Part shown: in pieces, positions 1 through 41,690 of the stretch
Numbering within the stretch: position 1 is the stretch's first letter
Layout of the letters: the number at the start of each line of letters is the position of its first letter
NCBI GenBank assembly: GCA_021823405.1
Contig: JAKAOA010000010.1
Coordinates: forward strand, 1 to 41,690
Length of the DNA stretch: 41,690 bases
Reading direction: 5' to 3'
Source of the DNA: Bacteroidota bacterium
Lineage (GTDB): Bacteria > Bacteroidota > Bacteroidia > JABEUT01
Notes under the pieces: model-generated
Told to the model about the DNA's origin: nothing
The model's input: the letters and a program-made list of their open reading frames with translations, nothing else
Databases searched by the model: none
Program-made: the position numbers and the translations under genes

Positions 1-1
1 T

Positions 2-85
2 ATAAGCGATGAACTATGAGATATAAGGTATGAGCTATAAGCGATGAACTATGAGCGATGAACTATAAGAGATAAGCTATGAGCG
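2..85. repeat. Heptanucleotide tandem array, ATRARVK x12
   Basis: Twelve consecutive 7-bp units all fit ATRARVK (for example ATGAACT, ATAAGCG, ATGAGCT), in register from base 2 to 85. The array probably continues upstream of the window. A second array of the same unit in the opposite orientation lies at 11706-11808. No function is known to me. Both arrays sit in gene-free DNA. Confidence 0.85.
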
Positions 86-96
86 AAGAGTAATTT

Positions 97-199
97 AACG
101 GGTTGACACGGGTTAACAGATTTTGGGCTGTTTTAAATTGAATAAACTTGCTAATCAACATATTATGATTTTTAGAAGGCAAAAAAGTGTCAACCCGTT
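97..199. repeat. 13-bp perfect inverted repeat with 77-bp interior
   Basis: AACGGGTTGACAC at 97-109 is the exact reverse complement of 187-199. The interior encodes nothing recognisable. It could be the ends of a small decayed element or a long-range RNA stem. The adjoining heptamer array makes this a repeat-rich gap. Confidence 0.5.
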
Positions 200-363
200 C
201 GGTTTAATAGCTGCCGGTGGTGATTTAAGCAGGTTCACTTCATACAGAATGCCCCTGTCGGGAACAACAAGAATGGCAAATTTGGACACTTTTTACCCCG
301 AACCTGTGCAAAACTGTCCAAAATTTACATACACTCGATATATGGAAGCGGCTATGTAATGAA

Positions 364-981
364 TTATAATTCCTGTCTTACCTCTGTGATACCTGGCACT
401 ACTCTTTTAAGTAATTGTTCCACACCCGCTTTCAATGTGAGCGCCGAGGAAGGACACCCGCTGCAGGAACCTTTCAACTGTAATGTTACTACGCCGTCTA
501 AGAACGAACGGAATAAAATAAGACCTCCGTCGCTTTCCACTGCTGGCTTAATATATGTTTCAATGGCGTCAATAATCAACTGTTCCTTTTCATTCGCCGG
601 AATGGCATGGTCTACCGTACGTTCCGCTACAGACGACTCTGGAGCTGCCGTCTTAGCAGCATCTTTACTATTCGTTCCATTCCATACTTTTCCTCCCCCT
701 GCTATATATTGTTTGATGAAATCCCGTACGTCAAATACTACGTCGTTCCATGACGCTTTATCATTCTTCAATACGGTAACAAAATTGGCTGCAATATATA
801 CGCCCTTTACAAAAGGCATCCTGAATAATTCGAGGGCTAACGGGGAGTCGGCGGCTGCCGGAGCGCTCATGAACTCCAACTGGATTCCAGCCGGCAGAAG
901 CGCATAGTCGGCGACAAATTTCATCGCCAACGGGTTAGGTGTCATTTCAGCATATATATGAGGTATCCGGTTTTCAATCAT
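364..981 (-). CDS. NifU-like (Nfu) Fe-S cluster scaffold/carrier protein
   Basis: A 205-residue Nfu-type protein. Residues 1-95 match the Nfu N-terminal domain, with the typical opening around PNPLAMKF. After a linker rich in Ala, Ser and Lys, residues about 130-205 form the NifU-like domain, whose CSGC motif (Cys173 and Cys176) holds a transferable 4Fe-4S cluster. The family moves Fe-S clusters from the assembly machinery to target enzymes in the cytoplasm. Length and domain order are normal for Bacteroidota. The gene is transcribed away from recR, and a perfect -7 element (TATTTTTG, minus strand) lies about 40 bp upstream. A plus-strand 182-codon open frame over the same bases is a shadow. 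Confidence 0.93.
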   Translation of the reverse strand: MIENRIPHIYAEMTPNPLAMKFVADYALLPAGIQLEFMSAPAAADSPLALELFRMPFVKGVYIAANFVTVLKNDKASWNDVVFDVRDFIKQYIAGGGKVWNGTNSKDAAKTAAPESSVAERTVDHAIPANEKEQLIIDAIETYIKPAVESDGGLILFRSFLDGVVTLQLKGSCSGCPSSALTLKAGVEQLLKRVVPGITEVRQEL

Positions 982-1019
982 AACAGTTTGGCTATATAAA
1001 ACAAAATAAAGCGAGGGTT

Positions 1020-1027
1020 CAAAAATA
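1020..1027 (-). promoter_or_regulatory. Bacteroidota -7 element for nfu
   Basis: The minus strand reads TATTTTTG, a perfect TAnnTTTG, 38 bp upstream of the nfu start. No clear TTG -33 element lies at the expected 19-21 bp, so the call rests on the -7 box and its position. Confidence 0.45.
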
Positions 1028-1107
1028 AGATTAAAAAACTTAAATTTGCTCCATACTTAACTATTTGCATCTAAATATTTACATGACTCTAACCTTCAAA
1101 ACAATAA

Positions 1108-1728
1108 ATGAATCTACCTTCACGACTTATTGAAGAGGCGGTTGAAGAATTCGCCGGGTTACCCGGAGTAGGCAGAAAAACAGCATTACGTTATGTTCTT
1201 TATATGCTGAAACAAAACCCCGATGAATTACGGAAATGGTCGAATACCATCTCTCGGCTGGCTGATGGAATCCGATATTGCCGCATCTGTTGCGCTATTT
1301 CTGAACATGACGACTGTGAAATATGCGGCAATCCTTCGCGCGACCATTCTACCATTTGCGTAGTAGAGGATATAAGAGACCTTATTGCAATTGAAAACAC
1401 CATGCAATACAGGGGAACATACCACGTTCTCGGTGGTATTATTTCACCTGTGAACGGCATCGGACCAGTGGACCTGAACATTGAACAGTTGATGAAGCGA
1501 ATGGAAAAAAGTACGGTAAAGGAGATAATACTGGCGCTGCCATCTACGATGGAAGGCGATACCACCAGTTTTTATCTGCATAAAAAGCTCAAGCCGTTTC
1601 ATATTTCAGTAAGCGCTATTGCAAGGGGCGTGCCTGTGGGTGATGAACTGGAATATACAGATGAGGTAACGCTCGGACAATCAATCTTGCAAAGAGTTCC
1701 TTACGAATCAACAGCTATACGGAGATGA
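1108..1728 (+). CDS. recR: Recombination mediator protein RecR
   Basis: RecR (206 residues, standard length) acts with RecF/RecO in loading RecA at gaps. The N-terminal helix-hairpin-helix is at about 8-30 (FAGLPGVGRKTALRY), the four-cysteine zinc finger uses Cys58, Cys61, Cys70 and Cys73, and the Toprim domain begins at about residue 82 (ICVVEDIRD). The C-terminal region carries the usual ARGVPVGDELEYTDEVTL signature. The ATG start matches the family N-terminus. The gene lies 142 bp upstream of a glycosyltransferase read in the same direction; such recR-glycosyltransferase neighbours are plausible in this phylum but no functional link is evident. Confidence 0.97.
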   Translation: MNLPSRLIEEAVEEFAGLPGVGRKTALRYVLYMLKQNPDELRKWSNTISRLADGIRYCRICCAISEHDDCEICGNPSRDHSTICVVEDIRDLIAIENTMQYRGTYHVLGGIISPVNGIGPVDLNIEQLMKRMEKSTVKEIILALPSTMEGDTTSFYLHKKLKPFHISVSAIARGVPVGDELEYTDEVTLGQSILQRVPYESTAIRR

Positions 1729-1870
1729 TTATTTTGAGATGTTAAACATATTAAATGACAATAAATGCCCAAAGAGAAGACCTACGGTTGAGACGGTAAT
1801 ACCGGGATAAATGTTCGTTTATCTTTAAGCCCCTGCCGCTAATACCCGCCTTCCAATTACCCCTGCCTCT

Positions 1871-3853
1871 GTGATAAAACTCTCCATCATTATAGTTAAT
1901 TACAATGTTCAGCATTTTCTGGAACAATCGCTCCATTCCATTACCAAGGCATTGAGAGACATACCCTCCGAAATCTGGGTTGTGGATAACCATTCGGTTG
2001 ACGGTTCTGTTGATATGTTAAAGAAGAAATTTTCTTCCGTGAAACTTATCGAGAATGTAAAAAACACTGGTTTTTCGGCTGCCAACAATCAGGCAATAAG
2101 GCGGTCGAGAGGCGAATACATCCTGCTTCTTAACCCCGATACGGTGGTTGAGGAAGAATCGTTTACACGCATGCTTAACTTTATGGATAAACATGCCGAA
2201 GCAGGCGCTCTCGGGGTAAAAATGATTAACGGGAAAGGCAAATTTTTGCCTGAATCAAAGAGGGCTTTGCCTACCCCGACGGTGGCTTTCTACAAGGTTT
2301 TCGGGTTATCAGCATTATTTCCGCATTCAAGAAAATTTGGGAAATACCACCTTACGTACCTCCCGCAGGATGAAGTGAACGAGGTGGAAGTATTGTCAGG
2401 TGCCTGTATGCTTATACGTAAAACGGTTCTCGATAAAGCAGGGTTACTTGATGAATCGTTCTTTATGTATGGAGAGGATATTGACCTTTCGTATCGCATT
2501 ACACAGGCGGGTTATAAGAATTATTATTTCCCCGAAACACGAATCATACATTATAAGGGTGAAAGCACAAAAAAACGGAGCATTAACTATGTGCTTGTAT
2601 TTTATAACGCCATGCGGATTTTCGCCCATAAGCACTTTTCAAAACGGAATGCAAAGCTGTTCTCCTCATTCATAAACCTGGCGATTTTTATAAGAGCTTC
2701 TATCGCCCTGCTTCACCGCCTTTTTAACAGAATTTGGCTTCCACTTGCCGATTTCATTATTATTTACGTCGGGTATTACCTTATATCTGTAACCTACGGA
2801 AATATAAGATTTTCGCAGCCGGGTTACTATTCCAAAGAACTTTTTTTGATGCTGCTCCCGGCATACATTATTATTTGGCTGGTTTCCATCTGGGTAAGCG
2901 GAGGATACGATCGTCCGGTAAAAATATGGAAATCCATAAGAGGAATACTTTGGGGTGCGGCTATAGTGCTAATTCTGTATGCGTTGTTGCCTGAAAAGTA
3001 CAGATTTTCGAGGGCGTTAATTCTTCTGGGAGCCGGCTGGGCGCTGCTGGCGCTTACCATAGTAAGGCAGGTTTGCCGAATCTTAAAGATTGAAGGGTTT
3101 GGTAAGAACAGCGCGCGAGTGCTTATTATAGGAAAGGAGGAGGAATGCAGACGTGTGAATGATCTGTTGAATAAAAGCGGGATTGAAACAGAAAGCGTAA
3201 AGTACTTGAACCCAGACGACACCTCTTCCTCACCGTCAGAAGAGAGGGTGGAAGGATGGAGCGAAACCATGTCTATCTATAATATAAATCAGGTTATTTT
3301 TTGTGCTAAAGATCTTCCGCTTCAGCTTATTATGGATGCAATGTCGTCCATTCCTCAACCGGAGCTGGAATTTAAAATTGCCCCGCCTGAAAGTTGGGCA
3401 GTTATAGGCAGTAATTCCATCCACACCTCGGGCGAGCTATATGTGATAGATGTTCATGCCATCAATACCGCCCCCAACATACGAGCCAAAAGGTTGCTGG
3501 ATATAGCGTGCAGTGTATTCGCACTTATATTAAGCCCTGTATTGATTTGGTTTCAAAGTAGTCCGGGCAGATTTATTGTGAACATTATCAGCGTGGTATC
3601 AGGCGGCAAGTCATGGGTAGGGTACTGCCCTGCAGCTACATCTGGCGCCGGAATACAAAGTGAGAGTGATTTAATGAAGAATACACAACGATTACCGGTT
3701 ATTAAACCGGGCATAATATCCCCAAAGGATGCGTTGGCTACTTCGGCAGAGAGTCAGGATACCGATAATCTGAATGCCACCTATGCCCGAAATTACAGGG
3801 TGTTTACCGACCTTAAAATAATTTGGAAGGGGTGGAGAAAGCTGGGCTCTTAA
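1871..3853 (+). CDS. Family 2 glycosyltransferase fused to a degenerate sugar-phosphotransferase-like membrane region
   Basis: 660 residues with a GTG start; an in-frame TAA at 1826 leaves no room for an earlier ATG. Residues 1 to about 245 are a GT2 domain: beta-strand LSIIIVNYN, nucleotide-sugar motif LLNPDTVV and the acceptor-side GEDIDLSYR, closest in pattern to rhamnosyltransferase-like WbbL enzymes. Residues about 280-390 contain several membrane segments. Next comes a Rossmann-like stretch (VLIIGKEEECRR) as in WcaJ-type initiating transferases. The C-terminal portion keeps the flanks of a polyprenyl-phosphate sugar-1-phosphate transferase (KRLLDIACSVFALILSPV, then SWVGY and LPVIKPGI). 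The catalytic core between them (FRSM and the Asp-Glu dyad region) is missing. It probably glycosylates a surface polysaccharide at the inner membrane; sugar and acceptor are unknown. Confidence 0.85.
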   Translation: MIKLSIIIVNYNVQHFLEQSLHSITKALRDIPSEIWVVDNHSVDGSVDMLKKKFSSVKLIENVKNTGFSAANNQAIRRSRGEYILLLNPDTVVEEESFTRMLNFMDKHAEAGALGVKMINGKGKFLPESKRALPTPTVAFYKVFGLSALFPHSRKFGKYHLTYLPQDEVNEVEVLSGACMLIRKTVLDKAGLLDESFFMYGEDIDLSYRITQAGYKNYYFPETRIIHYKGESTKKRSINYVLVFYNAMRIFAHKHFSKRNAKLFSSFINLAIFIRASIALLHRLFNRIWLPLADFIIIYVGYYLISVTYGNIRFSQPGYYSKELFLMLLPAYIIIWLVSIWVSGGYDRPVKIWKSIRGILWGAAIVLILYALLPEKYRFSRALILLGAGWALLALTIVRQVCRILKIEGFGKNSARVLIIGKEEECRRVNDLLNKSGIETESVKYLNPDDTSSSPSEERVEGWSETMSIYNINQVIFCAKDLPLQLIMDAMSSIPQPELEFKIAPPESWAVIGSNSIHTSGELYVIDVHAINTAPNIRAKRLLDIACSVFALILSPVLIWFQSSPGRFIVNIISVVSGGKSWVGYCPAATSGAGIQSESDLMKNTQRLPVIKPGIISPKDALATSAESQDTDNLNATYARNYRVFTDLKIIWKGWRKLGS

Positions 3854-3934
3854 CATTTGTTCACAAAATCTGTTAAACCTTTCTTAACTCCGAATGTCAT
3901 AAGTTAATAAAACGAACCAAATATATCTATAGCC

Positions 3935-4168
3935 ATGAAAAGGATAGCAGTAATAATAACATTCGGATTAGTTATGGCGTTCGCAGGTGCGCTACAGGCA
4001 TGTCCGCCATTCTATGGCTGGCATTGGGGCTGGGGCATTTATTCACCATATCGTCCGGTAACGGTACTAGTTGTTCATCACAGATGCGCGCCTGTCTGGA
4101 TTCCTGCACATTGGCGATGGAACCCGCGGTTGCATTACCGTGTGTGGGTTAGGGGGCATTATGCTTAA
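3935..4168 (+). CDS. Small secreted Trp/His-rich protein (YXWGXW/WxxGHW-repeat-like)
   Basis: 77 residues. A Lys-Arg start and hydrophobic core (residues 4-20) make a clear signal peptide, probably cleaved near AGALQA or just before Cys23. The mature part is rich in Trp, His, Tyr and Pro. It contains two copies of a pattern like W-x-P-x-H-W and V-W-V-x-G-H-Y, as in the small periplasmic YXWGXW-repeat proteins. The function of that group is not established; metal or surface binding would be a guess. It stands alone 81 bp after the glycosyltransferase and converges with the serine palmitoyltransferase gene. A Cys after the signal peptide leaves open that it is a lipoprotein. Confidence 0.72.
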   Translation: MKRIAVIITFGLVMAFAGALQACPPFYGWHWGWGIYSPYRPVTVLVVHHRCAPVWIPAHWRWNPRLHYRVWVRGHYA

Positions 4169-4184
4169 ATATAGAACTAGAACC

Positions 4185-4215
4185 CACTGTTAGATAGTTT
4201 AGCATAACAGGGCTG
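4185..4215. terminator. Weak bidirectional hairpin between convergent genes
   Basis: CTGTTA and TAACAG (6 bp) flank a 12-base loop in the gap between the convergent small secreted protein and serine palmitoyltransferase genes. It has no good T-run, so it is only a possible terminator. Confidence 0.25.
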
Positions 4216-4271
4216 CTGTAATTCTATTAAAGGGCGATGCAAAAAGTAGGTTGAAAGCAGCAATAACCCTA

Positions 4272-5516
4272 TCAGATGACTGCCATTTTCTCCCTTGAAT
4301 AGTAACCTTTTTTTAACTTTACCGCTACTTCGCTGAATGCCTTAATGGTGAAGACGCAATCATCGTCATTATGCAGGGCTGTAGGGATAAGACGCAGAAG
4401 AATGGTTCCTTTGGGTACCACCGGATACACTACTATAGAGCAAAAGATGCCATAATTCTCCCGTAGGTCGAAAGTTACGTTGGTGGCTTCGGGTATGGTG
4501 CCGTTCAGATATACCGGCGTAACAGGAGAATTAGTTTCTCCGATAGTCAAGCCATCCTTCACAAGACCATTTTGGAGATTGGTTACCACTTCCCACAATT
4601 TGCTCTTCAATTCCGGTTTAGTCCTAATAAGTTCCAGACGTTTCAATACGCCCAATACCATAGGCAACGGTAACGATTTGGCATAAATCTGCGAACGCAT
4701 ATTATAACGCAGATACTCCATCACATTCTCACTACCGGCAAAGAATGCTCCTATGGCGGCGAAACTCTTGGCAAATGTTCCGAAATAAATATCAATGCCA
4801 TCCTGTACGCCCTGCTCCTCGCCTGTTCCAGCGCCTGTTTTACCCATAGTTCCTATTCCATGGGCATCGTCAACGAGCAGCCGGAATGAATATTTCTTCT
4901 TCAGGTCGACAATCCCCTTAAGGTTGCCTTGTTTCCCTGACATGCCAAATACACCTTCGGTAATTACGAGTATTGAACCGTTGGTTTCTTTAACTACTGA
5001 TTCAGCGTGCTGTAACTGCTTTTCCAAACTTTCCATGTCGTTGTTGGCATAAGCAAATCTCTTGCCCAGGTGAAGCCGAACCCCATCAACAATACAGGCG
5101 TGGGACTCGGCGTCGTAAACTATAACATCGTGTCGGTCTACAAGACAATCTATAGCTGAAACCATACCTTGATAGCCGTAGTTCACAAGTACCACATCTT
5201 CCTTACCGACAAATGAAGCAAGTTCATTTTCTAACTGCTGATGGTAGTTAGAGTCACCCGACATCATACGTGCACCCATCGGACTCCCTAATCCATAAAT
5301 AGCGGCTGCCTCGGCGTCGGACTTTCTAACCGCTGGGTGATTGGCGAGACCCAAATAGTTATTAAGGCTCCAGATAATAAGCTCTTTACCCCTGAATTTC
5401 ATGTGTGCGCCAATTTCGCCTTCCAGTTTCGGGAACATAAAATAACCATGAGTTTGTTTAGAATATTGCCCTAATGGACCGCGTCTTTCTTTGAGTTTTT
5501 CAAAAAGGTCTATCAT
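4272..5516 (-). CDS. spt: Serine palmitoyltransferase-type alpha-oxoamine synthase
   Basis: 414 residues, PLP-dependent alpha-oxoamine synthase family. The expected enzyme condenses L-serine with a fatty acyl-CoA to give 3-ketosphinganine, the first step of sphingolipid synthesis, in the cytoplasm. Visible residues are the PLP-stacking His139 (DAESHAC), Asp216/Asp217 and His219 (LLVDDAHGIGTMG), and the Schiff-base Lys250 (GTFAKSFAAIG). The pattern resembles the serine palmitoyltransferases of Bacteroides and Porphyromonas. Close relatives in the same fold are 2-amino-3-ketobutyrate CoA ligase, BioF and the cysteate acyltransferase of sulfonolipid synthesis. The last is a real alternative because cysD/cysN and cysQ are also in the window. 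A DEGS-like desaturase at 14958-15914 favours sphingolipid synthesis. A perfect -7 box lies 47 bp upstream. Confidence 0.82.
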   Translation of the reverse strand: MIDLFEKLKERRGPLGQYSKQTHGYFMFPKLEGEIGAHMKFRGKELIIWSLNNYLGLANHPAVRKSDAEAAAIYGLGSPMGARMMSGDSNYHQQLENELASFVGKEDVVLVNYGYQGMVSAIDCLVDRHDVIVYDAESHACIVDGVRLHLGKRFAYANNDMESLEKQLQHAESVVKETNGSILVITEGVFGMSGKQGNLKGIVDLKKKYSFRLLVDDAHGIGTMGKTGAGTGEEQGVQDGIDIYFGTFAKSFAAIGAFFAGSENVMEYLRYNMRSQIYAKSLPLPMVLGVLKRLELIRTKPELKSKLWEVVTNLQNGLVKDGLTIGETNSPVTPVYLNGTIPEATNVTFDLRENYGIFCSIVVYPVVPKGTILLRLIPTALHNDDDCVFTIKAFSEVAVKLKKGYYSREKMAVI

Positions 5517-5562
5517 TTGTCTGCGTATTTTTTATAACTTAATCTTATCCGTTATACGTTTG

Positions 5563-5570
5563 CAAAGATA
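5563..5570 (-). promoter_or_regulatory. Bacteroidota -7 element for serine palmitoyltransferase
   Basis: The minus strand reads TATCTTTG, a perfect TAnnTTTG. A TTG lies 22 bp further upstream (5593-5595), slightly beyond the usual spacing. The predicted leader is about 40 nt. Confidence 0.5.
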
Positions 5571-5724
5571 AAATTTAAAATTCATCAAGATTCAATTAGC
5601 GACATTACAGGCATTTTTAGTTCTGTAATTAAGCAAGTGGTTCCATAATTCCATCTTCCCTCTCCTTTGAATCTTTAAAATAAACCAGCATGTAAAAAAT
5701 CATATTTATTTCTGACGAATTGCA

Positions 5725-5755
5725 TTGGGCAAATCTTCGTTTTCAATTTACTTTG
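5725..5755 (+). promoter_or_regulatory. Promoter for the CCGUAA hairpin RNA
   Basis: TTG at 5725-5727, then exactly 20 bp, then TTACTTTG at 5748-5755, which matches TAnnTTTG in seven of eight positions. This is the Bacteroidota -33/-7 arrangement. Transcription would begin near 5760-5765, about 15 bases before the first hairpin. Confidence 0.55.
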
Positions 5756-5761
5756 TATCCA

Positions 5762-5905
5762 TAAACTAAGATATTAGGCGCCCCGTAAGGCACAGAATAA
5801 ATAGACAGTCCCGTAAGATTGCACAGGTTAATCACCCCGTAAGGTGAGTCTGAAAATGATAAGGAACCGCCGAGATAAAGGCCGGGTTCTTTATCATTTT
5901 ATTTA
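5762..5905 (+). ncRNA. Candidate small RNA with three identical CCGUAA-loop hairpins and a terminator
   Basis: Three hairpins each present the hexaloop CCGUAA closed by a C-G pair, at loop positions 5783-5788, 5811-5816 and 5837-5842 (spacing 28 and 26). The stems differ in sequence yet still pair. They are GCGCC/GGCAC (one mismatch), CAGUC/GAUUG (one G-U) and UCACC/GGUGA (perfect). This covariation points to an RNA rather than a protein-binding DNA repeat. A 16-bp stem (5853-5868 with 5885-5900, one G-U), with a small inner GCC/GGC hairpin, ends in a T-rich tail and fits an intrinsic terminator. The predicted transcript is about 140 nt. It could be a free sRNA or a leader of the phasin-like gene 165 bp downstream. 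I do not recognise a named RNA family. Confidence 0.62.
5853..5905 (+). terminator. Intrinsic terminator of the candidate RNA
   Basis: 5853-5868 pairs with 5885-5900 over 16 bp with a single G-U. The loop holds an additional 3-bp GCC/GGC stem. The 3' arm ends in TTTT followed by ATTTAAT. The stem is long and AT-rich at its base, as expected for a Rho-independent terminator. Confidence 0.65.
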
Positions 5906-6064
5906 ATAAAAAGCAGGACGGAAGTTAATTTAAGGACAACTTCTCGTTTAGAGTGTCCTATAGAGTTAAAGGTCTATCTCAATTATCTTTTTTTTGTAAT
6001 TTAGCGCATGATTACAAACAACTTCCTTGACTTTAATTAAATAATCCCTCATAATAAAGCTGCC

Positions 6065-6661
6065 ATGGAAAATAAAAGCCCAAGCGCCGATAATACCTTC
6101 GATAAATCTGAAAAGGTAAAGAAGAATATGCGCGGTTACGCCGAGAAATCGAAAGAGACAATACAGGAGATGATTAATTCGAGCATGAAAATACTCGAAG
6201 ATGCAATGGATGAAAATTCAAAGACAGTTGAAAATTTAAAGAACAACTTTGGGTTAGGTGATTTAGGAAAAGAATCTGCTACTGATATAAAGCCATCGCT
6301 TGACAAGTCAGTAGAACTCGCCGAAGATACTTTTGATGCTATAATAAATTCCTACACCAGACAGATGGAACAGATAGTGGATTTTAACACCAAACTTGTC
6401 GACTTGGTAAAAGAATCCGACCCCGACAATGCGGATAAGTTTCTTGACCTTATAAATGAAAATTTTGACCGTACGCGCAATGCAACAACGGGCAATACAA
6501 AAGAGATATTGGATTTATTCAACAAACACTCCAATTTAACCCTTAAATTCAACGAGAAATTCGCCAAAACAGTCAATTCCCAAGTGGATAATCTGTTCCA
6601 GACACAAAAAAACAGCCTTAACAGATTTACCAGTTGGGCTTCGGAATGGTGGAAAGAATAG
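6065..6661 (+). CDS. Phasin-like, all-helical hypothetical protein
   Basis: 198 residues, strongly charged and without signal peptide, membrane segment or cysteine. It is rich in Lys, Glu, Asp and Asn and predicted to be almost wholly helical, with amphipathic stretches over about 15-65, 80-140 and 140-190. It ends in a Trp-rich tail (FTSWASEWWKE). Overall character and size resemble phasin-family granule or coiled-coil proteins, but no decisive motif is present and no polyhydroxyalkanoate synthase is in the window. It stands alone downstream of the CCGUAA-hairpin RNA, which could regulate it. The start at ATG 6065 is the first in frame. A minus-strand open frame over its 3' end is a shadow. 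Confidence 0.7.
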   Translation: MENKSPSADNTFDKSEKVKKNMRGYAEKSKETIQEMINSSMKILEDAMDENSKTVENLKNNFGLGDLGKESATDIKPSLDKSVELAEDTFDAIINSYTRQMEQIVDFNTKLVDLVKESDPDNADKFLDLINENFDRTRNATTGNTKEILDLFNKHSNLTLKFNEKFAKTVNSQVDNLFQTQKNSLNRFTSWASEWWKE

Positions 6662-6928
6662 TGAATATTCACCCGTTGTAGAATAATATCAGGGCAGATA
6701 GTACGGGATAATAGCTGCAATAATTCACTTGAACCTGTGATTTTTTTTGATAGAACCTTCAAAGATCCCACTAAACCATTTTTTCTGTTGATTTTAGTTA
6801 TCTTTCTCAAGAAAAGTGGCTAATTATCAATATTTTTACTATCTTAGCGGTATTATTTTATTGTTTTTAGGTAAAATAATGCCGATATACCCAACTGTTT
6901 CACCAAATTATTCATCTTACTGATAAAT

Positions 6929-7507
6929 ATGCTTCTGGAACCGACAGAACAAGAATTGGTAAATGGCTGCCTGAAAGGCGAAGTTGCCTATCAGCGCATT
7001 CTCTATAAGCGGTACGCTGGAAAGATGCTTATGGTTTGTTTGCGGTATGCTAAAAGCAGGGAAGAAGCGGAAGATGTTTTGCAGGAGGGTTTTATAACAG
7101 TGTTCGAAAAGTTAGGTCAGTTCAAGATGCAAGGTTCATTTGAAGGTTGGATTAGGAGAATTATGGTTAACAAGTCGATAGAAAATTACAGAAAAGTAGC
7201 GCGTTTGTTTCCGTTAACGAATGTAGATGAGATGGAGAATGCGTTTGTGGGAACAAATGATGTGGCGGGCAGTGTAGATACCAAAGACCTGCTTAACATG
7301 ATACACTCGCTTCCGCCCAAATATAAGATGGTTTTTAACCTCTATGTATTTGAAGGAATGTCTCACCAGGAAATAGCTGAAACGCTAAATATTGCTATTG
7401 GCACTTCCAAATCAAATCTTTCTGATGCACGAACTATATTAAAGAAAAAGCTAAACGAGAATATGATAACTGAAAATAAAATAATATACCATGACAGAAA
7501 TGCTTGA
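6929..7507 (+). CDS. ECF-type RNA polymerase sigma-70 factor
   Basis: 192 residues. Region 2 lies at about 20-90, with the -10 binding helix around DVLQEGFITVFEKL and the conserved SFEGWIRRIMVNKSIENYRK. Region 4 is at about 125-180, with LPPKYKMVFNLYVFEGMSHQEIAETLNI followed by the recognition helix (GTSKSNLSDART). Such extracytoplasmic-function factors direct RNA polymerase to envelope-stress or nutrient-response promoters and are usually held by an anti-sigma protein encoded next to them. Here the next gene overlaps by 17 bp and encodes an N-terminally anchored membrane protein, a likely partner. Confidence 0.95.
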   Translation: MLLEPTEQELVNGCLKGEVAYQRILYKRYAGKMLMVCLRYAKSREEAEDVLQEGFITVFEKLGQFKMQGSFEGWIRRIMVNKSIENYRKVARLFPLTNVDEMENAFVGTNDVAGSVDTKDLLNMIHSLPPKYKMVFNLYVFEGMSHQEIAETLNIAIGTSKSNLSDARTILKKKLNENMITENKIIYHDRNA

Positions 7508-9053
7508 GGATAATCCATTGGATAAATTCTTCAGAGATTCAATAGAATCTACCGAAGCCAAGCCGTCCGAACAATTTTGGAACAGGGCATACGAATCCAT
7601 TATTGTGAGGGAAGGTAATATGAACAGGAGAAGAGTACTGGCATGGAGAAGCGCCGCGATTTTGATAGGTTTTATAATGCTTGGACTTACAGCGTACGAC
7701 CTTTATATTACCGATAAAGTGAAGAATTTACGCAAAGATGTCGCAACTATTCAAAGATTTCAAGCAAATGCAACTCTTTCTGGAAAAGATAAATTACATA
7801 GTGTTTCAGTTCCTGCCATTGGGAACACCAATTCAGGAAATATGTATAACCAGAGAGACGTTAAATCGACAATGCCTTCATTTGCTTTGTATCCACACAC
7901 TAAACCTCATAAAACCTCCCAAACGGGCAATAAAAGTACTTCCGGCGTATGCAGAGTTGTATATGCTGATGCAAACCAACATACAACAGGTAGACAACAA
8001 GGCGAAAATGAACAGAAACTGCAACAGGATTTGACCCATGGAAGTAACGCCTACCCTGCTGCCGTTACAGGTAATATGCCATCAGTTTCAGCATCAGTTA
8101 ATACTATATCCGCGCAAAGAAGTACTAATCAAAACAATACAAATGTTCTTACTACGGTTAACGGCAGATTTAACGCCTTTAAGACCCTCTTCAACCCTGT
8201 TACTGCCACTTTAGTACCTTTTTTGAACGCGACCTATCCGGAAGCTATTAAAGCTTCCGAGTCCATGATGCCGGATTCAGCGCTTATGGACGAACCCAAT
8301 CCAGCTGAAAGAGCGAAGAACTACTTTGTTGATGTTATGTTACACAGGTTCTCGGTTTCGGGCTTCTATTCCATCGATAACTTTTTATTTGCCATGAGTG
8401 GATACAATCCTGTTGAGCGCATTAATGCCTCTCAAATGGAAGCCAATGAGCGCAAGGAAACCTCGTTCTCATCCGGTATAAGTATCGGCTATGACCTGTC
8501 GCCCAGGTTTACCGTTCAGGCGGGTTGTAATTACCAACAATACCAGTTCCTGATATCAGCTACCCCATTGAATGTCCAGAACGATTTAGCGTCTTTTTAT
8601 CCATTTGAATCCAGTTCGGGTAACGTTAATCTTGCTCTGTTGCCAGGATGGTCCAATCCGAATGGCGGCGCAGCCGCCGCACAAGGTGATGCTATACGCT
8701 CATATATCTCTGTTCCGGTTCAGTTAAAGTGGAATTTTGTAGAAGACAAAAAGGTTAAAATATATTTGACCGCCGGTGGGGCTGTCAATATACTGGACAT
8801 GAACAGAGCTGATATTGAATGGGGAAATTCATTTGGCTCAAAAACACTGAATATTGACGGCATGGAAGGCACTAATAATATTACATACGCTTATCTGGCA
8901 GGTATAGGAGCAGAATACAAATTAAGCAGGGGATTCTCGGCTTATGTTGAAGGAACATACCTCGGTGCCCTTACACCGGTTGCCGGCGATTCATATATTA
9001 ACGTTAAACCGAACCTTCTAAGTGAGACGATTGGGATAAAGTATCATTTGTAA
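7491..9053 (+). CDS. Membrane-anchored outer-membrane beta-barrel protein, probable sigma-factor partner
   Basis: 520 residues, overlapping the sigma gene by 17 bp. Residues 1-48 are hydrophilic and would be cytoplasmic. Residues about 50-72 form one transmembrane helix (WRSAAILIGFIMLGL), in the position typical of anti-sigma factors. A long Ser/Thr/Asn/Gln-rich linker follows to about 270. The last 245 residues look like a PorT/OmpA-like beta-barrel: alternating aromatic strands such as FSSGISIGYDLSPRFTVQAG, ending in TIGIKYHL. I infer that the N-terminus binds the sigma factor and the C-terminus senses or sits in the envelope. One chain with both an inner-membrane helix and a barrel is unusual; the barrel-like domain may instead be periplasmic. 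Confidence 0.72.
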   Translation: MTEMLEDNPLDKFFRDSIESTEAKPSEQFWNRAYESIIVREGNMNRRRVLAWRSAAILIGFIMLGLTAYDLYITDKVKNLRKDVATIQRFQANATLSGKDKLHSVSVPAIGNTNSGNMYNQRDVKSTMPSFALYPHTKPHKTSQTGNKSTSGVCRVVYADANQHTTGRQQGENEQKLQQDLTHGSNAYPAAVTGNMPSVSASVNTISAQRSTNQNNTNVLTTVNGRFNAFKTLFNPVTATLVPFLNATYPEAIKASESMMPDSALMDEPNPAERAKNYFVDVMLHRFSVSGFYSIDNFLFAMSGYNPVERINASQMEANERKETSFSSGISIGYDLSPRFTVQAGCNYQQYQFLISATPLNVQNDLASFYPFESSSGNVNLALLPGWSNPNGGAAAAQGDAIRSYISVPVQLKWNFVEDKKVKIYLTAGGAVNILDMNRADIEWGNSFGSKTLNIDGMEGTNNITYAYLAGIGAEYKLSRGFSAYVEGTYLGALTPVAGDSYINVKPNLLSETIGIKYHL

Positions 9054-9112
9054 TATCGGAAAAACCAATATTTAAGATTCATTGATAAGCTAATCGCAGG
9101 AATGCGAGATAG

Positions 9113-10390
9113 TTATAGTATCATCCCGGCGCCTATTGTTTCGTTGGTTGATTCGTCGATTAGAATGATACCGCCGGTATGACGGTTCTTACGATAGGCA
9201 TCGAAAAAAAGGGGTTTTGTTGTTCTGATGGTAACCCTCCCTATATCGTTCATTTTTAACTCCTTATCATCATCTATCCGATGCAATGTAGTGATGTCCA
9301 ATTTATATAGAATATCCTTTAAAATACACTGTAAATCCTGCGTAGTATGTTTCAGTATATACCTGCCGCCAACCGTCAGTTTTTTTTCATTCATCCAGCA
9401 GAGCATCATTTCAATATCCTGCGCTATTCGTGGTTGGTTGTGAGGACGCGCAAACATATCACCGCGGCTTATATCTAAATCATCATCAAGCAAAATAGTT
9501 ACGGACATACCTGGCAGCGCCTCTTCAATTTCGCCGTTATAGGTATTTATCGCTCTAATCTTTGATTGAAGTCCGGACGGTAAAATTACTATGGTATCCC
9601 CCTTCCGGAAAATACCTCCTGCTACCTTCCCGGCATACCCCCTGTAATCATGGTATTTATCCGATTGAGGACGAATTACATACTGAACCGGAAAGCGACA
9701 ATCAATTTGGTTTTCATCGCTTGATATGTGTATGTTTTCCAGTGCATAAAGCAGGGCGCTTCCTTTGTACCAAGGCATTTTTATTGATTTATCCACAACA
9801 TTATCGCCTGTTAGCGCCGAAATAGGTATGAATTGCACATCAGTCACCTCCAGTTTCGCGGCGAAACTCTCATAGTCCTCTCGAATCTTTTCAAAAACTT
9901 CTTCTTTATAATCAACAAGGTCCATTTTATTTACACACACTATTATATGCCGCACTCCCATTAGGGAGGTGATAAGGGTATGCCGGCAGGTTTGTTCGCC
10001 GATTCCTTTGCGGGCATCTACAATTATAATGGCAAGGTTGGCTGTGGAAGAACCGGTTATCATATTTCGGGTATATTGTATATGACCGGGAGTATCGGCT
10101 ATTATGAATTTCCTTTTGGGAGTGGCAAAATAGCGGTATGCCACATCTATCGTTATACCCTGTTCGCGTTCTGCACGCAGTCCATCAGTGAGCAGCGCCA
10201 GATTAACTCTCTCCTCACCCCTCGACTCGCTTGAACGCTGCAATGCTTCGAACTGGTCGTCAAAAATGGATTTAGAGTCATAAAGGAGCCGTCCGATGAG
10301 CGTGCTTTTACCGTCGTCGACGCTGCCTGCGGTAAACAACCGGAGAAGACCCCTGTTGCCATGTAGTTCGTGTGTGATTTTATCCTTCAT
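9113..10390 (-). CDS. cysN: Sulfate adenylyltransferase subunit 1 (GTPase)
   Basis: 425 residues. CysN is the GTPase subunit that drives adenosine 5'-phosphosulfate formation by CysD. The translation-factor GTPase domain occupies about 14-225: P-loop GSVDDGKST at 22-30, DTPGH at 99-103 and NKMD at 154-157. Two EF-Tu-like beta domains follow. The protein ends at the usual CysN length, so no APS kinase (CysC) is fused. It is 9 bp downstream of cysD in the same operon. APS reductase and sulfite reductase are not in the window, so whether the product feeds assimilation or sulfonation is open. Confidence 0.95.
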   Translation of the reverse strand: MKDKITHELHGNRGLLRLFTAGSVDDGKSTLIGRLLYDSKSIFDDQFEALQRSSESRGEERVNLALLTDGLRAEREQGITIDVAYRYFATPKRKFIIADTPGHIQYTRNMITGSSTANLAIIIVDARKGIGEQTCRHTLITSLMGVRHIIVCVNKMDLVDYKEEVFEKIREDYESFAAKLEVTDVQFIPISALTGDNVVDKSIKMPWYKGSALLYALENIHISSDENQIDCRFPVQYVIRPQSDKYHDYRGYAGKVAGGIFRKGDTIVILPSGLQSKIRAINTYNGEIEEALPGMSVTILLDDDLDISRGDMFARPHNQPRIAQDIEMMLCWMNEKKLTVGGRYILKHTTQDLQCILKDILYKLDITTLHRIDDDKELKMNDIGRVTIRTTKPLFFDAYRKNRHTGGIILIDESTNETIGAGMIL

Positions 10391-10399
10391 TCTGCGAAA

Positions 10400-11320
10400 T
10401 CAAAAATACCCTGCTTTTTTGCGATCTTCCATTGCCGCTTCCGATCGGCGGTCGTCGGCACGCGTGCCTCTTTCAGTTAGCCGTGAGGCAGCCACCTCTT
10501 CTATAACCTCGTCGATATTAGATGCTGCGGATAGGATAGCTCCGGTACAAGTCATATCGCCGATGGTTCTGAAACGCACCCTATATTCCTTATACTCTTC
10601 TCCTTCTTTAGCCGTCAGGTAATCCGATTTCGCCAGGAGAGTGCCATTTCTGTCAACGCACTGGCGCAGGTGGCTATAATAGATGGATGGTATAGGGATA
10701 TTCTCCTCCTTAATATATTGCCATACATCAAGTTCAGTCCAATTACTTAATGGGAATATCCGGAAGTGTTCCCCTTGGTTTTTTCTGCCATTAAAAAGGT
10801 CCCAGAGTTCCGGTCGCTGGTTTTTAGGGTTCCACTGCCCGAATTCATCGCGATGCGAAAAAAACCTCTCCTTTGCCCTCGCCTTTTCTTCATCCCTGCG
10901 CGCGCCGCCAATTGCAGCGTCCAGTTTTAACTCTTCTATAGCATCAAGCAGGGTAATTGTCTGCAGCAGGTTACGACTTGCATTGTATCCTTTTTCTTCT
11001 TTCACTCTGCCCTGGTCTATTGAATGCTGGACGTAACGAACCAAGAGACGTGCATCAAGGGTTTTCACCCAATTATCGCGGTATTCAATGGTTTCCGGAA
11101 AGTTATGCCCTGTGTCAATGTGCATTAAGGGAAAAGGAATTTTTGCGGGAAAAAAAGCTTTCCGCGCCAGATAGCTAACTACAATGGAATCCTTACCGCC
11201 CGAAAAAAGAAGCGCCGACCGTTCAAATTGCGCCGCTACTTCACGCAGTACATAAATAGATTCTGATTCCAGCTCCCTTAAATGACTATTACTGACTCCC
11301 ATTCCGCTTGTTTTCTTCAA
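10400..11320 (-). CDS. cysD: Sulfate adenylyltransferase subunit 2
   Basis: 306 residues, PAPS-reductase/PP-loop family. The ATP-binding motif SGGKDS is at 40-45. The family-typical MHIDTGHNFPETIEYRD and AIGGARRDEEKARAKER are visible, as is the C-terminal GDMTCTGAI signature. CysD catalyses adenylation of sulfate by ATP to form APS, with CysN. It is the first gene of a two-gene operon, and a perfect -7 box lies 38 bp upstream. The cysQ gene 11 kb away encodes the enzyme that removes the PAP by-product when PAPS is used. Confidence 0.96.
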   Translation of the reverse strand: MKKTSGMGVSNSHLRELESESIYVLREVAAQFERSALLFSGGKDSIVVSYLARKAFFPAKIPFPLMHIDTGHNFPETIEYRDNWVKTLDARLLVRYVQHSIDQGRVKEEKGYNASRNLLQTITLLDAIEELKLDAAIGGARRDEEKARAKERFFSHRDEFGQWNPKNQRPELWDLFNGRKNQGEHFRIFPLSNWTELDVWQYIKEENIPIPSIYYSHLRQCVDRNGTLLAKSDYLTAKEGEEYKEYRVRFRTIGDMTCTGAILSAASNIDEVIEEVAASRLTERGTRADDRRSEAAMEDRKKAGYF

Positions 11321-11357
11321 TGGTGTTTCCCTTAAGTATCCATTTACTCAAGATTTG

Positions 11358-11365
11358 CAAAATTA
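11358..11365 (-). promoter_or_regulatory. Bacteroidota -7 element for cysDN
   Basis: The minus strand reads TAATTTTG, a perfect TAnnTTTG, 38 bp upstream of cysD. No TTG is seen at the matching -33 distance. Confidence 0.45.
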
Positions 11366-11452
11366 GCAAAAAGAGGTAATTATTCGGTTGATAAAACGGA
11401 GATGCAATAAGTGGTTTGACTGCGAGGACATGTTCTATCGTTTATATTTGAC

Positions 11453-11495
11453 TTTGCCCAGCAATATTGCGAGGCAAAATCTTCTGCAATCTGTA
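11453..11495 (+). repeat. Dispersed hairpin repeat, copy A
   Basis: TTTGCC (11453-11458) pairs with GGCAAA (11473-11478), followed by a conserved tail CTTCTGCAATCTG. Copy B (11939-11980) keeps the hairpin with different stem bases, and copy C (13803-13834) keeps the tail. Confidence 0.55.
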
Positions 11496-11525
11496 TAATT
11501 TCAATATTTTAACATTTGGCTAAAA

Positions 11526-11552
11526 ATGGCTAATTATGGCTAATTATGGCTT
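11526..11552. repeat. 10-bp direct repeat
   Basis: ATGGCTAATT occurs twice in tandem and is followed by a partial third unit (ATGGCT). A related GGCTAATTAT occurs near 6818. It is a short, probably neutral tandem duplication. Confidence 0.5.
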
Positions 11553-11705
11553 TTATTCCGAAGAGCGCCAAACTATGTATTTCAGATATTTTAATGCAAC
11601 ATATTGATTTACAATCAATTTATAAAGCTTTAAAAATTTGACGTTCACAAAATCATTTACAGGCACTATATTTTCTGTTGTCAAAATCATTTTATTTCAG
11701 TTAGA

Positions 11706-11808
11706 AGTTTATCTCATAGCTTATCGTTAATAGCTCATAGCTTATATCTCATAGTTTATATCTTATCTCTCATAGTTCATCGTTTATAACTCATAGCTTT
11801 TAGCTTCA
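11706..11808. repeat. Second heptanucleotide array (reverse orientation)
   Basis: Read on the minus strand, this is about 14 units of the ATRARVK heptamer found at 2-85 (ATAAGCT, ATGAGCT, ATGAACT and so on). It includes one 5-bp truncated unit (11713-11717) and some degenerate units at the 11808 end. Confidence 0.8.
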
Positions 11809-11938
11809 GAGCGCAAATATATACAATAATTAATTACATAGTACATAAAAAGACAACTTATTTTAATTATGCGAAGCAATTAATTGAGGATGAGGCAATA
11901 AAAATTTTGATGATTTCTTTGTATGCGCCCCTGTTGAT

Positions 11939-11980
11939 TTTGTCCGGCGGTATTGCGGGACAAACGCTCCCTGTAATCTA
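11939..11980 (+). repeat. Dispersed hairpin repeat, copy B
   Basis: TTTGTCC (11939-11945) pairs perfectly with GGACAAA (11958-11964), then a tail close to copy A. The stem differs from copy A at paired positions, so pairing is preserved. Confidence 0.55.
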
Positions 11981-11996
11981 TCTCAAAAAGCGTTTA

Positions 11997-13397
11997 TCAA
12001 AATTTGATAACCTTTTGGGTATAAAAGGTATTTCCTTCATTAACTTTCAAAAGATATATCCCATCCGATAGCGAAGATACATCAATTTGCTGATAAATCA
12101 TACCATTTTGGTCTGTTAAGCTTTGGTCGTACACGCGCTGCCCCAGCATATTATACATTTCAAACTCAATATTTTGGTTCTGTCCTGCATTCATTTGTAC
12201 GGTAATCTGATGAGAGGCAGGGTTGGGATATACCGTCAACGCCTGTAAACCTGCCTTTGCATAATCTATTCCCGTTATGTTGGCGTTTGTGTCAATTTTA
12301 AAAATTACTCCATTATTGTTTGCTCCTCCTACTGTAGCCGTGCCATAAAACAAGTTACCGGATGCTGTCAAGCTCCCCCAGGGAGCAGCACCGCTGGAAT
12401 CAAAATCATGCAAGTCCCTGAAATTAAAGCCATTTGTATCGATAGAAAAAATGTCGCCGCCGGTATACCAACCTCCGGTAAAGGTCATTCCATACAATCT
12501 TTTGTTAAGGAGAGTCAGGTCGCTGTAAGGAGTGCTACCGTTAATGATTCGTGTGGAGAATAATTGAACCAAAATACGATAATGACTTCCGTCTGTATCA
12601 ATTGAAAATACCACTCCTCGGTTGGGGATACCGCCCTCCGATGTCATTCCGAACAATTTTCCTCCAAAAATGGTTACATCACCGTAGGGATCTACCCCAT
12701 CATTTGATATTTCTTGAAAATCGTGCAGGTCCTTGTAATTATTTCCATTAGTATCAACAGAAAAGACATTTCCATACATCCCGTCTTCCTGCGTCATCCC
12801 GTAAAAATATTTATCTGAATTTATCAATGTACCGGTAGGGTAAGCCCCATTAGGGATAGAAAAGTCATAAATGTCCTTAAATGCGCTTCCATCCGTGTCT
12901 ATTGAGAAAATACAACCGCCATGATAGGGACCACCGCTATAAACCATCCCATACAATTTATTGTTTAGGTAAATCAATGAACCCCATGGGTTTGCGCCAT
13001 TTGTGTCATTGAAGTATAGCAGGATTTTAAATGAACTACCGGTGGTATCCATGGAGAAAATAATACCATGGTTTGCCTTACCTCCATATATAGTCATGCC
13101 ATAAAGTATTTTGCCGTTAAGAATTATTGAACCATAAGGATGACAGCCATGGATACTGTCAAAATCATGCAACTTCCTGAACGCATTGCCCGACGTATCC
13201 ATCGAAAAAATTGTTCCGTCTCCATAGGTTCCTCCGTTTCTCGTTATGCCGAACAAGAGATTGTTTGAACGAACAAGATTACCAACAGGAGTGGAACCTT
13301 CCACACCATTAAAATAGTGCAGAATTGTATATTGCCCTTGACAAATGCTGGTCGCATCGAACCAAAAGGCGAAAATTAAGGAAATATAATACCTCAT
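11997..13397 (-). CDS. Secreted GloVer-repeat protein with T9SS sorting domain
   Basis: 466 residues. A signal peptide ends near residue 21 (cleavage before QYTILHYF). Six full tandem repeats of about 50-60 residues and a partial seventh follow, each containing a G-x-I/V-F-S-x-D-T-x-G-x-x-F/Y block and an L-Y/F-G-M-T block. This is the 'choice-of-anchor tandem repeat GloVer' pattern. The last 80 residues are a type A T9SS sorting domain: VYPNPASHQITVQM through GIYLLKVNEG. The protein is expected to be exported through the Sec and T9SS routes to the cell surface or medium; its substrate is unknown. A near-identical copy of the sorting-domain DNA lies just upstream (13413-13829). Confidence 0.9.
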   Translation of the reverse strand: MRYYISLIFAFWFDATSICQGQYTILHYFNGVEGSTPVGNLVRSNNLLFGITRNGGTYGDGTIFSMDTSGNAFRKLHDFDSIHGCHPYGSIILNGKILYGMTIYGGKANHGIIFSMDTTGSSFKILLYFNDTNGANPWGSLIYLNNKLYGMVYSGGPYHGGCIFSIDTDGSAFKDIYDFSIPNGAYPTGTLINSDKYFYGMTQEDGMYGNVFSVDTNGNNYKDLHDFQEISNDGVDPYGDVTIFGGKLFGMTSEGGIPNRGVVFSIDTDGSHYRILVQLFSTRIINGSTPYSDLTLLNKRLYGMTFTGGWYTGGDIFSIDTNGFNFRDLHDFDSSGAAPWGSLTASGNLFYGTATVGGANNNGVIFKIDTNANITGIDYAKAGLQALTVYPNPASHQITVQMNAGQNQNIEFEMYNMLGQRVYDQSLTDQNGMIYQQIDVSSLSDGIYLLKVNEGNTFYTQKVIKF

Positions 13398-13412
13398 GGT
13401 GTTCTTACTTTT

Positions 13413-13829
13413 CTATTGCAACTTAACAATCTTCTTACTATAAAAATTATTCCCTTCATTAACTTTCAATAGATAGATACCATCCGACAGCGAAGATACA
13501 TCAATTTGCTGATAAATCATACCATTTTGGTCTGTTAAGCTTTGGTCGTACACGCGCTGCCCCAGCATATTATACATTTCTAACTCAAGGTTTTGGTTCT
13601 GTCCTGCATTCATTTGTACGGTAATCTGATGAGAGGTAGGGTTGGGGTAAACTTTTACCCCTTCATTACCTATTATTATTTGGGGTACTCCCGCATTTAT
13701 CGCTTCGCAAGCACAAGGTTTAGGGGTTGAATTTTCAGAGTTGATAAAAGGCATAAAAATTTCATAGATAAGACAGGAATCGATTAAAAAAATACTTGGA
13801 ATGTTCGGGCGGGATAAACGCTTCTGCAA
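13413..13829 (-). pseudogene. Truncated gene keeping only a T9SS sorting domain
   Basis: An open frame of 138 codons beginning with TTG. The last 80 residues are a T9SS type A sorting domain almost identical to that of the downstream GloVer protein; 92 bases (13489-13580 against 12070-12161) are identical. The first 60 residues have no signal peptide and no known domain, and the first codons lie inside a dispersed repeat (copy C). A T9SS cargo without an export signal cannot work as written. I read it as the 3' remnant of a duplicated cargo gene, although a short real gene is not excluded. It lies 15 bp upstream of the GloVer gene and is read in the same direction. Confidence 0.6.
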
Positions 13830-13834
13830 TCTGC
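13803..13834 (+). repeat. Dispersed hairpin repeat, copy C
   Basis: GCGGGATAAACGCT followed by TCTGCAATCTG combines the left part of copy B and the right part of copy A. The 5' arm of the hairpin has decayed here. It overlaps the apparent start of the sorting-domain remnant. Confidence 0.5.
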
Positions 13835-13869
13835 ATTCAGAGTAAACAGAGTTAAAAGCAAATTGCCGG

Positions 13870-14859
13870 TTAAAGCAGTTTTGATTTTAACAGGTATTCC
13901 GCTATTTGCACTGCATTTGTGGCTGCGCCCTTGCGCAGATTATCTGATACCACCCACATATTTAGGGTGCGGGGCTGCGATTCATCTCTTCTTACTCTAC
14001 CCACAAACACCTCGTCTCTGCCTTCGCTGTGTATAGGCATCGGATAGACATTTTCTTTAGGATCATCCGCTAAAATAATCCCTTCGGATTCCGATAATAG
14101 CTTTCGCACTTCACCCAAATCAAAATCTTTTTCAAACTCTGCATTAATCGACTCCGAATGCCCGCCGGTTACAGGTACCCTGACGGTGGTGGCGGTTACC
14201 CTAATTGCTTTATCACCTATTATTTTTATTGTTTCGTTCACCATTTTCATTTCCTCCTTTGTATAATCGTTTTCGAGGAAAACATCGATATGCGGCAGCA
14301 CGTTCAAATCTATCGGGTGAGGATATGTTCCTTTGCTTTTATCGCCTCTGCGTTCATTAAGAAGTTGCGTTACACCTTTTTGTCCCGTTCCTGTTACTGC
14401 CTGATAGGTGCTTACAACAATACGCTTAAGGCGGTATCTCTTATGCAGCGGGTTAAGCGCCACAACCATTTGAATGGTGGAACAGTTCGGATTGGCGATT
14501 ATCTTGTCGTCCTTTGTAAGAACGCTGGCATTTACCTCGGGGACAACCAGTTTCTTGGAATTATCCATTCTCCAAGCCGATGAATTGTCGATTACCGTTG
14601 TGCCTGTTGCCGCAAACTTCGGCGCCCATTCAAGCGACACGGCGCCACCGGCGGAAAATAAGGCGAGTTGGGGATTGCGCGATACAGATTCTTCCAGAGT
14701 AATAATCTTACATGGTTTCCCGTGAAAATGAACATTACGCCCGGCTGATTTATCCGATGCGACAGGCAATAGCTCGGTGACAGGAAATTTTCTTTCCTCC
14801 AATATCTTTATCATTGTGCCGCCTACTAATCCAGTGGCGCCTACTACTGCTACTTTCAC
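13870..14859 (-). CDS. asd: Aspartate-semialdehyde dehydrogenase
   Basis: 329 residues, normal length. It reduces aspartyl phosphate to aspartate semialdehyde for lysine/diaminopimelate, threonine and methionine synthesis. The NADP-binding motif is at 4-14 (AVVGATGLVGG), the nucleophile is Cys126 (NPNCSTIQ) and the catalytic His234 lies in TGGHSESI. The start at 14859 is firm because the glycine motif follows at once. A perfect -7 element ends only 4 bp upstream of the ATG, so the message may be leaderless. The gene is divergent from the desaturase gene with 98 bp between the starts. Confidence 0.97.
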   Translation of the reverse strand: MKVAVVGATGLVGGTMIKILEERKFPVTELLPVASDKSAGRNVHFHGKPCKIITLEESVSRNPQLALFSAGGAVSLEWAPKFAATGTTVIDNSSAWRMDNSKKLVVPEVNASVLTKDDKIIANPNCSTIQMVVALNPLHKRYRLKRIVVSTYQAVTGTGQKGVTQLLNERRGDKSKGTYPHPIDLNVLPHIDVFLENDYTKEEMKMVNETIKIIGDKAIRVTATTVRVPVTGGHSESINAEFEKDFDLGEVRKLLSESEGIILADDPKENVYPMPIHSEGRDEVFVGRVRRDESQPRTLNMWVVSDNLRKGAATNAVQIAEYLLKSKLL

Positions 14860-14863
14860 ACGG

Positions 14864-14871
14864 CAAAGTTA
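14864..14871 (-). promoter_or_regulatory. -7 element abutting the asd start
   Basis: The minus strand reads TAACTTTG, a perfect TAnnTTTG. Its last base is 5 bases from the A of the ATG, so transcription would begin at or within a base or two of the start codon. Confidence 0.5.
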
Positions 14872-14920
14872 AGTAAAAGTTATCTCTGTTGAGGTAAATA
14901 AAAATATAGTCAAAATTGAT

Positions 14921-14928
14921 TATATTTG
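14921..14928 (+). promoter_or_regulatory. -7 element for the desaturase-gpsA operon
   Basis: TATATTTG is a perfect TAnnTTTG, 29 bp upstream of ATG 14958. Because it lies after an in-frame ATG at 14916, it supports 14958 as the true start. The -33 element is not clear. Confidence 0.5.
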
Positions 14929-14957
14929 CCACCCTAATAAATCCCGATATAAATACG

Positions 14958-15914
14958 ATGGAACGAAGAAATGATTTTTTTTATACCGAGGCAAAGGATA
15001 TACACTTTATCCGTCCGATTGATATTATAAAGGAACATCCCGAGTTAAAGCAATATATCGGTACAAAAAATCCATATTCTATATTTATAGTGCTTACAGC
15101 GGTGGCGCTTCAGATATTTCTCGCATGGTTTTTACACGATAAGCCCTGGTGGATGGTAATAGCCGCCTCATGGCTTATCGGAGCATTTTTTGTTCACTCA
15201 CTGTTTGTAATGGTTCACGAGTTAAGCCACAACCTCTTCTTCAAGAAAAAGCAGGCGAATATGCTTGCCGGAATTTTCGCTAATTCGGTTATGTTTTTTC
15301 CCAGTTCGGTTTCCTTCGCCCGTTATCACCTGAAACACCACGCCCATCAGGGTATTCCTGAATACGACGCTGATCTCCCATCTGCATGGGAAGCGAAGGT
15401 TTTCAAAAATTACACAATAGGAAAGGCACTCTGGTTTCTTTTTTATCCGGTTATACAAGCTGCGCGCGTGCCTCGAATGCGAGAGATAAAGGCATTCGAC
15501 AGATGGGTGGCGCTAAACTGGCTTGTGGTAATAGGAGCCGATGCAGCCATTTGGTACTTTTTCGGCGTAAAAGGTTTTATATATATCGGGGCATCGTTCT
15601 TTTTTTCCATCGGTTTTCATCCGTTGGGCGGAAGGTGGGTGCAAGAACATTACCTTGCCAGCGATGATGTGCAGGAAACCCACAGTTATTATGGTCCACT
15701 GAATACCATAGCTTTTAATGTAGGTCATCATAATGAACATCATGATTTTCCATCGATTCCGTGGAACCACCTGCCCAAAGTTAGAAAGGCGGGAGAAAAA
15801 TGGTATCACAGCATACATTATCATACATCCTGGACATACCTTTGGCTACGCTTTATCTTCGACAGGCGGCTTTCCATTTATTCAAGGATGTTGCGCAAGC
15901 GCCACGAGAAATAA
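14958..15914 (+). CDS. DEGS-like sphingolipid (dihydroceramide) delta-4 desaturase
   Basis: 318 residues, against 323 for human DEGS1. Residues 6-42 match the N-terminal Lipid_DES segment (HPELKQYIGTKNP aligns with the DEGS Y-P-E-I-K region). Four or more membrane helices follow. All three di-iron histidine boxes are present: HELSH (His87, His91), HLKHH (His124, His127, His128) and HNEHH (His258, His261, His262). The sequence after His221, SYYGPLNTIAFNVGHHNEHHDFPSIP, is extremely close to DEGS1, as is the C-terminal Y-S-R-M. DEGS introduces the 4,5-trans double bond into dihydroceramide. A serine palmitoyltransferase gene 9 kb away makes a sphingolipid substrate plausible. It is followed by gpsA after 38 bp. 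The true substrate is inferred; a fatty-acid or other lipid desaturase is the alternative. Confidence 0.85.
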   Translation: MERRNDFFYTEAKDIHFIRPIDIIKEHPELKQYIGTKNPYSIFIVLTAVALQIFLAWFLHDKPWWMVIAASWLIGAFFVHSLFVMVHELSHNLFFKKKQANMLAGIFANSVMFFPSSVSFARYHLKHHAHQGIPEYDADLPSAWEAKVFKNYTIGKALWFLFYPVIQAARVPRMREIKAFDRWVALNWLVVIGADAAIWYFFGVKGFIYIGASFFFSIGFHPLGGRWVQEHYLASDDVQETHSYYGPLNTIAFNVGHHNEHHDFPSIPWNHLPKVRKAGEKWYHSIHYHTSWTYLWLRFIFDRRLSIYSRMLRKRHEK

Positions 15915-15952
15915 GATAAGTCCGGCGCCGAATATTGAGAATCCAAAGAACC

Positions 15953-16948
15953 GTGGCAGAAGAAAAAATAGGTATTCTTGGAGCCGGGAGCTGGGCTACG
16001 GCTCTGGTAAAGATACTGGATAATAACGTTTCTTCTATTAACTGGTGGATAAGGCGCAAGGAGAGCGCAGATTATATACGGAAATACAGCCATAATCCGA
16101 GTTACCTAAGCGATGTAGAGTTGCCTGTCCATAAAATCACACTCTATAACGAAATAACGGAGATTGTCCGCAAATCCGACATATTAGCCCTCGCCATTCC
16201 CTCTGCCTTCATGAGTGAGGCATTAAATGGTTTGAAAAAGGACGACCTGAAAGGGAAAATAATTTTTTCGGCAGTTAAGGGTACCCTTCCAGATAAAAAA
16301 ATGATGGTAAGCCAATACCTGCAAAGCGAATTCGGACTGCCTTTTACTTCAATCGGGATAATTGGCGGACCATGTCATGCGGAGGAAGTTGCGATGGAAA
16401 AATTATCTTACCTGACTGTGGCATCACCCGACATCCAAAAGGCAACACAAATAGCTAAACTTCTGACTTGCCGCTATATTAAAGCGGGAATATCTGATGA
16501 CCTTGTGGGAATAGAATATACCACTGCACTTAAAAATATTTATGCTATAGCTAGCGGTATTTGTCACGGACTTGGTTACGGCGATAATTTTCAGGCAGTA
16601 CTCGTTGCAAATGCCTTGCAAGAAATTAAAAGGTTCATAGACCATGCTCATCCATTACACCGGGATGCAGCCAAATCGGCTTATCTCGGCGATTTGCTTG
16701 TAACTGCTTACTCCCAGTTCAGCAGGAACAGAACGCTTGGTAGTATGCTCGGGAAAGGATATTCGGTAAAAAATGCACAACTGGAAATGAACATGATAGC
16801 CGAGGGCTATTATGCTGTGAAAACAATTTACTTTATCAACCAATCCTTTAAAGTTGAAATGCCTATATGTGATGCGGTGTACAGGATTCTTTATGAAAAA
16901 ATGTCCCCGATGGTGGAGATTCGACTACTTACTGAAAGATTATCATGA
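15953..16948 (+). CDS. gpsA: NAD(P)H-dependent glycerol-3-phosphate dehydrogenase
   Basis: It reduces dihydroxyacetone phosphate to sn-glycerol-3-phosphate for phospholipid synthesis. The N-terminal Rossmann motif is IGILGAGSWATAL. The family motifs SAVKGT (catalytic Lys), IGGPCHAEEVAM and the C-terminal-domain VGIEYTTALKNIYAIASGICHGLGYGDN are present. The start is ambiguous: a GTG at 15953 puts the glycine motif five residues in, as is usual, while a TTG at 15935 would add six residues. It follows the desaturase gene closely and is probably co-transcribed, forming a small lipid-synthesis unit. Confidence 0.94.
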   Translation: MAEEKIGILGAGSWATALVKILDNNVSSINWWIRRKESADYIRKYSHNPSYLSDVELPVHKITLYNEITEIVRKSDILALAIPSAFMSEALNGLKKDDLKGKIIFSAVKGTLPDKKMMVSQYLQSEFGLPFTSIGIIGGPCHAEEVAMEKLSYLTVASPDIQKATQIAKLLTCRYIKAGISDDLVGIEYTTALKNIYAIASGICHGLGYGDNFQAVLVANALQEIKRFIDHAHPLHRDAAKSAYLGDLLVTAYSQFSRNRTLGSMLGKGYSVKNAQLEMNMIAEGYYAVKTIYFINQSFKVEMPICDAVYRILYEKMSPMVEIRLLTERLS

Positions 16949-17017
16949 AATTTATATTAACACTTCAGTAAGCCGTACCCCAATTGTACTGTAAATAGAA
17001 CGATATTATACTCAAAA

Positions 17018-17911
17018 ATGGAAACATTATCGACTTGTCCTTTATGCGGTTCGTCTCAACTCTCTTCATTCTTAGAGTGCACCGATTACACGGTTAGCAA
17101 AGAAAAATTCAAAATTACAGAATGCGAATCGTGCGGTTTTCGCTTTACTAATCCGAGACCCGAGGAGGGAGTTGCCGGCGATTATTATAAGTCGGAGGAT
17201 TATATTTCGCACTCCAACACGACTAAAGGCATTATAAACAAGGTGTATCGGCGAGTGCGCAAAATTACTCTTAAAAATAAGTACCATCTGGTAGCATCCG
17301 CTTCCGGGAAAAGTACGGGAAACCTTCTTGATATCGGATGCGGCACAGGGGAGTTTGCGAATACATGTGCTAAGTTTGGCTGGAAGGTAAAGGGAATAGA
17401 GCCCTCCGGTATGGCGCGGGAATTCGCAAAAAAAGAGTATGGTCTGGAAGTAGCTGACGCCGGTTCTTTAAATTCATTTACCAGCAACTCAATGGATGTA
17501 GTTACGGCATGGCACGTGTTAGAGCATATTTACGACCTGAAAGGAACAATAGAACAGGTTAAAAGAATTTTGACGGCGGAAGGTGTTTTTATAGTTGCCC
17601 TTCCGAACTGTTCTTCCGCTGATGCACAGTTTTATAAGGAATACTGGGCGGCTTACGATGTACCCCGTCATATATGGCATTTTACACCAGCTCATGTTCA
17701 AGCATTATTTGAGAGTAAAGGATTCAAGCTAACTAAAATATTACCCATGTATTTCGACGCTTATTATATTTCAATGTTGAGTGAAAAATATAAGGGAGGA
17801 AATGTAAATTATGGCAGGGCGCTGGTGCATGGTTTTTTTTCCAACAGACAGGCAAAAAAGACCGGCAATACATTTTCCAGCGAGGTTTATATTTTGAAAC
17901 CTAATAGATAA
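17018..17911 (+). CDS. Class I SAM-dependent methyltransferase with N-terminal zinc ribbon
   Basis: 297 residues. Residues 7-39 contain two CxxC pairs (Cys7/Cys10 and Cys36/Cys39), a zinc-ribbon-like cap common in methyltransferases of surface-sugar or small-molecule pathways. The SAM-binding motif is LLDIGCGTGEF at 103-113, with the acidic IEPS strand end near 130 and a motif-IV-like VVTAWHVLEHI near 155-165. The substrate is unknown. It begins a plus-strand run of five closely spaced genes, 69 bp after gpsA. Low similarity of function among the neighbours gives no clear hint. Confidence 0.88.
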   Translation: METLSTCPLCGSSQLSSFLECTDYTVSKEKFKITECESCGFRFTNPRPEEGVAGDYYKSEDYISHSNTTKGIINKVYRRVRKITLKNKYHLVASASGKSTGNLLDIGCGTGEFANTCAKFGWKVKGIEPSGMAREFAKKEYGLEVADAGSLNSFTSNSMDVVTAWHVLEHIYDLKGTIEQVKRILTAEGVFIVALPNCSSADAQFYKEYWAAYDVPRHIWHFTPAHVQALFESKGFKLTKILPMYFDAYYISMLSEKYKGGNVNYGRALVHGFFSNRQAKKTGNTFSSEVYILKPNR

Positions 17912-17932
17912 GACAAATTTTACTGTAATTCT

Positions 17933-18646
17933 ATGGCTTGTACTATTGGTATAACGGACTGCAGTAAATGGGAGAACTATAATAACTGGATTCAACAAGG
18001 CGCGCAAGAGATGAGCGTTATTCGACTAAGCTCCCATGAGAATAATGCAGGGCTTGCTGAACAGTGTTCTGGAATTATTCTTACCGGCGGCGAAGATGTT
18101 CACCCGTCATATTATAACAAGTCGGATTATGTAGCACGTTATAACCTGAAAGATTTGAATATAAAGCGCGACGAATTTGAATTTTCAGCGCTAAAAAAAG
18201 CTGTAGCCAGAGACATTCCGATACTTGGTATATGCAGAGGTCTGCAGGTGGTTAATGTATTTTTAGGCGGAACCCTGATACCCGACCTACCCTCAATAAA
18301 TAAACACATACATAGTTCGGCAAACGGTAAAGGCGATACCTCACACGCATTGAATTTGACCAAAGGCAGTATGCTTTACAAATTAACCGAAGGCAAGGAG
18401 GACCATATATGGGCGGTAAGGTCGCACCACCATCAGGCGGCAGATATACTTGGTAACGGGCTGATAGTCACCGCTCTCTCCGATGACGGGATTGCGGAAG
18501 GGATAGAAAAGGAAAGCGGAAAATCAGAACTTTTTTTTGTTCTAGTACAATGGCACCCCGAAAGGATGAACGAAGGCAACCCAATGTCGGGTGCGCTTCG
18601 GGATTCATTTTTAGATGCTTGCAAGAAGTATGAGGCGAATTTCTAA
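17933..18646 (+). CDS. Class I glutamine amidotransferase-like hydrolase (peptidase C26)
   Basis: 237 residues of the gamma-glutamyl-gamma-aminobutyrate hydrolase (PuuD-like) family. The nucleophile is Cys101 in GICRGLQ; His208 and Glu210 in QWHPERM complete the triad. The oxyanion strand TGGEDVHPSYY is typical. Members cleave gamma-glutamyl amides and act alone rather than as synthetase domains. The exact substrate is not shown by the sequence, and no putrescine-utilisation genes are nearby. It follows the methyltransferase by 21 bp and precedes a thioesterase; co-transcription is likely. Confidence 0.9.
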   Translation: MACTIGITDCSKWENYNNWIQQGAQEMSVIRLSSHENNAGLAEQCSGIILTGGEDVHPSYYNKSDYVARYNLKDLNIKRDEFEFSALKKAVARDIPILGICRGLQVVNVFLGGTLIPDLPSINKHIHSSANGKGDTSHALNLTKGSMLYKLTEGKEDHIWAVRSHHHQAADILGNGLIVTALSDDGIAEGIEKESGKSELFFVLVQWHPERMNEGNPMSGALRDSFLDACKKYEANF

Positions 18647-18717
18647 TTTTGCACCTTAATCAACATCTTGGGGAAGTTAAACAACTCCAATTCCATCTAA
18701 CGCTATATAAAATATTT

Positions 18718-19233
18718 ATGCAACCGAAATCGCCCAAAGAAAGTTTTACAACCTCTACCCATATAGTATTACCCAATGACACAAATGTACTTGGCAACCT
18801 GATGGGAGGGAGGTTACTGCACTGGATGGATATCACCGCAGCTATAACCGCCAATCGACACTGCCGCAGAGTAGTTGTCACCGCGTCGGTTAACCATGTT
18901 TCGTTCAGTCGTCCGATAGCGCTTGGCGATACAGTTACCCTTGAATCACGTATTTCAAGGGCATTTACAACATCCATGGAGATATTTATAGAGGTTTTTG
19001 TAGAGGGTAAAATGACAGGAGAAAAGGTGAAATGCAATGATGCAACGTACGTATTTGTCGCAGTTGACCAGGTTGGAAAACCCATTGAAGTACCGCCAGT
19101 TCTGCCTGAAACGCATAGAGACAAGGAACTATACGAGGACGCATTAAGAAGAAAGCAATTGGGTCTGCTGCTTGCAGGAAAAATTAAACCCGGCGATGCA
19201 CCCGAGTTAAAAGAATTATTTTCAGGCAAATAA
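18718..19233 (+). CDS. Acyl-CoA thioesterase (hotdog fold, YciA/ACOT type)
   Basis: 171 residues from ATG 18718. An upstream in-frame TTG at 18649 would add 23 atypical residues and is less likely. The hotdog motif NVLGNLMGGRLLHWMD includes the catalytic Asp38, and the beta-strand VVVTASVNHVSFSRPI is characteristic of the family that hydrolyses acyl-CoA to free acid and CoA. The C-terminal tail (EDALRRKQLGLLLAGKIKP) is found in several Bacteroidota homologues. It is the third gene of the run and could set acyl-CoA pools for lipid synthesis, but chain length is not predictable. Confidence 0.9.
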   Translation: MQPKSPKESFTTSTHIVLPNDTNVLGNLMGGRLLHWMDITAAITANRHCRRVVVTASVNHVSFSRPIALGDTVTLESRISRAFTTSMEIFIEVFVEGKMTGEKVKCNDATYVFVAVDQVGKPIEVPPVLPETHRDKELYEDALRRKQLGLLLAGKIKPGDAPELKELFSGK

Positions 19234-19265
19234 ATGTAAAATAACACTGCCGACGAATTCTTAAA

Positions 19266-19820
19266 ATGGCGATAAAAATATATACTAAGACGGGCGATAG
19301 AGGACAAACGTCGTTACTTGGAGGCACACGCCTGCCCAAACATCATATACGTATAGAAGCTTATGGCACAGTAGACGAACTATGCGCATGGATAGGGTTA
19401 CTGCGCGACAGCTTAACCGACAAAAACGACTTGAAAACTCTGATTTATATACAGGACAGATTATTCACCATCAACTCATCTCTTGCCTCCGACCCGCACA
19501 AAAATAAGTTCAAAATACCCCATATTGGAGAGCAAGATATTACTATGCTTGAAAAGGAAATTGATAACATGGATGCAGTTCTCCCTGAAATGAAATCGTT
19601 TGTAATACCGGGAGGTCATGTAACAGTATCACAATGCCATATAACGAGATGTGTCTGTAGGCGCGCAGAAAGAATGGTGGTTCACCTTTCCGAAACAGAT
19701 AAAGTAGATGAAATAATAGTTCGATACTTGAACCGACTCTCGGATTACCTCTTCATGTTAGCCCGCAAACTTGCACATGGTTTGAATGTAGAAGAGATAC
19801 CCTGGATCCCTAAAATGTGA
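19266..19820 (+). CDS. Cob(I)alamin adenosyltransferase, PduO type
   Basis: 184 residues. It transfers the adenosyl group of ATP to cob(I)alamin, making adenosylcobalamin. The N-terminal ATP motif TKTGDRGQTSLLGG (from residue 7), the AYGTVDELCAWIG helix, RAER and the C-terminal LNRLSDYLFMLAR are diagnostic of the PduO/MMAB family. It implies use of a B12-dependent enzyme such as methylmalonyl-CoA mutase, which is outside the window. Its stop overlaps the possible GTG start of the next gene (ATGTGA). Confidence 0.95.
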   Translation: MAIKIYTKTGDRGQTSLLGGTRLPKHHIRIEAYGTVDELCAWIGLLRDSLTDKNDLKTLIYIQDRLFTINSSLASDPHKNKFKIPHIGEQDITMLEKEIDNMDAVLPEMKSFVIPGGHVTVSQCHITRCVCRRAERMVVHLSETDKVDEIIVRYLNRLSDYLFMLARKLAHGLNVEEIPWIPKM

Positions 19821-20800
19821 AATTGAAACCGGCAACAACATTGCAAAAGCCCGGAGTTAAGCATACATGTGTGAATCGAATTGCGATAATTGACATTGGC
19901 ACCAATACTTTTAATCTTGTAATTGCCGAAAAAAACAGCAGTGGGAAAATTGTTTTTGTTCATCAAAAAGAACTACCTGTAGAATTAGGCAGAGGGGGCA
20001 TACATAAAGCGCTTATCACTCCGGATGCATTTGATAGGGCAATAAAAGCGCTTCTTTCGCATCGCCTGATAATCGATAAATACGAGCCGGTTGAATTCTA
20101 TGCTTTTGCTACTTCGGCAGTACGCGATGCTGCCAACAGTAAAGATTTTACCGAACGAATAAGGATTGAAACAGGAGTGGAAATTAAGGTTATTTCGGGC
20201 GACGAGGAGGCGCATTGGATATACGAAGGCGTAAAACATGCATCCCTATTAAGTAAAAGGACAAGCATTATAATGGATATAGGCGGTGGAAGCACTGAAT
20301 TTATCATTGGAAACGATAAAGGCATTTACTGGAAACAGAGTTATCCGCTGGGTGTATCACGACTGTTTGAGATATTTCAGCCGGAAAATCCCATAAGCGC
20401 CAAAAATAAGAAAGATGTGGAAGAATATTGTCTGAATGCATTAAGTGATTTCTTTTCTGCTGCAGAAAGGTATAATCCCTTAGAACTTATCGGTTCTTCA
20501 GGTTCGTTTGAAAGCTTTGCACAGATGCTCATTTGCCGGGAAGGTAAGAAGAGCGTACCAAAAAATGGTTTTAATATTAAACTGACGGGATTTGAGAATC
20601 TATACAATGATATTCTCGCATCCACTCTCGAACAACGCCTAAAAATGCGCGGATTACTAAAGATGCGCGCCAATGCCTTCGGATTTTCTGTAATGCTGAC
20701 AAAACTTGTATTGGATAAACTATCAATACCCAAAATGACATTATCCCTCTATTCACTAAAAGAGGGGATAGCAGGATACATGTTAGGAATGAAGGAATAA
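19817..20800 (+). CDS. Exopolyphosphatase / Ppx-GppA phosphatase family protein
   Basis: Up to 327 residues. The actin-like ASKHA ATPase fold motifs are visible: phosphate-1 IAIIDIGTNTFNLVIAE, the FYAFATSAVRDAANS segment and phosphate-2 IMDIGGGSTEFII. The family hydrolyses polyphosphate or pppGpp. It is shorter than E. coli Ppx and lacks the C-terminal HD-like domain, which is common in Bacteroidota. The GTG at 19817 overlaps the preceding stop and would give translational coupling; a GTG at 19871, right before the phosphate-1 motif, is the alternative start. The stop lies only 4 bp from the convergent PHP-phosphatase stop. Confidence 0.9.
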   Translation: MKLKPATTLQKPGVKHTCVNRIAIIDIGTNTFNLVIAEKNSSGKIVFVHQKELPVELGRGGIHKALITPDAFDRAIKALLSHRLIIDKYEPVEFYAFATSAVRDAANSKDFTERIRIETGVEIKVISGDEEAHWIYEGVKHASLLSKRTSIIMDIGGGSTEFIIGNDKGIYWKQSYPLGVSRLFEIFQPENPISAKNKKDVEEYCLNALSDFFSAAERYNPLELIGSSGSFESFAQMLICREGKKSVPKNGFNIKLTGFENLYNDILASTLEQRLKMRGLLKMRANAFGFSVMLTKLVLDKLSIPKMTLSLYSLKEGIAGYMLGMKE

Positions 20801-20804
20801 AGCG

Positions 20805-21548
20805 TTATAAGGTCGGATTAAGAATTTTGCCTGATGCCAATGCCTTAATCAGATATTTATCGGTTAACGCCTGCTCAAGAAGTTTGATGTGTCCTAGATG
20901 GTGACAGTCGCTGCCGAGAAAACTTATCATATCATTGTCAATAAGCCAGTGAGCCGCTTTTCTGGTTTCATTGGAATAATGCCCTGTGAGTGAGTTGATA
21001 TTCATCTGTAATAGAATACCGCGGTTTGCCAGTTCTTCATACTTCGAATAATCACGATGCCAGAAACTGTATCTTTCCACGTGGGCAAGAACCGGCTTAT
21101 ATCCCTGCGTCTGCATGTGGAAAACCGTTTCATTCAGATTGTCAGGCGGGTTAACGAAAGGCAGTTCCCACAGAAGGTATTTTTTATCTCCGCCGAAAGT
21201 GAGAACATTCCGTTGCTTAATTTTATTTTCAAATTCAAAATCAAGATAATATTCTGCCGCCGCATCCAACTGAATTTTTGCGCCCGCCCTATCCAAAGCT
21301 TCTTTAACCTTATGGAGACCATCCAGAATTATTTCCGGAGTGTTTTTGTACGAATCGCTCATTACGTGCGGAGTTGTAATCAACTTGCTGTAGCCGAGCG
21401 ATTCCATAGCCATGATTAGCTCAAGCGAATCGGTAATTGTTTTAGCGCCGTCATCAATACCGGGAATGAAATGGGAGTGAATATCAGTTTGTAAGCGCGA
21501 CATATCTGCCGTAGGAACATCTTTTTTTAAAAAACCGAACAATGCCAT
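20805..21548 (-). CDS. CpsB/YwqE-type tyrosine phosphatase (PHP fold)
   Basis: 247 residues. The metal-binding HxH is His24/His26 in TDIHSHFIPGIDDGAKT. Further PHP metal ligands lie in TTPHVM, VLAHVERY and LGSDCHHLGH. Family members dephosphorylate the bacterial tyrosine kinases that control capsule and exopolysaccharide export. No tyrosine kinase or export gene is adjacent. It is 15 bp downstream of pfkA in the same direction, so the two are probably co-transcribed. Confidence 0.92.
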   Translation of the reverse strand: MALFGFLKKDVPTADMSRLQTDIHSHFIPGIDDGAKTITDSLELIMAMESLGYSKLITTPHVMSDSYKNTPEIILDGLHKVKEALDRAGAKIQLDAAAEYYLDFEFENKIKQRNVLTFGGDKKYLLWELPFVNPPDNLNETVFHMQTQGYKPVLAHVERYSFWHRDYSKYEELANRGILLQMNINSLTGHYSNETRKAAHWLIDNDMISFLGSDCHHLGHIKLLEQALTDKYLIKALASGKILNPTL

Positions 21549-21563
21549 AAAGTATAATTTTTT

Positions 21564-22535
21564 TCAGGTGGATAACATCCGACTTATCCTTATCAGGTCT
21601 TCATTAATATCCACTTTGTGTTTTCGCGCCTTCTCAAATGGGGTAAAGGCAATTTGGTTATTGACTAGCCCGGCAGCCACATTTTTATTCCCTTGCAAAA
21701 GGGCTTCGGTTGCAGCTACTCCAAGGCGGCTTGCCAGCACACGATCGAAGCAGGTAGGGCTGCCGCCTCGCTGCATGTGGCCGATTACCGTCACCCGTGT
21801 ATCATAATGGTCAAATCGCTCTTTAACCTTTCGGGCAACTTCAAAAGCGCCGCCTTCCTTATCACCTTCAGCAATAATGATGATCACCGAAGATTTATGT
21901 CTCTTCCAGCCCTCGTCAAGCCGTCTGATAAGTTGTGTTATATCTGTGCTTGTTTCGGGAATAAGAATCTCTTCCGCTCCGGCGCCAACGCCACCATACA
22001 GAGCAATAAACCCTGCATCTCGCCCCATAACCTCGATAAAGAAAAGTCGGCTGTGCGACGCCGCAGTATCGCGTATTTTATCAACGGCGCTTATTACCGT
22101 ATTCAGCGCGGTGTCGTACCCTATGGTATAATCGGTGCCGAACAAATCGTTGTCTATTGTTCCGGGTGCGCCGGTGCAGGGAATGCCCGACAATTTCGAG
22201 AATTCATTTGCTCCTTTAAAAGTGCCATCGCCGCCAATCATAACAAATCCTTCTATTCCGGCGCGTTGAGCCATAATTATAGCTTGCCGGAGACCTTCGT
22301 CGAGCATAAACCTACTGCTTCTAGAGGTCTTTAGAATTGTTCCGCCTCGCTGTATGATATTGCTTACGGAGTGAGAATCCATAGGCAGAAAATCACCTTC
22401 TATGAGTCCTTCATATCCTCTACGGACGCCAATTACTTCTAAACCATGGAAAATTCCTGTCCGTACAACTGCTCTTATGCATGCATTCATTCCCGGGGCG
22501 TCTCCGCCGGAGGTCAATACCGCTATTTTTTTCAT
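21564..22535 (-). CDS. pfkA: ATP-dependent 6-phosphofructokinase
   Basis: 323 residues, standard prokaryotic PfkA. It phosphorylates fructose-6-phosphate in glycolysis. Motifs: ATP-binding TSGGDAPGMN at 8-17, GGDGTF at 101-106, the catalytic GTIDND at 125-130, substrate-binding MGRDAGFIAL near 170-179 and GHMQRGG near 255. GGDGT with Gly at the ATP-discriminating position fits ATP rather than pyrophosphate as donor. The upstream region (22536-22728) contains a dispersed repeat (22571-22660) also found at 39135-39233. Confidence 0.97.
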   Translation of the reverse strand: MKKIAVLTSGGDAPGMNACIRAVVRTGIFHGLEVIGVRRGYEGLIEGDFLPMDSHSVSNIIQRGGTILKTSRSSRFMLDEGLRQAIIMAQRAGIEGFVMIGGDGTFKGANEFSKLSGIPCTGAPGTIDNDLFGTDYTIGYDTALNTVISAVDKIRDTAASHSRLFFIEVMGRDAGFIALYGGVGAGAEEILIPETSTDITQLIRRLDEGWKRHKSSVIIIIAEGDKEGGAFEVARKVKERFDHYDTRVTVIGHMQRGGSPTCFDRVLASRLGVAATEALLQGNKNVAAGLVNNQIAFTPFEKARKHKVDINEDLIRISRMLST

Positions 22536-22570
22536 ATTTCATTAATGTATTGCCCGCAGGCGGTTTTACA

Positions 22571-22660
22571 ACAGCGTACCGCATTAGCTATAACGTTGGT
22601 GCAAAGCAAAATACCTGTACGAGCAGTTATGGCGACATGAATGTTATCATTTTCATTCAT
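22571..22660. repeat. Dispersed composite repeat, pfkA copy (blocks X and Y)
   Basis: Block X (22571-22613) matches the minus strand of 39191-39233 at 36 of 43 bases. Block Y (22612-22660) matches the plus strand of 39135-39182, beginning TACCTGTACGRGC and ending ATTTTCATTCAT. The relative orientation of the blocks differs between the two places. Block Y can form a hairpin, ATGAATG/CATTCAT. Confidence 0.7.
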
Positions 22661-22728
22661 CCCAGTCATAAAATCAATATAAAGGTAGCTCTATTTTTTT
22701 ATCTGATATCGTACAGAGGCAAAAAAAA

Positions 22729-23559
22729 TTAAAAAACAAGAAATACCGGATTTGTCAAGCTTCTTTTATTATAGGATAAGGGAGTAATTCCGTCGGAGAG
22801 TACCATTCTTTTCCCGGACTCTTCTACTATAATCTGGCCTGCTGCTGTATCCCATTCCATAGTAGGTTCAAATCGCGGGTAAGCATCAGCCGCACCTTCT
22901 GCCACCCTGCAAAATTTAAGTGAACTGCCTGCATATATTGCTCTTACCTCGACGTATTTTGACTTTTCATTTTTGATATAGTTATCGGTTGCATTCGATA
23001 AATGCGATCGACTGGCTACAATTGTATAAATATTTGAAGTCCGTTTACTAATCGGCAATTTTGTGCGGTTATAGTTAAGGTTCTCTTCTTGTTTAGCGCT
23101 AAGGTCCGGTCCGTGTTTACCAGTGATTCTAAAAGCGCCCCTTCCCTTTAGTGCATAATAGGCGGTCTTTTGAACGGGAGAATATATTACCCCTAAAATA
23201 GGTGCGGTATCTTTGATAAGTGCGATATTCACGGTAAATTCGTCGCGCCGGTTGATAAATTCTTTCGTGCCATCGAGTGGGTCTACCAACCAGAAAGCTT
23301 TCCATTTCTTGCGTACTTCGTATGATGGCTGTTCCATTTCTTCGCTCAATATAGGATAAGATGAGATTTGTTGCAATCCGGCGGTTATAATACTGTGAGA
23401 GCGTTCATCCGCCATAGTCACAGGTGATTTGTCTTGCTTGTATTTTATGGTGAACTTGGTTCGATAAACCTCCATAATTGCCTTGCCGGCTGCCTCCACT
23501 ATATCAATTACACTTTGCAGCAGCAAATCCTTCTCCTTACTGTGAATGTCGCCTGCCAT
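22729..23559 (-). CDS. cysQ: 3'(2'),5'-bisphosphate nucleotidase CysQ
   Basis: 276 residues, inositol-monophosphatase superfamily. It removes the 3'-phosphate from PAP (and PAPS), relieving inhibition during sulfate use. Metal-binding motifs: Glu73/Glu74 in LSEEME, DPLDGT at 93-98, and the C-terminal EWDTAAGQII. The start codon overlaps the stop of the upstream small membrane protein gene (TAATG), which shows translational coupling. Functionally it pairs with cysD/cysN at 9113-11320. Confidence 0.94.
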   Translation of the reverse strand: MAGDIHSKEKDLLLQSVIDIVEAAGKAIMEVYRTKFTIKYKQDKSPVTMADERSHSIITAGLQQISSYPILSEEMEQPSYEVRKKWKAFWLVDPLDGTKEFINRRDEFTVNIALIKDTAPILGVIYSPVQKTAYYALKGRGAFRITGKHGPDLSAKQEENLNYNRTKLPISKRTSNIYTIVASRSHLSNATDNYIKNEKSKYVEVRAIYAGSSLKFCRVAEGAADAYPRFEPTMEWDTAAGQIIVEESGKRMVLSDGITPLSYNKRSLTNPVFLVF

Positions 23560-24044
23560 TAATGATGAAAGTGAAAGTGAGTGAGCAAAAGATAATAAAA
23601 TTTAAGATAAAAAAAATAAAAAACGAAATCCCATACTACGATAGAAATGAACATGTATGAAATTACCTTCTGCTTATCGCGATAGAAATGAACCGCAAGC
23701 GCTGTCCCAATTGGAATAGAAAGAATAACAGGAGTAAAAAACGCGATACCGGCTAATCCCCATTTCGTTTTTATTTTTCCAATGAATTTATTTTCATGCG
23801 GCGGCTCGTTGCCCTTCTTTTTGATAGGGATATATTTAATGCGTAGTTTATGCCATTGGTCTAATGCCCATTGACTGATATTGGCAAATATCCATGCTCC
23901 TGCAACCCCGCCGGCTGTTGTAATGGTTATGGCTTTAAAAAATGGGAATTTGGCAACAACAGCAGCAGGCACCCCGCCGAAGCCAAGTTTTAGAGAACTT
24001 AGAAGAAAAATAAACAGATCCAATCCAATATTGTGCCAACTCAT
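23559..24044 (-). CDS. Small integral membrane protein, possibly small multidrug-export family
   Basis: 161 residues with about four hydrophobic segments, near 5-25, 35-57, 95-117 and 125-147. A conserved-looking re-entrant stretch is KWGLAGIAFFTPVILSIPIG. The arrangement resembles the 'putative small multi-drug export' group or a short DedA-like fold, but I see no decisive motif, so transport activity is unproven. The C-terminus is His-rich (HFHFHH). Its TAA overlaps the ATG of cysQ. The coupling suggests joint expression; a link to sulfate or nucleotide handling would be speculation. Confidence 0.65.
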   Translation of the reverse strand: MSWHNIGLDLFIFLLSSLKLGFGGVPAAVVAKFPFFKAITITTAGGVAGAWIFANISQWALDQWHKLRIKYIPIKKKGNEPPHENKFIGKIKTKWGLAGIAFFTPVILSIPIGTALAVHFYRDKQKVISYMFISIVVWDFVFYFFYLKFYYLLLTHFHFHH

Positions 24045-24212
24045 TATCTCATCTGAATTAAATCAAGTATCTCTATCGTAAACCAAAAAATTAGAATAAC
24101 TTACGGAGTTCATCGCTTTTTTTTCATTTATGTTACCGGGAATCTAAATCGATTCAAATAATTTAATCACAAAAGACAACTCTTATACTCAAAAATTAAA
24201 ATAAAGTTACGA

Positions 24213-25160
24213 TTATCTGAAATCCCGTCTATTTCTTCTGAACTGAATATCCTTGACCCATTTAAAAGGGAATGGCAGATTGTTCCTGCGTATCTGACTG
24301 AATATTATCTCTTTTGAGCCAAAACCTTTATAAAATCTTGCTATATCGGGGTTCAATGAACCTTCAAAGTCGAAGGTAATTTCCTGCTCTGCGTGGTCAC
24401 GGAAAAAGCGATCCATTAGCAGGGTCATTGCGTGGAGCTGGTATCCTTTCGTATTAATGCCTGAAAAAAGGAATATTTCTCTTTTATTACTTCCTGTAAA
24501 AAAAGCGCCTGCGCATAATTCTTTTTCTTCGGTGAGTACTGTCCATATTTGCCCCATATTTCTTTTCAGGCAGGCATTCATCAGGGCATTAAGCGTGTGG
24601 TAGTATGTAGCGGGATGCTTGAACTCCCTCCCCCGATTTTTGCGGAAGAGGTCAATTACAGGCATTGGTGACATATCCTTTCTTACTTCCAATTTATTCA
24701 ACATAGCTTTACGCAAGTTTCTTTTCGTTTGTGTTGAATAATTGGAATAAATCCTATCGTACGGCGAAATTAAGTCAAGCAGATGCGTTAACAAGTTCCT
24801 TTTTTCAAAATGGTTGTTCGGAGCTGGGTTAAGCGTATTCAGATTCATTTCGACATATTTATAGTTACGGGGGATTTTGTCAAAAAAGAGATTAACTTTT
24901 TCTCCTGTTATACCAGCAACTGAAAAAACGCCAAGTTGCTGTGTGAATGGCGGAGGGAAGATGTACTTGAATCCTAATTTGTACGCATCAGGCAAAGGCA
25001 TAACGGTCGTATAGTCGTCTGTTATTAAAGCATTCCAGCCGGGAGACACAATATCGAGGTACCAGCTATAGGCATAAATTATACCATTTACCGAATTCTT
25101 TATGCAAAAATCCCATTTACCCTTGTCAATATCCTTGTTTTCAACGAAATTAGGCATCAT
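24213..25160 (-). CDS. FemAB/GNAT-like acyltransferase family protein
   Basis: 315 residues without signal or membrane segment. The second half resembles the GNAT half of FemAB-like proteins: the helix YSNYSTQTKRNLRKA, the strand CAGAFFTGSNKREIFLFSGIN and the C-terminal FDFEGSLNPDIARFYKGFGS. Such proteins occur in surface-polysaccharide and lipid-modification clusters in Bacteroidota and are thought to acylate or aminoacylate envelope molecules. It lies 18 bp after the polysaccharide deacetylase gene, so both probably act on the same extracellular sugar polymer, but this is inference. Confidence 0.78.
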   Translation of the reverse strand: MMPNFVENKDIDKGKWDFCIKNSVNGIIYAYSWYLDIVSPGWNALITDDYTTVMPLPDAYKLGFKYIFPPPFTQQLGVFSVAGITGEKVNLFFDKIPRNYKYVEMNLNTLNPAPNNHFEKRNLLTHLLDLISPYDRIYSNYSTQTKRNLRKAMLNKLEVRKDMSPMPVIDLFRKNRGREFKHPATYYHTLNALMNACLKRNMGQIWTVLTEEKELCAGAFFTGSNKREIFLFSGINTKGYQLHAMTLLMDRFFRDHAEQEITFDFEGSLNPDIARFYKGFGSKEIIFSQIRRNNLPFPFKWVKDIQFRRNRRDFR

Positions 25161-25178
25161 TGGTAACCGTTCCTGCTT

Positions 25179-26495
25179 TTAATTTACTCCTGTTCTAATC
25201 AGCTTTTCAAATACGCCCTTCCATCCCTTCCATCCGTCCGTCTCTCCGAGCGAATGGTTGTGCCAGATGGTGATAAACTCGCCTCCGCATCGTTTTACCA
25301 ATGCAGCAAACTCTTCAATAATGGCTTCTGATTCCCCGGTAGAAAGATGTTGGTACTCGTTCAGGGTACCATCCATTATCACAGGTGAATGTATCATAAC
25401 GGGTAGAGGTTCTTCAGCTTTCAGATCATAGAAAGGAAAAGGAGTACAGATACTCGCCCGGAAACCCGGAGCGCCGGCATATCCAAGGGAATAATCATCG
25501 GTAATATTTAAACAGAAGAGGCAGCGATACGTTTCAGGGAGCATCACCTTTAAGAAATGCTGCCGTGATTTGGTTATTTTATAGGTTAAATATCTCTCCA
25601 CATTTTCGACTTCGTCACCTATTATTTCCGGATTGCCGGCAGAATAATAAGACGGGTGGATGCCTATCTGTGCAAAGGAACTTATATTTTTAACCAGTTC
25701 CGCGAATTTTTTACCATCCGTTTTGATATTTCTATCATAATCGCTGCGGCTGCGCGAGGCAAGAAAAAAGTAAACAGGGGCAATTTGATACTTTCTGAAT
25801 ATCGTTTCCTGATATGAATAGGTATCGAAAGGATCGTTACGCCATCCCAATAATACAGAGGTTTTTTCTATTATTTTTCCGATTTGCAAGCCGCAGAGAA
25901 GTTTCAGGTATGAGCCGGCTGTTACACCAATTGTTCTACCCAGATGTGCATAAGCCACATCTATATCTACTGTTGGAATAAATGAATAGTTACTTTCTTT
26001 AAATTTAAGTTGCGGATATTTAACCAACATCAACTTTTTCAGTTCTGCCGCCCACAAATTTACCAACGGTATATTAAGAAAATTATTCTGATATGCGATA
26101 CTGTTTTCAGCATTAAAACGGGAGTGCCTATCGGACTGATATGGCAAATATTCCTCGTAACGGCTAACCAGGTAGAATGACGCCGAAAAAATATCAAACG
26201 GCAGATCTCCGCCGGTTGTGTGATAAAAAATTTTCAACGCGCTCCATTCAGATACGGTAAAGTTTTGACTAATTATACTCAACTGCGTTAGTAGCCCTGC
26301 CGGTCGCACAACAATTTCATCTTTTCCTGCTAAGGCGGCGGAATAATTCAGCTTTGGTCCTTTGAAAGAATCGTATTCCTCCTTGTTAGCAGTAATCCGG
26401 TAAGACACCGTTAAGAGTGAGCTAAAAAAAAGTGTGAAAGAGTATTTAATACGCGGGGTGATTTCGGGGGTATAAATTAGCAACTGGGGAGTCAT
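25179..26495 (-). CDS. Polysaccharide deacetylase family protein
   Basis: 438 residues from ATG 26495. A farther-upstream ATG at 26567 would overlap prmC and add 24 unlikely residues. Residues about 1-165 are the N-terminal domain typical of this Bacteroidota family. A NodB-like barrel follows: metal/substrate segments FIPTVDIDVAYA, QIGIHPSYYSAG (with the His of the metal site) and the terminal TIWHNHSLGE. It probably deacetylates a surface or storage polysaccharide. The enzyme lacks a signal peptide, as in other members encoded near glycosyltransferase or FemAB genes. A perfect -7 box is 23 bp upstream. Confidence 0.82.
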   Translation of the reverse strand: MTPQLLIYTPEITPRIKYSFTLFFSSLLTVSYRITANKEEYDSFKGPKLNYSAALAGKDEIVVRPAGLLTQLSIISQNFTVSEWSALKIFYHTTGGDLPFDIFSASFYLVSRYEEYLPYQSDRHSRFNAENSIAYQNNFLNIPLVNLWAAELKKLMLVKYPQLKFKESNYSFIPTVDIDVAYAHLGRTIGVTAGSYLKLLCGLQIGKIIEKTSVLLGWRNDPFDTYSYQETIFRKYQIAPVYFFLASRSRSDYDRNIKTDGKKFAELVKNISSFAQIGIHPSYYSAGNPEIIGDEVENVERYLTYKITKSRQHFLKVMLPETYRCLFCLNITDDYSLGYAGAPGFRASICTPFPFYDLKAEEPLPVMIHSPVIMDGTLNEYQHLSTGESEAIIEEFAALVKRCGGEFITIWHNHSLGETDGWKGWKGVFEKLIRTGVN

Positions 26496-26517
26496 CTTTA
26501 AATTCGCCTCTTTCTTG

Positions 26518-26525
26518 CAAAAATA
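26518..26525 (-). promoter_or_regulatory. -7 element for the deacetylase operon
   Basis: The minus strand reads TATTTTTG. It lies back to back with the prmC -7 element (26530-26537) in a 64-bp divergent intergenic region, and it supports the deacetylase start at 26495. Confidence 0.5.
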
Positions 26526-26529
26526 GTGA

Positions 26530-26537
26530 TAATTTTG
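26530..26537 (+). promoter_or_regulatory. -7 element for prmC
   Basis: TAATTTTG is a perfect TAnnTTTG, 22 bp upstream of the prmC ATG. Only 4 bp separate it from the opposing deacetylase -7 box, so the two promoters may exclude one another. Confidence 0.5.
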
Positions 26538-26559
26538 CTCTAAGGCACCCCAAATAGTT

Positions 26560-27447
26560 ATGGACATTACCGAGTTACGTCAATATTTTAAAAAACAGTT
26601 GAAAGGACACTATCCGCCGGATGAGATTAAGGGCTTGTTTCAGCTGCTTGTGACCGATTTGCTGCATATCAATAAAATAGAATTGCTTTTGGAGGCAAAG
26701 AAGGAAATCAGTAAAAATGACTTAATCAAGGTTCATAAAGCGATTGCCAAACTCAAAAATAAGATGCCAGTGCAATACATCCTTGGTTATTGCCACTTTT
26801 ACGGAATGCGATTAAAGGTCAATTCAAACGTTCTTATTCCCAGACCTGAAACAGAAGAACTTGTGGACTGGATTTTAAAAGAGCATCTTTTGGACAAGAA
26901 TCTTCGCATAATTGACATTGGCGCCGGAAGCGGTTGCATAGCCCTTGCCTTAAAAAGAAATATTCCTTCGTCAGAAGTTACCGCCATAGATAACTCGGAG
27001 AAAGCTCTGGCTATAGCAAAGTATAATGCTTACAAACTTGGATTAAATGTTAGATTTATTAATGCCGATATACTCAAGATGCCTTTTAGAATTAAGAACT
27101 ATGAGTATGATATTATAGCAAGTAACCCGCCATATATCGCACTATCGGAAAGAAACGAATTACCGGAAAATGTGCTGAAAGAACCAAACGAAGCGCTCTT
27201 TGTCCCGGATGAAGACCCATTGTTGTATTACAGGGCTATTGCTCAATTTGTTTGCAAGCCGAGTCAGGCGAACGGAACATTAGGTGGCGGGCGTAATAAA
27301 CAAATATATTTTGAAATACATGAAGACAGAGCTGGAGCGATATCATCAATGCTTTCTTCTATGGGGTTTGAGAATATTGTAATAAGAAAGGACATTAATG
27401 GCAAAAACAGAATGATTAGTTGTAATATGCTTGCAGCAAAAGATTAA
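26560..27447 (+). CDS. prmC: Peptide chain release factor N5-glutamine methyltransferase
   Basis: 295 residues. It methylates the Gln of the GGQ motif in release factors. The N-terminal helical domain covers about 1-85; the methyltransferase domain has PRPETE at 95-100, SAM motif IDIGAGSGCIALAL near 118-131 and the catalytic NPPY at 189-192 that holds the glutamine. Length is normal. It is divergent from the deacetylase operon and precedes ligA by 66 bp, with a separate ligA promoter element. Confidence 0.96.
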   Translation: MDITELRQYFKKQLKGHYPPDEIKGLFQLLVTDLLHINKIELLLEAKKEISKNDLIKVHKAIAKLKNKMPVQYILGYCHFYGMRLKVNSNVLIPRPETEELVDWILKEHLLDKNLRIIDIGAGSGCIALALKRNIPSSEVTAIDNSEKALAIAKYNAYKLGLNVRFINADILKMPFRIKNYEYDIIASNPPYIALSERNELPENVLKEPNEALFVPDEDPLLYYRAIAQFVCKPSQANGTLGGGRNKQIYFEIHEDRAGAISSMLSSMGFENIVIRKDINGKNRMISCNMLAAKD

Positions 27448-27487
27448 ACTTCACAGGGATTCATTACCTGTATACGTCATCATTTTT

Positions 27488-27495
27488 TATTTTTG
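27488..27495 (+). promoter_or_regulatory. -7 element for ligA-lpxK
   Basis: TATTTTTG is a perfect TAnnTTTG, 18 bp upstream of the ligA ATG. The -33 element is not clear (TTA near 27463). Confidence 0.45.
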
Positions 27496-27510
27496 CATCA
27501 ACCCGGATGA

Positions 27511-29526
<2,016 letters not shown>

Positions 29527-29544
29527 CATAAAATTAATCCGGAT

Positions 29545-30657
29545 TTGAAAAACCTGCGGTTGCTCCTTTACCCTTTCGCTCTTCTTTATGGCATTGTTGC
29601 ATTTATCCGCAATGTTCTTTTTGACGCAGGCATACTTCGCTCAAAAAGCTATCCGGTATGGGTTATTTCAGTCGGTAATTTATCAGTCGGAGGAACGGGT
29701 AAATCACCGCATGTTGAATATTTGATACGTCTTCTCGGCTCCATTTCATCCAAATATGCCAACCTCCATTTTACGCCGTCAAAAACTGCGGTGTTGAGCC
29801 GGGGTTATGGAAGACGAAGTTCAGGGTTTCGCATTGTTACAACCGGTTCCAGCGCAGAAGAAGCGGGCGATGAGCCGGTGCAGATAAAAGGGAAATTTCA
29901 AGACGTAAACGTAGCAGTAGATGAAAAACGGACCAGGGGAATTGCCAAACTCTTGGAAACCAAAAAAGATATCAATCTCTTTCTGCTGGATGATTCATTT
30001 CAGCATCGGTATGTAACACCTACAGTTTCAATTCTGCTTACCAATTACCATAAACCCTTTTACGAAGACCACCTGCTGCCTGCCGGAACCCTGCGAGAGC
30101 AAAGACGGGGTTACCGCAGGGCAGATATTATTATCGTAACCCGCACTCCAGAGAATCTTACTGATGTCGAAAAAAAGATGACGATAAAAAAAATCAATCC
30201 ACTTCCGAATCAAAATATTTTCTTTTCAAGTATAGTTTACGACCCCCCGATTGCGGTTTACGGCAACTCATCCGCTAATCCGAAAATTCAAAAAGACACC
30301 TCGGTAGTATTGCTTACCGGAATTGCCAATGCCAACGACTTAAAGAAATATCTGCAAGCCGGAGCCAAGGAGGTTGTTCACGAAGAATACCGTGACCATC
30401 ATCAGTTCACCCTCGTAGAAATAATGAAAATAAAAGACATTTTTAATCGTATGGAGAATCCGAATAAAATTATCATTACAACTGAAAAGGATTCTGTCCG
30501 ACTGCATCAATCCGCCATTGCAGAGCAATTATCCGGTTTACCCGTTTTTTATATACCAGTGAGGGTTAAAATGCATGATGAAGCGGGCTTTGAAGAATTG
30601 ATAATTCGCTACCTTAACTCTTTCCAGCTTTATAAGCCATTGCAGAGAACAGTTTAA
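29545..30657 (+). CDS. lpxK: Tetraacyldisaccharide 4'-kinase (lipid A)
   Basis: 370 residues starting with TTG, which places the family N-terminus (LLLYPFALLYG) correctly. It phosphorylates the 4' position of the lipid A disaccharide at the cytoplasmic face of the inner membrane. The N-terminal hydrophobic helix is at about 5-25, the P-loop GNLSVGGTGKS at 44-54 and the Walker-B-like LLDDSFQHR near 152. Its presence means the organism makes lipopolysaccharide-type lipid A. Confidence 0.96.
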   Translation: MKNLRLLLYPFALLYGIVAFIRNVLFDAGILRSKSYPVWVISVGNLSVGGTGKSPHVEYLIRLLGSISSKYANLHFTPSKTAVLSRGYGRRSSGFRIVTTGSSAEEAGDEPVQIKGKFQDVNVAVDEKRTRGIAKLLETKKDINLFLLDDSFQHRYVTPTVSILLTNYHKPFYEDHLLPAGTLREQRRGYRRADIIIVTRTPENLTDVEKKMTIKKINPLPNQNIFFSSIVYDPPIAVYGNSSANPKIQKDTSVVLLTGIANANDLKKYLQAGAKEVVHEEYRDHHQFTLVEIMKIKDIFNRMENPNKIIITTEKDSVRLHQSAIAEQLSGLPVFYIPVRVKMHDEAGFEELIIRYLNSFQLYKPLQRTV

Positions 30658-30688
30658 AACCGTTGGCAAGTAAGAACTATACCGGCTG

Positions 30689-33010
30689 CTATTGTTCAAT
30701 TATGAGTTTACCGCAACCAATAAAGCTTCCTCCCAAAGTAGTAATCCTGTAAAAATACATACCGGCTGAATGTGCGTTAAGGTTGATTTCGGTTGTGCTA
30801 TTATTCAGTGTTGTCGCAAATAACTCCTGCCCAACAATATTATAAACGGTAAGTTTTAAACACTCCTTCATCTTTTGAACATTGACGGTAAAATTACCTT
30901 TATTCGGATTGGGATACACCATTATGTTGGCTTTGTCAACGCTTACCGCAGGTAATGATTGAAGTATCACGCGATAGAGTGGCGTTTCCCAAATACCTCT
31001 TCCATAAAATGAAACTCTTGCGACGCTTTTAGCGCTTCCGTCATTATACAGCATCAGGTCTGTTATCCAGCAACTGTTCGGCAATCCTTGGGAAAAATTC
31101 AGCCAATTACTCATTGTTGTGTCTTTATACCAGATAGCGTCAGAGGTAGCCAGGTACATGGCTTCATTATCGGTATAATAGTCGTTAAACATACTTTGAA
31201 CATTCACTAACGGCAGATTTCCGGTTACATTCGTCCACGAAACACCTCTGTTCACCGACCTGTATACATTATTAGCACAGGACATATACACAACATTACT
31301 ATCGCTTTTTACCGGCGATATGGTTGCCCCAAGGAATGTAAGTCCCGGCGCTAAATATTGCGTCCATGACGGGGTAGGGCTTAAGGCATTACTTGTGTAA
31401 TAGAAGTTACGGTTATAGTCAACAGCATAAATTATATTCGCATTTGTCGGCGAGGAGGCAATCGCCGCGAGTGGTGCATTGAAGTTTGAAATTTTCTGCC
31501 AAACGGGCGGGTTCCCATTCAGGTTGGTTGTCCTGTATATGTCGGAATCGGCAATAAATGAAGTATTGATTTGGGCAGGTGAAAAGGTCATTAATTGAAA
31601 ATGTGTCGAATCGCGCTGCGGAAAATTAAGCCAGTTATAATCGGTTATAAAGTCCTCGCTGTAATCGCCTCGCATATCATAAAACAGCGTACTATCTTCA
31701 TAATTCATGGCGATCGGGCTTGTATAATCGCCGCCTACAAAGGTATCCCAATCAGGATTGAGATAAAACAGTCCGCCATTATCTTGCGTGCCTCCGGCAA
31801 CGAAATTTTTATCTATCGGACTTGATGCGCAATGATAAAATTCCGTTGCCGAGAGACCGTTGCTTACCGGTTGCCAGGTAAGATTGCTGTCGTTGGTCTT
31901 CCAAACCCCGCCATCATTGGCGTTGTAAAGAATCCGGGGCGATAACGGGTTAAAAGCAAAATAATGCATATCGCAATGTACGCCTTGCCACCATCGAAAG
32001 CTTGTTGACCAATGCACACCGCCATCCGTTGATTTCCATATCGATTCTGCGCCGATATATATGGTATTGGTGTCAATAGGTGACACAATCATACAATAGT
32101 TGTAATTACCCTGATAGTATTGTCCGAAATTATTGGTATCATAACCATTTAAATCACAACTGTCTGCCGGCTTTACTATGTAAAAATTAAGTCCGCTGTT
32201 ATCCGACTTAAGTAATGGAGTGCAAAGGGCGCTGTCATTACCGACAAAAGTTACAAAAACCAGATTGGTGTCGGCTTTGGTTACACCTATTCTTCCACCG
32301 CCTTCCAAAGAGCGGGCAGGACCTGGCAGTGATATTTTCGTCCATGTATCACCCATATCTGTCGATAAATAGAACGCCGACATGGTTACGGCATAAATGG
32401 TGCCCGTAATTGAGTTAGGTTTGAACTGCATATCGGTAAATTTGCCGCTGTCAAGTTTTTCAATCCATGACGCGCCGCCATTGATTGTTTTCCATATCCC
32501 GTCGTCGGTTGCGGCAATAAGGGTATTATGATCGACCGGGGACATAATTATCTCTATCGCCAGACGGTTTCCAATGCCGGTATTGGCAATCGACCATGTT
32601 GCTCCCGCATCAGTACTTTTCCAAATTCCGTAATTTTCAGAATAGTAGTTTATATCTCCGGTGCCCAAATAAAGGATATTATCGTTGGTATAGTCAATGC
32701 AAACGGAAGCTGCCGCATCTCCGGGATTACCTAAACCGGCACTATCAGTACCGGTGCTTTGCCACAAGTTACAACTATCGTCGCTTACGAATAATCCGCC
32801 GCCCGAACTTGTAGCATAGACCCTTTTGGGATTAAGAGGGTCGAATTTTATCTGCTCTATCCGGCCGATTCCATTAATTTGCCAATAGCTGCTATCGTAT
32901 GGAAAATTTACAGGTCCTATAAGCTTCCATTTCCCGTTAATTTGAGAATATGAGACCGTTACGGTGCATATCAATCCTAATAAAAGAATAAGACAACGGC
33001 TTATGCTCAT
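30689..33010 (-). CDS. Secreted sortilin/BNR-repeat beta-propeller protein with T9SS sorting domain
   Basis: 773 residues from ATG 33010. A longer frame to 33100 would overlap the upstream gene and bury the signal peptide. The signal peptide ends near TVSYS. The mature protein has many BNR/Asp-box-like motifs (S-x-D-x-G-x-x-W, for example SDDSCNLW, STDAGATW and STDGGVHW), as in VPS10/sortilin-type propellers and glycosidase-like proteins. The last 75 residues are a T9SS type A sorting domain (VYPNPNKGNFTVNV through GMYFYRI). The protein should be exported to the surface or medium; the ligand or substrate is unknown. It lies 19 bp downstream of a small secreted protein gene. Confidence 0.88.
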   Translation of the reverse strand: MSISRCLILLLGLICTVTVSYSQINGKWKLIGPVNFPYDSSYWQINGIGRIEQIKFDPLNPKRVYATSSGGGLFVSDDSCNLWQSTGTDSAGLGNPGDAAASVCIDYTNDNILYLGTGDINYYSENYGIWKSTDAGATWSIANTGIGNRLAIEIIMSPVDHNTLIAATDDGIWKTINGGASWIEKLDSGKFTDMQFKPNSITGTIYAVTMSAFYLSTDMGDTWTKISLPGPARSLEGGGRIGVTKADTNLVFVTFVGNDSALCTPLLKSDNSGLNFYIVKPADSCDLNGYDTNNFGQYYQGNYNYCMIVSPIDTNTIYIGAESIWKSTDGGVHWSTSFRWWQGVHCDMHYFAFNPLSPRILYNANDGGVWKTNDSNLTWQPVSNGLSATEFYHCASSPIDKNFVAGGTQDNGGLFYLNPDWDTFVGGDYTSPIAMNYEDSTLFYDMRGDYSEDFITDYNWLNFPQRDSTHFQLMTFSPAQINTSFIADSDIYRTTNLNGNPPVWQKISNFNAPLAAIASSPTNANIIYAVDYNRNFYYTSNALSPTPSWTQYLAPGLTFLGATISPVKSDSNVVYMSCANNVYRSVNRGVSWTNVTGNLPLVNVQSMFNDYYTDNEAMYLATSDAIWYKDTTMSNWLNFSQGLPNSCWITDLMLYNDGSAKSVARVSFYGRGIWETPLYRVILQSLPAVSVDKANIMVYPNPNKGNFTVNVQKMKECLKLTVYNIVGQELFATTLNNSTTEINLNAHSAGMYFYRITTLGGSFIGCGKLIIEQ

Positions 33011-33029
33011 TTCATGTTTATAGTATAAT

Positions 33030-33419
33030 CTATTTTCTGTCATTGTGCCGAAGCAGATGGCGTTGATAAGGGTATAGAATATGGCCATCTTGCTGAACAT
33101 AAGGTTTTATTTCTAATTGCCAGCGGCAGAACTTTTTGTATTCAAAACTAAAAGCGATGTTTTTGCTTCCGCTATTTACTGATTTAGTCCCCTTTTCAAA
33201 TTTTTCTTCTTCCGTACAGGGCTTTTCACGGTTCTTCCAATAGTCATTAAATGCCTTTACTGTGTTAAAATAATTTGCATTAGTATCATCCATCATTTTT
33301 ATCCAGTATGGGTAATTTTTAAAATCTTGCCCGCCGGGGTACTGTTGACTAAGAGCGGCTGATGCAAACAGTAGAATTTGCATAAGGATAAGATTTAAAA
33401 TTAATAAGATGCGTTCCAT
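33030..33419 (-). CDS. Small secreted protein, partner of the sortilin-like protein
   Basis: 129 residues with a clear signal peptide (hydrophobic 4-22, cleavage near ALS-Q). The mature sequence, with DDTNANYFNTVKAFNDYWKNREKP followed by a KFCRWQLEIKPYV segment, resembles the short N-terminal module that precedes sortilin-like repeats in many Bacteroidota T9SS proteins. There it reads like N-Y-F/F-E-T-x-x-A-F-x-x-Y-W-x-G-R then F-K-R-W-E. Here it is a free-standing gene just ahead of the propeller gene. Its function is unknown. The C-terminus is basic and His-rich. Confidence 0.75.
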   Translation of the reverse strand: MERILLILNLILMQILLFASAALSQQYPGGQDFKNYPYWIKMMDDTNANYFNTVKAFNDYWKNREKPCTEEEKFEKGTKSVNSGSKNIAFSFEYKKFCRWQLEIKPYVQQDGHILYPYQRHLLRHNDRK

Positions 33420-33456
33420 TCACGATTATTTTTAAGATTGAACTCCTTCATTAAAG

Positions 33457-33464
33457 CAAAAATA
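33457..33464 (-). promoter_or_regulatory. -7 element for the secreted-protein pair
   Basis: The minus strand reads TATTTTTG, 37 bp upstream of the 33419 start. No -33 TTG is evident. Confidence 0.4.
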
Positions 33465-33659
33465 GATGAAATGGTCTTACCTTGAACCACTAATGATATT
33501 TATTTTATTGCCGACACATCAATTGACCGGCTCTTATCTGACCATTAAAGTCACCCAAATAACACTAAAATATGCTAACTTTAACTCTGTCCTGTAGTTA
33601 GGACTTACAAATTTAGATTAAACAAGTAAAAAATCATATAAAAATTGATAAATTATTCT

Positions 33660-33667
33660 TATATTTG
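33660..33667 (+). promoter_or_regulatory. Possible -7 element for the 33788 gene
   Basis: TATATTTG is a perfect TAnnTTTG. The nearest TTG is only 12 bp upstream, so the -33 is not supported. Confidence 0.35.
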
Positions 33668-33787
33668 CTTTAGGTCACTGCTATATTCATCTTGAAGAAT
33701 GAAAGATAAATATCACTTATAAAATCCATTTATTGTAAAGGAGAAACTGATAGAAAAGGATTCAAATAAATTTGTAGATACATATCA

Positions 33788-34174
33788 ATGGAAATAAAAG
33801 GAAAATATGCCAACGGAAGCCTTGCCTTAAAACAGGGTATTGTAATAGATTTACAGAAACGGCTATACTCTATTTTTACAACGCTTTTTGGTATAATAAA
33901 ATTTAGGGATGAGCCCAAACCTCTGCCGGCTGTTGAATATGTGCTGCTATTCCGCACACTTTATAATAAGTGTCAGTCATGCAATATTGCGGATTTCGAA
34001 AACGATTCGGTAATTCAACTTTCTTTGGTGCATGATAAAAACCGGAAACTGATAATACACGAGACCGATAATATGGAGCAGATTATGATGATGGCTCATA
34101 TACTTGCCGATGAATTAAAGGTTAGCATAAGGGATGCCGCTACAGACAGGCGTCACCCCATGTGGTTGGATTGA
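33788..34174 (+). CDS. Hypothetical protein, unrecognised
   Basis: 128 residues, no signal peptide or membrane segment. It opens with MEIKGKYANGSLALKQG and carries an alternating strand/helix pattern. A YVLLFRTLYNKCQSC stretch and a closing acidic-basic segment with DAATDRRHPMWLD are visible. I do not recognise a family. It could be a small cytoplasmic regulatory or binding protein. It is converging on the lipoprotein gene with only 7 bp between stops. The reading frame is open with ordinary codon use, so it is probably real. Confidence 0.62.
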   Translation: MEIKGKYANGSLALKQGIVIDLQKRLYSIFTTLFGIIKFRDEPKPLPAVEYVLLFRTLYNKCQSCNIADFENDSVIQLSLVHDKNRKLIIHETDNMEQIMMMAHILADELKVSIRDAATDRRHPMWLD

Positions 34175-34181
34175 TAATCGT

Positions 34182-35477
34182 CTATTCGTTGTACAGTATC
34201 TGTATGTCGAGAACACTGTCGGCTAATGATGTGGAATACAACAAAGAAGCAGTTGAGTAATTATATTCTTTTATCGCATTCCCTGAAGAAACGATAATTT
34301 CATTGTGTACCGGATCGTAACGGAGACGCGATGCGTTTAAACCATTAAGGTATGTTCCCAAACTGTTCGGATTCCATGTATATTGATAAATAGTTTGATT
34401 GGCAAAAGCAAGCAGATAAGTGTTCGAGTTAATCTGCGTTGCCGATAAAAGCCGGGAAGAGGGCAGTGAAACGGGTTCAAAAAAAGTGTTAGCCGGAATA
34501 TTATATTGGAGCAGGTATGGCTGACCTGTACTTTCGTTTCCTAACACAAGCAGGTCATTGTTATCGTACCCGAACATAGCGACAATGGGACCATTTGGCA
34601 GTGCAAGCTGCTGATAACCCATTCCCGTTGCCTGATAGAAAACCACGAGATTCTCGTTTGGCGGCGGCAAAGCTTTCTCTTCCACGAAAAGGTAGTTGCT
34701 CCAAATGAATGTTTTTACAGGATAATAACCGGTATCGGTTGCAATCTGCAATTGTAATACTCCCGCATTGTTATAAAATCTTACAAAGCCGGAAAATAAT
34801 GATACGTAAGCTGCGTTGCCATAACTATATACGTTGGTAAAATATTGAGCCGGGGAATTAATCCCCTGAAGGGTCCAACTGGTAGACGCTGAAGGTACCT
34901 TGAGAGCAGTCATGTTACCGGTATCAAGCGGAACAAGATAAAGCTGTTGATAGTAAGAGTTTATATCAGATGAGGCAAAATTACCGGGTACTGTAAAAAA
35001 GGGCGTGGCATGCAATAATGTATCAAGTGAATAACCTTGTAGCCAATTGCCTGCCCGTGTGATAGCATATATCGCGACTCTTTTTTCAGGTGCGGCTGCT
35101 ATATATATTTTCTGATAGGCATAACTGATGTTTGCTCCATTGTATGCGTCAACTACGATATTATAATTTCCGCTCGCCAGATGAATATTATTCAACGCGT
35201 ATGGAACCGTAAAAGTCATGTTATCGGATGTTACAGTAATCTGGTAGCCGGGTAATACCTGAATATTTGCTCCGTTAATAATATAAACTGAAATTGTTTT
35301 AAGTCCGTCCGGGTCGCTTACATGCGCAGTAACTTTAATCGTATCGAAGACATTATAGGTGGTTAAACCCGAAGGAGATATAATCTGCACCACAGGCGAA
35401 TCCATTTTGGTTTCTTTCCTGCAAGATGCAATTAAAAAGCAAAAGGGAAGAAAAGATATTATTCTCTTAAAAACCAT
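34182..35477 (-). CDS. Lipoprotein with Ig-like domain and beta-propeller-like region
   Basis: 431 residues. The signal peptide ends with a lipobox (LIASC, Cys19), so it should be a lipid-anchored envelope protein. Residues about 28-125 look like an Ig-like domain (VVQIISPSGLTTYNVFDTIKVTAHVSDPDG), a motif set common in Bacteroidota surface proteins. The remaining 300 residues contain repeated strand-rich segments suggestive of a propeller, without a diagnostic motif. Function is unknown. It faces dnaB divergently across 195 bp. Confidence 0.78.
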   Translation of the reverse strand: MVFKRIISFLPFCFLIASCRKETKMDSPVVQIISPSGLTTYNVFDTIKVTAHVSDPDGLKTISVYIINGANIQVLPGYQITVTSDNMTFTVPYALNNIHLASGNYNIVVDAYNGANISYAYQKIYIAAAPEKRVAIYAITRAGNWLQGYSLDTLLHATPFFTVPGNFASSDINSYYQQLYLVPLDTGNMTALKVPSASTSWTLQGINSPAQYFTNVYSYGNAAYVSLFSGFVRFYNNAGVLQLQIATDTGYYPVKTFIWSNYLFVEEKALPPPNENLVVFYQATGMGYQQLALPNGPIVAMFGYDNNDLLVLGNESTGQPYLLQYNIPANTFFEPVSLPSSRLLSATQINSNTYLLAFANQTIYQYTWNPNSLGTYLNGLNASRLRYDPVHNEIIVSSGNAIKEYNYSTASLLYSTSLADSVLDIQILYNE

Positions 35478-35611
35478 AATTTGACGAAGTATAAGTCATT
35501 TTGCAAAAGCTAATTTAACAAATTGGAGCAATCAAATATTTTTAATTTCAAGTCAGAAATAAAAAAATGCAGTTGTTGATAAAAAAAACAAAGTTAGAAA
35601 TACAAATTTCA

Positions 35612-35619
35612 TAGCTTTG
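35612..35619 (+). promoter_or_regulatory. -7 element for dnaB
   Basis: TAGCTTTG is a perfect TAnnTTTG, 53 bp upstream of the dnaB start. An opposing perfect -7 (minus strand TAACTTTG, 35589-35596) may serve the divergent lipoprotein gene. Confidence 0.45.
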
Positions 35620-35672
35620 ACATCCCAATTAAAAATTCATCAATACCTTCTTAAAAATTCACCCTCCGGAAA

Positions 35673-37166
35673 GTGAAAAATACTTGGAAACAAAATAAAA
35701 TCGTCAATACCGCATCAAAACTTACTGAACTTGAAACGGGTAAATTACCACCCCAGGCGCCGGAACTGGAAGAAGCTGTATTAGGAGCCCTGATGCTTGA
35801 GAAAGAAGCGTTAACCAGCGTTATTGATATTTTAAGAGAGGAGGCATTTTATAAAGAGAGCCACCAAAAAATATTCAAGGCGATAAAACGGCTTTTCGAG
35901 CGCTCGGAACCGATAGACATATTGACGGTTACTAACGAACTAAAAAAAAATGACGAACTTGAACTTGTTGGCGGAGCATATTATATCTCGCAGCTTACAA
36001 GTAAAATTGCCTCTTCCGCCAATATTGAATACCACGCTCGTATCGTACTGCAAAAATTTATTCAACGCGAACTTATTTCCTTTTCATCAGACACGATTCA
36101 GAACTCTTATGACGAAAGCATAGATGTATTCGAATTACTCGATACTGCCGAAAAACGCCTTTTCGCCATCGCAGATGAAAATATTAAAAAAGACCCTAAA
36201 ATTGCCGGAAGTTTAATACACGACGCCATAAAACAGGTTGAAGCGGCGCGCAACAGGAAAACAGGGATAACTGGCGTGCCAAGCGGTTTCACCGAACTCG
36301 ACCGCCTCACAGCGGGATGGCAAAACTCCGATCTTATTATCCTCGCTGCACGACCCAGCATGGGTAAAACGGCTCTTGCACTCACCCTAGCCAGAAACGC
36401 CGCGATAGATTTTAAAATACCGGTAGCAGTGTTCTCTCTTGAAATGAGCAACCTGCAATTGGCTATGCGGCTAATGTCGAGCGAAACGGAGTTGTCAATG
36501 GAGAAATTAAGACGCGGAACGCTTGAAGATTATGAGTTTGAACAACTGAATGCCAAAGTTACCAAGCTTTCAGATGCGCCCATTTTTATCGATGATACCC
36601 CTGCCTTGTCAATATTTGAGTTACGGGCTAAGGCGCGACGGTTAAAGGAAAACCACAACATACAACTTATACTTATAGATTATCTGCAGTTAATGGTAAG
36701 CGGCAACGAGGGAAAGGGTAACCGTGAACAAGAGATAAGTTCTATATCACGGGCGCTTAAAAGTTTAGCCAAGGAACTAAACCTGCCTATTATAGCTCTG
36801 TCGCAGTTAAGCAGGGCGGTTGAACAGCGTGGAGGCGCCAAGCGACCGCAACTTTCAGACCTTCGTGAATCTGGAGCTATAGAGCAGGATGCCGACATGG
36901 TATTATTTGTATATCGTCAGGATTATTACGGAGCCGAGGTGAACGACCAGCCGCCCGATTCTGCCGAAATTATAGTGGCGAAGCACCGTAACGGTCCTTT
37001 GGAAAGCGTACATCTCAAATTCCAAAAGGAATTTGCCAAATTTATAGAATATGAGGCCTCTCTTTCGGAGTACACCCATTTCGACAATACCTCTGCGCCG
37101 GGAGACGAACCCAAGACAATCATCCGCGGGTCGAAAATGAACGATATAGAAGAAGAGCAGTTTTAG
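35673..37166 (+). CDS. dnaB: Replicative DNA helicase
   Basis: 497 residues with a GTG start. The N-terminal helical domain begins around PPQAPELEEAVLGALM (26-41). The RecA-like ATPase domain has Walker A ARPSMGKT at 226-233, Walker B LILIDYLQLM, and the later SQLSRAVEQRGGAKRPQLSDLRESGAIEQDAD signature. It unwinds DNA at the replication fork as a hexamer. No intein interrupts it. surE follows after 9 bp, so the two may be co-transcribed. Confidence 0.97.
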   Translation: MKNTWKQNKIVNTASKLTELETGKLPPQAPELEEAVLGALMLEKEALTSVIDILREEAFYKESHQKIFKAIKRLFERSEPIDILTVTNELKKNDELELVGGAYYISQLTSKIASSANIEYHARIVLQKFIQRELISFSSDTIQNSYDESIDVFELLDTAEKRLFAIADENIKKDPKIAGSLIHDAIKQVEAARNRKTGITGVPSGFTELDRLTAGWQNSDLIILAARPSMGKTALALTLARNAAIDFKIPVAVFSLEMSNLQLAMRLMSSETELSMEKLRRGTLEDYEFEQLNAKVTKLSDAPIFIDDTPALSIFELRAKARRLKENHNIQLILIDYLQLMVSGNEGKGNREQEISSISRALKSLAKELNLPIIALSQLSRAVEQRGGAKRPQLSDLRESGAIEQDADMVLFVYRQDYYGAEVNDQPPDSAEIIVAKHRNGPLESVHLKFQKEFAKFIEYEASLSEYTHFDNTSAPGDEPKTIIRGSKMNDIEEEQF

Positions 37167-37175
37167 CTTACGGTA

Positions 37176-37955
37176 ATGCAAAAAGGAGAACCTTTGATAC
37201 TGGTTACAAACGATGACGGTATCACTTCGCCGGGAATACAAGCGCTGGTAGCGGCTGCCGCATCATTTGGCAGGGTTTGCGTGGTTGCTCCCGATAAACC
37301 GCAGAGCGGCATGGGTCACGCCATAACCGTTAATTCTGCACTGCGGGTTACGCCGGTCGATTTTAAGAAAGCGCATCGGGCATACAGTTGCACCGGCACC
37401 CCTGCCGACTGTGTAAAGGTAGCCATCTATCACCTGCTGGACGAAAAACCAGATATATGCCTCTCCGGTATTAATCACGGAAGCAATATTTCCATAAATG
37501 TAATATACTCCGGCACCATGTCGGCGGCGCTGGAGGGAGCGCTGGAAGGAATCCCTTCGGCTGGAATCTCCCTTTGTAACAATAATACAGGCACCGACCT
37601 GACAGCCGCGCGCTTCGTAACGGATTTGCTTATAAAAAAATTACTTAAATTAAAATCGGACCTGCATTTGTGCCTTAATGTTAATATTCCCGATGTGGGC
37701 TTGAACAAGTTAAAAGGGGTGCATATCTGCCGGCAGGGCATGGGTAACTGGAAGGAATTTTACGAAGAACATAAGAGCGATGCCGGACTGGAATATTTAT
37801 GGCTTACGGGGACATTCGAAAATTTCGAAAAACAAAGTATCGACACCGATCTGTGGGCGTTAGAAAATAATTACGTGTCAGTGGTGCCGATTCATGCCGA
37901 CATGACCGATTATAAGCAAATTAACAGGGTAAAGGAACTGAACATATCCTTTTAG
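37176..37955 (+). CDS. surE: 5'-nucleotidase SurE
   Basis: 259 residues. It removes phosphate from nucleoside 5'-monophosphates and possibly other phosphoesters. The N-terminal metal site is VTNDDGITSPG (Asn12, Asp13, Asp14). PDKPQSGMGHAIT and the LSGINHGSNISINVIYSGTMSAALEG block are diagnostic. Length is usual. The 7-mer CTTACGG, complementary to the CCGUAAG loops of the candidate RNA at 5762-5905, lies 2 bp upstream of its ATG; this may be chance. Confidence 0.96.
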   Translation: MQKGEPLILVTNDDGITSPGIQALVAAAASFGRVCVVAPDKPQSGMGHAITVNSALRVTPVDFKKAHRAYSCTGTPADCVKVAIYHLLDEKPDICLSGINHGSNISINVIYSGTMSAALEGALEGIPSAGISLCNNNTGTDLTAARFVTDLLIKKLLKLKSDLHLCLNVNIPDVGLNKLKGVHICRQGMGNWKEFYEEHKSDAGLEYLWLTGTFENFEKQSIDTDLWALENNYVSVVPIHADMTDYKQINRVKELNISF

Positions 37956-37990
37956 GGCGCGCCTAAGATTGACGGTCGGGTGAAATACAG

Positions 37991-38944
37991 TTAATCAGGG
38001 CGCCGGCGCAAACCGCTTTTCTCTTTTATGTAGGAATCGATATGTCTTTCTTTTTTCGTATCGTAAATATCTGCAATGGTTACCATAATTCCCGTCTCTT
38101 CCACATCTCCGAACTCCGGATTAAGAGATGTTCCAAAAGTTTTCATTGTAGAGGATAAATTCATATAGGAGTTAATAAGCGGTGGAATATTCTCCCCGGC
38201 TTCCCGCACCAATTGATTCAGCAGAGCGTGACCATCTTTATAATCTTTCCCTTCAAGCGCCTTACCAAACTGACGCATATCATAGCTTAGTTCAATTGGG
38301 TCAATGGGTGTAACAAGGTTATCCTTGTCGGGGAAATAACGCTTCATAAAATAAAGTATCATATCACGTGCCTTTATGTCGAAATCGCGATACATGGTCA
38401 CCTTGCCGAATAGATACTTCATATCCGGGTTGTCAACCACCAAGGCGCCTAAGCCATCCCAGAGGTTATCGAGCGAAAACAAACCCTTCCTATTTTCTGA
38501 CGACGGCTGGTAATCGGGTTGGACGAATGATCTGCCCAGTTCAATGGTGTAGGGAAGGTAATCCTTAATAAATCTGTTGCTGAAATGAAACAGTTCTACA
38601 GTTGCCAGTTGAAGGATATCGTTCTTAATCATGGCATTCCTGCAACGGATAAAGCGGTAAGAACCCACTATCTGCTTGTCATCAGGATTCCATACAATCA
38701 ATTGTTTGTATGGTTTCTCACACGTATCGAATTCATCCAGATCGAGCGGCTTCCCCGTTCCGCCGCCGGCTACCCGGAAGGTTAACTCGCGCAACCTTCC
38801 TATTTCCTTTACCACATTAGGAGAGTTGTGGTGGGTCACTATGTAAATCTCGTTCTTCCCATAATTGGTGTTCCTGATAAACTTATCCCTTGTAAGTTCG
38901 CTTGCCAGCACATCATGCGGCACATGCGGGATCAGGGGCTTCAT
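37991..38944 (-). CDS. GlsB-like N-acyltransferase (amino-acid lipid synthesis)
   Basis: 317 residues from ATG 38944 (38950 also possible). A longer frame to 39043 starts upstream of the promoter element and adds unlikely residues. It belongs to the hemolysin/OlsB-related acyltransferase group (Acetyltransf_5) that N-acylates amino acids. The segment around NEIYIVTHHNSPNVVKEIGRLRELTFR and AGGGTGKPLDLDEFD is close to the Bacteroides glycine-lipid enzyme GlsB, as I recall it. The product would be an N-acyl-3-hydroxy-fatty-acyl amino acid. The usual partner GlsA (O-acyltransferase) is not next to it. A perfect -7 box is 40 bp upstream. Confidence 0.83.
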   Translation of the reverse strand: MKPLIPHVPHDVLASELTRDKFIRNTNYGKNEIYIVTHHNSPNVVKEIGRLRELTFRVAGGGTGKPLDLDEFDTCEKPYKQLIVWNPDDKQIVGSYRFIRCRNAMIKNDILQLATVELFHFSNRFIKDYLPYTIELGRSFVQPDYQPSSENRKGLFSLDNLWDGLGALVVDNPDMKYLFGKVTMYRDFDIKARDMILYFMKRYFPDKDNLVTPIDPIELSYDMRQFGKALEGKDYKDGHALLNQLVREAGENIPPLINSYMNLSSTMKTFGTSLNPEFGDVEETGIMVTIADIYDTKKERHIDSYIKEKSGLRRRPD

Positions 38945-38983
38945 TCTCATATAATCTTTATTTATCTCATTACTGCGCAATTG

Positions 38984-38991
38984 CAAAGGTA
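38984..38991 (-). promoter_or_regulatory. -7 element for the GlsB-like gene
   Basis: The minus strand reads TACCTTTG, a perfect TAnnTTTG. Its position favours the start at 38944 or 38950 over an ATG at 39043. Confidence 0.5.
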
Positions 38992-39134
38992 TCAATAATG
39001 ACTTAAAAAATGCCCAATAACCTGTTGGATTTATATCGAACACGATTGAATTTGATAAAATTCACAAATTCAAAGCATCGGTATAACTGTTCATACAGGT
39101 GTACTGCCCGTATGTCATTTTGCGGCCAAAAAAG

Positions 39135-39233
39135 TACCTGTACGGGCTCATACCTACATAAATGTTTTATATTTTCATTCATAGTCAGTATATTTTGCTT
39201 TGCTCCAACGCTATAGCCAAGTCGGTATGCAGT
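39135..39233. repeat. Dispersed composite repeat, GNAT copy (blocks Y and X)
   Basis: Block Y (39135-39182, plus orientation) is followed by block X in reverse orientation (39191-39233). See the pfkA copy at 22571-22660. X read on the minus strand gives TAYRLGYSVGAKQN, against TAYRISYNVGAKQN at the other site. Confidence 0.7.
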
Positions 39234-39300
39234 CGCAAAATCACTTAGGAACAGTATATATTCATATCGCACCTGATTATCCTTGTCGCAACTCGAACTG

Positions 39301-39331
39301 TTTGCTATATTACCGGAATTATGTATCTTTA
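39301..39331 (+). promoter_or_regulatory. Promoter of the GNAT gene
   Basis: TTTG at 39301-39304, a 19-bp spacer, and TATCTTTA at 39324-39331 (seven of eight TAnnTTTG positions). The spacing is typical. Transcription would start near 39338, giving a leader of about 17 nt to the ATG at 39355. Confidence 0.6.
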
Positions 39332-39354
39332 ATATCTCAATTTTATCGATTAAC

Positions 39355-39792
39355 ATGTCTGACATCACTATCCGCCAGCCGGACGATGCAGAATATGAAG
39401 TGGTAAAAAAATACGTTGACTTGTTCTGGCTGGACAAATCCGATATGCGCATCGGGCAGTTTAAAATACTGCTTCTCAACGGTGTAATAGCCGCCTTTGC
39501 ACGCCTGAAGAATCATCGGGGAGGAGCCGAACTTTGTACATTCGGCGTAGTAAAAAAGTTCCGGGGCAGACGCCTCGGAATTACATTATTAAACGCAATA
39601 TTATCCGGGGTAGAGAGGGATGTTTTTCTTATTACCATTGAACCTGAATATTTTAAAAAAGCCGGCTTCCGCATTGCGATAAAATATCCTCCCGTAATCC
39701 GGGAAAAGCGCGATATGTGCTTGCTTAAATTTCCCGTCGGTAAGATGTATAGGGTAATGGTTCATCGATTAAAAGGAACTATTAACCGGTAA
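39355..39792 (+). CDS. GNAT-family N-acetyltransferase
   Basis: 145 residues from ATG 39355; an in-frame ATG at 39283 lies upstream of the promoter. GNAT features: N-terminal MSDITIRQPDDAEYEVV, the acetyl-CoA motif A with KKFRGRRLGITLLNAIL (R/Q-x-x-G-x-G/A-like) and a C-terminal YFKKAGFRI. The substrate (amine or amino acid) is unknown. It lies 37 bp before recN. Confidence 0.87.
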   Translation: MSDITIRQPDDAEYEVVKKYVDLFWLDKSDMRIGQFKILLLNGVIAAFARLKNHRGGAELCTFGVVKKFRGRRLGITLLNAILSGVERDVFLITIEPEYFKKAGFRIAIKYPPVIREKRDMCLLKFPVGKMYRVMVHRLKGTINR

Positions 39793-39817
39793 ATATTAAC
39801 TGCACCTTTCTCTTTCT

Positions 39818-39825
39818 TATCTTTG
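39818..39825 (+). promoter_or_regulatory. -7 element abutting recN
   Basis: TATCTTTG is a perfect TAnnTTTG whose last base is 5 bases from the recN ATG, so a leaderless recN transcript is possible. The gene may also be read through from the GNAT gene. Confidence 0.45.
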
Positions 39826-39829
39826 CTGC

Positions 39830-41488
39830 ATGCTTCGCTCTCTCCATATACAAAACTATGCCCTCATTGATTCCATTGATGTAGAATTTCAGGATAATCT
39901 TGCCATCATTACAGGCGAAACGGGAGCAGGCAAATCCATCTTACTCGGAGGACTGTTTCTTATCCTCGGACAACGGGCGGAAACCGAACTTGTAAACGAT
40001 AAAACGAAAAAGTGCATTGTAGAAGGAATGTTCAAGAGCGACCTCCCTTCAGTCAACTCTTTTTTTACTGCGAATGATTTGGATAAGGGAGAAGAAATCA
40101 TCATAAGGCGCGAAGTATCGCCCGAAGGCAAGTCGAGGGCTTTTATCAACGATACTCCCGTAACGCTCACACAGCTTAAGGAACTAACGTCAAAGCTTGT
40201 AGATATCCACTCTCAACACGAAACTCTTTCACTTAATGAGTCGGAGTTTCAGATGTCGGTGGTCGATGCCTACGCCCAACAGTCCTCATTAATTCACGAT
40301 TACCGTAAGAGTTATTTTCGTTATAAGGAAACATGTAAATTGTTTGACGAAATGACCGCACAGGAAAATGAGTCGAGAAAGGAAAAGGATTACCTTGAAT
40401 TTCAGGCGAAGGAACTGGAAGAAGCGGATATTAAACCGGACGAAGAAAAGAGAATAGAGGAAGAACTGGAATTACTTACCCATGCTGAACAGATAAAAGG
40501 CATTTTGCTATCAAATTACAGTATATTGAGTTCGGATGACGGCAATGTGATTACCTTATTGCAAGAGGTAAAAAACAGGTTAAAACCGGTTGCATCCTTT
40601 AATATTCGTCTGTCAGAAATCTTACAACGGCTTGAGAGCGCTACAATAGAAGTGAAGGATATAGCGGCAGAGGTGGAGAAAATAGAAGAGAAAATACACT
40701 ACAACCCGGAAAAAGCGGCATCGCTTACGGAGCGCCTCGAAACCCTTTACGGTCTTGCCCATAAGCATCGCGTAAACAAGGCGGAAGAACTGATAGTTGT
40801 ACTGAACCGGATAAATGCGCGGCTGAAGAATATATCGTCACTCGAACAGAAGATAGACCAAACCGCGAAGGAAAAAGCGCAGCTCGAAAAAATAGCAAGG
40901 AAATCTGCAGACGAAATTAGCGCCGCCAGAAGGAAGGTTATTCCCTTGCTCGAGAAAGACATACAAAGTAACTTAGCCGAACTCGGCATGCCTAATGCCC
41001 AATTCAAGATTGCATTATTGCAGAGCGAACAGGTCGGACCAAACGGCAGCGACTCCGTCTCCTTTCTATTCTCCGCCAACAAGGGCAAGGAACTCCGTGA
41101 AGTAGAAAAGGTTGCCTCGGGCGGAGAACTCTCCCGGCTCATGCTCGTAATAAAAGCGCAGGTAGCCCGGCTCGCCGAATTACCTACCATCATTTTTGAT
41201 GAGATAGATACCGGCGTTTCGGGGCAGGTAGCAGGTAAAGTGGCTGAACTTGTATTGCGCATCAGCACCTCTATGCAGGTGATAATGATTACCCATCTGC
41301 CTCAAATCGCGAGTAGGGGAAACACCCATTTTCTTGTGTATAAAGAGGAGAAGAAGAACAAGACCTTAACCCGCTTGCGGCGATTATCTCCGGAAGAACG
41401 CGTTGAAGAGATCGCCCGCATGATAAGCATGGGCAAACCGGGTGCTTCCGCCCTCAATACGGCGGCCGAGTTGCTTCAAAAGAGATAA
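39830..41488 (+). CDS. recN: DNA repair protein RecN
   Basis: 552 residues, SMC-like. Walker A GETGAGKS is at 29-36; two coiled-coil arms flank the hinge-like centre (about 155-370, rich in Glu/Lys). The ABC signature ASGGELSRLMLVIKA and Walker B IIFDEIDTGVSG are near 430-475. It binds broken DNA ends and helps RecA-dependent double-strand break repair. The gene ends 202 bp before the window end; that tail holds no gene I can support. Confidence 0.97.
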   Translation: MLRSLHIQNYALIDSIDVEFQDNLAIITGETGAGKSILLGGLFLILGQRAETELVNDKTKKCIVEGMFKSDLPSVNSFFTANDLDKGEEIIIRREVSPEGKSRAFINDTPVTLTQLKELTSKLVDIHSQHETLSLNESEFQMSVVDAYAQQSSLIHDYRKSYFRYKETCKLFDEMTAQENESRKEKDYLEFQAKELEEADIKPDEEKRIEEELELLTHAEQIKGILLSNYSILSSDDGNVITLLQEVKNRLKPVASFNIRLSEILQRLESATIEVKDIAAEVEKIEEKIHYNPEKAASLTERLETLYGLAHKHRVNKAEELIVVLNRINARLKNISSLEQKIDQTAKEKAQLEKIARKSADEISAARRKVIPLLEKDIQSNLAELGMPNAQFKIALLQSEQVGPNGSDSVSFLFSANKGKELREVEKVASGGELSRLMLVIKAQVARLAELPTIIFDEIDTGVSGQVAGKVAELVLRISTSMQVIMITHLPQIASRGNTHFLVYKEEKKNKTLTRLRRLSPEERVEEIARMISMGKPGASALNTAAELLQKR

Positions 41489-41690
41489 CCCGCCCGTATC
41501 TTCTTAAAATCATAATGCGATAAACCCGGCGGTGGCTTATTGATGGTATACACTTTTCAGGTTATTTTTTTTATGTTAATATTCAGATTTTCAATCACAG
41601 CCATCCGGAACTTTTTCGGAGGGGAGTAAAAATAGTTGAAAAGAAATGATTTTATTGACCCTACCGGCAATATGAAAAAATACGCATAGA

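Follow-up and report, generated by a model that had tools for sequence, protein, structure and literature searches.

Decoy RNAs of the CsrB type vary in copy number and keep a constant loop. The RNAs described here share with CsrB, CsrC, RsmY and RsmZ the possession of many hairpins with a single loop motif in variable copy number, single-stranded linkers and a terminator at the end. They differ in that their loops read CCGUAA or CUGUAA without GGA, and in that no CsrA gene was found in 41 genomes, whereas control genomes were positive. CrcZ-type sponges likewise require Hfq, and this protein was absent from all 60 genomes tested for it (controls positive). Both proteins were therefore rejected as partners, and of the analogy to CsrA sponges drawn in the original prediction for this locus, the form of the RNA stood while CsrA itself fell away.

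Within the Bacteroidota, the small RNAs GibS, FopS and Rfp18 have been reported to act by base pairing (PMC11697453, PMC9723704). GibS and FopS, which are linked to RbpB in Bacteroides (PMC11697453), resemble the RNAs studied here in phylum, in occurring in several copies per genome, in having a terminator and in a possible connection to an RRM protein. FopS, however, consists of a single-stranded 5' seed and one terminator hairpin (PMC11697453), and the present RNAs are arrays of many hairpins with conserved loops. Rfp18 of Flavobacterium is a conserved small RNA with several stem-loops, the third of which is described as base-pairing (PMC9723704); as a multi-stem-loop RNA of Bacteroidota it is similar to the arrays and a possible relative of them.

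The predicted RNA in the window and its promoter

The window, i.e. the whole stretch of 41,690 nucleotides that was analysed, contains three hairpins on the plus strand, at positions 5778–5793, 5806–5821 and 5832–5847. Each of them exposes the hexaloop CCGUAA (5783–5788, 5811–5816 and 5837–5842, respectively), with loop-to-loop spacings of 28 and 26 nt. Hairpins 2 and 3 have stems of 5 bp (CAGUC/GAUUG and UCACC/GGUGA), and the stem of hairpin 1 is made up of 3 bp, one C·A mismatch and 1 bp. The three hairpins at 5778–5847, the mismatch included, thus correspond to those of the original prediction. They are followed on the same strand by an intrinsic terminator at 5853–5900, which comprises a 16-bp stem (5853–5868 paired with 5885–5900) and an inner GCC/GGC pairing and which is kept in the genus relative G010. 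Upstream, at 5725–5755 on the plus strand, lies a Bacteroidota-type promoter (TTG at 5725–5727, N20, and TTACTTTG at 5748–5755) with a putative start site. Both signals had been proposed before and were recovered from sequence and fold; together they set the limits of a predicted small RNA of ~140 nt (5761–5901, plus strand). The fold of the entire stretch has an energy of -41.3 kcal/mol (z = -4.4), and none of 200 shuffled sequences folded as well. No open reading frame of at least 50 aa occurs within 5760–5905. One clear copy of the RNA was detected in its own genome by BLAST and likewise one by covariance model R1; the hairpins do not form a dispersed DNA repeat. At 6065–6661, the window encodes a phasin-like protein that scores below family cut-offs (TIGR01985, 22 bits) and has several paralogues in the genome.

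A feature overlooked in the original prediction, as was the phylum-wide distribution described below, is a Crp/Fnr-type palindrome, TGTAAAAAATCA, at 5691–5702 (plus strand; genus consensus TG[A/T]-N6-TCA), the centre of which precedes the likely start by ~64 nt. A third half-site, CTGAC (5712–5716, plus strand), is part of the promoter element and follows the palindrome at a fixed N9 spacing in six of six promoters. The complete pattern, TG[A/T]-N6-TCA-N9-NTGAC, which we take to be a half-site arrangement of the Crp/Fnr type, was common to all promoters of RNA copies checked in the genus (6/6), and its distance from the -7 box hardly varied. In the genus relatives compared, this box was similar to TTACTTTG and equally distant from the palindrome. 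In the window's own genome, the extended pattern AATCAYATTTATTYCTGACG occurred a single time at zero mismatches, namely at the window promoter. Use of the element as a regulon marker was rejected, as the remaining matches in the genus equalled the control count.

Four relatives within the genus were compared. The copy in G010 is 78% identical, keeps all three loops and is followed by a phasin-like gene from the same family. The mismatch of the window's hairpin 1 is absent from this copy, the stem being perfect (UUGCC/GGCAA), and its hairpin 3 has G-C in place of an A-U pair of the window, both sides having changed. In G001, G002 and G006, the RNA is longer or different and is located elsewhere, with the same promoter element; there are two loci each in G002 and G006 and at least nine such hairpins in G006. 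In these three genomes, the final hairpin is itself the T-tailed terminator and bears the same loop.

Distribution of the arrays and covariation of their stems

Scanning public genomes for three CCCGTAAG words yielded at least 119 stretches. Carriers include Adhaeribacter aquaticus, A. aerolatus and Chitinophagaceae bacterium IBVUCB1 as well as MAGs labelled Flavipsychrobacter and Chryseobacterium. The window's class was represented by 396 genomes, of which model R1 picked up 42 at a cut-off of E 0.001 per genome (~0.4 chance matches expected; part of the 42 were inspected by eye), and several of these had two loci. The matches included families lacking the CCGTAAG triple, e.g. the GC-rich group f9. 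When the window and 16 array loci were compared with Rfam 15 at permissive thresholds, only unrelated models were returned, all below their gathering scores (E 0.0022 to 0.77).

The architecture is the same in many Bacteroidota families: 3–21 hairpins with an almost invariant loop, C[C/U]GUAA, and freely covarying stems, so that the repeated fixed loop within a predicted promoter–terminator unit that characterizes decoys of the CsrB/RsmZ type is found here as well. Across the arrays we counted CCGUAA 139 times and CUGUAA 16 times, and any other hexamer at most three times. The terminal hairpin was T-tailed in 17 of 47 arrays, compared to 6 of 216 other hairpins. Linkers were A-rich on the array strand (42% A and 16% T, versus 30 and 29% in the flanks), and all loops lay on one strand, with no loop hairpin on the opposite strand in 42 arrays. 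Some arrays (L133, L184, L183 and L353) alternate between hairpin types, have an extended stem (CAG-CU-GACC/GGUC-U-CUG) and reach up to 21 hairpins. In two others (L202 and L057), TTACG stands just ahead of some hairpins and is complementary to CGTAA of the loop; it could mask the loop through alternative pairing.

Stem pairing was assessed on units selected by the loop with the stem ignored, which renders the test unbiased. In the 27 Bacteroidota stretches among the matches listed, stem positions 2–5 were paired in 84, 86, 82 and 67% of the units, compared to 51, 59, 48 and 39% expected, and many pair types occurred in the stems. A second sample, drawn from genomes of the window's class, gave the same outcome (91, 92, 91 and 70%). 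No comparable pairing was observed among 258 units from other phyla or 39 viral units. Accordingly, a viral origin was rejected, as 17 viral contigs bearing the sequence pattern had no paired stems, and matches to the pattern outside the Bacteroidota (Streptomyces and others) were discarded for the same reason, bar Chloroflexota tandem repeats with constant stems. The latter occur in an Anaerolineae MAG (L054, L081 and L089) as ~22-bp units of the form TTTC-CCGTAA-GGAA and look like an unrelated minisatellite.

Twenty-four three-hairpin segments could be aligned cleanly and had double-sided changes in 136 cells versus 48 in shuffles, a count that is partly circular because a stem length of 4 bp or more (3 bp in the case of the window) had been a condition for picking the segments; the loop-chosen test is the unbiased one. 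The double changes were spread over 16 of the 18 pairs, and slid structures collapsed. Model R2, built with the window's genus held out, detected the window at 5777–5848 with 50.5 bits (E ~3e-10) and recovered every genus relative tested; its noise ceiling was 26.3 bits in 1.34 Mb of other sequence, loop-word viral contigs included. Homologues that keep the loops and carry compensatory changes in the stems are thus found across the Bacteroidota. The prediction of a new, separate small RNA with a repeated exposed site holds on this evidence: the loop is kept, the stems covary, the promoter is conserved and a terminator often closes the array. Judged from sequence comparison, we regard it as well established that the arrays represent an undescribed conserved structured RNA family with a predicted promoter and terminator, which, as far as the searched data go, is confined to Bacteroidota. 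No published description of the loop or the arrays was found in open-access papers.

Neighbouring genes, single-site hairpins and candidate partners

The genes next to the arrays differ between families and include those for YchF, AtpG, TruA, ThyA and secreted proteins (sequences read by eye). ToxN-type nucleases were not among the recognised adjacent genes, which vary by family (read from the neighbours only). About half of the arrays share a strand with their downstream gene; of the neighbours, about half are oppositely oriented. Genes for secreted proteins made up 27 of 64 array neighbours versus 519 of 2045 ORFs, as judged by a crude signal-peptide rule on related rows; this frequent nearness makes a local role of the arrays possible. 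In Adhaeribacter, all four arrays (L045, 2895 and 7294, minus strand; L087, 1449 and 3313, plus strand) are located 41–103 nt behind a same-strand gene for a small secreted protein of ~90–98 aa (MKKIILTLVLAAQTAFGFA...), and the RNA may therefore be 3'-UTR-derived there.

On the 1.92-Mb contig of IBVUCB1, only four CCGTAA hairpins outside the array reach a stem length of 7 bp or more. Three of the four are in 5' or 3' untranslated regions of genes from a single secreted-protein family with 14 members: two follow the gene (774022 and 1014638) and one precedes the ATG by 66 nt (1476091). The array itself is located upstream of another member. The proteins are ~183 aa in length, partly encoded in tandem (L273–L332 and L403–L438 of G406 C2, e.g. 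1473108–1477531), and have no match in Pfam or NCBIfam. Between the UTR sites before and behind genes, the stems differ and the loop is kept. This pattern, noticed post hoc, is how a sponge and its single-site mRNAs would be expected to look and hints at such a relationship; the single-site hairpins are few and were seen in one lineage only, and duplication of the genes may have spread them.

As to proteins that may bind the loop, an RRM_1 protein is encoded in G000, in 30 of 38 array genomes and in 11 of 22 genomes without arrays. The association is weak, and because eight array genomes lack it, the RRM protein is not obligatory and at most a partial answer. Any partner would be one other than CsrA or Hfq.

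A proposed decoy function and its alternatives

We lean, at slightly better than even confidence, towards reading the arrays as a Bacteroidota-wide family of trans-acting multi-site decoy RNAs whose partner binds the loop. Going beyond what the comparison itself shows, we infer that the array RNA is transcribed, its transcription being switched on by a regulator of the Crp/Fnr type, and that all C[C/U]GUAA loops would bind a single partner, most probably an RNA-binding protein. By titration, the array RNA would sequester this partner, and mRNAs otherwise bound via single loops of like sequence would be released or exposed.

The main rival, to which we give a rather low probability, is a base-pairing small RNA whose loops serve as identical seeds for UUACGG, located either in a set of mRNAs or in a single conserved RNA. 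The occurrence of C or U at loop position 2 (139 versus 16) is compatible with a fixed G opposite, and there is the precedent of GibS, FopS and Rfp18 (PMC11697453, PMC9723704). In a related genome (1.2 Mb), however, UUACGG was not enriched within 40 nt before start codons (2 versus 6.6 expected), although UUACAG was, by about twofold, in G406 C2 (27 versus 14.6 expected); this sole excess could reflect composition or be promoter-related. Moreover, none of the 20 tRNAs on the contig analysed contains UUACRG, and if the seed is constant over families whose GC content differs widely, its target would have to be a universal RNA. The lack of UUACGG enrichment ahead of start codons leaves the pairing near surE suggested in the original prediction without support. 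Less probable still is that the RNA acts in cis on the gene next to it (the phasin-like gene at 6065 in the case of the window), as a leader or a 3' UTR element. G010, like the window, has a phasin-like gene downstream, the downstream gene shares the strand of the array in about half of the cases, and the position of the four Adhaeribacter arrays closely behind a small secreted-protein gene would fit a 3' UTR. The 16-bp terminator separates the window RNA from the phasin-like gene, however, and G001, G002 and G006 carry the RNA elsewhere with the same promoter element, while different families have different neighbours, about half of them oppositely oriented. Because the terminator intervenes and the relatives lie by other, unrelated genes, the previously considered role as a leader of the phasin-like gene is unlikely.

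A palindromic DNA-level repeat (REP, MITE or transposase substrate) that has no function as RNA appears very improbable to us. The arrays are like REP or BIME elements in being palindromes clustered between genes; the regular units in L193, L202, L212 and L184 are consistent with growth by tandem duplication, and the hairpins could act as single-stranded DNA. Yet carrier genomes usually have one or two loci rather than many scattered ones, and a conserved loop with a free stem is the opposite of what is seen in REPs. The location of all loops on one strand, with a promoter at one end and a terminator at the other, equally sets the arrays apart. The PyrR-binding hexaloop of pyr operon leaders is CNGNGA closed by C-G, and the arrays, with their C-G-closed CYGUAA, agree with it at three of the four conserved loop letters. 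A decoy for PyrR is nevertheless the reading to which we assign the least weight, and PyrR was rejected as partner. A PyrR-family match was present in 29 of 30 genomes tested, a point in favour, but the protein is near-universal and occurs with or without arrays. Position 5 of the loop is A instead of G in practically all members; the arrays are multi-copy and lie outside pyr leaders, and no CNGNRA hairpin of at least 5 bp was located just before pyrR at any of 28 loci.

If the decoy function applies, the arrays might be part of a global post-transcriptional sequestration system that is the Bacteroidota's own and arose independently of Csr/Rsm, in which an RNA-binding protein would bind C[C/U]GUAA and arrays of 3–21 loops would titrate it, under Crp/Fnr-type control in the window's genus; we hold this wider proposal tentatively, at somewhat less than an even chance. 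The Bacteroidota are a dominant phylum, and with CsrA and Hfq absent from the genomes tested, the route by which global RNA regulation proceeds in them is in question. The covariance model (A2/R1) is a finder of array RNAs in new genomes, and conserved array RNAs, with their fixed loop, provide a ready bait for the missing RNA-binding protein.

Follow-up and report, generated by a model that had tools for sequence, protein, structure and literature searches.

The window analysed here, a stretch of 41,690 nucleotides corresponding to contig C180 of a 2.8-Mb Bacteroidota genome that is 99.2 % complete, carries on its forward strand an ORF of 318 codons plus stop, beginning with ATG at 14958 and ending at 15914. 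Profile matches, conserved histidines, blastp and trees place its 318-amino-acid product in the sphingolipid delta-4 desaturase (DES/DEGS) family. Beginning 20 bp 3′ of this gene is gpsA, encoding an NAD(P)H-dependent glycerol-3-phosphate dehydrogenase (15935-16948, +), and the pair is kept in all eight genus loci examined. A SAM methyltransferase gene (17018-17911, +) is the third member of a run conserved in the genus, which spans 14958-20800 (+) and reads DES, gpsA, methyltransferase, (peptidase C26), thioesterase, cobalamin adenosyltransferase and Ppx. On the reverse strand lies a homologue of cysteate C-fatty acyltransferase (SulA/CapB/CFAT; 4272-5516, -). The window also encodes glycine-lipid synthesis in the form of the glycine N-acyltransferase GlsB (37991-39043, -; 485 bits with NF053696).

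The initial annotation credited the desaturase with three histidine boxes and a SYYGPLN block, and all of these could be located. Histidine box 1 (HELSH, residues 87-91; 15216-15230, +) and histidine box 2 (HLKHH, residues 124-128; 15327-15341, +) precede a QETHSYYGPLN...NVGHHNEHHDFP block, of which the segment running from SYYGPLN at residue 243 through histidine box 3 (HNEHH, residues 258-262) occupies 15684-15743 (+). Among 42 bacterial homologues from several phyla both histidines of box 1 (H87, H91) and all three of box 2 (H124, H127, H128) are invariant, together with H221, H231, H258, H261 and H262, and the same is true of the QET.SYYG and HNEHHD block. The Pfam FA_desaturase profile (PF00487) matches the protein at 97 bits (E 1.6e-27; cut-off 29.7). 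The Lipid_DES N-terminus (PF08557), also part of the earlier description, holds up less cleanly, with 26.3 bits in the genome search and 22.7 bits by hmmscan against a cut-off of 23. It is thus borderline in the window protein and stronger in its relatives, at 27-41 bits in genus-mates and up to 61 bits in other Bacteroidia. The claimed similarity in length to DEGS1 holds, and the resemblance extends from end to end: blastp against an uncurated human DEGS1 sequence aligned 317 residues at 35 % identity (E 1.6e-62), while the best other desaturase of the comparison set reached only E 3e-4. On sequence comparison this likeness is far beyond chance. An AlphaFold model built from 11 sequences (pLDDT 79) gave Foldseek matches of probability 1.00 that include the di-iron membrane hydroxylase AlkB (8sbb) and viral desaturases, so the protein is predicted to adopt the desaturase/hydroxylase fold; a sequence search returned no structurally solved relative. 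These comparisons confirm a real and conserved membrane di-iron enzyme of the DES/DEGS family.

Phylogenetic analysis was consistent with this assignment. Against an outgroup of 17 further FA_desaturase-superfamily proteins, all DES sequences, eukaryotic ones included, formed a single clade (99/99), which recurred at 100/100 in a second tree with four close outgroups; the eukaryotic references (human, fly and Arabidopsis) were uncurated sequences and serve as a guide only. The window protein falls inside this clade, apart from further FA_desaturase-superfamily members encoded in the source genome and its relatives, and not among fatty-acyl or carotenoid desaturases, which bears out the proposed membership of the DEGS family. 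Its description as a homologue of DEGS1 stands at the level of the family, but within that family it belongs to a bacterial subfamily that the trees and signature motifs separate from eukaryote-like bacterial DES. The uncurated human, fly and Arabidopsis sequences cluster with the Bacteroidota proteins L022 (Bacteroidetes SW_11_45_7), L023 (Saprospiraceae) and L054 (100/100 in the first tree, 92/74 in the second), whereas the window protein belongs to a distinct and larger bacterial group. Its subfamily is marked by HPLG.R..QEHY ... IPWN and the eukaryote-like bacterial DES by GHFISEHY ... NIPG. Measured against the uncurated eukaryotic DES1/DEGS1 reference (PF08557 plus PF00487), the window protein shares the length, the three histidine boxes, the QETxSYYGPLN...NVGxHNEHHDFP block and the N-terminal DES motif, and its branch differs in having HPLG.RW.QEHY and IPWN in place of HP..GHFI.EHY and IPG. 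A tree with the outgroup attached to the window branch was not rejected (p 0.52), so that the analysis fixes neither the root within the DES family nor a direction of transfer.

The picture of the gene as an isolated oddity did not survive wider sampling, in which DES appeared as no single-genome curiosity. PF08557 matches were found in 11 of 11 genomes of the genus and in 33 of the 396 sampled Bacteroidia genomes (~8 %), and homologues were carried by MAGs of Bacteroidetes, KSB1, Acidobacteria, Verrucomicrobia, Bradymonadaceae and one proteobacterium. An apparent fusion in the Acidobacteria locus L018 was discarded as it looks like an over-extended GC-rich frame. No DES homologue was found in viral contigs, and the sole plasmid match was a distant fatty acid desaturase.

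Among the main features that set ceramide apart from dihydroceramide structurally is the 4,5-double bond. Our preferred reading, to which we give a probability of about 60 %, is that the window enzyme is a 4E-desaturase of N-acylated long-chain bases, that is of dihydroceramide and/or N-acyl-capnine. As a membrane-bound, di-iron and O2-dependent desaturase it would most likely take N-acylated membrane lipids of the sphingoid type and give their long-chain base a trans double bond at C4-C5. The 4E regiochemistry is taken from the family, and the electron donor, as well as desaturation rather than hydroxylation as the outcome, is likewise presumed. The putative substrate would be dihydroceramide supplied by serine palmitoyltransferase (SPT) and/or the N-acyl-capnine sulfonolipid supplied by the CFAT of the same window.

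DES is associated with SPT. SPT was present in 16 of 33 Bacteroidia genomes with DES and in 26 of 363 without (odds ratio 12, Fisher p 5e-9), and stratification by family left an odds ratio of 7.6 (p 0.003, from approximate counts). SPT is also encoded without DES in the sampled members of families f33 and f57 and in the control Bacteroides ihuae, a pattern to be expected if an O2-dependent enzyme were lacking in anaerobes. DES-carrying MAGs of KSB1, Acidobacteria and Saprospiraceae encode enzymes with SPT as best profile or with the SPT alanine. In a verrucomicrobial MAG (locus L019) DES (6045-7064) is followed 200 bp later on the same strand by an SPT-like gene (7262-8554) whose product has SPT 3a2b as its best PDB match; genes for a GNAT acyltransferase and for two CDP-alcohol phosphotransferases lie close by. 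The arrangement recalls the sphingolipid region of Caulobacter (PMC11324152). The stretch 6045-16714 of the same locus, which further contains a class III aminotransferase and an NTP transferase, is a candidate sphingolipid gene cluster.

The source assembly itself contained no SPT, not even a fragment, its only close alpha-oxoamine synthases being CFAT and a BioF-like protein. In the nearest relative, G010, SPT is followed 36 bp on by an SDR/epimerase gene and then by PTPS, pyrB and pyrR; contamination was considered for this SPT contig, which was kept because another G010 contig has a matching GC content and tetranucleotide composition. In the source genome the corresponding contig, C166, has pyrR-pyrB-PTPS but breaks off within the SDR, at 11277 of 11277, so that only the last 105 residues of the SDR (69 % identical) are encoded. 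All 10 of 10 other genomes having the SDR carry it immediately 3′ of SPT, and it was found in none of the other genomes tested that have no SPT. As C166 stops inside a gene that accompanies SPT so regularly, a gap in the assembly probably hides the SPT of the source genome, and the argument that a genome devoid of SPT must hold a sulfonolipid enzyme is weakened accordingly. Dihydroceramide, the substrate initially proposed, is a candidate and no more: the window encodes a CFAT, no SPT is assembled and several relatives have DES and no SPT, but the SDR partner cut at the contig end leaves it plausible.

The strongest alternative is that the enzyme of this genus acts specifically on N-acyl-capnine from the CFAT pathway, giving 4E-unsaturated sulfonolipids and not ceramides. 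G002 (98 % complete) and G006 (96 %) have neither SPT nor its SDR partner but keep DES and CFAT, as does G008, and at the intact pyrB locus of G002 and G008 folD-like and SRP-type genes, as judged from the sequences, occupy the place of SDR and SPT. Across the class CFB-type SPT is absent from 17 of 33 genomes with DES. In the 13 of these that lie outside the genus no SPT was found, all strong SPT-profile matches being KBL and/or CFAT, and matches of 340-370 bits in relatives that might have passed for SPT were 2-amino-3-ketobutyrate ligases. CFAT was present in 16 of the 17, and with no other long-chain-base-forming synthase found, the substrate that suggests itself in genomes devoid of SPT is a capnine lipid. 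Unsaturated sulfonolipids exist, examples being flavocristamide A and a diatom deoxyceramide sulfonate. The window CFAT is a close homologue of the SulA/CapB enzymes (PDB 7u7h, which is SulA, E 1.4e-180; 28eh, E 6e-170) and possibly acts upstream of DES. It bears the hallmark lysine as K280, equivalent to K281 of SulA; in the alignment this column was lysine in the window CFAT and eight relatives and alanine in 7 of 7 SPT-type proteins checked. Lysine in place of the SPT alanine distinguishes the cysteate acyltransferase, and the sulfonolipids it leads to are analogues of ceramide-1-phosphate, first found in a diatom (PMC9304779). Capnine synthesis is accordingly predicted for the window CFAT, making it a candidate source of substrate for DES. 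A physical linkage of the two genes was discounted, as the 10-kb spacing seen in the window is not conserved and they lie on different contigs elsewhere in the genus. Against a strict sulfonolipid specificity stand the association of DES with SPT, the probable gap in the source assembly and the near-universal occurrence of CFAT in the class (353 of 396 genomes), which renders its presence unspecific as evidence. We regard this alternative as rather doubtful. The wider proposal, that in many Bacteroidota a DES-family delta-4 desaturase converts N-acyl-capnine to sphingosine-type sulfonolipids independently of ceramide, is put forward as a tentative possibility.

A different outcome on the same substrates would be hydroxylation at C4, as with DEGS2 or SUR2, yielding phyto-type bases and no double bond. 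The same di-iron chemistry allows both outcomes and DEGS2 is bifunctional, but its third histidine box reads HVEHH, while that of the window protein is HNEHH as in the desaturating DES1. This makes a C4-hydroxylase unlikely, with the proviso that sequence alone is not decisive. Bacteroidota are known to contain capnoid bases with a hydroxyl, as in RIF-1 with its 5-hydroxy group (PMC3463246). Action on some other acyl lipid (fatty acyl, phospholipid or glycine lipid) by a desaturase or hydroxylase merely resembling DES appears improbable, for although assigning membrane desaturases from their sequence is difficult, SPT is absent from half of the genomes with DES and GlsB is encoded in the window, the protein clusters with DES and not with its superfamily relatives, and the DES-specific N-terminal motif is found in its relatives.

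The open-access literature searched contained no characterised bacterial delta-4 desaturase, and its sulfonolipid papers described no desaturation step or enzyme for the sulfonolipid base. In a 2016 classification of the superfamily the delta-4 cluster went unanalysed, and many prokaryotic desaturases were noted to be uncharacterised (PMC5037126). By its published description Caulobacter CC_0202 is comparable as a bacterial enzyme of the desaturase/hydroxylase kind with a reported sphingolipid substrate, but it is a DesA-family hydroxylase acting on the amide-linked fatty acid and not on the base (PMC11324152). The genomes of the eukaryote-like DES L022 and L023 contain SPT-like enzymes and no CFAT match above 35 % identity. 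Bacterial homologues are already visible in public data through the Pfam DES profile; what is new is the clade, its distribution and the question of substrate. Sphingolipids and sulfonolipids of bacteria have effects on hosts and on choanoflagellates. If the family makes the 4,5-bond, some environmental bacteria would be able to produce sphingosine-type lipids, and its members are candidate genes for unsaturated bacterial long-chain bases with a bearing on the origin of the eukaryotic enzyme.

The SDR/epimerase at locus L110 (2076-3101), which follows SPT within ~1.4 kb in 10 of 10 Bacteroidia genomes with the full SDR, is a candidate 3-ketosphinganine or ceramide reductase. The same locus contains a ~40-bp element (8326-8372) that looks like an interspersed repeat: G000 has it at over ten sites, and it occurs in G002, G006 and G008 as well. 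Upstream of DES in the window, a short ORF with little beyond a Por_Secre_tail (13413-13829, -) adjoins a full-length ORF with a near-identical tail (11997-13397, -) and looks like a remnant or a duplicated type IX secretion cargo.
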